From an uncultured Pseudomonadota bacterium (GTDB taxonomy: Bacteria > Pseudomonadota > Gammaproteobacteria > Steroidobacterales > Steroidobacteraceae), in contig CAIRLC010000032.1 in NCBI GenBank assembly GCA_903879335.1, positions 1 to 56,124 on the forward strand: a stretch of 56,124 nucleotides of DNA, written 5' to 3'. The notes under the pieces are model-generated. The model saw only the letters and a program-made list of their open reading frames with translations. It ran no database searches and was not told where the DNA came from. How positions within the stretch are numbered: position 1 is the first letter of the stretch; every line of letters begins with the position of its first letter. A program made the position numbers and the translations under genes. This document shows positions 1 through 56,124 of the stretch, in pieces.

Positions 1-428
1 TACGCTTTGATCGCCAGCACGTCATTGCGGGCCATACCGGCGTAGGTGGTGTAGGGATGGGCGGGATAGAGATGTTTGCCGCCACGTCCGCGTCCACTGC
101 GTACGGCCGCCACAAATTCGTCGTCCGTCCATCCGCCGATGCCTGTCTCTGGGTCGGCGGTCAGGTTGCTTGAGTAGATGGTGCCAAACGGCAGCTGAAA
201 CGCGACACCGCCCGCATACTCGGCACCACCCGGGCTCGTGTGGCAAGCCTTGCAATCCGCGGCGGCGGCCAGATAACGGCCGCGCTCGACGACCGACCCT
301 GCGAGCAACAAGGGACCATCCACCGTGCCGTGCTCGAGCGTCGCCTGGCGATCGCGGTGATACGCATAGCTGACAAAACCGATGATCGCGACCAAGACGA
401 TCAGAACGATAGACTTCAGTGTGCGCAT
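1..428 (-). CDS. Membrane-anchored cytochrome c, partial (C-terminus off the window)
   Basis: Reading the minus strand from an ATG at 428 gives an open frame to the window edge, about 142 residues. It starts with a hydrophobic anchor (residues about 6-22, LKSIVLIVLVAIIGF) and has a haem-attachment motif CKACH at residues 59-63. It is followed by FGTIYSSNLTADPETGIGGW and HLYPAHPYTTYAGM, which are typical of the multi-haem cytochrome c subunits that accept electrons from periplasmic dehydrogenases; the Met is a likely axial ligand. The start lies one base after the stop of the molybdenum hydroxylase gene, so the two are surely co-transcribed and this protein probably carries its electrons to the respiratory chain. 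How many haem domains follow cannot be seen. Confidence 0.88.
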   Translation of the reverse strand, partial: MRTLKSIVLIVLVAIIGFVSYAYHRDRQATLEHGTVDGPLLLAGSVVERGRYLAAAADCKACHTSPGGAEYAGGVAFQLPFGTIYSSNLTADPETGIGGWTDDEFVAAVRSGRGRGGKHLYPAHPYTTYAGMARNDVLAIKA

Positions 429-429
429 A

Positions 430-2688
430 TCAGATCACCACCTGGCCAAGCGCTGCAGATCCCGTAGCCAACGACGTTCGGGCGATCGGCAGGTTGCGGA
501 TGCGCACACCGGTTGCCGCAAACACGGCGTTCGCGAGTGCCGGGGCCGCGATCGCGGTGGGCGGCTCGCCGATCCCGGTGGGGGACTCAGCACTGGGGAC
601 CGTATAAGCTTCGATCGTCGGCGTCTCCGGCATCCGCAACACGCGATAGTCGTGGAAATTACTTTGCTCGATGGCGCCGTTCTGGATGGTCGCTTCACCC
701 CAGAGCGCCGCCGACAAGCCGAACACGAGTCCACCCTGTAATTGGGCCTCAATCGTATTGGGGTTCACCACCTGACCGCAGTCGGCGACGGTGACCGCGC
801 GGCGAATGCGGATATCACCTTGTGCGGTCACACCCACCTCAACAATTGCGCAGATCAGGGTGGTCATCGATGTGCCGAGTGCAACGCCACGACCGATGCG
901 CAAGCCGTCGACCTTGGCCGGTGCCTTGTCCCAACCAAACTTCGCTGCCGCCAGATCCAAGACGGCACGCGCCCGTGGGTTTTGCGCCAGCAGACTGCGC
1001 CGGTAGGCCAGCGGATCGACGCCTGCGGCGTGAGCGAGCTCGTCCATAAAGCTTTCAACCGGGAACAAGTTGTGCGTGGCACCAACACCGCGCCACCAAC
1101 CGATTTTGACGGCCTTCGGCAGGTCATGTTGTACCCACTCCACTTTGAGCGCCGGAATCGCATAGGGCGGCTCAGCGGCGCCATCGATGGTGTCGGGGTC
1201 CAACCCATCCTTCGGCATGTCGGCCGGGCTCCAACGCCCGAGCACGGTGTCGCTGGTCACGCGATGGTGCCACGTGACGGGGTCACCCTTCGCGTTGAGC
1301 GTGGCCACGAAATGATCGTGATATGGCGGTCTGAAAAAGTCGCGCGCGAAGTCCTGCTCCCGCGACCAGATGACTTTGACCGGATAGCTCACGCGCTTGG
1401 CAATCGCGACCGCTTGTTCCACCGAGTCCGTCTCGAGCCGACGCCCAAAGCCACCGCCGATGTACTGGTTATAGACCGAGATTTTCTCGGGCGCCAAGCC
1501 GGTCGCCGCCGCGGCCACAGCGACGACGCGCGTCGGGACCTGCGTACCAATCCAGATCTCACACCGATCCTTCTGCACCGACACCACGGCATTTTGTGGC
1601 TCCATCGTGGCGTGTGCGAGCATCGGCGACTGATAGGTCGCCTCCACGGTCTTCGATCCGGCCTTCGTCCCCGCACCGACGTCCTTGCCCACTAGCGCGG
1701 TGCCACGACGCGAGGCGTCGGCTAATTCAGCGAACACGGCGGGCGTAGACAGTGTGGCATTCGGGCCCTTGTCCCAACGGATGCGTAGCGCAGCGGCCGC
1801 TTTGCTCGCCGTCCAATAGTCACCGGCGGTCACGGCCACCGCATCGTCCAGCACGACCACATCGACCACGCCCTTGATCGCGCGGGCCTGGTGATCGTCC
1901 ACGTGTAGAATTTTTCCACCGACCGTCGGCGACATGAGCACCGCCGCGACTTTCATCCCCGGCACGCGAATATCGATACCGAAGGTCGCCGACCCGTCTG
2001 ACTTCGCGGGTGTATCGGTGCGCCGCAGTGATTTGCCGATCAGACGATAGGACGTCTTCGACAGTAACTCCGGCTTGGCCGGTACCGGCTGGCGCGCCGC
2101 ATCGCTCGCCACCTGGCCAAACGACAAGGTGCGCCGCGACAGGTCGTGATGAATCACGCCGCGCTCGACCCGACATTGTTCCGCTGGGACGCCCCAACGC
2201 TTTGCCGCAGCCCCCACCAGCATCGTGCGGGCGACCGCGCCCGCTTGGCGCAACAAATCCCAACAGGCGCGGATCGTGTTTGAGCCGCCGGTGTTCTGGA
2301 AGCCTTGAAGTTCCAGACCGTACAGGTCGTCGCTCGGTGGGGCGTGCTCGAGTTTGACCTGATCCAAATCCACGGCGAGCTCTTCAGCGATCAGCGTGGC
2401 CTGGCCGGTATAGGCGCCCTGGCCCATCTCAACCTCGGGCATGACGAGCCGAATGCTGCCGTCCGTGCCGATCCGGATAAACGCATTGGGGGCAAAGGCG
2501 GGGTTACCGTCCGCGCGGGCCATGGCGGCATCGCCCGGCTGTGGGGTCGGTTTGGCGAAGGCGAGGGCTTTAGAGCCGCTCAGCCAGGTAAAGCCAATCA
2601 CCAGTCCGCCGCCGGCTTTGAGCAGATTGCGGCGTCCGGTATCGATCGTGACATCCGACCGTTCAGCGCCGTCTGTAGTCTTCGTCAT
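430..2688 (-). CDS. Periplasmic molybdenum hydroxylase large subunit (IorB / xanthine dehydrogenase family)
   Basis: 752 residues, matching the isoquinoline 1-oxidoreductase beta-subunit type of molybdopterin-binding aldehyde/xanthine dehydrogenase. Residues about 19-44 form a twin-arginine signal (GRRNLLKAGGG then a hydrophobic run ending near SKALA), so the protein should be folded with its cofactor and exported. MPEVEMGQGAYTGQATLIAEE and the C-terminal GIGEPPT, containing the expected catalytic Glu, fit cofactor binding and catalysis. A GGAGGGG ribosome site precedes the ATG at 2688. The cytochrome c gene follows immediately. The usual [2Fe-2S] small subunit is not upstream; it may lie beyond position 1. 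The substrate (N-heterocycle, aldehyde or similar) cannot be told from sequence. Confidence 0.9.
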   Translation of the reverse strand: MTKTTDGAERSDVTIDTGRRNLLKAGGGLVIGFTWLSGSKALAFAKPTPQPGDAAMARADGNPAFAPNAFIRIGTDGSIRLVMPEVEMGQGAYTGQATLIAEELAVDLDQVKLEHAPPSDDLYGLELQGFQNTGGSNTIRACWDLLRQAGAVARTMLVGAAAKRWGVPAEQCRVERGVIHHDLSRRTLSFGQVASDAARQPVPAKPELLSKTSYRLIGKSLRRTDTPAKSDGSATFGIDIRVPGMKVAAVLMSPTVGGKILHVDDHQARAIKGVVDVVVLDDAVAVTAGDYWTASKAAAALRIRWDKGPNATLSTPAVFAELADASRRGTALVGKDVGAGTKAGSKTVEATYQSPMLAHATMEPQNAVVSVQKDRCEIWIGTQVPTRVVAVAAAATGLAPEKISVYNQYIGGGFGRRLETDSVEQAVAIAKRVSYPVKVIWSREQDFARDFFRPPYHDHFVATLNAKGDPVTWHHRVTSDTVLGRWSPADMPKDGLDPDTIDGAAEPPYAIPALKVEWVQHDLPKAVKIGWWRGVGATHNLFPVESFMDELAHAAGVDPLAYRRSLLAQNPRARAVLDLAAAKFGWDKAPAKVDGLRIGRGVALGTSMTTLICAIVEVGVTAQGDIRIRRAVTVADCGQVVNPNTIEAQLQGGLVFGLSAALWGEATIQNGAIEQSNFHDYRVLRMPETPTIEAYTVPSAESPTGIGEPPTAIAAPALANAVFAATGVRIRNLPIARTSLATGSAALGQVVI

Positions 2689-2927
2689 GCACCCCTCCTC
2701 GTCGTGCGCCGTGGTTCACCCATGAAAGGGGCAAAGCCTGCGCACTCGAAGGTCCCATCTTACACCGCCTGAGCGGACATTGACCGCGCCCATGACGGTG
2801 GGCGGGTGACGAGACCGCGACATCAATCACCACACTCGATTGTTATGAGGCCGAACCGATTCGTTCGTAGTCAGGCCGAGTGGCTGGCCGTAGCATCCCC
2901 TTCAGGTCATTGAGTGGCATGGATGTG

Positions 2928-2965
2928 AACCCCCTCGGGGCGGGATCAGTTCCCGCCCTTTTTTT
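2928..2965 (+). terminator. Intrinsic terminator / possible end of a small RNA in an otherwise empty gap
   Basis: Plus-strand stem GGGCGGGA (2938-2945), loop TCAGT, TCCCGCCC (2951-2958), then seven T (2959-2965). Both neighbouring genes are on the minus strand, so this plus-strand terminator ends no visible gene. The 15 bases at 2928-2942 (AACCCCCTCGGGGCG) are identical to 53480-53494, where the same architecture recurs. An ATGGA lies a few bases upstream in both copies (2919-2923 and 53450-53454). An unannotated plus-strand small RNA starting somewhere in 2700-2900 is the simplest reading. I see no open frame or other element in the rest of the 2689-3049 gap. Confidence 0.6.
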
Positions 2966-3049
2966 GGGGTGATCTGGGCGCCAGTTAGACACAACCCAAG
3001 CGATACGACGGTCGGTCAAATCGGTTGTGGCTCGCCTGTAGTTACCGTC

Positions 3050-4441
3050 TCAGTGCGCGATGCCTGCCGATAAGCGCTCGGCCAGCCGAGCTGCGTGCCC
3101 GCGCAATTCCGCGACGGCGGTAGCCTCCCAATAGGTGGCACGCAACATCGGCCCGACGTAGTACAGGCCTGACATCGCCACACCTGCGGTATTGATCAGT
3201 GCGAGACGGTCATCCGTCTCAATGCCTAAACGCAGCGCGTCGGCCTTCGCATAACCGCGCTCACGCAACGCCACCCAGAGTGGGTCTTGGCACCGTGTGA
3301 CATCGTAATCAGGTCCCGTACAGTTGAAGACCCGTTCGACCAGCAATTCGCGCAGTGTCGTTGCACCGCGTGGCCGCCACTGCACGCGGATGCCGCCGAG
3401 CGTTGCTTCTACGTGGCGGAGATAGCCGGCATGGATCGTCAGACGACGGGTGGCCTGCAGCCGCTCCAAGGTGGCGCGCGCAGGCGTGGGGAAGCGGTGG
3501 CGATGCACGTCCCAATAGGGGCGTACATGACGCAAAAAGCGTTGCCGTTCTATCAGGGTCAGTCGGCGCCACAGCGTGGGCACTGCATGCCGCACGTGCA
3601 TGACGACATCCCGCCAATCGCCACCTTCTGCATCAACGCGACGGGCAACCGCCGTCACGGTCCGCACGATCGCCCGTAACGACGGCGCATGCCGCAAGGC
3701 CTCATCCAACGCCGGGTCGAGTGGTGAGCTCTGACCCACGTCCGTCTGTGACAGCGGTAATAAGCCGTGGCGTGACAACACGTGGATTTCGCGGTCGGAT
3801 GAGCGGGCATTCAACGCACTGACCGTATCGACCATGGTCAAACCAGACCCCAGCACGAAGATCGGAGCCTGACTCGCCGACCACTGTTCGGGATTCCAGG
3901 GATTCACCGACAAGGCGTTGGCGGATCGATCAGCGATGGGCAGGGGCGCCGCCGGAGGATTACCGAGGGCCAAGACGACCTCGTCGGAATTCAGAACGAC
4001 GCCGGAGGCTAAGGTCAGCCGATACCGTGTCGGCTTATCGCAAGCGTCGAGATCAATGACCTCGTCGTGCAGTCGTTCGAACCGGATACCGTTTAACCCC
4101 GCGAGCAGACTCGCCTGCTGAAGCGTGGCTTCGAGATAATCTCCGTACAACTCGCGCGACAGAAAGTCCTCTGCGGTCGCATCCGGGAGTCGGGTTTGGG
4201 CAAAGGCCAGAAACTCGTTCGGATCTGAAGGCGTTGCCGACATGCGTGCGGCCGGCACATTCAAGATAAAGGGATGCGGGCGTCGCGCATAGGTGGCACC
4301 GCGCGCAATGTCAGGCGAGCGCTCCACCAACACCAGCCGAGTGGGTAGAGATTGGCGGCTGCGCAGCACGTGGATCGCCGCGACGACCCCACAAAAGCCG
4401 CCCCCCACAATTGTGATGGTCCGTGCCGAATCAATGGCCAT
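3050..4441 (-). CDS. FAD/NAD(P)-binding flavoprotein (NAD_binding_9-like)
   Basis: 463 residues. An N-terminal dinucleotide fold (ITIVGGGFCGVVAAIHVL, residues about 9-26) is followed by ERSPDIARGATYA and FILNVPAARMSATPSDPNEF, which recall the FAD-NAD(P)-binding family PF13454 found in uncharacterised oxidoreductases. A second motif, PIFVLGSGLTMVDTVSAL near residue 195, is the NAD(P)-binding part. The C-terminal NTAGVAMSGLYYVGPMLRATYWE is the usual flavin-closing segment. It stands alone between two larger intergenic gaps. The substrate is unknown; the family is related to flavin monooxygenases and lysine/ornithine hydroxylases, but no specific role is supported here. Confidence 0.75.
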   Translation of the reverse strand: MAIDSARTITIVGGGFCGVVAAIHVLRSRQSLPTRLVLVERSPDIARGATYARRPHPFILNVPAARMSATPSDPNEFLAFAQTRLPDATAEDFLSRELYGDYLEATLQQASLLAGLNGIRFERLHDEVIDLDACDKPTRYRLTLASGVVLNSDEVVLALGNPPAAPLPIADRSANALSVNPWNPEQWSASQAPIFVLGSGLTMVDTVSALNARSSDREIHVLSRHGLLPLSQTDVGQSSPLDPALDEALRHAPSLRAIVRTVTAVARRVDAEGGDWRDVVMHVRHAVPTLWRRLTLIERQRFLRHVRPYWDVHRHRFPTPARATLERLQATRRLTIHAGYLRHVEATLGGIRVQWRPRGATTLRELLVERVFNCTGPDYDVTRCQDPLWVALRERGYAKADALRLGIETDDRLALINTAGVAMSGLYYVGPMLRATYWEATAVAELRGHAARLAERLSAGIAH

Positions 4442-4556
4442 TCGAGAGCTCCCACGCCGCGGGACTCGCAGCGCATGCGGGGTGGTTAGAGCACCGACGC
4501 GCGACGACGCGTGGGTGGTGTCGGTCTATTAAATAAATCGGCGCTTCGTTGCAGGC

Positions 4557-4958
4557 TCATAACATGTCGGCCAGAGTTGTGGCTTCCATCCGGGCGGAGA
4601 CCCAATCGCGGATGTCCTTGAAAAGATCGAGGAGTTTCTCTTCCTTTTCGATCGGCGTTGGCTCATAAAAATGGCGACTGGCTGACTCGGTCGGCGCGAG
4701 CGCCCCATCAAAAAGTCGCACGACCTCGGCAAGGTTGATCTCGGTCGGTCGCCGCGCCAATTGATAACCGCCACGATGGCCTTTCGTGCTGCGCAAGTAC
4801 TTGGCGCGACGCAGCGACAGGAAAATCTGCTCGAGAAACTTAGGCGGAATGCCTTGCGCGATCGCGACAGTCTCCGCCGAGACCAAGAGGTCAGCCGGCT
4901 GCCGCCCGAGGTAGATCAGGGCGAGCAAGGCGTATTCACTGCGGGCCGTCAGCTTCAT
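4557..4958 (-). CDS. Rrf2-family transcriptional regulator without cysteines
   Basis: 133 residues. The start MKLTARSEYALLALIYL and the wing segment STKGHRGGYQLAR are hallmark Rrf2 sequences, with the recognition helix around GIPPKFLEQIFLSLRRAKYL. The protein contains no cysteine at all, so it cannot hold the Fe-S cluster used by IscR or NsrR. It is more like CymR-type members that sense through a ligand or partner protein. A near-perfect operator lies directly upstream of its start (4964-4990), so it probably represses itself. Its targets elsewhere are unknown. A link to sulfur metabolism (cysD-cysNC sits 45 kb away) is only a guess from family precedent. Confidence 0.88.
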   Translation of the reverse strand: MKLTARSEYALLALIYLGRQPADLLVSAETVAIAQGIPPKFLEQIFLSLRRAKYLRSTKGHRGGYQLARRPTEINLAEVVRLFDGALAPTESASRHFYEPTPIEKEEKLLDLFKDIRDWVSARMEATTLADML

Positions 4959-4963
4959 GAGAA

Positions 4964-4990
4964 TAAAACCTACTAAATCGGTAGGTTTTA
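4964..4990. promoter_or_regulatory. Operator-like inverted repeat upstream of the Rrf2 gene
   Basis: Perfect 10-bp arms TAAAACCTAC (4964-4973) and GTAGGTTTTA (4981-4990) with a 7-base spacer TAAATCG. The core ACCTACTAAATCGGTAGGT has the size, symmetry and central TAAAT expected of Rrf2-family operators. It begins 5 bp upstream of the Rrf2 start codon, a good position for autorepression. The region up to maeB's stop at 5083 holds no other gene. Confidence 0.75.
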
Positions 4991-5082
4991 TATACTAAAG
5001 CCCGAGCCGAAACAAGCCTAGGCCGAGGTCTTTTGTGCTTGCCTTGACCCGTCAGCGGATGTGAAAACCGGTCACGAACGCT

Positions 5083-7398
5083 TCACAGCGCGACGACGGC
5101 GTTCGCTTCAACGACCGCCAGTGTGGCGATATTGACGATCCGACGGACCGTCGTGGACGGCGTCAAAATATGCGCTGAGCCGTTACAGCCAAGCAGAATG
5201 GGTCCAATGGCCACGCCGTTGCCGGCCGCCGTTTTCAAGAGGTTGTAAGCGATGTTGGCCGCGTCAATATTCGGCATGACCAACAGGTTTGCGCTGCCAG
5301 ACAAGGTGGAGTCCGGCATGGTGGCTCGGCGCACGGATTCATCGAGTGCGCTGTCTCCATGCATTTCGCCATCAATTTCGAGGCTCGGGTCACGTGCCTG
5401 GACGAGCGCCAACACCTGACGCATTTTCAAGGCCGAGGGCTCAGAACTGCTGCCGAAATTGGAATGCGACAACAAGGCCACTTTCGGCACAATACCGAAG
5501 CGGCGGATTTCAATCGCCGCCATCACCGTAATCTCAGCTAACTCCTCGGCGGTCGGATCGTAGTTCACGTGCGTATCGACGATGAACACCTGTCGATCCG
5601 GCAGGATGAGCGCATTCATCGCCGCATAGGCACGCACGCCTGGTTTCTTGCCGATTACCGCATCGATGTAGCGCAGATGCCGATGCGTATTCGGCAGGGT
5701 GCCACAGATCAAGGCATCGACTTCACGCTTGCGCAGCATCATCGCGGCAATCAATGTGCCGCGCCGACGCATTTCGATTTTGGCGTACTGCTGGGTCACG
5801 CCTTCACGCTTCATCAAACTAAAGTAAGTCTGCCAATAGTCGCGATAGCGCGGGTCATGGTTGGTATCCACAATGTCGACACGGTCGAGAAAGTTGGAAT
5901 TAAGACCTAACTGCGTGACACGAGCCTGAATGACCTCGGTACGGCCAACCAGCACCGGCCGGGCGATCTGCTCATCAACCAGAATCTGAGCCGCCTGGAG
6001 TACCCGACGGTCTTCACCTTCGGCAAAGGCAATGCGCTTGCGACTGTGCTCGATGCGGCGGGCAATGACGAAAAGCGATTTCATCAGCGATTCGCTTTGG
6101 TACACGAATTCCTGCAAGCGATGCCGATACGCTTCAAAGTCCGTAATCGGGTGCCGAGCCACCCCGGAATCCATCGCCGCTTGCGCAACCGCAGGTGCGA
6201 TGCAAGTCATCAAGCGCGGATCAAAGGGTTTCGGGATCAAATAGTCCCGACCGAAGGACGCCGTCCGAATGCCGTAAGCGTTCGCAACCACGTCGCTCTG
6301 CTCGCGATAGGCGAGTTCCGCGATCGCGCGCACCGCAGCCACTTCCATCTCGCGCGTGATCGTGCGCGCGCCCACGTCCAATGCACCGCGAAAAATGTAC
6401 GGGAAGCACAGCACGTTGTTGACCTGATTGGCGTAATCACTGCGCCCCGTCGCAATGATGGCATCCGGTCGTGCAGCGATCGCCTCCTCCGGCATGATCT
6501 CGGGATTTGGATTGGCCAAGGCAAAGACTAGGGGATTCGGCGCCATTTTGGCCAGCATCTCGGGCTTCAAAACCCCACCGGCCGATAGGCCCAAGAACGC
6601 GTCAGCGCCCTCGATCACCTCGCTCAGCGTACGCGCGTCGGTGCGTTGAGCGAAGCGAGCCTTCTTCTCGTCCATCAGCTCCGTGCGGCCCTCGTAGACC
6701 ACTCCGGCGAGATCAGTCAACCACACGTTCTCACGGGCCACACCCAAATCAACCAAGAGCTCTACGCAAGCCAGAGCAGCCGCGCCGGCACCGGAGACGA
6801 CGAGCTTCATGGCCGAGATGTCCTTGGCCACGACCTTCGCGCCATTGGTGAATGCCGCGCCGACGATGATCGCCGTGCCGTGCTGATCATCATGGAAGAC
6901 CGGGATATCAAGGCGCTCGCGCAGCTTGCGCTCGATGTAGAAACATTCTGGAGCTTTGATGTCCTCCAGATTGATACCGCCGAAGGTCGGCGAGAGAGCG
7001 GCGATAATCTCAACGAGTTTATCGGGGTCCTGCTCAGCCAATTCGATGTCAAACGCATCGATCCCGGCGAACTTCTTGAAAAGGACCGCTTTACCTTCCA
7101 TGACGGGCTTTGCAGCCAACGGGCCTATATTGCCGAGACCTAAGACGGCTGAGCCGTTCGTGACGACACCAATCAGATTACCGCGTGCGGTATAGCGCTC
7201 AGCCGTCGAGGGATCGCGCGCAATTTCGATCGACGCGGCGGCTACTCCCGGTGAATAAGCCAACGACAAGTCGTGCTGGTTCACCAACGGCTTGGTGGCC
7301 ATCACCGCGAGTTTCCCACGGGTTGGAAACTCGTGATACGCGAGCGCGGCCCGGGCGTGTTCGGCGGTGGGGCCGCTATCCTTCTTCGTGTCAGTCAT
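5083..7398 (-). CDS. maeB: NADP-dependent malic enzyme, MaeB type, with C-terminal phosphotransacetylase-like domain
   Basis: 771 residues, the normal length of MaeB. It oxidatively decarboxylates malate to pyruvate, giving reduced nicotinamide. The malic N-terminal domain shows [35 protein letters not shown] and [10 protein letters not shown]. The cofactor fold shows [16 protein letters not shown] near residue 195. From about residue 430 the sequence is a PTA_PTB domain ([31 protein letters not shown]), which in this family is catalytically inactive and allosteric (acetyl-CoA sensing). Cytoplasmic. It shares direction with the sugar permease gene but is separated from it by about 44 bp, so the two could be co-transcribed. 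Confidence 0.96.
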
Positions 7399-7442
7399 CT
7401 TCGTCCCGTCAACAAGTCATCCAAACGTTGAAGTCGCCCCGA

Positions 7443-8738
7443 TCATGCCGCCGGGCGACGCGCATAAATTCCATAAGCCAAGATCACGAGGTAGCACAGT
7501 GCGGGCAGCACGAGGGCGAAGGCCAACCCGTGCGCATCCGCCAAGGCACCCGTCGCTGGCGGAATCAGTGCACCACCGACAATGGCGACACAGATCACGC
7601 CTGATCCTTCGGCCGCTCGCACGCCGAGGCCTTCTGAAGCCAGCGAGAAGATCGTTGGGAACATGATCGAGTTCATCAGGCCAACCGCGAGCAAGGTCCA
7701 GGCGGCCGTCGCGCCCAAGCTGTTCGCGGAATAGGCAATGAGCCCAATGGCGCCGGCCGCAACGGCGGCCAAGACCTGCCCCGGCGAGATGTAACGCAAG
7801 GCGATCGAGCCGATAAAGCGACCAATCAACGCACCACCCCAATAGTAGGGGACGTGCTTACCGGCCGCTTCGGCCGACAGTCCCAAGACGTCGGACTGCA
7901 TTAAATAGTTCACGAGCAGCGAGCCAATCGCGACCTCTGCGCCCACGTACAGGAAGATGCACAACGCTCCCCAACCGAAACGGGTCTGACGCAACAATTC
8001 GAAGGCTTTGAGGATGCTCCCGCCGTGCGAGTGCTGATCCTGAATGCGATTCCGGCGCAACCAAACGACGGCCGCGACCAGTGCCAGCGCCAGTGCAAGG
8101 CCCACATAGGTCGTCACCACAGTATGTGTTTCCGCGACCCGATAGGCCTTGAGCGCCTCGCCCGTCAGGGATTTCGGATCGACGGTGGAGAGACTGCCCA
8201 AAATCAGAATCGACCCGACATACGGGAACACGGTCGTACCCAGCGAATTAAAAGCTTGCGCAAAAGTCAGGCGACTGTGCGCGGTGCGTGGATGACCGAG
8301 CAGACTGATGAGTGGATTCGTCACCACCTGAACAATGGTGATACCGGCAGCAAGGACGAAGAGCGCGCCTAAGAACACGATGAACGCCCCCGACGCTGAT
8401 GCCGGGACGAACAGCAAACAGCCGACCGTCATCGTCAACAGGCCGATGGTCGCGGTGCGCATGTAACCGAAGCGCCGCACGATGGCCGCGCCGGGCAAAG
8501 AAATCACAAAGTACGCGGCAAAGAAGGCCGACTGCACCAACATGGCCTGAGCGTAGGAGAGCGTGAACAACTCCTTCAGCTTCGGAATAATCACATCGTT
8601 AAGGCTGGTGATACCACCAAAGACAAAGAACAGCACGATCACGAAGATCCGCAGGTCCGGGGCGTTCACCCAGGGCGTCGCGTCTTGAGCGTCGGCCGTC
8701 GCGGCCGATGCTGAGGTATTGGCGGTATCGAAACTCAT
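7443..8738 (-). CDS. FucP/GluP-like sugar MFS transporter
   Basis: 431 residues with about 12 hydrophobic segments. The N-terminal part (LFFVFGGITSLNDVIIPKLK, then SYAQAMLVQSAFFAAYF) and the C-terminal NSIMFPTIFSLASEGLG are characteristic of the fucose/glucose/galactose:H+ symporter branch of the MFS. It should import a hexose or related sugar across the inner membrane. It precedes maeB on the same strand with a gap of about 44 bp. No sugar-catabolic gene lies nearby to fix the substrate. The 94-bp gap upstream of its start shows no clear operator. Confidence 0.88.
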   Translation of the reverse strand: MSFDTANTSASAATADAQDATPWVNAPDLRIFVIVLFFVFGGITSLNDVIIPKLKELFTLSYAQAMLVQSAFFAAYFVISLPGAAIVRRFGYMRTATIGLLTMTVGCLLFVPASASGAFIVFLGALFVLAAGITIVQVVTNPLISLLGHPRTAHSRLTFAQAFNSLGTTVFPYVGSILILGSLSTVDPKSLTGEALKAYRVAETHTVVTTYVGLALALALVAAVVWLRRNRIQDQHSHGGSILKAFELLRQTRFGWGALCIFLYVGAEVAIGSLLVNYLMQSDVLGLSAEAAGKHVPYYWGGALIGRFIGSIALRYISPGQVLAAVAAGAIGLIAYSANSLGATAAWTLLAVGLMNSIMFPTIFSLASEGLGVRAAEGSGVICVAIVGGALIPPATGALADAHGLAFALVLPALCYLVILAYGIYARRPAA

Positions 8739-8832
8739 TCTAGTGCGTCTCCCCTAAGCAACCACGGGCCCCCCCGGGTCGGGCGACTATGAACCAGTCC
8801 GCGCACTCGATCAATGAAGGGTTTGGGTTCGT

Positions 8833-9723
8833 TTAGACGGCCAGCGCCGCAGCCCAGGCCGCAAGCAGGACCAAACCCGCGGTCAGCGCACTGAGCCGTT
8901 GAATGGGACGATCGGCGATTGGCGCGTGCCGCAACAGCCATCCAAGCAACGCACCGCACCCGAATCCCAGCGCGTGCGCGGTGACATCCACACGCGCGTC
9001 ACCGGCGCCTAACAGACCCAATAGCGACACGGCTCCGCCAAAGGTCGCCGCCCGCACCATCCAGGGCTGTAGCCGCCCTCGTTGGGGCCAGTGCACCGGC
9101 GCCAACAGCCCCAGCGCTGCAAATACAGCCGTCGAGGCCCCCAATGAACTGGCACCGGGCAGCATTCCGGACGCCTCAATGGCACCACTCGTCACCGCCG
9201 CGACGAGCATCAACAGCAGCGCCACACCCCACCCGTAGATCCGCGCTGCCAGTCCAAGGAACACCGCGCCAAAGCCCAAATTGGCCAGCAAATGAGAAAA
9301 ATCCGCGTGCAGCGTGAGAGATGTCACGGGTCGCCACCACTGGCCTGCGCGGAAAGCTGGGCCTTCGAGGATGCCGCGATCAACCCAAGACTGGCCGAAT
9401 GAGGCACGACTCGCCGCCACCGCCACCAGAAATTCAGCCGTCAAATACGCCACCGATGCGCGGAACGCGCCCGGAGCCAATGGACGGGCGGGCGGCGGTG
9501 GTGCTGCAGGACGGTTCTCGTGCTGATAGCTCGTGAGCGCCTGCCGAGCCGCCTCATAGTCCGGCATCCACACCAGCACCCGGTAGACCTGGTCCGTGTC
9601 GACTTGGGTGACCGATTCGATGCCACACGCGGTCAGGACGAGTGCCACTTCGGCGGCAACTTTCGCGGTCTTTGCCGTCGCGACTGACGCGAGATCAGGC
9701 ACTGCCTGCATTATGTGATCCAT
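8833..9723 (-). CDS. Rhomboid-family intramembrane serine protease
   Basis: 296 residues. After a soluble N-terminal segment of about 75 residues resembling the small putative-signal-transducing domain (VLTACGIESVTQVDTDQVYRV), a run of membrane helices carries the rhomboid landmarks: HADFSHLLANLGFG in helix 2, the catalytic serine in SSLGASTAVFAALG, and the catalytic His in AHALGFGCGALLG. It should cleave single-pass membrane proteins within the inner membrane; the substrate is unknown. The gene stands alone between the permease and the LysR gene. The linked soluble domain is common in proteobacterial rhomboids. Confidence 0.85.
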   Translation of the reverse strand: MDHIMQAVPDLASVATAKTAKVAAEVALVLTACGIESVTQVDTDQVYRVLVWMPDYEAARQALTSYQHENRPAAPPPPARPLAPGAFRASVAYLTAEFLVAVAASRASFGQSWVDRGILEGPAFRAGQWWRPVTSLTLHADFSHLLANLGFGAVFLGLAARIYGWGVALLLMLVAAVTSGAIEASGMLPGASSLGASTAVFAALGLLAPVHWPQRGRLQPWMVRAATFGGAVSLLGLLGAGDARVDVTAHALGFGCGALLGWLLRHAPIADRPIQRLSALTAGLVLLAAWAAALAV

Positions 9724-9796
9724 CAGAGGCCCCGCCAGTGCCGGCTTAAGTCCCCGTAGTGCGCCCGTGTCGCGTGAATTTCAACCCCCGGAAGGG

Positions 9797-10696
9797 TCAG
9801 CGACGCAATTCAGCCAATGCCCAACTGACGAAGGCGCGGACCTCAGGCCGTCCCCGATCCTCGGTACGAAACACGAGGTAATAGTTGTCACCGGACTCCA
9901 CTTCGATGTCCGAGATGCGTTGAACGCGCCCTGGGCGCAAGCGTCGCTGACAGACAAATGTCGGCACCAACGCAACACCTAGGCCACGCTCGGCCGCCGC
10001 GATCGATGCGGGGAATGTATCCACCTGGATGATCGAACCGGATCGACGCGCCGGAATGCCACTCAGCTTGAACCACTCGGTCCATAAGTCCGAACGGTGC
10101 CGGTAGACGATGCGCCGCATTTGTTCAAAGACTTGGGGCCCAAGTTCCCGCGCCACATTCGCCTGCGAGGATGAAGTTGCGGCCACGAAGCGCGGCGAGA
10201 GCAATTTCATGGCAATGACATCGGGCGGCGGTTCCGGAGCGATCACGATCGACACGTCCGCCTGCGGCGAGTGCGAACTCGGCCGCGCGGTTGCGCTGTT
10301 GATATCGAGGTCGATCTTGCGCTGCATGCCATAAAAACTTTCAATATTGGGCAGCAACAAATCCGTGGCGATAAACGGCGGCGCCGCGATGCGTAGGACA
10401 CGCCGACGCGCCCGCTTACCGGCGCGATCGAGCGCTGCATCCAAGGACAGCAGCAGTGGATCGATTTCATCGAGCAAGGCACGCCCGGCATCCGTTAATT
10501 CCACAGCCCTGGTCTTACGCACAAACACCGGCTGCCCGAGGTGTTCCTCGAGATCTCGGATCCGGTGACTGATGGCCGATGGCGTCAGAAACAGGGCATC
10601 GGCGGCCGCTTTGAAGGACAGTTCACGACCTGCAATTGAAAACGCGCGCAGCGCATCGAGCAAGGCTTGGCGGGGCACTCTGAGCGACGTGCTCAT
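9797..10696 (-). CDS. LysR-family regulator (GcvA-like) of the sarcosine oxidase operon
   Basis: 299 residues from the ATG at 10696. An upstream ATG at 10774 is possible, but the HTH domain (ALRAFSIAGRELSFKAAADAL, then LTPSAISHRIRDLEEHLG) begins right after MSTSLRVPRQ. The chosen start is also one base after the soxG stop, with an AAGG ribosome site inside soxG. The rest is a periplasmic-binding-like effector domain. GcvA-type LysR proteins respond to glycine-related ligands, which suits a position at the end of soxBDAG. It is co-transcribed with the enzyme genes rather than divergent, which is less common for LysR regulators. Confidence 0.88.
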   Translation of the reverse strand: MSTSLRVPRQALLDALRAFSIAGRELSFKAAADALFLTPSAISHRIRDLEEHLGQPVFVRKTRAVELTDAGRALLDEIDPLLLSLDAALDRAGKRARRRVLRIAAPPFIATDLLLPNIESFYGMQRKIDLDINSATARPSSHSPQADVSIVIAPEPPPDVIAMKLLSPRFVAATSSSQANVARELGPQVFEQMRRIVYRHRSDLWTEWFKLSGIPARRSGSIIQVDTFPASIAAAERGLGVALVPTFVCQRRLRPGRVQRISDIEVESGDNYYLVFRTEDRGRPEVRAFVSWALAELRR

Positions 10697-10697
10697 C

Positions 10698-11165
10698 TCA
10701 GCCTTCCGCCAACCGTGTGAATTGAGCCTGCAGATGCGGCGCATGGCTGGACCGTGTCCAGACCGTATACCCACCGGGGCATCGCGTCACGATCGCGGGG
10801 CAATCAAAGATCTGCAACCCAGCACAGTCCCGCCCGCTCAGTACCGCATCAATATCGATTGCCTCGCGGAGCACACCGGAGGCACCAGCGCCGATGAGGT
10901 CGAAACGATGCCACTTACCCTCAACGTCAATCAGCGAACCCTCAGCCTGCAGGCTCTCAAGGAGGGCCCGGATCGCGTCTGAGGCCGCTGGTGCAAACCA
11001 GCGCCCCGGCGCGATGTGCATCAACACCGGCAACGCTCCCTCGTGCGCAGCACCGCCTGGCGCTACGGGCAAACAGGCCAAGCCCGCCGTTAACGGAAAA
11101 CTGAACGCCACAAACTCCACGTCACGCGCAGGAGGTTGACTCGTGATCTGGCAAACGTACGTCAT
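10698..11165 (-). CDS. soxG: Sarcosine oxidase gamma subunit
   Basis: 155 residues. The C-terminal half (AIDIDAVLSGRDCAGLQIFDCPAIV, then GGYTVWTRSSHAPHLQAQF) follows the SoxG pattern. SoxG is the small structural subunit of heterotetrameric sarcosine oxidase. Its ATG overlaps the soxA stop in an ATGA junction (11162-11165), so translation is coupled. The N-terminus is divergent, as is usual for this subunit. Its position at the end of soxBDA strongly supports the call. Confidence 0.82.
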   Translation of the reverse strand: MTYVCQITSQPPARDVEFVAFSFPLTAGLACLPVAPGGAAHEGALPVLMHIAPGRWFAPAASDAIRALLESLQAEGSLIDVEGKWHRFDLIGAGASGVLREAIDIDAVLSGRDCAGLQIFDCPAIVTRCPGGYTVWTRSSHAPHLQAQFTRLAEG

Positions 11166-14095
11166 GACTTCATTCGCTCGGACTTCGGATCGTAATGCAC
11201 GGGGCTGACCACTTTCACCGTCGTATCACCACCGCGTAATGGATCTCGCACATACAGCATGTTGCCCTCAGGAACAGCGCGCGCCACCAGCGCTAAGCCG
11301 ATCCATTCCCCGAGCGCTGGGCTGTAGGCCGACGAGGTGATGTAGCCCACGGGCACGGCGCTGACCGCGTCTTGGGTCAGTTGTGCACCACCGAGGAAGG
11401 GACTCTTGCCATCCGTTGAGCGCACCCCGACCAAGCGACCGCGATGCGATTCATGAAACGCAGGGCGATCCAACAAGGCGCGGCCGACACAGGGATTACC
11501 CAAGGCCACGAGACTCCCCATACCCAGATCAATGGGTGTGGTTTGTCCGTCCATTTCGGAGGACACGAGATAACCCTTCTCGAGACGCAAGATATCGAGC
11601 GCCTCCAAGCCATAGGGTGCGAGGCCGGCGCCGACCAAGGCCTCCCACAGTCCCACCGCGAGCACGGGACGGCAATGCAGCTCAAACGCCAACTCGCCGG
11701 AGAAACTGGCTCGCAACACAGTGACGTCATGGCCCTCGTGTTGCCCGGCGGTAACGTCCATATGACGCAGGCCGGCCAATGCATCGTGCCATGGACTGCC
11801 GAGCACGGATGTGAGTACCGCACGGCTCTCGGGACCCGCCACGACGATCACCGCCCAAGCATCGGTCACATCGGTGAGCGTAATGCGTGCGGCCGACCAC
11901 TCGGTTTCTCGATAATGCTCAAAGTGCGACAGCATATGGTCGGCGTGACCCGTACTGACGGTGGCGAGGAATCGATCCTCGGCCATTCGCAGCACAATGC
12001 CATCGTCCAGCACGATGCCATCCTCACGCAGATTCACCATGTACTTGGAACGACCGACCTTGATGGTGCTTGCCTTGGACAGGTACATCGCATCCAAGAA
12101 CGCCGCGGCATCTGGGCCCGCCACTTCAATCTTGCCGAGCGTTGAGCCGTCGACGATGCCACCTTTGGTACGCACTCGACCGGCTTCAACAATTCCGGCG
12201 TCCGTTGGATTGCCGCCGTTCGCGAGATAAAACCGTGGGCGCATCCACAGACCCATAGCCTCCATCACCGCGCCGTTGGCAACGTGCCAGTCATGCAGTG
12301 GCGTCACGCGTGCAGGCCGCAGATAAGCCCCGAATCGGTGACCTGCGATGGAGCGGAGCGTGACCGGGTGGAAGGGCGGACGCAGGCGCGACGTCCCTAC
12401 AGCCGGCACCGTTTCCCCACGCAACTCAGCGACAATGGCTGCGCCCAATTGCCCACCCAGCTTGGCCTGATCCGTGCCGAAGCCCAGGGCGGTATAGCGC
12501 TTCACATGCTCGATATCGATAAACCCTTCCGCTAAGGTAGCCCGTAGATCCGCGACCGTAACGTCATTTTGCGGATCGACGAATTGGTTTTTTTCCTGCC
12601 GCTCGTCGGCCGGTGCCCGCCAGTAGGCTTCAAGGTGTGGAGCCGGATCACCGCTCGCCGCTGGAACCGCCGCCAAAGGGCCACGATGGCCTGCGTGTTT
12701 AGCCGCAGCAACGCCCGCCTCGACGCCTTGCTTGAGCACCACGCCCAACTGCATCGCACCGTTGGCACTACCAGCCGTGATGCGCCACTGCGACGCATCG
12801 TGGGCGACGAAAGCGCTGACGGTCTCGTCGTAGCGCTTAAGACCGCCCTCTTGTACGGCGGCATGAATCGCCGGTCCCCAACCACCACTGACGGCAATGG
12901 CATCGCAGCGAACGGTCTGTGCTGCCGCGGAGCCGTCGGTCGGGCCAATCAGCGCCCCCGTCACGGCATCGCCGCCAAGCGCCGCAAAGACGGCATGGCC
13001 CGCGAGGCAGAGCGTTCCGCGCGCTGCAAAGTCAGCCGCGATCTCGCGCGATTGCGCATCGACTGCGCCGCTGACGCGCGTATCGACGATCGCCACAATC
13101 TGCAGTCCACCGGCCGCAAGCCGCGCGGCCGCGGCATAGACCCGATCGTGATTGGCGAAGAGCACGATGCGTTGTCCGACCGCAACCCCATAGCGGGCCA
13201 GGTACCGCTCAGCGGCACCGAGTAAGAACACGCCGGGTCGATCGTTATCCACGAAGGCCATGAAGCGTTCGACCGCACCCGTGGCCAGCACCAAGGCCTG
13301 TGGCCGCACTTTCATGAGGCGCGCGCTACCGGGCATACCGGCAGGCTCCGTATGCAGCACCATCTCGCCCGTACTGCCGGCCACTAAGGTCGTATCCGTG
13401 AGCACCCGTGCCCCTAGGCGGGTGAGTTCGCCGAGCGCCGCGCAGGTCCATTCACCGGCACTACGGCCTTCCACACGCGCCGTCTCAAACTCAAGTTCGC
13501 CCCCGACGCTCGGCTCCCGCTCAGCGAGGACGACAGACGCTCCGGTACGAGCCGCCGCTAATGCGGCCGCAAGGCCCGCAGCTCCGGCGCCGGCCACCAG
13601 CACATCACAGTGCGTGTGTTCATAACTCGGTGCCGGCAGATCACTGCGCCCAGGCGCAGCGCCCAGCCCCGCCAGTCGACGAATGAGGCCCTCCCAGAAG
13701 CGCCACTTGGGCCAGATGAATGTCTTGTAGTAAAAGCCCGCGCCGAAATAAGCGCTGCCCAGCTTCAAAAGGGCCGTGAGATCAAAGCGCAGGGTGGGCC
13801 AACGGTTCTGCGATTCCAGCACCAAGCCATCGCGTAGCTTCAATTGCGTCGCCGGCACGTTGGGCACGTTGGCGGGTTTCGCGCCGACGGTCAGCAAGGC
13901 GTTGGGCTCTTCCGGGCCTGCGGTCATGACGCCGCGTAGACGCCGATACTTCACACTGCGACCCATGGCGCGTACACCCGCCGCCAACAGCGCAGACGCG
14001 GCAGTATCACCAACCTGTGCGGAGTACGAGCGACCGTCAAAGGTGAAGCCTAAGGTCTCTGGACTCAGCCGAGCGCCCTTGCGTCGCGTCGTCAT
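11162..14095 (-). CDS. soxA: Sarcosine oxidase alpha subunit
   Basis: 977 residues, the standard length. Start at 14095, whose ATG overlaps the soxD stop (ATGA) and is preceded by GGAGGGGG; a start 10 codons upstream would lie inside soxD. Order: an N-terminal Fer2_4-like segment (FTFDGRSYSAQVGDTAASALL) up to about residue 95; an NAD-binding Rossmann domain (CDVLVAGAGAAGLAAALAAA) near 165; a disulfide-oxidoreductase-like middle; and a GcvT-type aminomethyltransferase domain over the last ~380 residues that passes the methyl-derived carbon to tetrahydrofolate. The enzyme oxidises sarcosine to glycine with 5,10-methylene-THF and H2O2 as products. Cytoplasmic. Confidence 0.95.
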   Translation of the reverse strand: MTTRRKGARLSPETLGFTFDGRSYSAQVGDTAASALLAAGVRAMGRSVKYRRLRGVMTAGPEEPNALLTVGAKPANVPNVPATQLKLRDGLVLESQNRWPTLRFDLTALLKLGSAYFGAGFYYKTFIWPKWRFWEGLIRRLAGLGAAPGRSDLPAPSYEHTHCDVLVAGAGAAGLAAALAAARTGASVVLAEREPSVGGELEFETARVEGRSAGEWTCAALGELTRLGARVLTDTTLVAGSTGEMVLHTEPAGMPGSARLMKVRPQALVLATGAVERFMAFVDNDRPGVFLLGAAERYLARYGVAVGQRIVLFANHDRVYAAAARLAAGGLQIVAIVDTRVSGAVDAQSREIAADFAARGTLCLAGHAVFAALGGDAVTGALIGPTDGSAAAQTVRCDAIAVSGGWGPAIHAAVQEGGLKRYDETVSAFVAHDASQWRITAGSANGAMQLGVVLKQGVEAGVAAAKHAGHRGPLAAVPAASGDPAPHLEAYWRAPADERQEKNQFVDPQNDVTVADLRATLAEGFIDIEHVKRYTALGFGTDQAKLGGQLGAAIVAELRGETVPAVGTSRLRPPFHPVTLRSIAGHRFGAYLRPARVTPLHDWHVANGAVMEAMGLWMRPRFYLANGGNPTDAGIVEAGRVRTKGGIVDGSTLGKIEVAGPDAAAFLDAMYLSKASTIKVGRSKYMVNLREDGIVLDDGIVLRMAEDRFLATVSTGHADHMLSHFEHYRETEWSAARITLTDVTDAWAVIVVAGPESRAVLTSVLGSPWHDALAGLRHMDVTAGQHEGHDVTVLRASFSGELAFELHCRPVLAVGLWEALVGAGLAPYGLEALDILRLEKGYLVSSEMDGQTTPIDLGMGSLVALGNPCVGRALLDRPAFHESHRGRLVGVRSTDGKSPFLGGAQLTQDAVSAVPVGYITSSAYSPALGEWIGLALVARAVPEGNMLYVRDPLRGGDTTVKVVSPVHYDPKSERMKS

Positions 14096-14337
14096 GAAAC
14101 CCCCTCCGAGCGCGCTAACCGACAAACAAGCACCTCACCCGTCGAAGGATTGCGCTCAATATGGAGCCAGGCTCTGCAACCGGCGATGTGCTGCCAGTGC
14201 TCAACGCTGAGGGTCAGGCTATCGACCCGCAAATAGACCTGTTCAAAGGGCGTATGGCCTGCATTCGGCAAGGTCTTGTGAAATTCAAATTCGCGCAGTT
14301 CACGCGGTCCGCAGAACGGGCAGATCAGACGACTCAT
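14092..14337 (-). CDS. soxD: Sarcosine oxidase delta subunit
   Basis: 81 residues. SoxD is the small zinc-binding subunit of heterotetrameric sarcosine oxidase. It begins with the CPFCG zinc motif and has SVEHWQHIAGCRAWLHIERN in the second half, both diagnostic. It overlaps soxB by 4 bases (stop and start share ATGA at 14334-14337) and soxA by 4 bases at the other end. It is slightly short for the family, whose C-terminus is variable. Confidence 0.93.
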   Translation of the reverse strand: MSRLICPFCGPRELREFEFHKTLPNAGHTPFEQVYLRVDSLTLSVEHWQHIAGCRAWLHIERNPSTGEVLVCRLARSEGVS

Positions 14338-15608
14338 AGGCGCACCGGGAATGGGCCGTCGCCACGCTCATCGAGCATGTGACCCGTGGCAAATCGGGAT
14401 AAGCGGAAGCCCCGCGCGATATCCGGAGCCGTCCCGGTGGCCACGAGTTGAGCACATGCGGCGCCTGAGGCCGGAATCGTCTTAAAGCCGCCGTAACACC
14501 AGCCGGCATTCAAAAATACGTTGTCGTACTTAATCCGATCCATGATCGGACTGCCGTCCATCGTCATATCGTTCGTGCCCGCCCATTGGCGAAGAATTCT
14601 GAGACCGCCAATCTGCGGCAGCATATCCACAGCGCCCTGCACGACGTCCTCGAGGCGATGCCACTGGCCCTCGCGCGTATATGAAGGGAAGCCATCGAGG
14701 TGGCCTCCCATGACGATTCCGCCTCGATCCGACTGCAGAATGTAGGTCTCGCCGTGACCGGGATGACCGTAGATCAGCACAGAATTAATCAACGGCTTGA
14801 TCGGCTCGGTCACCATGGCCTGCAATAAGTGCGTCTCAATCGGCAGCGGGAGACCGATCATCGTGCCGACCATGCCGGTATGGCCGGCTGTCGCAAAGAG
14901 CACGCGATTCGCTTTGACAAAACCCCGAGTGGTCTCAACACCGATCACGACACCGGCCTCGGTGCGCAATCCCTGCACATCGCAATTCTCAATGATGTCA
15001 GCACCGAATGCCGTCGCGGCACGCGCATAGCCCCAAGCTACGGCATCGTGTCGGACGGTACCGCCACGACGCTGCACGAGTGCGCCTACGATCGGAAAGC
15101 GCCGATTGCCTCGTGTTGCCAACTCAGGCGCAAATCGCTCCAGCGCTTCAAGTTCCATGAGCTCTGAATCAATGCCGGCGAGCCGCATGGCGTTGCCACG
15201 TCGCGCCGCGGCAATCATGTCGCCATCGTTGAGGCAAAGATCAACCACGCCCCGTGGGCTGTACATGACGTTGTAGTTCAGAACGCTCGACAGCTTTTCC
15301 CAGCGTCGGAGCGAGTCCTCATAGAAGTAGTGATTCTCCGGGAGCAAATAGTTCGACCGCACGATCGTCGTATTGCGGCCCACATTCCCGTATCCCACCA
15401 GACGGCGTTCGAGCACGGCCACTTTGAGACCGTAATCGCGCGCCAAGTGATATGCCGTCGCTAATCCGTGCCCGCCGGCGCCCACGACGACCACGTCGTA
15501 GGCGTCCTGAAGGGTTCGACCGGTCCAGAGCGGCTTCCAAAAGCCGGCGCCTTGAAAGCGGGCTCGCAGCAGCGCCAAGGCTGAGTAATGGGGCATGGGA
15601 CCCTTCAT
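14334..15608 (-). CDS. soxB: Sarcosine oxidase beta subunit
   Basis: 424 residues; a DAO-family flavoprotein that carries the catalytic FAD and covalent FMN of the tetramer. The dinucleotide fold DVVVVGAGGHGLATAYHLA (residues about 37-55) is followed by NVGRNTTIVRSNY and, near the C-terminus, LNAGWCYGGFKTIPASG, both classic SoxB segments. Two starts are possible: 15608, or an ATG four codons later with AAGGG just before it. It is the first gene of a tightly overlapping soxB-D-A-G-lysR operon read leftward. The 100-bp gap upstream separates it from the TetR gene on the same strand. Confidence 0.96.
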   Translation of the reverse strand: MKGPMPHYSALALLRARFQGAGFWKPLWTGRTLQDAYDVVVVGAGGHGLATAYHLARDYGLKVAVLERRLVGYGNVGRNTTIVRSNYLLPENHYFYEDSLRRWEKLSSVLNYNVMYSPRGVVDLCLNDGDMIAAARRGNAMRLAGIDSELMELEALERFAPELATRGNRRFPIVGALVQRRGGTVRHDAVAWGYARAATAFGADIIENCDVQGLRTEAGVVIGVETTRGFVKANRVLFATAGHTGMVGTMIGLPLPIETHLLQAMVTEPIKPLINSVLIYGHPGHGETYILQSDRGGIVMGGHLDGFPSYTREGQWHRLEDVVQGAVDMLPQIGGLRILRQWAGTNDMTMDGSPIMDRIKYDNVFLNAGWCYGGFKTIPASGAACAQLVATGTAPDIARGFRLSRFATGHMLDERGDGPFPVRL

Positions 15609-15711
15609 GCGATGCTCTGTCCTTCAAAATAAAACCGGCACGCCTTTTGAGCGTGCCAACGAGGCGGGAGGATACACCGCGCGCCCCACTGACGGAATTG
15701 TGAATCAGGGT

Positions 15712-16314
15712 TCATGCACGATCTGCTTGCGTGAGCGCGCGGATGAGCGCATCCACCAGTCGCCGACGGCGTGCGGGCGGATAACGACGGGCTTCCAACA
15801 CCACGCCAAGCCATAAACCATCGATACCGCCGACGAGGAGATCAACGAGGTCCGAGTCGGACTCGGACGACGCCACTTCACCCAATTGGCGTGCTTCCCG
15901 CAGGTTTTTTGCGATCAGGCGTCGCCAGCGGGCGTAATACTCCCGGTGCACGGTGGCCAACGTCCGGTTGTGCCGAGCCGCGCTCCACAGCGCGAGCCAC
16001 ACACCGGCATAGGTGACTTCGCCGGCCGCCGGCACCATGAATGAGAGCGATGCCGACAGTCGCGCTAGGCCCGCAGGGGCCGCGCGCAGTCGGGCATTGA
16101 GCGCGGCAAAGGATTCGCGCGCCAACCAATCAAAAGCGCTCGCGATTAATTCGTCTTTATCGCGAAAATAGTGGGTGAGCACACCCATGCTGAACCGGCC
16201 GGCTTCAGCGATTCGCCGAAACGTAGCCGCCTCTGCGCCTTCAGATTCGACGACCTGAACCACCAGGGCCGCCAACTCATCGCGGCGACGAACGTGATCA
16301 ACTCGTTTGGGCAT
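15712..16314 (-). CDS. TetR-family regulator (BetI-like)
   Basis: 200 residues from the ATG at 16314, which has a GGAG ribosome site 7-8 bases upstream. The frame is open further but without support. The N-terminal HTH is clear (AATFRRIAEAGRFSMGVLTHYFRDKDELI) and resembles BetI and related regulators of choline/betaine metabolism. The C-terminal ligand domain is all-helical. It is divergent from the methyltransferase operon, with a perfect small palindrome in the 120-bp gap. It likely represses both itself and the operon until an N-methylated substrate is present; that inference rests on context. Confidence 0.85.
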   Translation of the reverse strand: MPKRVDHVRRRDELAALVVQVVESEGAEAATFRRIAEAGRFSMGVLTHYFRDKDELIASAFDWLARESFAALNARLRAAPAGLARLSASLSFMVPAAGEVTYAGVWLALWSAARHNRTLATVHREYYARWRRLIAKNLREARQLGEVASSESDSDLVDLLVGGIDGLWLGVVLEARRYPPARRRRLVDALIRALTQADRA

Positions 16315-16394
16315 GGGACTCCTACGCGTAAGCCCAACAATACCGAAAACCTTCGGCCGCGTCTGCCCGCGCAACAAGCACTTTCGATTTTCGC

Positions 16395-16408
16395 ATAACA
16401 GATGTTAT
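16395..16408. promoter_or_regulatory. Palindrome in the tetR / methyltransferase divergent promoter region
   Basis: ATAACA (16395-16400), GA, TGTTAT (16403-16408): a perfect inverted repeat with a two-base centre, in the only gap between the divergent TetR and methyltransferase genes. It ends 26 bp before the methyltransferase start at 16435. Size and position suit binding of a TetR dimer. Confidence 0.55.
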
Positions 16409-16434
16409 AAATGCCCGAAAGGGGGAGTCAACCG

Positions 16435-17976
16435 ATGGCCGACAACGACACAAACCGAGGCAAAGGCCGTGAGGCACGACGGGCGGCACGGTCTCGCCAA
16501 GGGCTCGCGAAACTGCCCTACCTTCGCCGGCAAATTCCGGCAGTTGAGCTCATCTCGAGCGAAGCCTGCGAGATCATCGAGGCGAACGCGGAAACCTTAA
16601 TGGAGGAAATCGGCATCGAGTTCCGGCGCGATCCGGAAAGCCTACGGCTGTGGAAACAAGCCGGCGCTGACGTTCAAGGTGAGCGCGTCCGGATTCCGCG
16701 CGGTCTTGCTCGGCAACTGCTACAGGCCGCGCCGAGTGAATTCACGGTCACCGCCCGTAATCCGGCCCGAAGTGTCCGCTTCGGCGGGAATTCGACGGTG
16801 TTCTCCCCCGTCGGCGGCCCGCCCTTCGTCTCGGACCTGGATCGCGGCCGGCGCTACGGCACGCTGGCGGACCTCACCAATTTCATCAAGTTGGCCCACG
16901 CCGCACCGCCAATCCATTTCGCCGGCGGGTGCGCCGTGGAGCCGATGGATATTCCCGAGGGCAAGCGCCATCTTGACACTCAATACGCCTATTTCAGGCA
17001 TACCGACATGGCGTGCGAGGCCACCCCTGAAACCCCGGGCCACGCCCTCGATGCCGTGCACATGGCCGAGCACGTCTTCGGCCGCGACGTGGTGGCGAGT
17101 GGACCCGTCGTGCTGGGCAATATCAATTCCAATTCACCGCTCACCTTCGACGGGCGCATGCTCGGCGCGTTACGCGTCTTCGCGGAGCACAATCAGGGCA
17201 CTCTGATCGTGCCGGCGGTACTGGCCGGGGCCATGGGGCCGGTGACGCCCGCCGGCTGCCTCGCCGAACTGTTAGCCGAGTGTCTGGCCGGTATGGCCCT
17301 GACCCAGCTGGTCCGGCCCGGCGCGCCCGTCATCATGGGTTCGTTCGTCGGCGCCATTTCCATGCGGACGGGAGCACCGACTTTCGGCACGGCCGAAGCC
17401 ACCCAGATGATTTTTGCGACCACGCAATTGGCGCGTCGCCTCGGCGTGCCGGTCCGCAGCGGCGGCTCCCTCTGCAGCTCCAAAGTCGCGGACGCTCAGG
17501 CGGCCTATGAAAGCGCGCACACGCTACTGCCATCGCTGTTGGCCGGGGTGAACCTCGTGACCCACGCGGCCGGCTGGCTCGAGGGTGGACTCGTTTCGTC
17601 CTACGAAAAATTCGTGATGGATGTTGACCAGTTGGCGATGATGCAAGCCCTGGGCGGCGGCCTCGATATCTCGGAGCGCGGTCAGGCGATGGACGCCCTA
17701 CGGGAAGTCGGTCCCGGTGGACACTTCTTGGGTTGCGCGCACACCCAAGCCAATTTCGAAAAGGCATTCCATCAGTCGAGCATCGCCGATTACGCCTCGT
17801 ACGAGCAGTGGGACCTCGAGGGACGCCTCACGGCCGAGCAGCGCGCCAATACGGTGTGGAAGCGGATGCTGGCGGATTATGAGGATCCCGGGATCGACCC
17901 GGCGGTCGATGAGGCACTGCAAGATTTCATGGCGCGGCGCCGTGCGGTGCTGTCCGATCGCATTGAGGAGGAATGA
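16435..17976 (+). CDS. Trimethylamine methyltransferase family protein (non-pyrrolysine MttB homologue)
   Basis: 513 residues from the ATG at 16435, preceded by GGGGGAG with good spacing; an earlier ATG at 16411 lacks a site. The sequence is of the MttB superfamily (VFSPVGGPPFVSDLDRGRRYG, FAGGCAVEPMDIPEGKRHLD, GTAEATQMIFATTQLARRLG). There is no in-frame amber codon, so it is one of the large non-pyrrolysine branch. Studied members (MtgB) demethylate glycine betaine or other quaternary amines and pass the methyl to a corrinoid protein. No corrinoid-protein gene is in this window, so the methyl acceptor is uncertain. It overlaps the following flavoprotein gene by 4 bases. Confidence 0.85.
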   Translation: MADNDTNRGKGREARRAARSRQGLAKLPYLRRQIPAVELISSEACEIIEANAETLMEEIGIEFRRDPESLRLWKQAGADVQGERVRIPRGLARQLLQAAPSEFTVTARNPARSVRFGGNSTVFSPVGGPPFVSDLDRGRRYGTLADLTNFIKLAHAAPPIHFAGGCAVEPMDIPEGKRHLDTQYAYFRHTDMACEATPETPGHALDAVHMAEHVFGRDVVASGPVVLGNINSNSPLTFDGRMLGALRVFAEHNQGTLIVPAVLAGAMGPVTPAGCLAELLAECLAGMALTQLVRPGAPVIMGSFVGAISMRTGAPTFGTAEATQMIFATTQLARRLGVPVRSGGSLCSSKVADAQAAYESAHTLLPSLLAGVNLVTHAAGWLEGGLVSSYEKFVMDVDQLAMMQALGGGLDISERGQAMDALREVGPGGHFLGCAHTQANFEKAFHQSSIADYASYEQWDLEGRLTAEQRANTVWKRMLADYEDPGIDPAVDEALQDFMARRRAVLSDRIEEE

Positions 17977-20396
17977 TGAAATCACACTATCGCGTCGTCG
18001 TCATTGGTGGCGGCATCGTTGGCACCAGCGTGTTGTATCACCTCACCAAAAAAGGTTGGACAGATGTCGCTCTGATCGAACGTGCGGAACTGACCGCCGG
18101 ATCAACCTGGCATGCAGCGGCTGGATTTCACTCCATCAACGACGATCCCAATATCGCCGCGCTGCAGGCGTACACCATCTCGCTGTACAAAGACATTGAA
18201 GCGGAGAGTGGGCAAAGCGTCGGTATGCATATGCCGGGCGGTTATTCGATAGCCACCAGTCCCGAGCGCTGGGAGTGGTTACGCGGCGAATGCGCGGTCT
18301 ACGAGACCCTCGGCATTCACGCCCGTCTCGCCACGCCCGAGGAGATCGTGGCGGATTGCCCGATTGTCAGTCCGGAAGGCCTGCTGGGTGGTTTGTTCGA
18401 CCCGCTTGAAGGCGCCGTCGACCCACACGGCACGACGCACGCATTCGCCATTGCCGCGAAGAAGCGCGGCGCCGAAGTGATCCTGCGCAATCGGGTGCTG
18501 TCACTGACACCGTTAGCGAATGGTCACTGGCGGCTCGAGACGGAGCACGGCACGGTCATCGCCGAGCATGTCGTCAACGCGGCCGGTCTTTGGGCACGCC
18601 GCGTGGGTCGCATGGCCGGACTGAACTTACCGCTCGTGCCGATGCAGCATCATTACCTGATCACCGAGTCGCTGCCGGAACTGCTGGCGATGGATCGCGA
18701 GATGCCCTGCGTGACGGACCTTGAAGGGTTCACATACCTTCAGCAGGAAAAGAAGGGCGTCTTGCTCGGCGTCTACGAGCGCGATCCACGCCATTGGCAG
18801 ACCGAGGGTGCGCAGTGGGATTACGGCATGGACCTGATCCCGGAGGACATCGACCGCATCGCCCCGGAACTCACGATTGGCTTCCGCCGCTTCCCAACGT
18901 TGGAACGCGCCGGTATCCGTCGTTGGGTCAATGGCGCGTTCACCTTTACGCCCGATGGCAATCCATTGGTCGGTCCAGTGCCGGAACTTAAGAATTACTG
19001 GACCGCGTGCGGCTGCATGAGTGGATTCTCGCAAGGCGGCGCAATCGGCTTAGTGCTGTCGAACTGGATGGTGGATGGCGACCCGGGCACTGACGTGCTC
19101 GGGATGGATGTGGCGCGCTACGGCAGCTGGGCCTCCAACGAACGGTATTTATTGGATACCACGCGCCAGTTCTATGAACGGCGTTTCGTCATGGCGTACC
19201 CCAACGAAGAACTGCCGGCCGGGCGTCCCTTGCGCACGACACCGGCCTACGACGCCCAGGTTGAAGCCGGGGCACGCTTTGGTGTGGTCTGGGGGATGGA
19301 GAGCCCGCAGTACTACGCGCCGAATGAACCGGATTTCGTTGATCCGCCGACACTGCGCCGTTCGGCCGCACACCGCTTCATCGCCGAAGAAGTGGCAGCG
19401 ACCCGCTCAGCCTGCGGTCTGATCGATACCGGCGTGTACGCCCGCTACGAAGTCAGCGGACCGGGAGCCAAAGGCTACCTGGATCGCTTGCTCGCGAGCC
19501 GTCTGCCGGACGTCGGCCGTGTACGGTTGGCGCCCATGCTCGCCCCGTCGGGGCGACTGCTGGGTGATTTGTCGGTCACCTGTTTAGCACCGGATCAATA
19601 CTGGATTGTCGGGTCCTATTATTTGCAGGAGTGGCACCTGCGCTGGTTCCGCGAGCACCTACCCGCTTCTGGGGTGACTCTGCGCAATCTCTCCGACGAG
19701 TGGATGGGATTCTCGCTGTCGGGTCCGGCGTCCCGCGAATTGCTCGCGCGACTGGTGCCGGACGATCTGTCGGACGCATCGCTGCCATTCATGGCTGCAC
19801 AACGCCGCCAAGTAGGGCTCGCCGATGCGGTCATTGCACGCCTGTCGCTCACGGGCGAACTCGGTTACGAGATCAACGTGCCAGCGGCCTCGCTGCGCGG
19901 TGTATGGCATGACCTCATGATCCTCGGCCGTGAGCATGGCCTGCGTCCGGTCGGCATGCGCGCGCAGGATTCGCTGCGCCTTGAGAAAGGCTATGGAATC
20001 TGGTCGTGCGAGTTTTCTGCCTCGAATACGCCTAGCCAATGCGGTCTCGCGCGTTACGTCGACTACGACAAGCCAGGCTTTATCGGTCGCGACGGCGCCT
20101 TAGCGGATCGGGACACGCCGCCGGACGATCGTCTGGTCTTGCTGGGACTCGCCAGCGGCGTCGATGCCGATGTCGGCGGTTACGAGCCGGTCCGCGTCAA
20201 TGGCGAACGGGTGGGCTACACCACATCGGGCGCCTACGGCCATCACGTCGGTCGCAGTCTCGCGCTCGCCTACGTGTCCCGTGCCGCACTGGACGCCGGT
20301 GCTGCGCTCAGTGTCGATCTGATCGGGACGCCGGTGCCGGCAGAAGTCCTGCATCACGCACCGTATGATCCTAGCGGGTCGCGTCTGCGCGGCTGA
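17973..20396 (+). CDS. Dimethylglycine/sarcosine dehydrogenase-like flavoprotein with GcvT domain
   Basis: 807 residues, the usual length for this family. N-terminal FAD fold VVVIGGGIVGTSVLYHL (residues about 8-24), then ELTAGSTWHAAAGFHS; the His of the WHAA motif is where the family attaches FAD covalently. The C-terminal half is a tetrahydrofolate-binding GcvT module (LIDTGVYARYEVSGPGAKGYL, RAQDSLRLEKGYGIWSCEF). It should remove an N-methyl group from dimethylglycine or a similar amine and pass it to THF, one step before soxBDAG in betaine breakdown. The start is an ATGATG overlapping the methyltransferase stop, after GAGGAGG. Confidence 0.9.
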   Translation: MMKSHYRVVVIGGGIVGTSVLYHLTKKGWTDVALIERAELTAGSTWHAAAGFHSINDDPNIAALQAYTISLYKDIEAESGQSVGMHMPGGYSIATSPERWEWLRGECAVYETLGIHARLATPEEIVADCPIVSPEGLLGGLFDPLEGAVDPHGTTHAFAIAAKKRGAEVILRNRVLSLTPLANGHWRLETEHGTVIAEHVVNAAGLWARRVGRMAGLNLPLVPMQHHYLITESLPELLAMDREMPCVTDLEGFTYLQQEKKGVLLGVYERDPRHWQTEGAQWDYGMDLIPEDIDRIAPELTIGFRRFPTLERAGIRRWVNGAFTFTPDGNPLVGPVPELKNYWTACGCMSGFSQGGAIGLVLSNWMVDGDPGTDVLGMDVARYGSWASNERYLLDTTRQFYERRFVMAYPNEELPAGRPLRTTPAYDAQVEAGARFGVVWGMESPQYYAPNEPDFVDPPTLRRSAAHRFIAEEVAATRSACGLIDTGVYARYEVSGPGAKGYLDRLLASRLPDVGRVRLAPMLAPSGRLLGDLSVTCLAPDQYWIVGSYYLQEWHLRWFREHLPASGVTLRNLSDEWMGFSLSGPASRELLARLVPDDLSDASLPFMAAQRRQVGLADAVIARLSLTGELGYEINVPAASLRGVWHDLMILGREHGLRPVGMRAQDSLRLEKGYGIWSCEFSASNTPSQCGLARYVDYDKPGFIGRDGALADRDTPPDDRLVLLGLASGVDADVGGYEPVRVNGERVGYTTSGAYGHHVGRSLALAYVSRAALDAGAALSVDLIGTPVPAEVLHHAPYDPSGSRLRG

Positions 20397-20441
20397 GATC
20401 TCATAATCAGGCGGCGCCGGGGGCGTGAGGGGAAGATTGCC

Positions 20442-21722
20442 ATGACGCGTCGACGAGAACCGGTCCGCATTCGGTGGTGGATCTTTCTGTATCTGTGCGG
20501 GTTCGCGCTGCTCAGTTACTTGCAGAGGACAGGCGTCTCAGTCGCCGCCGAAGCCATGATGCCGGCGCTCAATCTGACGCACTTTCAGATCGGCATTCTG
20601 CTAGGCACCTTTCCGCTCACGTATCTGATCTTTCAGATTCCCGGCGCAACGTTTGGGCAGCGCTTCGGTGCGCGAGCCACCTACGCGGCGGTCGGCGTGA
20701 TCGGGATGCTCGCGCTGGTCGGTATTCCGCTCGCCCCCTACGTTTTCAGCGGTGCCGCACTTTTCGGCGCAATGGTCCTCGCTCAAGGCGTGCTCGGCGC
20801 CTCGCAAGGCCCCGTTTTCCCGCTCGTCGCCGCGGTCGGCCAAGTCTGGTTTCCGGAAAATCGTTGGTCCTTCATTAATGGCGCGATTTCCACCGGCATG
20901 AATCTCGGCGGCATGATCGCCGCGCCACTCGTGGTGTTTTTGCAAGGTCGCTACGGATGGCAAGGGGCCTTGTTGTGGCTGGCGATCCCGAGTCTCGTGC
21001 TGACCGTGGCCTGGATGCGCTACGCCCGCAACTCACCGGCCGAACACCCGAAGGTGACGTCGGCTGAAATTGCCGAACTCCCGCCGCCGCCTGCACCGCC
21101 GCCCCCATTGACGCTGCCGCGACTGTGGGCCATTGCCTCGGATCGCGACGTGATTCGGCTCGCGCTGTCCTATCTGTGCATGAATTACGCGTTCTATCTG
21201 CTCTCGTCATGGTCGTTTATCTATTTGCGTGAAGTTCGCCACCTGGACGGCCTTGAGAGTGGCGTAGCGGGCGCCATGCCGTGGATCGGCGCGGCGCTCG
21301 GTGGGGGTCTGGGCGGTGAATTCGGCGATCGCTTCGCCACGTGGTTCGGCCCACGCTGGGGACTGCGCCTGATTCCGCTGGTGACCATGCCGATCGCTGG
21401 ATTGTTACTGCTCCTGACCATCCACGTCTCGACGCCATACCTCGCGGTGCTCGCACTGACGGTCGCCTTTTTCGCGGTCGAACTGAACGAAGGTCCGTAT
21501 TGGGCGGCGACGATGCGCGTCGCGCGCGCCGATACCGGTGCTGCGACCGGCGTGCTCAATACATTCGGAAATGGTGGCGGTATCGTTGCAGGCCCGGTGG
21601 TGGGCTGGCTATCGGGTCACGGTGGCTGGGATGCTGCGTTCATTACAGGAACGGTGTTCGCCGTCGTCGGCGGGCTGCTGTGGCTGTTCATCAATCCGGG
21701 GCGCGACAGTGCACGCAGTTGA
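20442..21722 (+). CDS. MFS transporter (anion:cation symporter type)
   Basis: 426 residues with about 12 membrane segments; the N-terminal half (QIGILLGTFPLTYLIFQIPG, GASQGPVFPLVAAVGQVWFP) resembles the ACS family that moves organic anions with H+ or Na+. A proline-rich cytoplasmic loop (ELPPPPAPPPP) divides the two halves. GGGGAAG precedes the ATG. It lies 45 bp after the dehydrogenase gene, so it is probably the third gene of the operon and may import the methylated amine or export a product. It is not a BCCT or proU-type betaine carrier. The 256 bp after it contain nothing I recognise. Confidence 0.82.
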   Translation: MTRRREPVRIRWWIFLYLCGFALLSYLQRTGVSVAAEAMMPALNLTHFQIGILLGTFPLTYLIFQIPGATFGQRFGARATYAAVGVIGMLALVGIPLAPYVFSGAALFGAMVLAQGVLGASQGPVFPLVAAVGQVWFPENRWSFINGAISTGMNLGGMIAAPLVVFLQGRYGWQGALLWLAIPSLVLTVAWMRYARNSPAEHPKVTSAEIAELPPPPAPPPPLTLPRLWAIASDRDVIRLALSYLCMNYAFYLLSSWSFIYLREVRHLDGLESGVAGAMPWIGAALGGGLGGEFGDRFATWFGPRWGLRLIPLVTMPIAGLLLLLTIHVSTPYLAVLALTVAFFAVELNEGPYWAATMRVARADTGAATGVLNTFGNGGGIVAGPVVGWLSGHGGWDAAFITGTVFAVVGGLLWLFINPGRDSARS

Positions 21723-21978
21723 CTGTGCCGACACTCTAAAGTCGCCATGCCGAGCGCAGTTCGCTAGCCCGTGACTCTCTGATGTCGCATGACATTGATG
21801 CACAGGTGTAGCCACGCACCTCCATTATTCCAAGCGGTGCCCGAGAGCACCGGCGAACATGAGTTCCACCGTGGACACCGAACTGGTGCGCTGCTCGCGA
21901 TTGCGGCTGTTAATTGGAGGCATCTACTCCACCGCTGAGTGGCGGCTCGTCCTTGCAGGCACGGTTTATGAAGCTCAT

Positions 21979-22881
21979 TCAGGGCATGGGCGCGCCGCGT
22001 GCGGCGACTAACACCGCGTACCACTGCGCCCGCGTTAATTGAATGTGACGCGCGCGCGCGATGGCCGCAAGATGGGCTGGCGACTGAGTGCCCATCAGCG
22101 GCACGGGGCGACTCGGATGCGCCATCACCCACGCCGCGATGACCGCCGCGCGGGACACTCCACATTCCGACGCGAGCGCATCCAAGACGCCAATGACGGC
22201 GCGCTCACGGTCGTTAGAGCCTGTGCCCATGAGGCGACCACCCCCGAGCGGCGACCAGGCAAGCACCGCCATGGTCTGCTCCATGGCAAGGTCCAAGGTC
22301 CCATCCTCGAGCGGGGCTAAATACAAGGGCGAGTATTCCGGTTGAATGGCGGCTAGAGGCAGCGTGAGGTGAGCGAGTAATGCGCGCGTCTGAGCGACCG
22401 TATAGTTGGACACACCGATCGCGCGAACCTTACCGTCACGATGCAAGCGTTCAAGCGCCGCAGCAACTTCCGCGGGGTGGGCGAGATGATCGGGTCGATG
22501 AATCTGGTAGAGATCGATCGTCTCAACGCCCAAGCGAGTCAATGAGGCCTCACACGCATGCACCAAGTAATCTGCCGACGAGTCGTACGGGACCGGCGGC
22601 GTGATACCCCCTTTGGTGGCGAGCACAATGTGTTCTCGCAAAGCAGGTCGCGCGCGCAGGACGCGCCCCAGTAATTGCTCCGCACCACCAAAGCCGATCG
22701 GCGTGCCGAGACCATAGATATCCGCGGTATCGAATAAGGTGAGCCCGGCAGCCATCGCCGCATCAATGGTCGCCAAAACCGCATTGAAGTCGAGCCCAGC
22801 CATTCGCCACATCCCAAAACCGACGGGGGAGACATGAAAGCCACTGCGGCCAAGCGGCACTGAGCCTGTCGATGCTGTCAT
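21979..22881 (-). CDS. Aldo/keto reductase
   Basis: 300 residues from the ATG at 22881, which has AAGGAGAG five bases upstream; a start eight codons earlier lacks this. The (beta/alpha)8 family signature is complete: catalytic Asp and Tyr in LFDTADIYG, Lys in VLATKGG and His in YQIHRPD. The sequence resembles the branch containing D-threo-aldose 1-dehydrogenase, L-fucose dehydrogenase and pyridoxal 4-dehydrogenase. It is a cytoplasmic NAD(P)(H)-dependent reductase or dehydrogenase of a sugar or aldehyde. It is divergent from the peptidase gene and has its own upstream inverted repeat. Confidence 0.85.
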   Translation of the reverse strand: MTASTGSVPLGRSGFHVSPVGFGMWRMAGLDFNAVLATIDAAMAAGLTLFDTADIYGLGTPIGFGGAEQLLGRVLRARPALREHIVLATKGGITPPVPYDSSADYLVHACEASLTRLGVETIDLYQIHRPDHLAHPAEVAAALERLHRDGKVRAIGVSNYTVAQTRALLAHLTLPLAAIQPEYSPLYLAPLEDGTLDLAMEQTMAVLAWSPLGGGRLMGTGSNDRERAVIGVLDALASECGVSRAAVIAAWVMAHPSRPVPLMGTQSPAHLAAIARARHIQLTRAQWYAVLVAARGAPMP

Positions 22882-22904
22882 CCGTCTCTCCTTAATAGCG
22901 CTCA

Positions 22905-22929
22905 CGCTTATGCCTCAAAATCATAAGCG
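22905..22929. promoter_or_regulatory. Inverted repeat upstream of the aldo/keto reductase gene
   Basis: Perfect 8-bp arms CGCTTATG (22905-22912) and CATAAGCG (22922-22929) with a 9-base spacer, 24 bp upstream of the reductase start. It is a candidate operator. The regulator is not obvious nearby. In the rest of the 22882-23265 gap I see no gene, terminator or other repeat. Confidence 0.45.
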
Positions 22930-23265
22930 AAAGACTATCCGACTCGGTGCCTAAAACCCGTCAACAGCGGGTGAATAAACGGCGGAGCTCACGATAGACT
23001 GTCAATCATCACGACAAGACCGTGAGCGACGCGGTCGCACGGTCCAACTATTTCCCGCCGACACCCCATCGCGGCGTAAAAGACACGCTACGGCAGGCCT
23101 ATGCCCTGGCGTGAATCGAGATCTTGTCGCGTCTTGGACTCTGTCTAGGACAAGGGCCGATGCCGACGAGTTTGGCGTCGTGGCCTATTTGTTGTCATGC
23201 TTGAGAGACCGAACCGCGGGTGACGCGGCGCTCGAACGACTGCCATTGATGGAGAACGTAACTTC

Positions 23266-25305
23266 GTGACTAACCGAGCCAAACCCGGACTGATATCGCT
23301 TGTCGCTCACCTCGTGGCTGCAGTCTTCGCTGCACCTACGGCGCTGGCCGAACCCATGACAGTCCCATCGATTTTGGACGCGCTCGGCGCCGTGCATCCG
23401 TTCAGTGAAGTTGTACTGTCGCCGGATGGCACGCGGGCCGTTTACGGCAACGTGACCACAGGCAAACGTCGCGGCGCTGCGGTTGATGTGTCGGCACTGT
23501 GGATCGTCGATGCCCGTGACGGCTCGCATCCGCAACGCCTCACCGCCTGTCCGGGACGACCCTGCGATGAACATGGCGCAGCATGGTCGCCCGACGGACA
23601 ACATATTGCGTTTGTAACCACCGATGCCAACGAGCAGGCGCAGCTCGCGCTATCCGATCGCGACGGTCGTGGCGTCCATACCCTGACCCACGCACGCGGA
23701 CCCTTAGACACACCGCGCTGGTCGCCGGACGGTCAGCGGCTGGCGTTTTTGTACTCGCAAGGAGCACCGCGACAGCCCGGCCCCCTCAATCCCCTCGCCC
23801 GCGATGCCGGTCTCCTATCCTCGACAGTCTATGAGCAACGCCTCGCCGTCCTATCGGCCGCCGGTGGCGAACCGGCGCTCCTCGGCCCGTCTGCCGTCAA
23901 TGTCTATGAATTCGACTGGTCACCGGATGGGATGCAATTCGTGGTCAGTGCCGCGCACGGCTCTGGCGATGACAACTGGTGGATCGCCGAACTCGCGTTA
24001 ATAGACGCCCACACGGGCGCCATGCAGAGCCTCTACAAGCCCACCCTTCAAATCGCATCACCGCGCTGGTCTGCCGACGGGCAGCGGATTGCCTTCATCA
24101 GCGGGATCATGAGTGATGAAGCGATCACCGGCGGAGACTTGTATGTGATTTCGGCGCATGGCGGCGAGCCGCGCAACGTGCTGCCGTCGCTGCCTGCGTC
24201 ACTGCAAACCATCACGTGGTCGGGGTCGTCGTCGGAGATTCTGGCGACTGAATTTGCGGCCGGCGATGAAGTGGTGGCGCGCATCGATGTCGATCACGGC
24301 ACGCAGGATGAATTGTGGCGTGCCCCTGAAATGATTTGGGCGAACAGTCTGATGGGCTTTGCGCCGGGTGATGCGGGTATCGCACTGTCGCGTGATGGCA
24401 CCTGGTCTGCCGTCATTCGGCAGTCGTATACCGAGCCACCAGAAATCTACAGCGGCCCGATTGGTGAATGGAAAGCGATCACCCACGCCAACGAGGGTAT
24501 CCCCCGCGTCACCGGTACCGCCCGCAACCTCACGTGGACGAGCGATGACTATCACGTCCAAGGCCTGCTGATCGCGCCACCCAAGCAAGAGCCCGGGAAG
24601 CGCTACCCGCTCATTGTTGAGATTCACGGCGGGCCAGCCTATGCCCACTACCCCATTTTCCCGAGCGGCCCAGGGGCCTTCGATGCGGCCCTCGCCGCGC
24701 GCGGCTATTACATTTTCAAACCCAATCCGCGCGGCAGTTATGGGCAGGGCGAAGTCTTCACGCAAGCGAATGTCAAAGATTTCGGCTACGGAGATCTTCG
24801 GGACATACTTCACGGCATTGACGCGGTGGTCGCGGCCGCGCCGATTGATAACGACAATATCGGTCTGATCGGTTGGAGCTATGGCGGATACATGGCGATG
24901 TGGACGCCCACACAGACCAACCGTTTCAAGGCCGCGGTGGCGGGCGCCGGACTATCCAATTGGCAGAGTTACTACGGCACGAACAACATTGATACGTGGC
25001 TCATTCCATACTTTGGTGCCTCGGTGTACGACGACCCGAAGGTGTATGAACGCAGTTCACCGATGACCTTCATCAAGAATGTGCGCACCCCAACGCTGAT
25101 CGTGTCCGGCGATCGAGATGCTGAAGTACCGATTTCACAATCGTATGAATATTGGAACGCATTGCGCCGCCTGGGTGTACCGACGGAATTTGTGGTGTAT
25201 CCCGACGAGGGACATGCCTTCTTCAAACGAGACGATCAAGTCGATGTCATGACGCGCACCATTGGTTGGTTCGACCGCTATCTGAAACCGCAGCCGATGC
25301 CTTAA
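23266..25305 (+). CDS. Exported S9-family prolyl oligopeptidase-type peptidase
   Basis: 679 residues from a GTG preceded by GGAGAA. An N-terminal signal sequence (LISLVAHLVAAVFAAPTALA) sends it to the periplasm. Residues about 40-400 form a beta-propeller with TolB/PD40-like repeats (WSPDGQHIAFV, WSADGQRIAFI). The C-terminal alpha/beta hydrolase has the nucleophile in GWSYGGYMAMW, Asp in SGDRDAEVP and His in DEGHAFF. Such dipeptidyl- or acylaminoacyl-peptidases trim peptides. It is followed after about 150 bp by a TonB-dependent receptor, which suggests joint uptake and digestion of peptides. Confidence 0.93.
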   Translation: MTNRAKPGLISLVAHLVAAVFAAPTALAEPMTVPSILDALGAVHPFSEVVLSPDGTRAVYGNVTTGKRRGAAVDVSALWIVDARDGSHPQRLTACPGRPCDEHGAAWSPDGQHIAFVTTDANEQAQLALSDRDGRGVHTLTHARGPLDTPRWSPDGQRLAFLYSQGAPRQPGPLNPLARDAGLLSSTVYEQRLAVLSAAGGEPALLGPSAVNVYEFDWSPDGMQFVVSAAHGSGDDNWWIAELALIDAHTGAMQSLYKPTLQIASPRWSADGQRIAFISGIMSDEAITGGDLYVISAHGGEPRNVLPSLPASLQTITWSGSSSEILATEFAAGDEVVARIDVDHGTQDELWRAPEMIWANSLMGFAPGDAGIALSRDGTWSAVIRQSYTEPPEIYSGPIGEWKAITHANEGIPRVTGTARNLTWTSDDYHVQGLLIAPPKQEPGKRYPLIVEIHGGPAYAHYPIFPSGPGAFDAALAARGYYIFKPNPRGSYGQGEVFTQANVKDFGYGDLRDILHGIDAVVAAAPIDNDNIGLIGWSYGGYMAMWTPTQTNRFKAAVAGAGLSNWQSYYGTNNIDTWLIPYFGASVYDDPKVYERSSPMTFIKNVRTPTLIVSGDRDAEVPISQSYEYWNALRRLGVPTEFVVYPDEGHAFFKRDDQVDVMTRTIGWFDRYLKPQPMP

Positions 25306-25459
25306 GCGTGGCCCACGGCCCCGGCGTAGTCGTGCTCAGCGTAGCGCGACTGTTGGTGGGTTGAACCGCGATATTGCGATCCTCCTCAGCCAAGCGCCTG
25401 CGCATCGCTAACTATGACGGCGATTGAACTGTTTTTAGCCTTATCTTGGAATAGCGCGC

Positions 25460-27571
25460 ATGAAAATCTTTTCGTTGACGCCGCGGCTCTTGAGCCTACT
25501 GCTGGTTGGCATATGGTCTGCGCCGCTGATCCAGGCGGATCCGATCACATTCTCGGAGGTGACGGTGCTCGGCACGCGCCGGGAAGTCGATAGCTTGGAC
25601 GTGGGCGCTTCCGTGGATCGGGTCGACGGCGCTGTACTCCGCAACGGTCCGGGTATCAATCTCTCGGAAAGCCTCGGCTCGGTCGCCGGACTGTCCGCCC
25701 GAAACCGACAAAACTACGCACAAGATTTGCAGTTGTCGATTCGTGGATTCGGCGCGCGTTCGAGCTTCGGCGCTCGCGGCATACGTTTGTATGCGGACGG
25801 CGTTCCGGCAACGATGCCCGACGGGCAAGGGCAGTATTCCCATTTTGACCTCAGTGGTGCCGATCACTTAGAGGTGCTGCGCGGCCCATTTTCAGCGCTC
25901 TACGGCAATGCCGCTGGCGGCGTGATCGCCATCTACACCGCCGATGCGCCGCCGGGTGGCTTGATCGATGCAACGGCTGAGTTTGGTAGCTTCCAAACTC
26001 AGCGTTATGCGCTACGCGTCGGCAGTGAGGCCGACGGCGTGAACTACGTCTTAAATGCAACCCACTTCAGTACTGATGGTTATCGCGATCACAGCCGTGC
26101 GGAACGCACGACAGCGAACAGCAAAGTGCGCGTGCAGCTGGCCGCGCACACTCGCCTAACGCTGGTCGCGAATGCGATTGCGACACCGGAAATTCAGGAC
26201 CCCCTAGGGCTTACGGCCAGTCAACTGGCCGCCGCTCCGACACAAGCCGGTACTGGGGCATTGCTTTACAACACCCGAAAAAGCTTGTCGCAAGAGCAGA
26301 TCGGCGCCACGCTCGAATCCGACCTCGGAGATTCTGATCGCCTGTCGGCCATGACCTATGCGGGTCATCGCCAAACACGGCAATTTCAAGCCATACTGAA
26401 AAGCGTCGAGCTCGCCAGCAGCACACACCCGGGCGGGGTGATTGATCTCGGTCGTGACTATCGTGGCGGGGAGATTCGAGTAGCGGATCAAAGTCGACTT
26501 GGTGGAGCACCAATCATGACGACCGGTGGCGTGAGTTTTGACGTTCTTGAGGAGGCAAGACGCGGCTATCTGAATTTCGACGCGTCAGGACTCGGTAACA
26601 TCGGCACCCTCCGACGCGACGAGGGCAATCGGGTGCAGTCTTTGGACGAGTATGTGCAGATTGAATGGCAGCCCGCGACGCGCTGGAATCTGACTGCAGG
26701 AGTCCGCCATACCGACGTCAGCATCGTGTCTCACGATCACGTCGCCCCTGGCAACATCACCTCATTGCAGTACGGGGCAACGACACCGATCGCGGCCGTG
26801 AATTATCGACTGACGCCGTATGCAGCATTATATGCGTCACTCGGCGGAGGCTTTGAAACACCGACCTTGAACGATCTGGCCTACCGATCTACAAACGGCA
26901 GTATCCGCGGGTTGAATACCGCCTTGCGCCCGGCCCGCAGTCAGAATTTCGAAACCGGCTTCAAATTCATGCGTGGCGCGACGAGGATGACCGTAGCCGC
27001 GTTCTATATCCGCACCAATGACGAACTGGCCGTGAAAGCAAATTCAGGCGGGCGCTCGGTCCTTGAGAATATCGGGCCAACCGATCGACGTGGCTTTGAA
27101 TTGAGTCTTCAACAGTCGCTCGGTCGCCAATGGACAACGACGGTCGCCTACACAGCTCTCGACGCCAAAACGATTCTGCCCTACACGGCGTGCGCAGCAA
27201 CCCCCTGTTCCCTCGTGACGGTGCCTGCCGGTAGCCGACTACCGGCGGTGCCACGCAATGCGCTGTATGCCTCGGCGCAATGGCAGGACGCCTCCGGGCG
27301 CTTTAAAGCAGGGGCTGAGACTGTGGGGCGCAGTGCCCTATTGGCCGACGATCGTAATCTCTCCAGCGCGCGAGGATACTGGAGCACCAATCTGCGAGCG
27401 GCGCTGACTCAACAGGTCGCACAGACCCAAGTCAGTGAAACAATTCGGATTGATAACGTCTTCGATCGGCGCTACGTCGGCACGGTGATCGTGAATGAAA
27501 GCAATGGCCGCTATTTCGAGCCGTCGCCGGGCAGAACAGTCATGGCCATGTTTGACGTGGCCTTCCGCTAA
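25460..27571 (+). CDS. TonB-dependent outer-membrane receptor
   Basis: 703 residues, with a signal peptide ending near IQADP and a plug domain (SESLGSVAGLSARNRQNYAQD, QLSIRGFGARSSFGARGIRL, EVLRGPFSALYGNAAGGVIAI). The barrel ends in a terminal aromatic residue (MAMFDVAFR), as expected. It imports a large ligand such as a siderophore, cobalamin or oligopeptide in exchange for TonB energy. Plug sequence resembles the FecA/FhuA-related class. No siderophore genes are near. The adjacent peptidase makes a peptide ligand possible. Confidence 0.93.
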   Translation: MKIFSLTPRLLSLLLVGIWSAPLIQADPITFSEVTVLGTRREVDSLDVGASVDRVDGAVLRNGPGINLSESLGSVAGLSARNRQNYAQDLQLSIRGFGARSSFGARGIRLYADGVPATMPDGQGQYSHFDLSGADHLEVLRGPFSALYGNAAGGVIAIYTADAPPGGLIDATAEFGSFQTQRYALRVGSEADGVNYVLNATHFSTDGYRDHSRAERTTANSKVRVQLAAHTRLTLVANAIATPEIQDPLGLTASQLAAAPTQAGTGALLYNTRKSLSQEQIGATLESDLGDSDRLSAMTYAGHRQTRQFQAILKSVELASSTHPGGVIDLGRDYRGGEIRVADQSRLGGAPIMTTGGVSFDVLEEARRGYLNFDASGLGNIGTLRRDEGNRVQSLDEYVQIEWQPATRWNLTAGVRHTDVSIVSHDHVAPGNITSLQYGATTPIAAVNYRLTPYAALYASLGGGFETPTLNDLAYRSTNGSIRGLNTALRPARSQNFETGFKFMRGATRMTVAAFYIRTNDELAVKANSGGRSVLENIGPTDRRGFELSLQQSLGRQWTTTVAYTALDAKTILPYTACAATPCSLVTVPAGSRLPAVPRNALYASAQWQDASGRFKAGAETVGRSALLADDRNLSSARGYWSTNLRAALTQQVAQTQVSETIRIDNVFDRRYVGTVIVNESNGRYFEPSPGRTVMAMFDVAFR

Positions 27572-27727
27572 GCTGGTATGGTCAATGGCGCCTCAGTGGT
27601 GCGCGCTTGGGGTCGGCGCCATCTAGGTTGAGGCACCACCGCGGATCACCAGCTTCTTCGTGGACGTTCTAACCTGACACCATGCGTCCACCCGTGGTAG
27701 CGTCTCCTATCGCTTTTGGAGATGCCG

Positions 27728-28897
27728 ATGACCACCGACGCCGCAGATGCCACCGTGCTCGAACTGCCCCGCCTCTCACGCCGCCGCGCGCTCTTAGGCG
27801 CCGCTGCGCTCCTCGCGCCACTGGCGCCCTTTGCCGGGGCTGATGCGCAAAAACGCGGCCATGTCGCCAACGCAAATCCGACGCCCCGCGGCAGTGGCTT
27901 GATCCACATCGACGGCAATGAGAACCCCTACGGGCCGTCCCCCAAAGCCCGAGACGCGATCCTGGCGAGCATCTCGCGTTCACCGCGCTACGCGGACAGC
28001 GAAGTGGATGCGCTTGGCGGTCAGTTGGCGGCTGCGCATGGCGTGCCCACGAATCAAGTCATCATCGGCACGGGTTCGGGCGAACTCCTCAAGATCTCGG
28101 CGCTCATGGCCGCCAATCCAGGGCCTGGCGGCGAGATCATTGCCGCGGTCCCCACCTATGAAGAGCTGCCGGCGTTCGGCGCGCGACTCGGACTCACCGT
28201 GAAGGGCATCCCGGTGGACGCCAATCACCGCCATGATCTCGCGCGCATGTCGGCCGCGATCGGTCCGCAGACTCGTCTGGTCTATGTCTGTAACCCCAAC
28301 AACCCAACCGGCACCGTCGTGCCGCGCGCAGCGCTCGAGTCTTTCATTCGGTCGGTGCCGGCTCGCGTGTTGGTGGTGGTCGATGAGGCCTACATCCACC
28401 TCGTCAATGACCCGAACGCGGGCTCTGTCGACAGCCTCGTCAAAGAGGTGCCGAACCTGCTCGTGTTGCGCACCTTCTCCAAGATTCACGGTCTGGCCGG
28501 CCTTCGCGTTGGCTATGCGCTCTCGCACGAAAAGACCGCCGCGACGGTCGCCGCGTGGGGGCTCAGCTACCCCAACATCACCGGTATCATGGCCGCCACG
28601 GCAAGCCTTGGTGACCATGAGTTCCTCGACAAAACGCGCGTGGCGCTCGTAAGCGACCGCACTCGCGTGCATGCGGCCATTGATGCGCGTGGCCTGCCGC
28701 GGGCCGATTCGCAGGGGAACTTTGTATTCTTCGACACCGGCGGACCGCTGAAGCGGTTTCAGGAGCGGATGCTCGCTAAAGGAATCAAGGTCGGCCGCCA
28801 TTTCGACGGCTACGACACCTGGGCACGGGTCTCCATCGGCCTGAAGCACGAGACCGATGCGTTTCTGGCTGCGCTGCCAGAGGCCCTGGGCGCCTGA
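27728..28897 (+). CDS. HisC-like PLP-dependent aminotransferase with Tat-type leader
   Basis: 389 residues. The start at 27728 is chosen because GGAG (27718-27721) sits 6 bases before it; the ATG at 27722 touches that site and the frame's first codon at 27716 is a TTG. The catalytic body matches the histidinol-phosphate aminotransferase fold: GNENPYGPSPKA, VYVCNPNNPTGTV, VVDEAYIHL and the PLP-binding Lys in TFSKIHGLAGLRVGYAL. Before it is SRRRALLGAAALLAPLAPFA, a twin-arginine-like signal ending near GADAQ. If real, this is a periplasmic PLP enzyme. No his genes lie nearby, so a role in histidine biosynthesis is unlikely. Confidence 0.85.
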   Translation: MTTDAADATVLELPRLSRRRALLGAAALLAPLAPFAGADAQKRGHVANANPTPRGSGLIHIDGNENPYGPSPKARDAILASISRSPRYADSEVDALGGQLAAAHGVPTNQVIIGTGSGELLKISALMAANPGPGGEIIAAVPTYEELPAFGARLGLTVKGIPVDANHRHDLARMSAAIGPQTRLVYVCNPNNPTGTVVPRAALESFIRSVPARVLVVVDEAYIHLVNDPNAGSVDSLVKEVPNLLVLRTFSKIHGLAGLRVGYALSHEKTAATVAAWGLSYPNITGIMAATASLGDHEFLDKTRVALVSDRTRVHAAIDARGLPRADSQGNFVFFDTGGPLKRFQERMLAKGIKVGRHFDGYDTWARVSIGLKHETDAFLAALPEALGA

Positions 28898-28899
28898 GC

Positions 28900-29787
28900 A
28901 TGGCGCCGTCGACGATCAAGCCGAGCGACCCACGGGTTGAGACCCTGGTGGCGAACCCGTCCTATCGCTCGGCGGATCGCGACCTCGACTTCATTGCCTC
29001 CGACGACCTTCGGGATTTCCGCCTAGCACTCGATTACGAGAAAGCGGAGCTCGCCTTGCGGGCGCACCAAGTGCGCCACGCCATTGTGGTCTTTGGCAGC
29101 GCCCGAATTACCGCACCGGAGGAGGCACAGGCGTTGGTTCAGGCCGCCGCCGCCGCGCTCGCCAACGCGCCGTTCGACCCCGCCTTGCAACACGCAGTGG
29201 CCAAAGCCGAGCGGCGCGCTGCGCTCTCGCACTGGTACACCGTGGCACGCGAGTTTGGTCAACTCGTTGGAAGCCTGCCACTGGATGCCACGGGTTATCG
29301 GATCGTGGTCATGACCGGTGGTGGGCCTGGCCTCATGGAAGCCGCCAATCGTGGCGCGGCCGACGTCGGTGCGGTCTCGGTGGGGTTGAACATTGAGTTA
29401 CCGCGCGAGCAGCAACCGAACCCCTACATCACGCCGGGTCTGTGCTTGTCCTTCCATTATTTTGCAATGCGCAAACTGCATTTCATGCGGCGCGCCGCCG
29501 CCCTCGTCGCTTTTCCGGGCGGATTCGGCACGCTGGATGAGTTGTTTGAGACACTGACGCTCGTCCAGACTCGACGAATGCCGGCCGTACCGATCGTGCT
29601 CGTCGGGCGCGACTACTGGGACCGTCTGATCAACTTCGACCACTTGTTGGCCGAAGGACTCATCGAACCCGCCGATCGCGGCCTCATCGCTTACGCGGAG
29701 ACGGCAGAGGCGGCCTGGCAGGCCATACTCGATTGGCATACCGCCTGCGGAACACCCGGATTTCCCGCGGCCGACTGCCGCCCTTAA
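28900..29787 (+). CDS. LOG-family (TIGR00730) nucleoside 5'-monophosphate phosphoribohydrolase
   Basis: 295 residues with a Rossmann-like fold and the defining motif PGGFGTLDELFE near residue 205, plus MTGGGPGLMEAANRGA. LOG proteins release the base from (cytokinin-like) nucleoside monophosphates; many bacterial members act on AMP or other nucleotides. The N-terminal ~70 residues are an extension often seen in proteobacterial homologues. It begins 2 bp after the aminotransferase stop, so it is co-transcribed. Its TAA stop overlaps the HutD-family stop on the other strand within TTAA. Confidence 0.88.
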   Translation: MAPSTIKPSDPRVETLVANPSYRSADRDLDFIASDDLRDFRLALDYEKAELALRAHQVRHAIVVFGSARITAPEEAQALVQAAAAALANAPFDPALQHAVAKAERRAALSHWYTVAREFGQLVGSLPLDATGYRIVVMTGGGPGLMEAANRGAADVGAVSVGLNIELPREQQPNPYITPGLCLSFHYFAMRKLHFMRRAAALVAFPGGFGTLDELFETLTLVQTRRMPAVPIVLVGRDYWDRLINFDHLLAEGLIEPADRGLIAYAETAEAAWQAILDWHTACGTPGFPAADCRP

Positions 29788-30350
29788 GCCTCGTTGGGGT
29801 CGAACTGGGCGAGCCAAGCCGCGCCTGCTAACAGCGTGATCGTGTGTCCAGCACCGAAACGCAGCGCGTCGAGCGGCGCAAGGTCGATGAGCTCGCCATC
29901 AACCGATAACTGCGCAACGCCCGGCGCCGCCACCACGACGGCCGTCGCGGCGGTGGACGACACGGGTGCTGCACGCACCAAGCGCTGCAAGGCATGCTGC
30001 CAGAGCCCGCGACGACTCATCACATTGAGATCGGTGACGGCAGCACCGACCAAGCGCGCAGAACACGGCGCATCCGCCGCGAAGGCGAGCGGTTCGCTGG
30101 TCGTGTCGAGTCGCACAGCGGGTCGGTCAGCGATCGACAAGTGCAACTCGCCGCCGCTCAGGACCGCCAGCGTCCGCTCTACGCCCTCGAAGCACGAGAA
30201 GGCACCGTCCTCCACCACGGCGGCGGTGCTGATTCGCCAGTTGAAGGTATCGATCGAGGCGTCCGGCGGTTCGATCGCAATTTCGACCGTTTCGCCCTTG
30301 CCATTCTTCCAACGCATCCGTCGATGCGCATGACTCAAGAGCCGTTCCAT
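29784..30350 (-). CDS. HutD/Ves-family cupin protein
   Basis: 188 residues from the ATG at 30350, with AAGGAAC upstream. The pattern RMRWKNGKGETVEIAIEPPD, then NWRISTAAVVEDGAFSCFEG, is diagnostic of HutD. HutD is a double-cupin protein linked to histidine utilisation or cold stress in other bacteria, with no established reaction. There are no other hut genes in the window. It lies 38 bp after the last T4SS gene on the same strand but is unlikely to be part of that system. A 7-bp inverted repeat (AGCGCGT/ACGCGCT, 30364-30389) separates them. Confidence 0.85.
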   Translation of the reverse strand: MERLLSHAHRRMRWKNGKGETVEIAIEPPDASIDTFNWRISTAAVVEDGAFSCFEGVERTLAVLSGGELHLSIADRPAVRLDTTSEPLAFAADAPCSARLVGAAVTDLNVMSRRGLWQHALQRLVRAAPVSSTAATAVVVAAPGVAQLSVDGELIDLAPLDALRFGAGHTITLLAGAAWLAQFDPNEA

Positions 30351-30388
30351 CACAGTTCCTTTTAGCGCGTATCGCAAGGATAACGCGC

Positions 30389-31399
30389 TTAAGTGTCCGC
30401 CGCGTCACGCCACCACAGGGCTTTTACGACGCGTCGGTCACCCTCTTTTGCACAATAGACCACAACGTCGAGCACTGCGTGCAGCACGCGGCGTAAATCG
30501 GTCAGCGACAAATCACGCCCGGCCGCGGATTCTCGCACGAGCAGTGACACTTGCTCGATCGCCAAATCGACGCTACCGGCATGGACGCTCGTGATGGATC
30601 CCGGATGGCCGGAACTGACGTTACGCAAGAAGTGGTAGGCCTCCTCACCGCGCAACTCAGCCAGCAGAATACGGTCGGGACGCAGGCGCAAGGAGGCCTC
30701 GAGCAGTTGCTTGGCGCTCACGCGCGACCGACCCTGATCATCTTTTGAATAATAGAGATGCACAGCATTGGGATGCGCCGCGAGATCGAGTTCCGCCGCA
30801 TCCTCGATACTGATCAGCCGCTCCTCCGCCGGTATCTCCCGGATCAACGCTTTAGTCAGCGTGGTTTTCCCAGAGCCCGTGGCCCCAGCGACGAGGATGT
30901 TGAGACGAGCGCGCACCGCCAGCGTGAGAAACTGCTGCCAAGCGCCGGCCGCGTAGGCCGCCGTCAGCGCACTGATTTGACTGCCGCGGCCTTCACCGCT
31001 GGCACAAGCGGCAAACGCACCACCGCGAGCCAAATCCTCCAAGGTGTAGAGCCGACCACTCGGCCGCCGCAGGGAGAGCACCACACAGCCGGCCGCCGTC
31101 GCAGGCGGCAGAACGACCTGTAAGCGCTCCCCGCTGGGCAAGGCCGCCGACAATAACGGTGTGTCCGCGCCGATGCGTTGTTCGGTGCGTGTCGCCACCA
31201 ATCGCGCAAAATGTTGCGCCCACGCTAGCGTCGCCCAGGGCGCCTCCTGTCGACTCCACCCCGACGAACGCTCAATCCAAAGCTCACCCGGGCGCTGCAC
31301 ACAGATCTCCGTGACCTCAGGGTCAGCGAGCAGCCAGCCTAGCGGGCGGGTGTACTGCGCCAAGGCCGAGCCGCCGTCCTGCACTTCAACTGTCGCCAT
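30389..31399 (-). CDS. virB11: VirB11-type secretion ATPase
   Basis: 336 residues from the ATG at 31399; the frame runs on upstream inside virB10. This hexameric ATPase powers pilus biogenesis and substrate transfer from the cytoplasmic face. It has the Walker A GATGSGKTTLTKAL near residue 165, an Asp box (LISIEDAAELDL), a Walker B-like (RILLAELRGEEAY) and the conserved His in SSGHPGSITSVHAG. It is the last gene of the virB operon and overlaps virB10 by 14 bases. No strong ribosome site is seen, so coupling to virB10 is likely. Confidence 0.95.
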   Translation of the reverse strand: MATVEVQDGGSALAQYTRPLGWLLADPEVTEICVQRPGELWIERSSGWSRQEAPWATLAWAQHFARLVATRTEQRIGADTPLLSAALPSGERLQVVLPPATAAGCVVLSLRRPSGRLYTLEDLARGGAFAACASGEGRGSQISALTAAYAAGAWQQFLTLAVRARLNILVAGATGSGKTTLTKALIREIPAEERLISIEDAAELDLAAHPNAVHLYYSKDDQGRSRVSAKQLLEASLRLRPDRILLAELRGEEAYHFLRNVSSGHPGSITSVHAGSVDLAIEQVSLLVRESAAGRDLSLTDLRRVLHAVLDVVVYCAKEGDRRVVKALWWRDAADT

Positions 31400-32465
31400 G
31401 AGACACCAATTGATACACGTCAGAAAAATCAACGTCGGCGGCGACGATCACGTCCACTCGAGCCCCCGGTTCAACCCGTATCGTCGGTGGAATGTGGATC
31501 GATTGACGTAAGGCTTCGGTCGCCACATCGCGCGACCCTTGGACGTTGTAGACCACACCATTACCGGTCTGCCGTCGATTCATGAGCGCGCTCACGGCGG
31601 TGTCGATCACCGACAACATCACCGCCGCACCAAAGCGTTCGGTGGTGTGACGGTCGATCGCACCCGGTACGCCAGTACGGCCGAGCGCATCGGTCGCCGC
31701 CGCGGCAAGTGGCAAGAGCAAGCCTTGCGGCGTGCGCGCTTCAGTCCAGGTGATCCCCACCCGCGCTTGGCCGGGGCGCACATCGGCGTGGGTTTCGCCG
31801 ACCAGTCGGGAGCCTCGCGGCAAGAGCACCACCGTGCCGTCCGCACCGTACACATCGCCCGACAACACGCAGGTGGCAAGACCCGGCAGCGTCGAATCCA
31901 CCGCGGTCTCCAAGGTGCAATCCAAAAAAGATCCGCGCGTTAACAGAAAGCGCTGCGCCGGCAGTACGGCGGCGTGCAGCACCTTCACGGGTGACCGCAC
32001 CGGCGCCTCGGACACCGGCGCGGGTGCGGCCACCGCCATCGTCGAGGGCTCGACGCCCGTCGTCGGTTTCAGCATCAGCGGACTCGGCGTGCGCCGCGTG
32101 GCGCTCGCGTTCGGCGCCGGACTGAGGCTCGGCGGCAGTGCCGGCACCGCCGGTATTGCAGTGCTCGTGGATGCGACCGCCGTGGCTGCAGGATCGTCAC
32201 CGAGCGGTTTTTCGGGACGCGCGACCTCGTCAACGGTCAATTTGGGCAATCGCATTTCGGTCGTGGCGCTATGGGGGCTTCTAGATCGGCCACTCGTCAC
32301 GACGGCCGGCTGGTGGCGGTGCCAGTAATAGGCCACGACCACACCAACGCTCACCATCACAAGACAGACCCCGAAGAGGGTGCGGTACATCGCCGCGCGG
32401 CGTGCGACACCGGGCGATTCAATGGCATCGCCCCGTTCGCCCGCGACCGTCGCGCGGGCCGTCAT
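31386..32465 (-). CDS. virB10: VirB10-type T4SS core component
   Basis: 359 residues. A cytoplasmic tail, an inner-membrane helix (YRTLFGVCLVMVSVGVVVAYYW, residues about 27-48), a long Pro/Ala-rich periplasmic linker, then the TrbI/VirB10 domain with LTRGSFLDCTLETAVDSTLPG and VLLPRGSRLVGE. It spans both membranes and senses ATP use by VirB4 and VirB11. Its start overlaps the virB9 stop as ATGA. Confidence 0.95.
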   Translation of the reverse strand: MTARATVAGERGDAIESPGVARRAAMYRTLFGVCLVMVSVGVVVAYYWHRHQPAVVTSGRSRSPHSATTEMRLPKLTVDEVARPEKPLGDDPAATAVASTSTAIPAVPALPPSLSPAPNASATRRTPSPLMLKPTTGVEPSTMAVAAPAPVSEAPVRSPVKVLHAAVLPAQRFLLTRGSFLDCTLETAVDSTLPGLATCVLSGDVYGADGTVVLLPRGSRLVGETHADVRPGQARVGITWTEARTPQGLLLPLAAAATDALGRTGVPGAIDRHTTERFGAAVMLSVIDTAVSALMNRRQTGNGVVYNVQGSRDVATEALRQSIHIPPTIRVEPGARVDVIVAADVDFSDVYQLVSHGDS

Positions 32466-33232
32466 GGCACGGCTCCGCGCACCACGCGATCCGTGGCGGG
32501 ATCGACCGTGCCGTTATCCGGTGCCGCAATGGCGCGCTCAACGCTCCGGTTCACCAGGCAACCTGCGAGGCCACCACGTCGTAAAGACAAACGCCCCGTC
32601 ACGCGATGCACGTAAACCGTTGCGCCTTCCACGTGCGTATTGGCGAGCGACAGCGATCCATCACCATTTTCAACATAGACCGCCGGTAATTCCGTGGCTC
32701 GACTAAAGGTCAGGCGAGTCATCAATCCGTCGTCTTCGGCGCGCGCGGGGCGCAGATCCTTGGGACCGGCGTAGGCATAGTCGGTATTCGTGACGGCTCG
32801 CTTCGCTGGAATGACCGGCGGCAGTACGGCGGCCGGGGGCGTCGGTGGTGGATAGTGAAAGACGACCGCATACACGAGCTCGCCGGGTTTAGGCGCCCGA
32901 CCCATGGCGCGATAGTCCACGTAATAGACGCGCCGGTCGGTCAGAATGGTCAGGTTAGTGCCGGATGAGGGGGTTCTAGGCTTCAGAAACAGGTGATTTC
33001 GTTCCGCTGCCGCCTCAACTAAGGACGAGTCTCCGGCGCCGAGATTGACGAAGCGTTCTTCGGGGGCGAACTCTAAGTGGACGTGATAGCCGACAAACAG
33101 CGTCAAGGGCAGCACAATGCCAGGTTCGTACTGCACGTGTTTGACGCGGTCATCCTCGTCAGCCCGTGCAGATAGAGGCAAGGAGAAGACCGTCGCCACC
33201 GCGGTCGCGAGAAAGGCGCGACGGACGCTCAT
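32462..33232 (-). CDS. virB9: VirB9-type T4SS outer-membrane core component
   Basis: 256 residues with a signal peptide (FLATAVATVFSLPLSARA). It matches the CagX/VirB9 family: the N-terminal domain has the GYHVHLEFAPEE region and LFLKPRTPSSGTNLTILTDRR, and the C-terminal domain ends near RRGGLAGCLVNRSVERA. It joins VirB7 and VirB10 in the outer-membrane pore. ATGA overlaps link it to both virB8 and virB10. Confidence 0.93.
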   Translation of the reverse strand: MSVRRAFLATAVATVFSLPLSARADEDDRVKHVQYEPGIVLPLTLFVGYHVHLEFAPEERFVNLGAGDSSLVEAAAERNHLFLKPRTPSSGTNLTILTDRRVYYVDYRAMGRAPKPGELVYAVVFHYPPPTPPAAVLPPVIPAKRAVTNTDYAYAGPKDLRPARAEDDGLMTRLTFSRATELPAVYVENGDGSLSLANTHVEGATVYVHRVTGRLSLRRGGLAGCLVNRSVERAIAAPDNGTVDPATDRVVRGAVP

Positions 33233-33936
33233 GAGACACCTCCATGGGACTCACCACTCGAGTCGCCCACCTCCGGTTCGCGCCGGTATTCGATGACTTT
33301 AAAGCCGAGCGGATTGGCCGTGCGCAGCTTGAGATCATCCGAGGGTTGGGTGAAAGTCGCCGAGATGGTCGCCACCCAGTCATCGACGCGATCTTGTGCA
33401 CCGGGCGCCGCCTGCGTGGCGCGCCGGAAACGGACTTGCGCAATGTTGATGGTTTCGTCGCGCTTTAAAAACGCGATGGAGCGGATCTGAACGGTGACGC
33501 GACTGCCATCGGCGTACCGGTTGAGCGGCGACTCGGGATTGGATCGCGCCCACAGATGCGCCCAGGCGGCATTCATCGCCGCGTTATGAAAAGCACCGGT
33601 CCCCTCGTAGTCTGTTTCCGCGAGTGCCGCGATATAGCGCTCTCGACGGGTCACATACTCAGCGAGCAAGTGCCGCAATACGGCCTCTGGCAGATCGGCC
33701 TGACCGACGTACTGGGGCACGACGTCGACGACACCAGATGAGGAGTCGACACGAACCACATAAGGCTCGGTGCGCTTGAGTGGCATCGCCACGACGAGTG
33801 CAGCCGCCATCACACCGGCCACTGCCACCGCACCGGTCGCCAAAAACATCATCGCTCGCGCGCGACGCCGATCTTGCTGACGCTCGTCATGCAACCAGCG
33901 CCGAGCATCGTCGTAATAGCTGTCATGGTCAGCCAT
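33229..33936 (-). CDS. virB8: VirB8-type T4SS assembly protein
   Basis: 235 residues. A short cytoplasmic N-terminus precedes a single membrane helix (MMFLATGAVAVAGVMAAALVVAMPL, near residues 29-53) and a periplasmic VirB8 domain (LLAEYVTRRERY, with a C-terminal NPLGFKVIEYRREPE that is very typical). It nucleates assembly of the pore. The first codons overlap the virB7 lipoprotein stop region, and its stop overlaps virB9. Confidence 0.94.
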   Translation of the reverse strand: MADHDSYYDDARRWLHDERQQDRRRARAMMFLATGAVAVAGVMAAALVVAMPLKRTEPYVVRVDSSSGVVDVVPQYVGQADLPEAVLRHLLAEYVTRRERYIAALAETDYEGTGAFHNAAMNAAWAHLWARSNPESPLNRYADGSRVTVQIRSIAFLKRDETINIAQVRFRRATQAAPGAQDRVDDWVATISATFTQPSDDLKLRTANPLGFKVIEYRREPEVGDSSGESHGGVS

Positions 33937-34057
33937 GGTTGGCCTCCGAAGCCGTCGAATTCACGGGCTCATAGGGTCCAGTGCACGGGTTTGCTGGGTG
34001 ACTGGCGCACGCGGCAAGCACGAGCGCCGAGATCATCCACACGAGATGACGCTTCAT
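33929..34057 (-). CDS. virB7: VirB7-like small outer-membrane lipoprotein
   Basis: 42 residues, below usual gene-caller cut-offs. The minus strand reads MKRHLVWMISALVLAAC and then ASHPANPCTGPYEPVN: a signal sequence with a lipobox (LAAC, Cys17) followed by a short Pro-rich tail. AAGGA lies 8 bases before the ATG. It begins 2 bp after the virB6 stop, and its last codons overlap the virB8 start. Position between virB6 and virB8, size and lipobox all match VirB7, which anchors the pore to the outer membrane and binds VirB9. It also carries a second Cys (CTGPYEPVN). Confidence 0.85.
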   Translation of the reverse strand: MKRHLVWMISALVLAACASHPANPCTGPYEPVNSTASEANHG

Positions 34058-34059
34058 GA

Positions 34060-34998
34060 TCAAATCCTTGGTGGTGAATAAAGGGTGGTAGAAGTCGTCG
34101 GCATTGCCGGCGTCGTGAGGTAGGTGTATCCCTGCGTGCCCAGTGAACTGACTGCGCGCCGCAAGCCGTCGACGCCGCGATCCACGACCCCTTGGGTGGC
34201 CAAAGCAAAGCCGCCCGCCAATCGCGCAGACATGGGCATCACTTGCAGCAAGACCAAGATCACAAGGCCCGCGGCTAGAGCGAGGTTGAGCGCATCGACG
34301 GTCAGCAGGTCGCCACCCCGCGCGGCGGTCTGGTCGGCGTAGGTCGACAACAAGTCGAGCAGCAGGGTCGTCACCATCACTGTCAGTACGGAGACGAGGC
34401 CGTAGTTGGTCAGTTCGTGGATCCAGGCGTCGAAGAGCCGCCTGGTGGCGTCAAAGAGCGTTAAGAGAATGAATAGCGGCCCGAGCGCTAATAAAATCGC
34501 GAGCGCGATTTTCGACAGCGAGATAAGAAATAACGTGTAGAGACAGGCGAAGCCGACCAGTAGATAGACCAAGAGTCCAGCGATATAGAAGCCCCCGTCG
34601 CCGGTGAGCAGGCTACCCTTGCCCCACAAGGTGTCGGCAACCGCTCCGCCGCGAGCCCAAATGGCATCAATCAACGACACCGGACTTTGCGCGCCGACGA
34701 GGGCAGCCGCCAGTTCCGTCGGTCCTTGGTAGAACACCGCCACGAGCACTTCGTGGTACGCCCACAGATGCAAGGCCACACCAAACACAATGAAGAGCGT
34801 GAAGATGCGGCGTACGCCCTCCATCAAGGGTTCTTCAATCTGCCCACGTAAATGCATCCATCCCCAAAACATCACGTACAGCACACCGAGCGTGCCTGCC
34901 ACCGGCTGTAAAGCCGTAGCCAGATCGCCGGCATGCACACTGACGTAGGTGGCGAGGCGTGCATCCAACCAGGTCCAGAAGTTCTCAAAGAACATCAC
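34060..34998 (-). CDS. virB6: VirB6-type polytopic inner-membrane T4SS protein
   Basis: 312 residues with several membrane helices, including GTLGVLYVMFWGWMHL, ILLALGPLFILLTLF and VSVLTVMVTTLLLDLL. The sequence resembles the TrbL/VirB6 family, as in FDATRRLFDAWIHELTNY. VirB6 forms part of the inner-membrane channel. Its start overlaps the virB5 stop by 4 bases. Confidence 0.92.
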   Translation of the reverse strand: MMFFENFWTWLDARLATYVSVHAGDLATALQPVAGTLGVLYVMFWGWMHLRGQIEEPLMEGVRRIFTLFIVFGVALHLWAYHEVLVAVFYQGPTELAAALVGAQSPVSLIDAIWARGGAVADTLWGKGSLLTGDGGFYIAGLLVYLLVGFACLYTLFLISLSKIALAILLALGPLFILLTLFDATRRLFDAWIHELTNYGLVSVLTVMVTTLLLDLLSTYADQTAARGGDLLTVDALNLALAAGLVILVLLQVMPMSARLAGGFALATQGVVDRGVDGLRRAVSSLGTQGYTYLTTPAMPTTSTTLYSPPRI

Positions 34999-35720
34999 GG
35001 CACCGGATTGGTGGGGATGAAGCGCGATGCAAAGCGACCGTGGCCTTTCACCACGGCTTCACGGGTGGCGAGTTCCCGCGCGTCCCGTTGCGCGTCCGCG
35101 TAGTGATCCAGGGCTGCAATCTTCGCGTTCTCGTTTTGCAGCATGGATTGCTCCGCGGCAATGCGCGCTTGCAGGTCGGCGATGGCTTTAGCGTCCGGGG
35201 CGGCCGCGATCTTGTCGATCAAGACACCGAGCGTCGTGAACCGATCGCTGGACCTGGCGTAGGCCTCACTCATGAGCGCCTCACGCATCGCAATCGTCTG
35301 GCGCAAAGCCCCTAAGCGCGCCACATCAGCGGGCGGCAACTGCGACAGGTCCTGTGCCGTCAGCACCGCATTCCCTGATACATACTGATTGATGCTCGCC
35401 GATAATCCACCGTAATTGCCGTTACCGACAGTAGCCGCCGCGATCCCCGCCGCATCTAAGGGCAAATAATTCCGTTGTGCAGCGGAGAGCGGCAGCAGCT
35501 TCTCCATGCCGCGCCAACCCGTCAGGGCAACGCGGGTCTGCTCCATTTGCAGCAGCTGCAGACGCATGGAGGACAGCTGCTGTTGCCAGGCGCTCATTTG
35601 CTGCACCAGTTGATTGACGGCGGCGACATCAATCACCGCGAACTGGGCCTGCGCGGGCGCACTGATGGCACAGACACCGATGGCAACCAGGGAGGCCATC
35701 AACGAACAACGGTGGGTCAT
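34995..35720 (-). CDS. virB5: VirB5/TrbJ-type minor pilin
   Basis: 241 residues from the ATG at 35720, which overlaps the virB4 stop as ATGA. A signal peptide ends at AISAPAQA; the mature start QFAVIDVAAVNQLVQQMSAW and the helical QQQLSSMRLQLLQMEQ region are typical of VirB5/TrbJ. It is expected at the pilus tip, with a role in recipient recognition. The frame's earlier ATG at 35765 lies inside virB4 and is not favoured. Confidence 0.9.
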   Translation of the reverse strand: MTHRCSLMASLVAIGVCAISAPAQAQFAVIDVAAVNQLVQQMSAWQQQLSSMRLQLLQMEQTRVALTGWRGMEKLLPLSAAQRNYLPLDAAGIAAATVGNGNYGGLSASINQYVSGNAVLTAQDLSQLPPADVARLGALRQTIAMREALMSEAYARSSDRFTTLGVLIDKIAAAPDAKAIADLQARIAAEQSMLQNENAKIAALDHYADAQRDARELATREAVVKGHGRFASRFIPTNPVP

Positions 35721-38149
35721 GGGCTCTGCTCCTCGATATAGGGGGGGATGAAATGGGGAAGCCACGCCTCGGCGGACTCCCCGTACCGATCGATCAAGGC
35801 ATGGACGGCCTCGACGGTAGCCGTGCGGCCCGATATCACGCGCAGCTCATGCTCCAAGCCGCGCAGATCAAGCTCGGCGACAATCGAGTCTCGTCCCTGG
35901 CGGACGAGGAAGCGGCGTGAACCGGGATTGAGTTCTGTTCTTAAAATGTCGTATTCGCGTGCAGTCAGCCCCATCCCTTCGACGTAGTCAGCCAGCGCAG
36001 CGTCCGGATTGGGGAACAGGACCTTGGTGGGTGTTTGTTCCACCAACGATCGCGCGACTCGGCTCGCTAAAATGTCACTCGGGCTTTGAGTCGCAAACGC
36101 CATGACCGCGTTGCGCTTGCGCCAGGTTTTCGTGCCATCGGCGGCTAAATCGGCGAACTCATTGCTACCGATGAGTTTCGAGAACTCGTCGATCCACGCC
36201 ACCAGTGGCCGCCCATCCAAGAGCGCTTCGATGCGCTCGAACAAATAGGCGGTGAGCGGTGCGCGGACGATTGGATCCTGCAGAATTTCGGTCATATCAA
36301 AACCGACCAGACGGGATTGACTCAGTTGATGAGTGATGGCGTCCTCAGGCGCGTCGAAGGCCCACGCGAGTGCACCGCCGGAGGATTCGCACCACGGCCG
36401 CAAGCGGGCATGCGGCCCATCGGCGCTGGTGGGATCTAAGAATTCGAGTAGGCGCGATAGCCGGCGCGAACGGCGCTCAAGCGCCAGCACACCCTGGAGG
36501 GCGTCATCGAGTTCGGCTTCGTCCCGCACGGCCAAAGGACGTCCCGGGCGCTCGAGCAGCATGAGCAACCATCGCCTTAAGAACGCACGCGCGTGCTCGC
36601 CATCACCGATCTGTAAAGGATTGCACCCGGTGAGCTCACCCCGTTTGAGTGGCAAATACAGTCCGTCGAGTGCACGCACCAGCACCTCAAGACCGCAGTC
36701 CTTGTCAAAGAGAATCTGAGTCGTCCCCCGTCGCGCCAATAAGCAAATCAGGAAGCCGATGAAAACCGTCTTACCCGACCCTGTAGGGCCGCAGACAAAG
36801 GTGTGACCGGTGTCACTGCGCGAGCCACCGCTGGGGTCGCGCGGATCGGTGGCGTGCAGCGAGAAGTGATACAGCGTGCCAGCCCGCGTTCGCAGTTCGG
36901 CGAGTGACAAGCCCCAGTGATTGTCTTGCGCACGGCCGCTTGGATAATCGTGCAAGGGCGATAGACCGGCAAAATTGCGGCTGGTGATTGGCGCCAGACG
37001 CGGGCGCTGAGCGTGATTGCCAGGTAGCTGGGCCCAAAAGGCTGGTGCTACGGCAAAATCTTCGCGAGCCGTTAGACAGCCCACATCCGCCAACAAGGAT
37101 CGCGCTTTGGCGATGGCGTTATGCAACTCGCCGATGCGCGCCCGTTCGGAGCCGTCCGGATAGAACGACTCTGTCAGCACTTGCAGACTGAAGTGATGGT
37201 CGCCCATGACGAACTCACCGCTGGCCAAGGCGTCAATCGCGCCGCGCAACGCCACCACTTGAGAAACGGCAGCATCACCGGCGTTGCCGAGGCGATGGGC
37301 TTGGCGGTCCAAGAGACCGAGCGCGGCTCCCCGGCTTAAAAAGGTAAAACTTTGCGTCATTACCAACGGAAAGGGCGCGGTGAGCAGGCTATCGAGCATG
37401 CCGACCTGAGTCGGGTTCGGATATTCCTTCAGACCGAGGAATGCGCCCATGCGGGTGGCCGTGGGCAATCGATATTCGACCGTTTCCCATCCAAATAGCA
37501 GCCGGTCGGTCCCGACCAATTGCGCAACGGGGCCGCTGGAGAGTGGGATCGGTTGCCAGACCCCATTGATCAGACGGGCCACAAATTCGAGGAGTTGCGA
37601 GCGGCGATGCCCGCGATGCTCATAGACGGCGAGCGGCATCGGATCGTACGGCGCCAGACTCGCTTCTACGGTTCTCGACCAGTTCGAGAGTGCGGCAAGT
37701 GCGGTGGTTAGGTCATCGCTGCGTCCACCCTTAGCGCTCAGCCCGGTGTATCGGCTTAAGCCCAGCGGCTTGTAGACCAGACTGATGTAGAGGTCATTCC
37801 GCATGAGGTCGGTCGCCGCCAAGCGGGCTCGGTAACGCGCCGAGACGCGTCCGGCAAAGCCGGGCGTCGTGGCCTCGACCCGCAAGGGCAGCGCGCGATC
37901 ACGTAAAACGTGTGTCCACAGCGAAATTTCGGGTGATGCGATGTTCCGCAAGAAAATGTTCAGTCGCTCGTGGGCGGCCGCGATTTCGGCCTCCGTCAGG
38001 CATTCGAAGGCTCGTCCGCCAAGTTTCCAGGTGGCCAGGTACGCGCCATCGTCGAGACTCAACACCGTGGGTGAGACGTGCATGCGATAGGGCACAGCGA
38101 CTGCGATGGGCACCGAGTCGTGTTGGGGTCTACGGGTGCGGCTCAGCAT
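35717..38149 (-). CDS. virB4: VirB4-type T4SS ATPase
   Basis: 810 residues, normal for VirB4/TrbE. The N-terminal CagE_TrbE_VirB domain is followed by a Walker A (CGPTGSGKTVFIGFLI) near residue 455 and a Walker B (PLVAWIDEFSKLIGS) near 645. It drives pilin extraction and machine assembly. Its start overlaps virB3 by 7 bases. The gene is intact. Confidence 0.96.
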   Translation of the reverse strand: MLSRTRRPQHDSVPIAVAVPYRMHVSPTVLSLDDGAYLATWKLGGRAFECLTEAEIAAAHERLNIFLRNIASPEISLWTHVLRDRALPLRVEATTPGFAGRVSARYRARLAATDLMRNDLYISLVYKPLGLSRYTGLSAKGGRSDDLTTALAALSNWSRTVEASLAPYDPMPLAVYEHRGHRRSQLLEFVARLINGVWQPIPLSSGPVAQLVGTDRLLFGWETVEYRLPTATRMGAFLGLKEYPNPTQVGMLDSLLTAPFPLVMTQSFTFLSRGAALGLLDRQAHRLGNAGDAAVSQVVALRGAIDALASGEFVMGDHHFSLQVLTESFYPDGSERARIGELHNAIAKARSLLADVGCLTAREDFAVAPAFWAQLPGNHAQRPRLAPITSRNFAGLSPLHDYPSGRAQDNHWGLSLAELRTRAGTLYHFSLHATDPRDPSGGSRSDTGHTFVCGPTGSGKTVFIGFLICLLARRGTTQILFDKDCGLEVLVRALDGLYLPLKRGELTGCNPLQIGDGEHARAFLRRWLLMLLERPGRPLAVRDEAELDDALQGVLALERRSRRLSRLLEFLDPTSADGPHARLRPWCESSGGALAWAFDAPEDAITHQLSQSRLVGFDMTEILQDPIVRAPLTAYLFERIEALLDGRPLVAWIDEFSKLIGSNEFADLAADGTKTWRKRNAVMAFATQSPSDILASRVARSLVEQTPTKVLFPNPDAALADYVEGMGLTAREYDILRTELNPGSRRFLVRQGRDSIVAELDLRGLEHELRVISGRTATVEAVHALIDRYGESAEAWLPHFIPPYIEEQSP

Positions 38150-38514
38150 GTCCCCTCCTCCGTGAGCACAAGTTCAGGCGCTGCATCGCGGCGACGCGCC
38201 GCGCCGAACGGTCCATAGGTCAACGCCGACCAGGGGGTGGGATTCCCACCCCCCGCCTGGACCCGCACCAACGCCCACACTTTCAACAGCTCGAAGAACC
38301 GCGGTTCCGCTGCACACAGCACCCACACCAGCGCATGGATCGGCAGAGCCGCGGCAAGGCTGAGCAGGTTTCGCGTCAACAAGAACAACTCGAGGGTGAT
38401 CAACGCATTGACGATGAGTGCGGCATAAGGGACACCGAATCGCATCGCCGGTCGCGTGACGCCGACGAACACGACATCCATGCCGACAGTGGGACGTTGG
38501 GCGGGTGGGTTCAT
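38143..38514 (-). CDS. virB3: VirB3-type T4SS inner-membrane protein
   Basis: 123 residues. The pattern VFVGVTRPAMRFGVPYAALI with a following hydrophobic segment and WVLCAAEPRFFELLKVWA is that of VirB3/TrbD. It is longer than the ~100 residues usual, with an extra C-terminal tail. It works with VirB4. It starts 1 base after the virB2 stop. Confidence 0.88.
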   Translation of the reverse strand: MNPPAQRPTVGMDVVFVGVTRPAMRFGVPYAALIVNALITLELFLLTRNLLSLAAALPIHALVWVLCAAEPRFFELLKVWALVRVQAGGGNPTPWSALTYGPFGAARRRDAAPELVLTEEGTC

Positions 38515-38515
38515 G

Positions 38516-38800
38516 TCAGACGCCGCCGAGCGTCCGTACCCAGGTCACCACCTGCGGCGCGCCAAAGACCAGCAGGATGCCGAGCGCTCCGCCGAGCGCC
38601 CATCCCCAACTGATGCGGTTAAACCAAGCGGCAACGCCGAGTGCCATGACCGCAATCACGGCGATGGGAGTCAGCGTGGTGAGTAAGTCGGTTTGGAAGG
38701 CCGTGGCACCCGTCGAGAACGGGCTGGTTTGGGCCAGTGCGGGCGTCGCGGCAAGGGCGAGTACTGGGATCGCCAGAGTCATGATCGGTCGAGTCTTCAT
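38516..38800 (-). CDS. virB2: VirB2/TrbC-type major pilin
   Basis: 94 residues: a signal sequence (LAIPVLALAATPALA, cleavage before QTSPFSTG) followed by two hydrophobic helices (LTTLTPIAVIAVMALGVAAW and GWALGGALGILLVFGAPQVV) joined by a short polar loop. This is the VirB2 pilin architecture. AGGAGGA precedes the ATG. It is the first gene of the virB operon, with no virB1 transglycosylase gene in front. Confidence 0.92.
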   Translation of the reverse strand: MKTRPIMTLAIPVLALAATPALAQTSPFSTGATAFQTDLLTTLTPIAVIAVMALGVAAWFNRISWGWALGGALGILLVFGAPQVVTWVRTLGGV

Positions 38801-38855
38801 CGGTGGATTCCTCCTGTGGTTGGGAGACGCAGCATCAGCCGACCGAGGGTCAAAC

Positions 38856-38875
38856 CGTGAGCCGGATATCTCACG
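38856..38875. promoter_or_regulatory. Inverted repeat between divergent virB2 and exonuclease genes
   Basis: CGTGAG (38856-38861) and CTCACG (38870-38875) with an 8-base spacer, in the 160-bp gap upstream of both the virB operon and the exonuclease gene. A candidate operator for control of the secretion operon. No assigned regulator; KfrA-like or ParB-type proteins of the same replicon are possible. Confidence 0.35.
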
Positions 38876-38959
38876 TCTTTGTGTAGAAATGCCTCTTGCA
38901 TCGCGGAGACTCGACCGGCTACGCGCGCGCGTTTACCCTGAACGGAATTCGGTGGAGGA

Positions 38960-39877
38960 ATGATGGACACACTCGACTCAACGGCTTTGGAATCAGCAGC
39001 CGCCCTACTCGCGGCAAATCCCGATTACCGCGTTATTCGCCGGCTCGCCATTCGCGATAATTTTTCAGCGCCATCGCAGGAGACTACGGCGATCGCGATC
39101 GTGGTCGATACGGAAACCACAGGCCGTTTTGCCGACGATGCGATGATCGAGATCGCCTTGTTACGGGTCGAGTACGACGTGGCGACCGGACGGATTATTC
39201 GGATTCTTGATACATACTCAGGTTTGGAGGATCCGGGATTCCCAATCCCAGCGGAATCCACTGAAATTCACGGCATCACCGATGCCATGGTTGCCGGACA
39301 ACGTATCGATGACGCACGAGTCGCCGCGATCGTCGAGGGTGCATCGATCGTAATCGCGCATAACGCTGCTTTTGACCGCCCGTTCCTCGAGCGACGTCTC
39401 AAAGTGTTCGAAAGCCTGGCCTTCGGCTGTTCCCATGCGCAGATCCCGTGGGGTCGAGAAGGTATACGCGGCACGAAGCTTGAGTACCTCGGCTTTCTGT
39501 TTGGTTTCTTCTACGAGGCGCATCGTTCGGAGATTGATTGCCGCGCGCTGCTGGAAGTGCTGGCGCAGCGCTTACCGCAGTCCGGCGAATACGCTCTCAA
39601 ACTACTGCTGGATGCCGCACACGCGCCGCTACTTCGCTTATGGGCGACTGGTTCACCGTTTGATAGCAAAGACCGTTTACGGGAACGCGGCTATCGGTGG
39701 GAAGCGGCGGTCAAAACCTGGGCACGAGTCGTGGCTAAGGATGACGCCAAGGAAGAGAGCGAATGGCTGAAACTTGAAGTCTACGGCGGTCGACCAGCAC
39801 AGATTGATGTTGAGGTTCTGGACGCAAAAGTTCGTTTTTCGCACCGCCCCGGTCCACGTAAAGCTCGCGTGATCTGA
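38960..39877 (+). CDS. DEDDh 3'-5' exonuclease (DnaQ-like)
   Basis: 305 residues; a second ATG at 38963 has better spacing from GGAGGA and may be the true start. The Exo I motif is IVVDTETTGR near residue 50, Exo II is in IVIAHNAAFDRPFLERRL, and the final acidic/His residues lie in AHRSEIDCRALLEVL. It should degrade DNA (or RNA) from 3' ends. It is not the chromosomal pol III epsilon subunit: the C-terminal ~100 residues, which include RLRERGYRWEAAVKTWARVV, are unlike it. Divergent from virB; plasmid backbones often carry such accessory exonucleases. Confidence 0.85.
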   Translation: MMDTLDSTALESAAALLAANPDYRVIRRLAIRDNFSAPSQETTAIAIVVDTETTGRFADDAMIEIALLRVEYDVATGRIIRILDTYSGLEDPGFPIPAESTEIHGITDAMVAGQRIDDARVAAIVEGASIVIAHNAAFDRPFLERRLKVFESLAFGCSHAQIPWGREGIRGTKLEYLGFLFGFFYEAHRSEIDCRALLEVLAQRLPQSGEYALKLLLDAAHAPLLRLWATGSPFDSKDRLRERGYRWEAAVKTWARVVAKDDAKEESEWLKLEVYGGRPAQIDVEVLDAKVRFSHRPGPRKARVI

Positions 39878-39990
39878 AGTATTTCGGTCGATCTTCGACT
39901 TTCTATACAAAGACACTCGATATTCGACATACGGTCACCAGAACTTCAACGGCAACATCTGGATTCGTGTTGCCCGTTTGGAGTGTTGCG

Positions 39991-40611
39991 ATGCGTCGGC
40001 TCGACCTGGATGTGCCCTTCCAAGATCGGCATCTGGCTAAACGGCTTGGTGCGCGCTGGGACGTTTATCGTAAGCAGTGGTTCGTGCCAGAGTCCACAGA
40101 CCCGGCTGCACTGCTCGGTTGGTGCTGCGCAAGCGCCTCGGTGAACGTCCGCTCGCATGGCTATTACCTGCTTGAGACCCAGCATCCGTGTGACAACTGC
40201 GGCCGCTCATCGCGGGTGCACGGTATTGTGCTCCCGACCGGACATGAGGTTCGGATGCTCGGCGATTATCCGCTGGGTGATGAATGGGAGCGATCGGATG
40301 AGCCGTCGTTGATTGCATTTGTCACCAACTTGGCGCCGAGCGTGAGTGCGCGTATCCGCCAGGACACCTGGTGTTATCGGCCACGGCAGAGTTTCAAGCA
40401 CCCGGAACCGTATCACCTCAACCATTGCGAGTTTTGCGGCGGCCAATTCGATGATTACCAACTCTTCGCAACACCTGGATCGGGCTTTGACGTGCTCAGC
40501 GAAATACAGGCCGCCGAGATTCAGGTCACGGCGGTCGGTTCTGGCTTTGCCGGCGCTGCCGAGCATTTTTCCTACGGCGTCGCTTTTTTGGACGCGATGC
40601 GTCGGCGCTAA
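39991..40611 (+). CDS. DUF5710 domain protein with zinc-ribbon-like cysteines
   Basis: 206 residues from the ATG at 39991, with TTTGGAG 7-13 bases upstream. LDLDVPFQDRHLAKRLGARWD and KQWFVPES are the DUF5710 signature, a domain often next to DNA primase or topoisomerase-like parts of mobile DNA. Two CxxC pairs follow (CDNCG near 70 and CEFCG near 150), a likely zinc site. The last ~50 residues are unlike known domains. Function unknown; the family is enriched on plasmids and in prophages, consistent with the location. Confidence 0.75.
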   Translation: MRRLDLDVPFQDRHLAKRLGARWDVYRKQWFVPESTDPAALLGWCCASASVNVRSHGYYLLETQHPCDNCGRSSRVHGIVLPTGHEVRMLGDYPLGDEWERSDEPSLIAFVTNLAPSVSARIRQDTWCYRPRQSFKHPEPYHLNHCEFCGGQFDDYQLFATPGSGFDVLSEIQAAEIQVTAVGSGFAGAAEHFSYGVAFLDAMRRR

Positions 40612-40617
40612 GGTCGA

Positions 40618-41157
40618 CTAGAGGGTGCGAGACATCACCACCATCGCTGCGTGTTCAGGGCGCACGCCGGGCTCGACCAACTGGGCGTGATCGAATACGT
40701 CGAAGCCGAGTGCGCGATAGCGGTCGACGACGGCGTGTTGATTAGTCATCGCCCGCAACCATATCGATGTCCGCCCCGCCGTGCGCGCGTCGTCGATAGC
40801 GTCTTCGATTAAGCGTTGACCCACGCGTCGTCCGGCGGCTGAGGGCAGGACATAGACGCGTTCAAGGTAGGCCGCGTTCGTTAAAGTGCCGATGTTTTCC
40901 AGCCGGTGCCATTTTAGATAGCCGGCATCGACGCCCGCGCGGCGCGCGATTTTATAGACCACATTTGGCACGCTAATTTCAGTTTCGAGTTGTTGGCGAC
41001 TGAATGCACGGGCGAGATAGTTTTCCATGGCATTCGGCTGCCAGAGGTAGGCGTAATAAGCCGCGTAGCTCTCGCTAGCGATGGTTTGTAGTCGGTCGAG
41101 ATCGTTAGCGGTCACGGTGGTGCATTCGATCGGGATTTCGGCCTCTGTGTCCGGCAT
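40618..41157 (-). CDS. GNAT-family N-acetyltransferase
   Basis: 179 residues. The acetyl-CoA-binding motif is in RVYVLPSAAGRRVGQRLIEDA, with a C-terminal RYRALGFDVFDHAQLVEPGV. It should acetylate an amine or protein N-terminus; the substrate is not predictable. It converges with the DUF5710 gene and lies next to the origin. It may be cargo of the plasmid or a small-molecule resistance function. Confidence 0.85.
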   Translation of the reverse strand: MPDTEAEIPIECTTVTANDLDRLQTIASESYAAYYAYLWQPNAMENYLARAFSRQQLETEISVPNVVYKIARRAGVDAGYLKWHRLENIGTLTNAAYLERVYVLPSAAGRRVGQRLIEDAIDDARTAGRTSIWLRAMTNQHAVVDRYRALGFDVFDHAQLVEPGVRPEHAAMVVMSRTL

Positions 41158-41185
41158 GTCGCGTTGAATCGTCCGTAGGAGTTAT

Positions 41186-41211
41186 TACAGGAATCTACAG
41201 GAGATACAGGA
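41186..41211 (+). repeat. Three tandem TACAGGA repeats
   Basis: TACAGGA occurs at 41186-41192, 41196-41202 and 41205-41211, at 9-10 bp steps, about one helical turn apart. The sites lie just upstream of the acetyltransferase start on the minus strand and beside the iteron array. The copy TCTACAGGA (41194-41202 region) recurs at 45070-45078 in the partition gap. They may be a binding site for a regulator or for a replication protein. Confidence 0.5.
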
Positions 41212-41257
41212 GGGGCGTCCAAGCTAATGAAATCGTTGAATAAAATGGCGGTTTTGC

Positions 41258-41345
41258 GGAGAGATGTGACGGTTTGGTGCGAGACGTGTGACGCTTTTTC
41301 GGGGGTGTTGTGACGCCGACTTGGGAGTGATGTGACGTCCGACAC
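41258..41345 (+). repeat. Iteron array of a plasmid origin (four 22-bp units)
   Basis: The core TGTGACG occurs at 41265, 41287, 41309 and 41331, spaced exactly 22 bp each, two DNA turns. Units run 41258-41279, 41280-41301, 41302-41323 and 41324-41345; G/A-rich bases precede each core (GGAGAGA, CGAGACG, GGGGTGT, GGAGTGA). Two weaker relatives, TGTAACG at 41417-41423 and TGCAACG at 41510-41516, lie further right. Such phased direct repeats are the binding sites of a Rep initiator. The RepA gene is next to them. Confidence 0.88.
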
Positions 41346-41573
41346 CGGACGTTATCCCGGAGACCCTCGGCGTTGGGATCAATAAAATCAATGAGTTATA
41401 ACTTAGGCGTGAGAGATGTAACGGGGTCTGATCAACATCACGAAAGTCACTGAATTTACGCAGGTTTTTCGTTGTTCCGGTGCGCTGGTTCTGGCTTTTG
41501 CGTGAGAGTTGCAACGGTCCTGTCTCCGCTCCCCTCCCCGCTTTGCTTTGGCGGGTCGCTCGATGGGCGCTGA

Positions 41574-42680
41574 TCAACGGGTTTTGGGGCGTCGCGGTAA
41601 GTGCGGCCGTGATGGCAATAGCATCAGGCCACCCTCCACGACGGTGACGTTGGCTTCTGGGTAGACCGCACGCACACGCGTCAGCGAGTCGAGAAAGAAA
41701 CGTCGGAACTGGCGCAGTTCGGCATAGGCGTGTCCGAACTGATCTGATAATTGCTGCCAGGTCACGGTGCTCGGCTTACCGAGATGAAAGAGTCGATGGA
41801 CGAGCCACGCGTAGACGTCGAGGTCCATGGGGCTTTTGCGCAACGCTTTGATGGCAGCGGTTGATAAGGGCGCGGAGCGTTCAAGAATAGATTGGAACAG
41901 TACGCTGGATAATTGCATGGTACTCCCCTGCCCGACCGTGGCATCTTCATCCCACCACAGTCTTGCTTCTTCGGCGAAGAGTGCTTGGCGGATATGCAGG
42001 CCAGTGCGCCCGCTGGCGTCGCGGATGTTCTCGTCAATCGATAGGGTGCAATGAATCAATCGCAGCAATTGATTGGCGTAGACGCGCAGGTTGCCCCGCT
42101 CGCCGCGGGTGACCGGCACGTCCAATAGCCGCAGAAACTCGTGCACTGATTTGCCGAGATAAATCTCAGGGGATCCTGTGCGAACGGCTTCGCTGGCACA
42201 GTAAATGGTCAGCAATCGTGCCGGGACGCCGTACGGCAAGCCGGTTTCCGGTCGTGTAGTACCCAAGGTTAATTCAAGCCACCCATTGCGGCGACTGAAT
42301 GAGGTCAGTTCATGCGGGTCGGCGTGTGGGAACGAACACTGAATCAGCGGCACGTAGTGGAAGGAGATTCCATCGAGTGCCGGTGTCTGGTCGGGTATCG
42401 AAGTGGGCGCTGTTGAACTGGCCGGAAGGGCGACCGGGTTTGGCAGTGCTTGGGTCAAGCGCGCCGTGACAGACTGTGGCGTGACGGCGCGTGGTCCTGG
42501 CAGTTCCGCGCGCTGGAAGGCTGTCTCCGGGAAGTCTGGAAAGTGTGCGCGCAGTGCGGTGGGCGTATAGCCATCCGCGACGAGCCGAGCCAAAATACGC
42601 GCGCGTGAGTAGCCTGCCGCTGTATATCGCTGCAGCGCCCCCCTCAGTTCAACGTCAATGTCGTTGGTTTCGGTACTCAC
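41574..42680 (-). CDS. repA: RepA_C-type plasmid replication initiator
   Basis: 368 residues from the GTG at 42680; the frame is open to 42890, but that would overlap parA and is not favoured. An ATG at 42761 is an alternative. The C-terminal half matches the plasmid RepA family: LPYGVPARLLTIYCASEAVR, then LGKSVHEFLRLLDVPVTRGE and LRRSP-like KALRKSPMDLDVYAWLVHRL. It should bind the iterons at 41258-41345 and open the origin. The N-terminal ~100 residues are less conserved and Pro/Ala-rich in places. It is divergent from parA. Confidence 0.85.
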   Translation of the reverse strand: MSTETNDIDVELRGALQRYTAAGYSRARILARLVADGYTPTALRAHFPDFPETAFQRAELPGPRAVTPQSVTARLTQALPNPVALPASSTAPTSIPDQTPALDGISFHYVPLIQCSFPHADPHELTSFSRRNGWLELTLGTTRPETGLPYGVPARLLTIYCASEAVRTGSPEIYLGKSVHEFLRLLDVPVTRGERGNLRVYANQLLRLIHCTLSIDENIRDASGRTGLHIRQALFAEEARLWWDEDATVGQGSTMQLSSVLFQSILERSAPLSTAAIKALRKSPMDLDVYAWLVHRLFHLGKPSTVTWQQLSDQFGHAYAELRQFRRFFLDSLTRVRAVYPEANVTVVEGGLMLLPSRPHLPRRPKTR

Positions 42681-42718
42681 GTGCGCAGAATAATGCCTTT
42701 CAGCCCGGTTGTATGCAC

Positions 42719-42747
42719 GGATTTCTGGTAGATTCTCCGGAAAATCC
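42719..42747. promoter_or_regulatory. Imperfect palindrome in the repA-parA gap
   Basis: GGATTTCTGG (42719-42728) and CCGGAAAATCC (42737-42747) face each other around TAGATTCT. The element sits between the probable repA start and the parA GTG at 42777. It is suited to autoregulation by ParA (whose N-terminal domain is a DNA-binding one) or RepA. Confidence 0.4.
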
Positions 42748-42776
42748 GTGGGTGAGCCCATCTCCGGGAGGACAGT

Positions 42777-43952
42777 GTGCCAGTGACCCCAGCCATTGAC
42801 AAGTTGCAGTCGATTCTCGATTACAGCGAGAACTTCTTGTCCAAGATGCACGAGCTCGGCCAAGCGCCGCATTCGCGCAAATCTCTCCAACGACTCTTCT
42901 CGCCGTCTGAAGCCGCTGACATGGTCGGTCGGGACCGTACGACGTTGGCGCGCGCCGAGGAAGAGTTAAAGGTCGATCCGCCGGTCCGCAACCCGGACAA
43001 TAACCGGCGCATCGGTTATTCGCTCGAGCAGATTCAAGCGTTCCGCGAGCACTTCGGCACATTGCCCTGGCGTGATAGCGCCACCGATCGGCCGATGGTC
43101 ATTGCCTGCCAGAACTTTAAGGGCGGCGTGGGCAAGTCGACCACGTGTATCAATTTTGCACATTACCTCGCGCTGAAGGGGTACCGCGTGCTCGTGATCG
43201 ATACCGACAGCCAGGCGACGACCACGTCGATGTTCGGTTACGTGCCGGATGAAGATATTCGTCAGGAGGACACGATCCTCGGCTATTTAGACGGTTCGCA
43301 CAGCACGCTCCAACCGGTTATTCGGAAGACCTACTTCCCGAACGTAGATCTCGTGCCGGCGTGTTTGGCGCTGTACGAGGCTGAGATCGCGCTCGTCATT
43401 CACATCGCGGAGCAGTCATCGCTCGAGGCGCGTCGTGAAGTGTTTGCGGAGCTCGGGTACGGCATCCAATCGGTGGCCGACAATTACGATGTGGTTCTGC
43501 TCGACTCACCGCCGGCATTGGGTGTCATTTCGCTGAATGTCTTGCTGGCCGCGGATGCGCTGTTGGTGCCAACTGCCGCCAAGATGTTCGACTTTTCCTC
43601 GACCGTGCAGTTCTTCCGCATGATCCGGAATTACGTGGCCCAGTTGGCGCCTGATAAGAGCTATCGCTGGATCTCCGTACTCACGACGCTCTTTGACCAA
43701 CGCTATGACAGCCAGCGCCAGTTCGTCGACGTGATGCGGGCGTGCTTCGGTGAGAGCGCGTTCCAGCGCGTCTTCTTTCACGCCGCAGAAGTGATCAACG
43801 CGTCTGCACAGTTCGTCGGTCCGTATGAACAGGTCAAGCCGAATCGCAAGGTCCTGGAGATGATGGACAGCGTGTTCGGGGAGATCGAGACGGCGATCTT
43901 GCGTGAGTGGCCGTCCAAGCGCGAAGCGCTGCATGGCAAGGGCATCATCTGA
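42777..43952 (+). CDS. parA: ParA partition ATPase, type Ia
   Basis: 391 residues from a GTG with GGGAGG upstream. The N-terminal ~100 residues form a helix-turn-helix (FSPSEAADMVGRDRTTLARAEEEL) as in P1 and F type Ia ParA, which both segregate plasmids and repress their own operon. The deviant Walker A is ACQNFKGGVGKSTTCINFAHYL near residues 108-127, and the Walker B is VVLLDSPPAL. It works with the following parB and a parS site. The separation from parB is 10 bp. Confidence 0.95.
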   Translation: MPVTPAIDKLQSILDYSENFLSKMHELGQAPHSRKSLQRLFSPSEAADMVGRDRTTLARAEEELKVDPPVRNPDNNRRIGYSLEQIQAFREHFGTLPWRDSATDRPMVIACQNFKGGVGKSTTCINFAHYLALKGYRVLVIDTDSQATTTSMFGYVPDEDIRQEDTILGYLDGSHSTLQPVIRKTYFPNVDLVPACLALYEAEIALVIHIAEQSSLEARREVFAELGYGIQSVADNYDVVLLDSPPALGVISLNVLLAADALLVPTAAKMFDFSSTVQFFRMIRNYVAQLAPDKSYRWISVLTTLFDQRYDSQRQFVDVMRACFGESAFQRVFFHAAEVINASAQFVGPYEQVKPNRKVLEMMDSVFGEIETAILREWPSKREALHGKGII

Positions 43953-43962
43953 GGGGATGACG

Positions 43963-44946
43963 ATGAATAAAAGATTATTTGGTGGTGCGAAGCTGGGTGA
44001 TATTGCGAAGACCGTGCGCGATCGTGCGGATGCCGCGCCAGCCCAGGTCGATCGGCCGGCATCACAAGCGGTGCTTCCGACCGCTGAGTTGGCCTTACAA
44101 GGTCGTACCAGTCCGGGATTGATTCGCGAGACGATTTTGTCGGTTGACCCGAAGCGCTGCCGCGGCTGGCGGTTACACAACCGCTCGGAGGGTTGGTACA
44201 CGCGTGAGCGCTGTGAAGATTTGATTCGGTCGATTCCCACCGACGGTCAGCAGGAACCGGCGCTGGCGCGCCGTGTGAAGGATGACCCTCAGTTCGATTT
44301 CGAATTGATCTACGGCATGCGTCGTCGTTTTGCCTGTGAAGCCACCAATACGAAGCTCAAGATCCGCATCGTTGACGTGCCGGATATGCAAGCCGCTGTA
44401 CTGATGCACCTCGAGAATGCGGATCGCCAAGACATCACGCCGATGGAACGTGCGCTGTCCTTCCACGCGCAACTCGAGGCCCGCGTGTTCCCGACGCAGG
44501 AGTCGTTGGCTTCGGCGTTGAACGTGTCTAAAGGGCAGGTGACGAAAATGGTGAAGGCGGCGCAGTTGTTGGCCTTAGCGCCGGTCGCGGCTTTGTTCCT
44601 GGACCGCTCGCTGGTCCCGGTGGAGCAGGCCTATAAATTGTCGTCATTGCTTGATCGCCCCGGGGCGAAGGACGTGGTTCTGCAGGCGGCGAAAAATCTA
44701 GCTCGGCGCGAAGAGGAGGGTGGTCGCGATCCGCGTGCGGTGCTCAAGGCGCTGTTGGCCAGCCTCGATCAGTCCCGCAAGCTTGAACCGGTTCGTCGCG
44801 AGTACAACGTCGGCCGCGCCGGTCGCGCGATTGTCGTCCGCAATGCACGCGGCAAAGTCACCGTTGCATTTCCGAAGGGATTGGGGACGTCGGATCGTGA
44901 TGCGGTGTTCGCGGCCATGGAGCAGATCTTGAAGGATCTCTCCTGA
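43963..44946 (+). CDS. parB: ParB partition DNA-binding protein
   Basis: 327 residues from the ATG at 43963, six bases beyond GAGGGG; the ATG at 43957 abuts that site. ParB/Spo0J-type: LIYGMRRRFACEA (the GERRYRA-like motif of the CTPase domain), then IVDVPDMQAAVLMHLENADRQ and the HTH SLASALNVSKGQVTKMVKAAQLL. It spreads from parS to form a partition complex with ParA. The N-terminal MNKRLFGGAKLGDIAK should be the ParA-interacting region. Confidence 0.93.
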   Translation: MNKRLFGGAKLGDIAKTVRDRADAAPAQVDRPASQAVLPTAELALQGRTSPGLIRETILSVDPKRCRGWRLHNRSEGWYTRERCEDLIRSIPTDGQQEPALARRVKDDPQFDFELIYGMRRRFACEATNTKLKIRIVDVPDMQAAVLMHLENADRQDITPMERALSFHAQLEARVFPTQESLASALNVSKGQVTKMVKAAQLLALAPVAALFLDRSLVPVEQAYKLSSLLDRPGAKDVVLQAAKNLARREEEGGRDPRAVLKALLASLDQSRKLEPVRREYNVGRAGRAIVVRNARGKVTVAFPKGLGTSDRDAVFAAMEQILKDLS

Positions 44947-44956
44947 GTGCGGGGGC

Positions 44957-44979
44957 TTAGGTTTCGAGACGAAACCTAA
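44957..44979. other. Candidate parS centromere (inverted repeat downstream of parB)
   Basis: Perfect 10-bp arms TTAGGTTTCG (44957-44966) and CGAAACCTAA (44970-44979) around AGA, 10 bp after the parB stop. A second inverted repeat with arms TGAGTTTC and GAAACTCA (45008-45043) contains the same TTTC/GAAA words, and CGAAA/TTTCG words recur at 45023, 45035 and 45134. The absence of a T-run argues against a terminator. A cluster of TTTCG/CGAAA motifs beside parB suits a parS region. No other feature was found in the 44947-45276 gap apart from the kfrA promoter. Confidence 0.55.
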
Positions 44980-45242
44980 TCAACCTATTGATTTATAAAG
45001 ATAAAAATGAGTTTCTACTACACGAAAAGCACGTCGAAACTCAGCAACCCGATCGCAGTTCAGGGCCGATCTACAGGACTTTGCTTCAGGCGATAAATTG
45101 AGTTATGACCGGCCTCTGCGTCGCGTGGAACATTTCGTGAAACAAGTATGTCTCGTAAGTTATTGAAATAATTAGAACAAAGCCCTGAAGAGTGGCTTCG
45201 CCAGACCCTTGAATGAACCTCCTTCGAGGGGTTACGGAAAAA

Positions 45243-45271
45243 TTTCCGAAACCGGTAAACCCGGTTATAAT
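45243..45271 (+). promoter_or_regulatory. Promoter of the kfrA-like gene with overlapping palindromes
   Basis: A perfect -10 box TATAAT (45266-45271) is preceded at 17 bp by TTTCCG (45243-45248). The ATG of the next gene is at 45277, so transcription should start at or within a base or two of the start codon. An inverted repeat AACCGG (45250-45255)/CCGGTT (45261-45266) overlaps the -10 region, and CGGAAA/TTTCCG (45235-45248) overlaps the -35. Both are candidate operators for autorepression by the KfrA-like protein. Confidence 0.6.
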
Positions 45272-45276
45272 GGGCC

Positions 45277-45735
45277 ATGCGGCCTCGCCTATTGACCGAT
45301 GAGATGATTCAACTCGCCATTCGCGACCTGTCCGATGGCGGGCGCGTGACCGGCGTCGCGGTGCGTGCGTTGTTGAAAACGCGTTACGGTGCTCGCGGGA
45401 GCGTCCAGCGGATTTACCGCTTGTTGGAGCACGCAGGCCAGCCTGCACCGGTCGTGGCTCGCGAGAAAACTCCGCCGGCCGATCCGCGCCTGAGCCAAGC
45501 GGCAGAGGATCGAATTCGTCTTGCCGAAGAACGTGAGCGCGTCCATCAGGAACGCTGGGCCCGAGAAACGGACGCGCTGCGCGGGCGTCTGGTGGAGGCC
45601 GAACGCGCCGGTCGAGAGGTGGCAGAATTGCGTTTGCGCGTCGCGGAATTGCGCCGCGCCCTCGCCATTGCGCACGTGCGAATCCGTGAACTTGAGCCCG
45701 CGCTGCCGAGCCGCGCGGCTTCGCCGACCGGCTAG
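45277..45735 (+). CDS. KfrA-like DNA-binding protein with coiled coil
   Basis: 152 residues. N-terminal KfrA_N helix-turn-helix (LTDEMIQLAIRDLSDGGRVT, GARGSVQRIYRLLEHAG), then from about residue 75 a long charged alpha-helical coiled coil (RIRLAEERERVHQERWARET). KfrA proteins are autorepressing, plasmid-borne, and support stable partition. This one is much shorter than the ~300-residue classical form. It follows parAB and has a TATAAT promoter directly before its ATG. No ribosome site is seen, consistent with a leaderless mRNA. Confidence 0.82.
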   Translation: MRPRLLTDEMIQLAIRDLSDGGRVTGVAVRALLKTRYGARGSVQRIYRLLEHAGQPAPVVAREKTPPADPRLSQAAEDRIRLAEERERVHQERWARETDALRGRLVEAERAGREVAELRLRVAELRRALAIAHVRIRELEPALPSRAASPTG

Positions 45736-45844
45736 ACCGGGGAGGGGAAGGGTCCGCTCCGATCCCGTCTAATGCGCGGCGTTGGTGGCGCGGGTGTCTG
45801 CGCATTTTGGTAGCCTCCAGGCTGCGCTGAGGGAAGGTCTACCC

Positions 45845-46549
45845 GTGTCCACGTTGCGTGTTGTGATACCCATACCATCACCGATCACGGTGGCGATTGC
45901 TGCCACGGTGGAGCGATATCCCGTACACCGCATCTATTGCGTGGGCCGCAATTACGCGGAGCATGTCCAGGAGATGGGCGGCGACGTCGAGCGCACCCCA
46001 CCGGTATTTTTCACCAAGCCCGCGGACGCAGTCTTGGCAGACGGCGCGGATTTCCCTTATCCGCCGCGCAGCCAAGACGTGCAACCCGAGGTTGAGCTCG
46101 TTATCGCGATTGGGCAGGGCGGGGCTAATATTGCGGTTGATGCCGCATTGAGTCACATCTACGGCTATGCAATTGGCAACGACTGGACCCGGCGTGATCT
46201 GCAGACGACCGCAAAACGTGGCGGAGCGCCGTGGGATCTGGCGAAGGGTTTTGATCACTCCGCCGCTGTGGGAGCAATCTATCCGGTGGGAAGCATCGGT
46301 CACCCGTGCCGCGGCCTGATTCGGCTCGAGGTAAACGGTGTCGAGCGTCAGCGTGGTGATCTTTCCGCCATGATCTGGTCAGTACCGGCCATCATCGCTG
46401 AGCTGTCGACCTACGTGACGCTGGTCCCGGGCGATCTCATTTTTACCGGCACGCCCGCCGGCGTCACCTCGGTGGTCCCCGGCGATCAAATTGAATGTCA
46501 CATCGAAGGCTTGGGTACGCTCAGCAGTCGCGTGGTGGAGAGACAATGA
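45845..46549 (+). CDS. Fumarylacetoacetate hydrolase family protein
   Basis: 234 residues from the GTG at 45845, with GGGAAGG upstream; the frame is open from 45782 but the longer version has no support. The fold's metal site is present in RIYCVGRNYAEHVQEMGG and in EVELVIAIGQGG, together with YGYAIGNDWTRRDLQ and DLIFTGTPAGV. Members cleave C-C bonds in acylpyruvate-type products or decarboxylate oxaloacetate (FAHD1-like). It overlaps the following dehydrogenase gene by 4 bases, so the two probably share a pathway. Confidence 0.9.
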   Translation: MSTLRVVIPIPSPITVAIAATVERYPVHRIYCVGRNYAEHVQEMGGDVERTPPVFFTKPADAVLADGADFPYPPRSQDVQPEVELVIAIGQGGANIAVDAALSHIYGYAIGNDWTRRDLQTTAKRGGAPWDLAKGFDHSAAVGAIYPVGSIGHPCRGLIRLEVNGVERQRGDLSAMIWSVPAIIAELSTYVTLVPGDLIFTGTPAGVTSVVPGDQIECHIEGLGTLSSRVVERQ

Positions 46550-47673
46550 AGCACGTAAACGTCTTGGTGGTCGGCGGCGGAATTGCCGGCGCGTCAGTCG
46601 GCTATTTTTTGGCACCGACGCATCGAGTCTTAGTGGTCGAACGTGAGTCGGGGTATGGGTACCACACCAGCGGTCGCTCGGCGGCGGAGTGGACCGCTTG
46701 CCATTTCGACGGCTTGATGCGGGCGATCGTGCTCTACGGACGCCCGTTTATGGATGCGCCGCCGCCCGGCTTTTCAGCGCTGCCACTCCTGCAGAAACGC
46801 GGCAACCTCATGATCGCCTTAGATGGCGGAGAGTCTGACGCCGACGCCTTCTACGCGCAGGCCGCGCCTGATAATCCGCTCTTGGTCCCCTACACGGATG
46901 CGCAGATTCGGGCCGTGGCGCCGTACTTGCGCACAGCATTGATCCGTCGTGCCTTTTGGGACCCGGAGAATGCTGAGATCGATGTGGACGCGCTGCACCA
47001 GGGCTTTCTGCGCGGTCTGCGTGCCGCGGATGGCGAGACTCGCTCGAACGTGGAATTCCATGGCGCCGAACGTCGGGACGGCGTTTGGCATGCGCGGATT
47101 GCGAAAGAGACCGTCACGGCCGAGATCATCGTCGATGCGGCCGGTGCATGGGGCGATACGGTTGCCGAACGCTGCGCCGTGCCGCCGCTCGGACTCGAGC
47201 CTCGTCGCCGCACGGCGTTTACCTTTGACCCGGGTTTCGATGCTACCGGCGTGCCACCGATCGATGAGATGGCGTCTGGCTTTTATTTCAAAGGCAGCGG
47301 TCCGGTGCTGATGGTCTCGCCCGGGGATCAGACGCCGTCGGTGCCCTGTGATGCGCAGCCAGAGGAATATGACCTCGCCGTGGCGGTCGACCACTTAGAG
47401 ACCTTGACCACCCTGCGGGTCGATCGCATGAAAGCTCGATGGGCGGGTCTACGGACCTTCACCCGCGATGAGCACCCGGTCGCGGGCTTTGACCGCCATG
47501 TGGACGGATTCTTTTGGCTAGTCGGGCAGGGCGGCGGCGGCATCATGAGCGCGTCCGGCCTCGGCGATCTGGCGGCTCGGATCATTGCGGGCCGGGCATT
47601 GCCCGAATCGGCAGCCGCTCTCGGACTCACGGTAGAGCGCCTGTCGCCGCGACGCCTCGCCGCTGCGATTTGA
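46546..47673 (+). CDS. D-arginine dehydrogenase (DauA)-like FAD oxidoreductase
   Basis: 375 residues from an ATG that overlaps the FAH-family stop (ATGA). The sequence follows DauA along its length: VNVLVVGGGIAGASVGYFL, YGYHTSGRSAAEW, then EIDVDALHQGFLRGLRAADG and FWLVGQGGGGIMSASGLGDL. DauA oxidises D-arginine and other D-amino acids to 2-keto acids and passes electrons to the respiratory chain. An ornithine-cyclodeaminase-family gene, the class of DauB, lies about 1.8 kb away on the other strand. D-Arg specificity is not proven. Confidence 0.85.
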   Translation: MKHVNVLVVGGGIAGASVGYFLAPTHRVLVVERESGYGYHTSGRSAAEWTACHFDGLMRAIVLYGRPFMDAPPPGFSALPLLQKRGNLMIALDGGESDADAFYAQAAPDNPLLVPYTDAQIRAVAPYLRTALIRRAFWDPENAEIDVDALHQGFLRGLRAADGETRSNVEFHGAERRDGVWHARIAKETVTAEIIVDAAGAWGDTVAERCAVPPLGLEPRRRTAFTFDPGFDATGVPPIDEMASGFYFKGSGPVLMVSPGDQTPSVPCDAQPEEYDLAVAVDHLETLTTLRVDRMKARWAGLRTFTRDEHPVAGFDRHVDGFFWLVGQGGGGIMSASGLGDLAARIIAGRALPESAAALGLTVERLSPRRLAAAI

Positions 47674-47801
47674 CCTAAGGATTTATAGACTGCCGGGATC
47701 AACGGGTGATCCTGAATACCGCGAACGAGGAGCCACACCCGCTACACTGAATCCGGAGTGAATCCAAGGCATTTAGCCGACGCCGCATAGGGAACCGTGG
47801 C

Positions 47802-48770
47802 ATGGCGCGTTATGAACGCGTAGCAGAAATTTATGACTTGCTGGCCAATGCGTCCGAGCCGATCGCGCTTGAGACCTTGTGTTCGGCATTGAATGCGTCC
47901 AGCGCCACCGTAAAGCGACTGGTGCGTTTTCTGCGCGAGCAGTTGCTCGTCTCGGTCGAGTTTGACCGCGAACAGCGCGGCTACACGCTCGGCAAGGCGG
48001 CTCATGAAACGCGCCGTCCCGTGGGTCCGACCTACGACTCGCGAGAACTGTCGGCGCTACTGACCGCCTATGATTTGCTCGACCAAATTCCACCCGGCCT
48101 GTTCCGTAAGGAAACGGCAGAAGCGCGCTCTCGTTTGAAGCAGCTGCTGTACCGGCGTCCCACCGGACGCGGCGAATTGAAGGATCGAGTGCGACTGTTG
48201 ATGCCGCACAACCGACGGATTGACGAGCATCGGTTTCAAGCCGTGTTGACCTCGCTGGTGACGGAGAAGCGACTCAAGATCACCTACCGCAGTCGCACGC
48301 GTGATGCGGCGCAAACCCGCGTGGTTTCTCCCCAGCGGCTGACGTTCTATCGCAGTAACTGGTATGTGGCTGCCTTGTGTCACGTTCGGCGGGATCTGCG
48401 GGTATTCGCACTTGACCGCATTGTGACCGCGGATCTGACGCCGATTCCGGCGCATATGCTCGCGCCGAAGGTACTCGATGCGCGATTGTCCAGCGGCTAC
48501 GGCATCTTCGAGGGAGAGGCGGATGCCACTGCGGTTCTTAAATTCACGCCGAGCAGTGCGCGCTGGGTCGCCGACGAAGAGTGGCATCCGCAACAGCGTC
48601 AGGAACGTTTGGACGACGGCAGCCTGCTGCTGCATATTCCCTACCGTCACATCACTGAATTGAGTATGGAGATTCAGCGATACGGCGCGGAGGTCGAAGT
48701 CTTGTCGCCGCCGACGTTACGGCTTGCCGTGGCGAATTCGCTTACACAGGCCGCCGCGCAGTACGCTTGA
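47802..48770 (+). CDS. WYL-domain transcriptional regulator
   Basis: 322 residues. N-terminal HTH (RVAEIYDLLANASEPIALETL, TVKRLVRFLREQ), then a WYL domain with FYRSNWYVAALCHVRRDLRVFALDRI near residues 185-210 and a C-terminal WCX-like strand region (VLKFTPSSARWVADEEW). WYL regulators often sense nucleic acids or small ligands and control defence loci (for example BrxR and CapW). Here it is 28 bp before a HEPN protein gene, which it may control. No obvious operator was seen upstream. Confidence 0.9.
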   Translation: MARYERVAEIYDLLANASEPIALETLCSALNASSATVKRLVRFLREQLLVSVEFDREQRGYTLGKAAHETRRPVGPTYDSRELSALLTAYDLLDQIPPGLFRKETAEARSRLKQLLYRRPTGRGELKDRVRLLMPHNRRIDEHRFQAVLTSLVTEKRLKITYRSRTRDAAQTRVVSPQRLTFYRSNWYVAALCHVRRDLRVFALDRIVTADLTPIPAHMLAPKVLDARLSSGYGIFEGEADATAVLKFTPSSARWVADEEWHPQQRQERLDDGSLLLHIPYRHITELSMEIQRYGAEVEVLSPPTLRLAVANSLTQAAAQYA

Positions 48771-48798
48771 GTCCGGTGTAACCCCAAGGGGAGGGGAC

Positions 48799-49449
48799 AT
48801 GGACTTTGAGACGCTCAAGAAACGGCATCGGCAAGAACGGGCGAATTGGCCGGCGGCGCACTCGCTGCGCGTCCATCGTAGCCTGAGCTGGTTGAAGGCG
48901 GCCGATGCACGCCGCAGCGATGCGGACGGTCGGTTCGTTTTTTTGTGGATTGCCTTTAATGCCGCCTATGCCGTGCAATTTGACGATAGCGGTCGCCTAT
49001 CGGAACGCGCGGCATTCCGGACCTTCTTGCGTCGCTTGCTTGAGCGCGATCCCAAGGGACGTATTGCCGAACTGGTGTGGCAGGAGTTCGGCGCGAGCAT
49101 CCGAGGTCTTCTGGATAATCGGTATGTCTTCCAAGATTTCTGGGATTTTCAGAACGGTTTAATCACGGAAGAGGCGTGGAAACGAAATTTCCAAAATGCC
49201 AATCGATCAGCAAAACGCGCGCTGTCGGCGCAGCAGACGGGGACCGTGCTCGGCATCGTCTTATCCCGTATCTACACCCTACGCAATCAGTTGGTTCACG
49301 GCGGTGCGACCTGGGGCAGCGGCATGAACCGGGAGCAGATGCGTGATTGTCTGCGCTTCATGGAACGATTGGTGCCCCTCGTGATCGATGTATTGATGGA
49401 TTCGCCGAACGAGGTCTGGGGCCCCGTTGCCTTCCCGGTGATTGAGTAG
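48799..49449 (+). CDS. HEPN-domain protein with RNxxxH motif
   Basis: 216 residues from the ATG at 48799, preceded by GGGGAGGGG; the frame runs on upstream without support. The HEPN signature RNxxxH is present as RNQLVHGG (near residues 161-168), preceded by RIYTLRNQLVH and by FLWIAFNAAYAV nearer the N-terminus. HEPN proteins with this motif are often metal-independent RNases acting in toxin-antitoxin or abortive-infection systems. All key residues look intact. It follows a WYL regulator, and no nucleotidyltransferase (MNT) antitoxin is seen. Confidence 0.8.
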   Translation: MDFETLKKRHRQERANWPAAHSLRVHRSLSWLKAADARRSDADGRFVFLWIAFNAAYAVQFDDSGRLSERAAFRTFLRRLLERDPKGRIAELVWQEFGASIRGLLDNRYVFQDFWDFQNGLITEEAWKRNFQNANRSAKRALSAQQTGTVLGIVLSRIYTLRNQLVHGGATWGSGMNREQMRDCLRFMERLVPLVIDVLMDSPNEVWGPVAFPVIE

Positions 49450-49453
49450 GCGC

Positions 49454-50389
49454 TTAGGCGGATTCGTACACCACGACGGCGGCGGCCAGATCTTCAATCG
49501 CGGCACCCACCGATTTAAATAGGGTGATCTCCTCGGCTGACTGGCGGCCAACGGCAGTGCCGCGGCATAGGCTCGACAGTTCCACCAGCGCGCTGTCGTG
49601 AATGAGGCCCTTCGCGAGCGGGATCCGGACATCGTCCGCCTCGGCCAATACGCCCGCGAGCGTATCGCAGACAATTCGGCTATCCGCCACGAGCGCGTCG
49701 TCGGCTTCCCGCATCCCAGGCCTGAAAGCGCCGACCAGATCGATGTGCGTTCCCGGCCTGACCCAGTCCCGACGCAGCAGCGCTTCGGTGGACAAAGTCG
49801 CGGCGCTGATAATGTCGGCCTGCGGAGCGCTCGCACTCAGGTCGTCTGTGACCTCGACGGACAGGCCGAGGGTTTTCAGTTCATGGACGAGGGCTTGAGC
49901 CCGCTCAGATGATCGACTCCAGATGGTAATCTCAGTGAGTTCGGGTCGCGCTTCGGCATGGATCAGCGCCAACTCGCGAGCAATGCGTCCGGACCCCGCG
50001 ATCAACAGGCGTTTGGCTTTAGGGTTGGCGAGATATCTGGCTGCTAAGGCTGAGGTGGCTGCTGTCCGCCGTGCGGTCAGGATGTCACCGTCCATGATTG
50101 CTAACGGTGTTCCGGTCTTGCTATCCATGAGTATGTATATAGACGCAACTGCTGCGAGACCCAGCGCAGAATTTCCCGGGTACACCGTGACCAGCTTCGT
50201 GCCCAGGTAACTTCCCACGCGCCATGAGGGCATCAGCAGGAGTGATCCGTCCGCCGTTCCGGGCACAGGAATCGTATGCGCATGCCGGACGGGCGTTGTG
50301 CAGCCTTCGGCGAACATGCGGGACAGCGCGGTGATCAAGGGCTCTGTCTTGAGTAAATGGGATATCGTCGTGGCGTCTATAAAATTCAT
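49454..50389 (-). CDS. Ornithine cyclodeaminase / mu-crystallin family NAD(P)-dependent protein
   Basis: 311 residues, typical length. LGTKLVTVYPGN and TPLAIMDGDILTARRTAATSAL bind substrate, and RLLIAGSGRIARELALIHA is the nucleotide site. Family members include ornithine cyclodeaminase, ketimine reductases and DauB, which reduces imino acid to L-arginine. Proximity of a DauA-like gene makes an imino-acid reductase role plausible. It converges with the HEPN gene, 4 bp apart. Confidence 0.85.
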   Translation of the reverse strand: MNFIDATTISHLLKTEPLITALSRMFAEGCTTPVRHAHTIPVPGTADGSLLLMPSWRVGSYLGTKLVTVYPGNSALGLAAVASIYILMDSKTGTPLAIMDGDILTARRTAATSALAARYLANPKAKRLLIAGSGRIARELALIHAEARPELTEITIWSRSSERAQALVHELKTLGLSVEVTDDLSASAPQADIISAATLSTEALLRRDWVRPGTHIDLVGAFRPGMREADDALVADSRIVCDTLAGVLAEADDVRIPLAKGLIHDSALVELSSLCRGTAVGRQSAEEITLFKSVGAAIEDLAAAVVVYESA

Positions 50390-50513
50390 AACATAATCAT
50401 GCCATTTCTACTGAGTCTCTGCGGTTTTCGTCGGCCGCACTTTCCGCCACGCCGCCGATGACAGTCACTACACTGCTCATCCTCAGGTAGCACGCGCGCA
50501 GGATATAGGCTCC

Positions 50514-51431
50514 ATGATCGAATCAGCCGCCCCTTTCAGTACTCATCTCGATCGGCTAGAAGCCGAGAGCATCCATATCCTTCGGGAAGTGGTCGCCGAA
50601 TGTGAGCGACCGGTGATGCTGTATTCCATCGGCAAAGACAGCGCTGTGCTGTTGCATCTTGCACGTAAGGCCTTCTATCCAGCGCCGTTGCCGTTTCCCT
50701 TGTTGCACGTGGATACGACCTGGAAATTCCGGGATATGTATAAGTTGCGGGATGAGGTCTCTAGCGACCCCGCCGTGCAACTCTTGGTGCATACCAATCA
50801 GGATGGCCTCGCGCGCGGCATTTCTCCCATTACGCATGGCTCGCAAATCCACACCGACGTCATGAAGACCGAGGGGCTTAAACAAGCGCTCGACCATTAC
50901 GCCTTTGATGCAGCTTTTGGCGGCGCGCGCCGCGATGAGGAAAAAAGTCGAGCGAAGGAGCGCGTCTTTTCCTTTCGTACAGCCGCTCACCGCTGGGACC
51001 CAAAACAGCAACGTCCAGAACTGTGGTCGCTCTATAACACCCGTAAAGCCAAAGGCGAAAGTTTCCGCGTGTTTCCCTTGTCGAATTGGACCGAACTCGA
51101 TATTTGGCAGTATATCCATGCGGAGCGCATACCCGTCGTGCCGCTTTATTTCGCGGCGGAAAGACCGGTGGTTGAACGCTCCGGGTCGCTGATCATGGTC
51201 GATGACGAGCGTCTACCACTATTGCCCGGCGAACGGCCTATGATGCGCCGCGTGCGCTTCCGGACTTTGGGCTGCTATCCGCTGACCGGCGCGATCGAAA
51301 GCGAAGCCGCGACGGTTGAGGACATCATTCTTGAGATGTTGAGCGCCCGCACCTCCGAGCGCCAGGGCCGACTGATCGACCATGATGGTGCTGCCTCGAT
51401 GGAGCAAAAGAAGCAGGAAGGGTACTTCTGA
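50514..51431 (+). CDS. cysD: Sulfate adenylyltransferase subunit 2
   Basis: 305 residues, normal. It makes adenosine phosphosulfate from ATP and sulfate together with CysN. The PP-loop is [18 protein letters not shown] near residue 36, and [20 protein letters not shown] follows; C-terminal [19 protein letters not shown] is strongly conserved. Its stop overlaps the cysNC start by one base. The gap to the divergent OCD gene is 124 bp. Confidence 0.97.
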
Positions 51432-53341
51432 TGTCAGGCCAGACCACTGCCGTGCAGACCAACACGCTTGCCACGTATCTCGAGCAGCTCGAAAAGAAGG
51501 ATCTACTTCGATTCATCACCTGCGGCTCCGTCGATGACGGCAAGTCCTCGCTGATCGGTCGACTGCTCTACGAAAGCCAGATGCTGTATGACGATCAACT
51601 CGCGGCGCTCGAGGCGGATTCGCGCCGGGTCGGCACGCGCGGTCAAGACATCGACTTTGCGCTACTGGTGGATGGACTTGCAGCTGAACGCGAACAAGGC
51701 ATCACTATTGACGTGGCCTATCGGTTTTTCGCGACTGAGCGACGTAAATTTATTGTGGCGGACACACCCGGCCACGAACAGTACACCCGCAATATGGCGA
51801 CCGGCGCATCGACGGCCGATCTCGCAGTCATTTTGATTGATGCACGCAAAGGCGTACTGGTGCAAACGAGACGTCACAGTTACATCGTCTCGTTGCTCGG
51901 CATTCGTCGAGTGGTGTTGGCGATTAACAAAATGGATCTCGTCGACTACGACGAAACCATTTATGCATCGATCAAAGCCGACTACGCGCGTCTGGCGCAA
52001 CGCCTTGGTATCGAGAGCGTGGTCGCGATCCCGGTCTCCGCCGTGCATGGCGATAACGTCGTCGCGGCTTCCGCCAATATGCCCTGGTATCAAGGCCCCA
52101 CCCTGCTCAACCATTTGGAAACGGTCGAACTCAAGGCCCGTCAGGCTGACGCGCCGTTTCGGATGCCGGTGCAATGGGTAAATCGGCCGGATCAGAACTT
52201 CCGTGGCTTTGCCGGCACGATCGCGAGTGGCACCGTGCAGCCGGGTGATCGCATCCGCGTGCAGCCCTCAGGCCGCCTCTCGACCGTCAAACGTATCGTG
52301 AGTTTTGATGGCGATCTGCCGAGCGCGGGTACTGGCAAATCGATCACGCTCGTCTTGGCGGATGAAGTGGACGTCAGTCGTGGCGACGTATTCACAACCG
52401 CCGACCAACCCTTGGAATGCGCCGATCAATTTGAAGCCACGATCATCTGGATGAGCGAGGCGCCATTACTGCAGGGTCGTCAATACTTGCTCAAGACGTC
52501 CACCCGCACCGTGGCGGCTACCGTGACACCGGTGAAGTATCGGGTGAACGTCAACGCACTTGAGCATGAGCCCGCTGAGCGCTTGGAGCTCAACGACATC
52601 GGTGTTTGCGAGGTGGAGTGTGATCGCGCGCTCGCCTTCGCCCCGTATGCGGAAGACCGCACCCTGGGCGCTTTTATCCTGATCGATCGACTCACCCACG
52701 ACACGGTCGGCGCGGGATTATTTAATTTTGCGTTGCGCCGCTCCCAGAACATCCATTGGCAAGCCATGGACGTCGACCGCACCGTGCGTGCAGCCATGAA
52801 ACGACAGCGTGGCTGTGTGCTCTGGTTAACCGGTCTTTCCGGTGCCGGTAAATCGACCATCGCCAATTTGATTGATCGCCGTTTGACGGCTATGGCTCGG
52901 CATACCTATGTCTTGGACGGTGACAATGTCCGTCACGGTTTGAACAAAGACCTCGGTTTCACGGCCCAAGACCGGGTTGAAAACATCCGCCGCGTTGCTG
53001 AGGTTGCAAAGCTCATGGCGGATGCGGGCCTGATTACGCTCGTGTCCTTTATTTCGCCCTTCCGATCCGAGCGGCAGATGGCGCGTGAACTCATGCTGCC
53101 GGGCGAATTTATCGAGGTGTACATCGATGCTCCGCTCGCCGTCGCCGAATTGCGGGACCCTAAAGGGCTGTACAAGAAGGCGCGACGCGGAGAGCTGAGC
53201 AATTTCACGGGCATCGATTCGCCTTATGAGGCGCCCAGCCGCGCTGAAATTCGCATCGATACCACCCAAGTGAGCCCAGCCGACGCGGCCGAGCAGATCG
53301 TGGACTATCTTGATCGATTGGGTATGTTGGTAAATACCTGA
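51431..53341 (+). CDS. cysNC: Fused sulfate adenylyltransferase subunit 1 / APS kinase
   Basis: 636 residues. The CysN GTPase half (about 1-440) shows [31 protein letters not shown] and INKMDLVDY. The APS kinase half begins near 455 with the P-loop [14 protein letters not shown] and ends in the [22 protein letters not shown] region. It converts ATP and sulfate to PAPS in one protein with CysD. Fusion of CysN to CysC is common in gammaproteobacteria. No PAPS reductase or cysG/H/I/J gene is adjacent. It is followed by a strong terminator. Confidence 0.97.
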
Positions 53342-53479
53342 TTGATATTGATAAAAATGACAATTGTGTTGCATGCATGAGCAGGATTCATGCGTTGCTG
53401 GCAAATTAGTCTTTTGTCAGCCGATGAGGGGATCATTAAAGTTCTGGCCATGGACGACGCGCGAGGCGCGCTCCACAAG

Positions 53480-53518
53480 AACCCCCTCGGGGCGAGCATG
53501 ATGCTCGCCCTTTTTTTT
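53480..53518 (+). terminator. Strong intrinsic terminator after cysNC; second copy of the 2928 element
   Basis: Perfect 10-bp stem GGGCGAGCAT (53490-53499) / ATGCTCGCCC (53501-53510), then eight T (53511-53518). It lies 139 bp after the cysNC stop. The preceding block AACCCCCTCGGGGCG (53480-53494) is identical to 2928-2942, and ATGGA occurs upstream in both. It could end the cysD-cysNC mRNA or an independent RNA beginning in 53342-53470. The remainder of 53342-53642 has no gene. Confidence 0.75.
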
Positions 53519-53642
53519 GCTCAAAAGTTGGCTTGACGAGGGCTCGGCGCGCCCATCACGGTCCTTGCGTATCTTTGCGTTGTAAGCCTTTGTCCAAGGC
53601 TATACTCTTGATGTACAGCATTTGAACTGGATCGGAGGCGCG

Positions 53643-55136
53643 ATGGCCGGAGTTGAGCAGCACGGCATTGAGCCCATCCCGGACGCGGAGCGTTCAGCAT
53701 CGCTGTTCGATTTTCTGCGCATCTCGTGGGGTGGCTCGAATTCCTTAGCGACGGCTGTTCTCGGCGCCTTCCCCATCATTTTCGGCTTGTCGTTCTGGCA
53801 AGGTGTTTGGGCCTGTGTGCTGGGCGTGAGTCTGGGCGCGGCAGTGCTGGCACCGATGGCACTCTTTGGCGCCCTGAACGGCACCAATAATGCGGTGTCG
53901 TCTAGCGCGCACTTTGGGGTCGTCGGCCGAATTGTGGGCTCATTCCTCAGTCTGTTGACCGCGATCGCCTTCTTTTCCATCAGCGTGTGGTCGAGCGGAG
54001 ACGCGCTGGTCGGTGCGCTCAAATTCGTGGCCGGCGTAACGCCGAGCGATGGCCTCTATGCGCTCGCTTACGCGGTCCTTGGACTTGCCGTACTGTGGGT
54101 CGCGGTCTATGGCTTTCGAATGATGCTGTGGGTCACCAAAATCGCCGTGATGGCGTCGACGGTGCTCTTTGCCGTTGGTTTCGTCGCCTTCGCGCCACAG
54201 TTCGATGCCCGTTTTGCCGGCAGCCAATGGGCTTGGGGGAGCCAAGCTTTTTGGCCGGCTTTTGTCTCGGCGACGCTGGTGGTGCTGGCCAACCCGATTT
54301 CATTCGGCGCGTTTTTAGGCGACTGGACGCGCTATCTGCCCCGCTCAACCTCGCCAGGTCGACTGGTGGGCACGGCCTTCCTCTCTCAGATTTTGAGCTT
54401 GCCGCCATTCATCTTTGGGCTGATGACCGCGACCATCATTGCCCGCACGGCCCCGGCCTACCTCGCCAATGTCGATTACACCGGTGGCCTCATCGCTACG
54501 GCTCCGCGCGCCTTTGCCCTGCCGCTCCTGGTTCTTGCACTCTCGAGTGGCATGTCGACGGGCACACAATCGCTGTACGGCACCGGACTCGATTTCTCCA
54601 GCGTGTTTCCACGCTTATCGCGCGTTCACGCGACGCTGTTGATCGGCGTGATTGCGTTCCTTCTGATCTTCGTCGGCCGTTTCGTTTTCAATCTGATTGA
54701 TGCCATCACGACCTTCGTGTCGTTGATCGTCGTCACGACAACGCCGTGGATGATCATCATGATGTTGGGCTATTGGTGTCGCCGCGGCTACTACCTCACG
54801 GACGCCATGCAAGTGTTCAACCGTGGCGAGGAGGGCGGTGCCTATTGGTTCACCGCTGGATGGAATGTCCCGACCATGACGGTGTGGGTGATCTCGTCGG
54901 TACTTGCTCTGGCTGCTGTGAATATGCCCGGCCATTTCGTGGGTCCATTGGGACGGCAGTTGGGTGCGATGGACTGCTCGCTCGTGTTCGCCTTGTTCGT
55001 GCCTGCCGTCCTGTACCCCATCGCACTTTGGCTCTTTCCAGAACCGCGCGCCGTCTACGGTCCTCACGGCGCACGAATGATTCCGACGGTCGCTGCCGCC
55101 ATCGCGCCGATACGGCGTCGGAGCACGGGTCCATGA
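53643..55136 (+). CDS. NCS1-family purine/cytosine-type permease
   Basis: 497 residues from the ATG at 53643, which follows GGAGG; the frame is open 7 codons upstream. About 12 hydrophobic segments; family motifs include RISWGGSNSLATAVLGAF and LANPISFGAFLGDWTRYLP. Relatives transport cytosine, uracil, allantoin, hydantoin or similar with H+ or Na+. Its stop overlaps the metallohydrolase start by 4 bases, which suggests the hydrolase acts on the imported compound. Confidence 0.88.
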   Translation: MAGVEQHGIEPIPDAERSASLFDFLRISWGGSNSLATAVLGAFPIIFGLSFWQGVWACVLGVSLGAAVLAPMALFGALNGTNNAVSSSAHFGVVGRIVGSFLSLLTAIAFFSISVWSSGDALVGALKFVAGVTPSDGLYALAYAVLGLAVLWVAVYGFRMMLWVTKIAVMASTVLFAVGFVAFAPQFDARFAGSQWAWGSQAFWPAFVSATLVVLANPISFGAFLGDWTRYLPRSTSPGRLVGTAFLSQILSLPPFIFGLMTATIIARTAPAYLANVDYTGGLIATAPRAFALPLLVLALSSGMSTGTQSLYGTGLDFSSVFPRLSRVHATLLIGVIAFLLIFVGRFVFNLIDAITTFVSLIVVTTTPWMIIMMLGYWCRRGYYLTDAMQVFNRGEEGGAYWFTAGWNVPTMTVWVISSVLALAAVNMPGHFVGPLGRQLGAMDCSLVFALFVPAVLYPIALWLFPEPRAVYGPHGARMIPTVAAAIAPIRRRSTGP

Positions 55137-55903
55137 TGTGCGTACACGACGCGGCGGATTGGTACGCCTCCGCCGATGCGGGCGATGGGGTGACGCTTAT
55201 TCATGAGCCGTACATTTTGCCCTTCTACCGTTGCAACATTTGGCACGTCAAAGGTCGTGATCGTTCCCTGCTCTTTGACTCTGGGCTCGGCGTCGTTTCG
55301 CTCAGTGAACGGATGCCCTGGTTACGCGCCTCGCCGCTCGTCGCGATCGCGAGCCATACGCATTTCGATCACATCGGCTCCACCCATGAATTTGATGAGC
55401 GCTGGGTGCACGCCGCTGAAGCTGACATCCTCGCGGCGCCGAGCCGAGAGAGGACGGTGGCTGACCGCTACGCGACGCTTGAGATGTTCGAAAAACTGCC
55501 GCCCGGAGGCTTTGTCCCGGCGCACTACCGCGTCACCCCCGCGCCGGCCACTCGCTTGGTGGAACACGGTGACGTGGTTGATCTTGGCGATCGCGTCTTT
55601 GAAGTTCTGCATGTGCCTGGACACTCCCCGGGCTCTATTGCCCTGTGGAATGCCGAAGATCGAATTCTGCTGTCGGGTGATTCGATCTACGACGGCCCCC
55701 TGATTGATGATGCCTACCACTCGAATACCGACGACTATATTGAAACACTGCACCGGTTGCGCGAGCTGCCGGTGCGTGTTGTACACGGGGGACATTTTCC
55801 GAGTTTCGGCGCAGACCGGTACCGGGAACTGATTGATGAGTATCTTGCTGGCAAACGCCGGCCCGGCTGCCCCGGTGATGGGGCAGGCACCTCACACGAT
55901 TGA
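55133..55903 (+). CDS. Metallo-beta-lactamase-fold hydrolase
   Basis: 256 residues from an ATG overlapping the permease stop; the longer frame to 54746 is inside the permease and rejected. The zinc ligands are in SHTHFDHIGSTHEF, VLHVPGHSPGSIAL, LLSGDSIYDG and VVHGGHF. It is a hydrolase of glyoxalase-II/lactonase type. Substrate unknown; coupling to an NCS1 permease hints at a cyclic amide, lactone or N-heterocycle, but this is inference. Confidence 0.88.
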   Translation: MMCVHDAADWYASADAGDGVTLIHEPYILPFYRCNIWHVKGRDRSLLFDSGLGVVSLSERMPWLRASPLVAIASHTHFDHIGSTHEFDERWVHAAEADILAAPSRERTVADRYATLEMFEKLPPGGFVPAHYRVTPAPATRLVEHGDVVDLGDRVFEVLHVPGHSPGSIALWNAEDRILLSGDSIYDGPLIDDAYHSNTDDYIETLHRLRELPVRVVHGGHFPSFGADRYRELIDEYLAGKRRPGCPGDGAGTSHD

Positions 55904-55921
55904 TCTATGACGAGGACATCC

Positions 55922-56124
55922 ATGTATCCATCGAACCGTTCACACACTTTGCTCCGCGCCGCTATCGCTTCGGTATTGGCCGCACCCTTATGGGCGACTC
56001 CCGCCGCCGCTGCCGGCGAATCCGCGGTTTTAGAGGAAATCGTCGTCACCGCCAATCGACGCGAACAATCCGTCTTGGATGTGCCCTACAACATTTCGGC
56101 AGTCTCCGGCGCGACACTTGAAAA
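55922..56124 (+). CDS. TonB-dependent receptor, N-terminal fragment (runs off the window)
   Basis: 67 residues are visible from the ATG at 55922, which has GAGG upstream. A signal peptide (LLRAAIASVLAAPLWATPAA) is followed by LEEIVVTANRREQSVLDVPY, a near-consensus TonB box and plug start. It begins 18 bp after the hydrolase gene and is probably in the same operon, giving an outer-membrane route for the compound used by the permease and hydrolase. Confidence 0.88.
   Translation, partial: MYPSNRSHTLLRAAIASVLAAPLWATPAAAAGESAVLEEIVVTANRREQSVLDVPYNISAVSGATLE

Follow-up and report, generated by a model that had tools for sequence, protein, structure and literature searches.

Why does a row of evenly spaced repeats lie beside a plasmid-type initiator gene in the genome of an uncultured gammaproteobacterium, and to what kind of replicon do they belong? 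The repeats are found at 41158–41573 of the 56,124-nucleotide stretch of DNA that was analysed (the window), 3' of repA, between the end of that gene and a gene for a GNAT acetyltransferase (40618–41157). A preliminary description of the locus had read them as an iteron origin, by comparison with established iteron plasmids. We conclude that positions 41160–41573 are very probably the origin (oriV) of a large, low-copy secondary replicon, forming with repA, parA, parB and a parS-like site one replication–partition module of about 3.8 kb (Table 1). The origin reading is supported because six repeat slots recur in related loci, GC skew turns nearby and strong matches to the repeat motif cluster there; the conserved spacing, the parAB genes with their parS-like site and the precedent of SGI1 all speak for it. 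Two parts of the earlier picture give way: the replicon seems chromid-like instead of a plain plasmid, and the probable unwinding side moves to the flank of the array.

Six repeats and their initiator

The word TGTGACG stands on the forward strand at 41265, 41287, 41309 and 41331, in steps of exactly 22 bp, so that an exact-word count agrees to the base with the positions first given for it; the rest of the 56-kb window has two further copies on the forward strand and two on the reverse. When any 7-mer at an exact 22-bp step is considered, the longest run is four in the window and at most two in 60 dinucleotide shuffles, and for any spacing of 17–23 bp it is two in every one of the 60. Chance does not yield such an array: none of these shuffles matches the window's run. 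Two additional copies, at 41402–41423 (ending in ATGTAACG) and 41495–41516 (ending in TTGCAACG), had been noted as weaker repeats. They are present, and weaker if judged by TGTGACG, yet it is these two that match the consensus of related loci most closely (25.1 and 25.5, against 9.8–19.3 for the four array copies). Read in the repA sense, all six are copies of the single motif CGTTGCATCTCTCCCGC (18.7 bits).

The adjoining gene does encode a RepA_C-type initiator, as had been proposed: its product matches PF04796 at E 7.4e-18 with 65.9 bits, against a cut-off of 26, over residues 219–378 of the 438-aa frame, and no family is assigned to it by NCBIfam or PHROGs. Its predicted fold is of middling quality (pLDDT 63, pTM 0.53) and has no match at E 0.001 or better among structures; the best true-looking match, to a co-crystal series with sister entries named RepE54 (E 0.029, probability 0.99, TM by target 0.56), weakly suggests a RepE54-like fold. 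A search of the RepA profile against solved structures returned penicillin-acylase-related proteins at E 0.33 and 0.54, which we take as chance matches.

Relatives of RepA occur in 25 loci of draft genomes, with titles such as 'Gammaproteobacteria bacterium', 'uncultured proteobacterium' and, once, 'uncultured Steroidobacter'. The comparison set consists of 21 loci, the window and 20 of these 25; two fragments (L025, L026), two loci with fewer than 300 bases downstream (L016, L019) and L021 were left out. Of the DNA downstream of repA, the first 460 bases were aligned and the first 520 scanned. A six-slot plan is common to all 21 loci, 117 of the 126 slots being filled at a motif score of 6 or more; the nine unfilled ones are inner array slots in seven loci, and four extra matches fall outside the slots. 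These scores are not independent, because the loci scored had also served to train the motif model, although the scoring demanded neither 22 nor 93 bp. The first iteron begins 2–188 bases past the repA stop codon. Slots 1 and 2 are 92–93 bp apart in 15 loci and 103–104 in 6, slots 2 and 3 are 72–73 bp apart in 6, 83–86 in 11 and 95–96 in 4, and the four-copy array spans 66 bp in 17 loci, 65 in 3 and 67 in 1. The spacing classes differ by roughly a turn of the helix, which is suggestive of a need for the six sites to face the same way; since these classes are few and shared by descent, the helical steps come down to a handful of events. The Steroidobacter metagenome-assembled genome L021 has motif matches 181 and 44 bp apart. 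Within the genus, 11 of 15 genomes have RepA relatives and, family-wide, a RepA match at E 1e-60 or better is found in 16 of 150 genomes, belonging to 4 of 25 genera. The 21 loci offer a natural series for studying how iteron spacing, IHF and the melting region cooperate in the RepA_C class.

Table 1. Features of the replication–partition module in the window, and the gene for protein X of the second module type
Feature	Position	Strand	Basis or remark
Three TCCTGTA repeats, about 10 bp apart	41186..41211	-	conserved in relatives
AT-rich flank beyond the array, likely DNA unwinding element	41205..41254		AT 0.56 in window
Iteron slot 6, end of phased array	41255..41271	-	motif match
Iteron slot 5, weakest	41277..41293	-	motif match, score 9.8
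Iteron slot 4	41299..41315	-	motif match
Iteron slot 3, first of four 22-bp-phased copies	41321..41337	-	motif match
IHF-like site AATCAATGAGTTA, between slots 2 and 3	41386..41398	+	exact match to WATCAANNNNTTR
Iteron slot 2, 93 bp from slot 1	41407..41423	-	CGTTACATCTCTCACGC
Iteron slot 1, nearest repA	41500..41516	-	CGTTGCAACTCTCACGC
repA, RepA_C initiator, proposed GTG start at 42680 (368 aa)	41574..42680	-	PF04796
Inverted repeat CACGGATTT-N17-AAATCCGTG, between divergent repA and parA	42716..42750		conserved arms
parA, ParA/SopA-like ATPase	42777..43952	+	profile match; divergent from repA
parB, ParB/RepB family	43972..44946	+	TIGR00180 above its cut-off; divergent from repA
parS-like palindrome GTTTCGAGACGAAAC, directly after parB, single in window	44961..44975		palindrome scan
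Protein X gene	L087:9381-10367 (G001:C14)	-	also in G002, G004, G005, G006, G010, G012

How the origin may work

The elements around the iterons recur with them. The IHF consensus is WATCAANNNNTTR, and in the interval between slots 2 and 3 it is matched exactly in 7 and within one mismatch in 12 of the 21 loci (shuffle means 0.06 and 1.07); a site at offset 7–8 is found in 16 of the 21 only, including all seven with an exact match. Beyond slot 6 there are 3 exact matches and 14 within one mismatch (shuffle means 0.13 and 1.69), this second site lying at offset 21–22 in 16 of 21 loci and being degenerate in the window. Between slots 1 and 2 we do not claim a site, as the 4 of 21 loci with at most one mismatch there do not exceed the shuffle maximum of 4 (mean 0.89).

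The AT-rich stretch that had been pointed out next to the array, between it and the weaker repeats, does exist (approximately 41380–41402) and contains the exact IHF-like site. The likely unwinding side is nevertheless the opposite flank, beyond the array (41186–41254): across the 21 loci the 50 bases there have a mean AT content of 0.611, compared with 0.384 in the array and 0.434 overall, and in 18 of them this flank is the most AT-rich of four segments. Two or three copies of YCCTGTA, within one mismatch, occur in all 21 loci, and similar repeats are present in G006:C82, a contig on which repA, parA and parB are the only window genes with close matches. These repeats perhaps belong to the unwinding element. 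We recognised no known counterpart of them; we discarded a role as GNAT promoter, since loci in which no GNAT gene was detected retain them. DnaA boxes (consensus TTWTNCACA) are usual in iteron-type theta origins, though not in every member. The window's origin has none within one mismatch, and such boxes are present in 12 of 24 sequences, without a common position.

On the other side of repA, the inverted repeat is likely the repA/parA operator: among 17 aligned sequences, two of them without the region or ending early, its left arm is exact in 12 and its right arm in 14. Just past parB, the palindrome GTTTCGnnnCGAAAC is found in 9 of the 10 loci that are long enough (11 were scanned, L004 being too short and L012 being without it), and it occurs once per sequence in each of five scanned whole, as a likely parS.

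We propose the following mode of action. The six direct repeats most likely serve as RepA binding sites on one helix face, while IHF would bend the DNA between the two outer repeats and the four-copy array and so join them. The resulting RepA–DNA complex would then melt the AT-rich DNA past the array, which contains the TCCTGTA repeats, and replication would depart both ways, as the skew suggests. Copy number might be controlled through titration or handcuffing, and the copies would be segregated by ParABS.

GC skew had been named beforehand as an observation that could refute an origin at this place, and it favours one. The best change point lies 3.6 kb from the origin on G010:C20 (312 kb), 3.5 kb on G006:C82 (169 kb), 5.1 kb on G008:C21 (140 kb), 0.2 kb on G009:C28 (120 of 122 kb) and 0.6 kb on G014:C22 (40 of 44 kb), though in the window itself (56 kb) the turn is 9.4 kb off; on all six contigs the skew to the left of the change point is lower than that to the right. 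In G010 the cumulative skew minimum is 19 kb from the origin, and the skew within 20 kb is negative on both sides. To separate the effect of replication from that of gene direction, third-position skew was measured per gene strand, the longest frames serving as crude gene calls. It increases from left to right across the origin on both gene strands, in 12 of 12 comparisons; the sign changes on both strands in G008, G009 and G014, whereas G010 and G006 show a slight shift only. For G001:C14, where another module occupies this place (see below), a 100-kb piece gives no skew change (p 0.71). Motif matches with a score of 19 or more are equally concentrated: 16 of 16 on the five other contigs and three of four in the window lie at the origin, and 190 kb of chromosome pieces contain none. 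One lone strong match in the window (9312–9328, reverse strand, score 22.9) is inside an open reading frame; it could titrate RepA or be due to chance, and the five other contigs have no equivalent.

Iterons often act both as origin and as copy-control or incompatibility sites. The array might hence be a locus that titrates RepA while replication starts elsewhere on the replicon, as titration sites are described for RctB in PMC6090056 and the lone match at 9312 is placed 32 kb away. We consider this quite unlikely: the skew turns near the array on every one of the six contigs, the strongest matches on the other five are confined to the array region, and the AT-rich flank and IHF-like sites recur. 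It is extremely unlikely that the repeats are operators of repA or of the acetyltransferase gene and no origin at all. The iterons lie 3' of repA, for which the inverted repeat at 42716–42750 is the likelier operator, shared with parA, and the form of the module is unchanged where no GNAT relative was found alongside (L010, G009:C28, G006:C82), even if the TCCTGTA repeats do stand just upstream of the GNAT gene start.

A module that no longer fires, as a relic or an integrated plasmid inside the main chromosome, is a reading to which the material lends itself in so far as the compared genomes are drafts or fragments and the ends of the window and of the three contigs tested do not overlap. The absence of tRNAs from the repA contigs tested and from G001:C14, and a dnaA match on another contig, speak against it, as do the conserved spacing and the skew, which argue for use; we regard it as highly improbable. 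An active origin therefore remains the preferred reading.

Known replicons with RepA_C initiators

A DNA similarity search of 40900–43000 against 72,556 plasmid records found nothing, and the comparison with plasmids was therefore made through RepA, which matches 910 records, all below 60% identity. The nearest tested relative is the rep/oriV of SGI1, and the kind of origin is one already known. SGI1 (rep S003) and IncN2/N3-like replicons have a RepA_C protein with four direct repeats of 16–17 bp right after rep; in SGI1 replication depends on the AT-rich region beside the repeats, gel shifts are consistent with RepA occupying all four of them, the single repeat DR3 is bound, and the oriV has putative DnaA boxes, according to two reports (PMC7433901, PMC7826253). 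The window shares with it the RepA_C initiator, the direct repeats 3' of rep and the AT-rich flank. The repeat consensus differs (GGGGGHRATTATGCGY in SGI1, CGTTGCATCTCTCCCGC here), and the 22-bp phasing, the two outer copies, the IHF-like sites, the TCCTGTA repeats and the lack of a detected DnaA box also set the window apart from what these reports describe. Whereas SGI1 is a genomic island, the module here has its own parAB and parS-like site and lies on a chromid-like replicon. What is new is thus the RepA_C/iteron module on a chromid-like replicon that is conserved in an uncultured gammaproteobacterial genus, with a different module apparently standing in its place in some species.

Chromosome 2 of Vibrio cholerae uses RctB, a different initiator that is not known to be related to RepA_C. 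Its ori2 is nonetheless similar in organisation, with iterons, an IHF site, an AT-rich unwinding element and parS on a gammaproteobacterial secondary chromosome, although the iterons there are 12-mers and a DnaA box is present (PMC6090056).

Among 14 plasmid RepA_C loci scanned 1 kb either side of rep, similar repeats are found in two, pGES-GZ and an Enterobacter cloacae plasmid (L112, L113). L105 has a 17-bp repeat in three copies, and the other 11 show nothing of note beyond single motif matches. The equal-step part of the scan missed L112 and L113, which the motif part alone caught, so that absence in the other plasmids means little. In these two plasmids, RepA is about 30% identical to that of the window, and five repeats follow repA in a comparable arrangement, one right after the stop codon and, beginning 141 bp further along, the other four. 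They differ in the repeat (CGTGAAATCGCCCCCCC), its uneven steps of 23–34 bp, and a small ParA with a short partner and no annotated ParB.

For the Polaromonas plasmids, which have a RepA_C initiator as well, PMC6015842 gives likely oriVs, with iteron-like repeats and AT-rich DNA, for all but pW11NP1, and describes the cloning of REP regions for host-range testing. No similar repeats turned up in pW9NP1 (L118) and pA31BJ1 (L106) when we scanned 1 kb on each side of rep; for pW9NP1 this conflicts with that report, and the scan is therefore likely too strict.

A chromid-like replicon and a second module type

We describe the replicon as chromid-like because it shares gene order with contigs from other species that reach 312 kb, is roughly like the chromosome in composition, has the one cysNC copy detected in the genome and yielded no tRNA gene; plasmid-type replication and partition genes are present. 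These features would fit a chromid conserved in an uncultured gammaproteobacterial genus. The genes of the window are syntenic with G010:C20, G008:C21, G009:C28 and G014:C22, sharing type IV secretion, exonuclease, DUF5710 and KfrA-like genes and, on some contigs, cysD/cysNC and genes for trimethylamine and sarcosine oxidation. No tRNA genes were detected on the contigs scanned, namely the window, G010:C20, G006:C82 and G008:C21. None of the 45 tRNAs of the window's genome (G000) is on its contig C32, none of the 40 of G010 on C20, and none of the 42 of G001 on the 1.27-Mb C14, which has the same backbone.

The GC content of the window (0.611) is about 2–5 points higher than that of seven pieces of other contigs (0.563–0.597). 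Its dinucleotide distance (37, multiplied by 1000) is larger than that of six of the seven, which range from 18 to 47 among themselves, compared with 118–125 between genomes. For 100 kb of G001:C14 the figures are 0.701 against 0.705–0.731 in GC and 30–36 against 30–42 in dinucleotide distance, and the GC of G010:C20 is 0.690 against 0.695–0.713. The cysNC gene occurs once in 13 of 15 genomes (split across two contigs in G002) and is absent in G013. It lies on the repA contig in G000, G008, G010 and G014, as the only copy found in the window's genome, and on another contig in G007, G009, G011 and G012, four window-type genomes in which contig breaks may account for this.

The slot occupied by the module can hold something else. 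In G001 and on G006:C57 the flanking genes are kept at 38–85% identity, no repA relative is in the slot, and ParA is only 33% identical (window 38960–46549 compared with G001:C14:646000–657000 and G006:C57:106000–117000). This ParA is followed by another ParB and then by a protein X of 320–330 aa. Of the 14 genomes with the backbone, nine have the window-type module in the slot (G000, G007, G008, G009, G010, G011, G012, G013, G014) and five the X type (G001, G002, G004, G005, G006); G003 has neither. Slot types were derived from VirB4, repA, ParA and X counted by contig, plus synteny. Gene order was observed for G000, G001, G006, G007, G008, G009, G010 and G014; in G004 and G012, where VirB4 is on another contig, the slot was judged from the genes on the other side, and for G002, G005, G011 and G013 it rests only on VirB4 and the module sharing one contig.

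Two TATGTACGCGTACATA-like palindromes and a hairpin-like block occur in the X-type module, as does a conserved stretch between ParB' and X, a layout like that of a repABC operon. ParA' and ParB' match the partition_RepA and partition_RepB models below their cut-offs. Searches of Pfam, NCBIfam, PHROGs, plasmid records and the PDB gave no significant match to X, and eight X genes with their surroundings showed no equal-step repeats of three copies or more; X is possibly an unrecognised replication initiator. The best PHROGs hit, 'replication initiation O-like' at E 0.035, is not claimed. A different, repABC-like module thus appears to stand in for the iteron module in five of the 14 backbone genomes.

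Both types also occur away from this slot, the window type without backbone genes on G006:C82 and a 14-kb piece of G005:C204, and further X genes on G010:C33, G012:C109, G006:C16 and G006:C2. We see an even chance that the whole origin–partition cassette has been exchanged in place between iteron/RepA_C (nine genomes) and the repABC-like ParA'-ParB'-X (five), X being of no known family, with the other type on further contigs of four genomes (G005, G006, G010, G012) serving as exchange pool. The VirB4 tree needs two type changes (2–3 in bootstraps), in either direction, and has one long branch, that of G008; a single origin of module type may fit its firm branches. Should the same backbone indeed occur with either type, this genus would allow a direct test of a change of control system in a second chromosome.

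Chromids are sorted into iteron (beta/gamma) and repABC types in the review PMC6090056. In the literature searched, mostly open-access and in part available as portions of text (including PMC6090056, PMC6015842, PMC7433901, PMC7826253, PMC9025767 and PMC13386836), we came across neither a chromid with RepA_C nor a case of this exchange on a chromid. For islands, module exchange does have a precedent, since some that resemble SGI1 are described as carrying an unrelated replication protein where rep would be.

The window also carries a methylated-amine cluster (5083–22905) with trimethylamine methyltransferase (MTTB), sarcosine oxidase-like and GcvT-like genes and malic enzyme, much of which is also found on G010:C20 and G009:C28. 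A DUF5710 protein (39967–40611 in the window) stands beside the origin in both module types.
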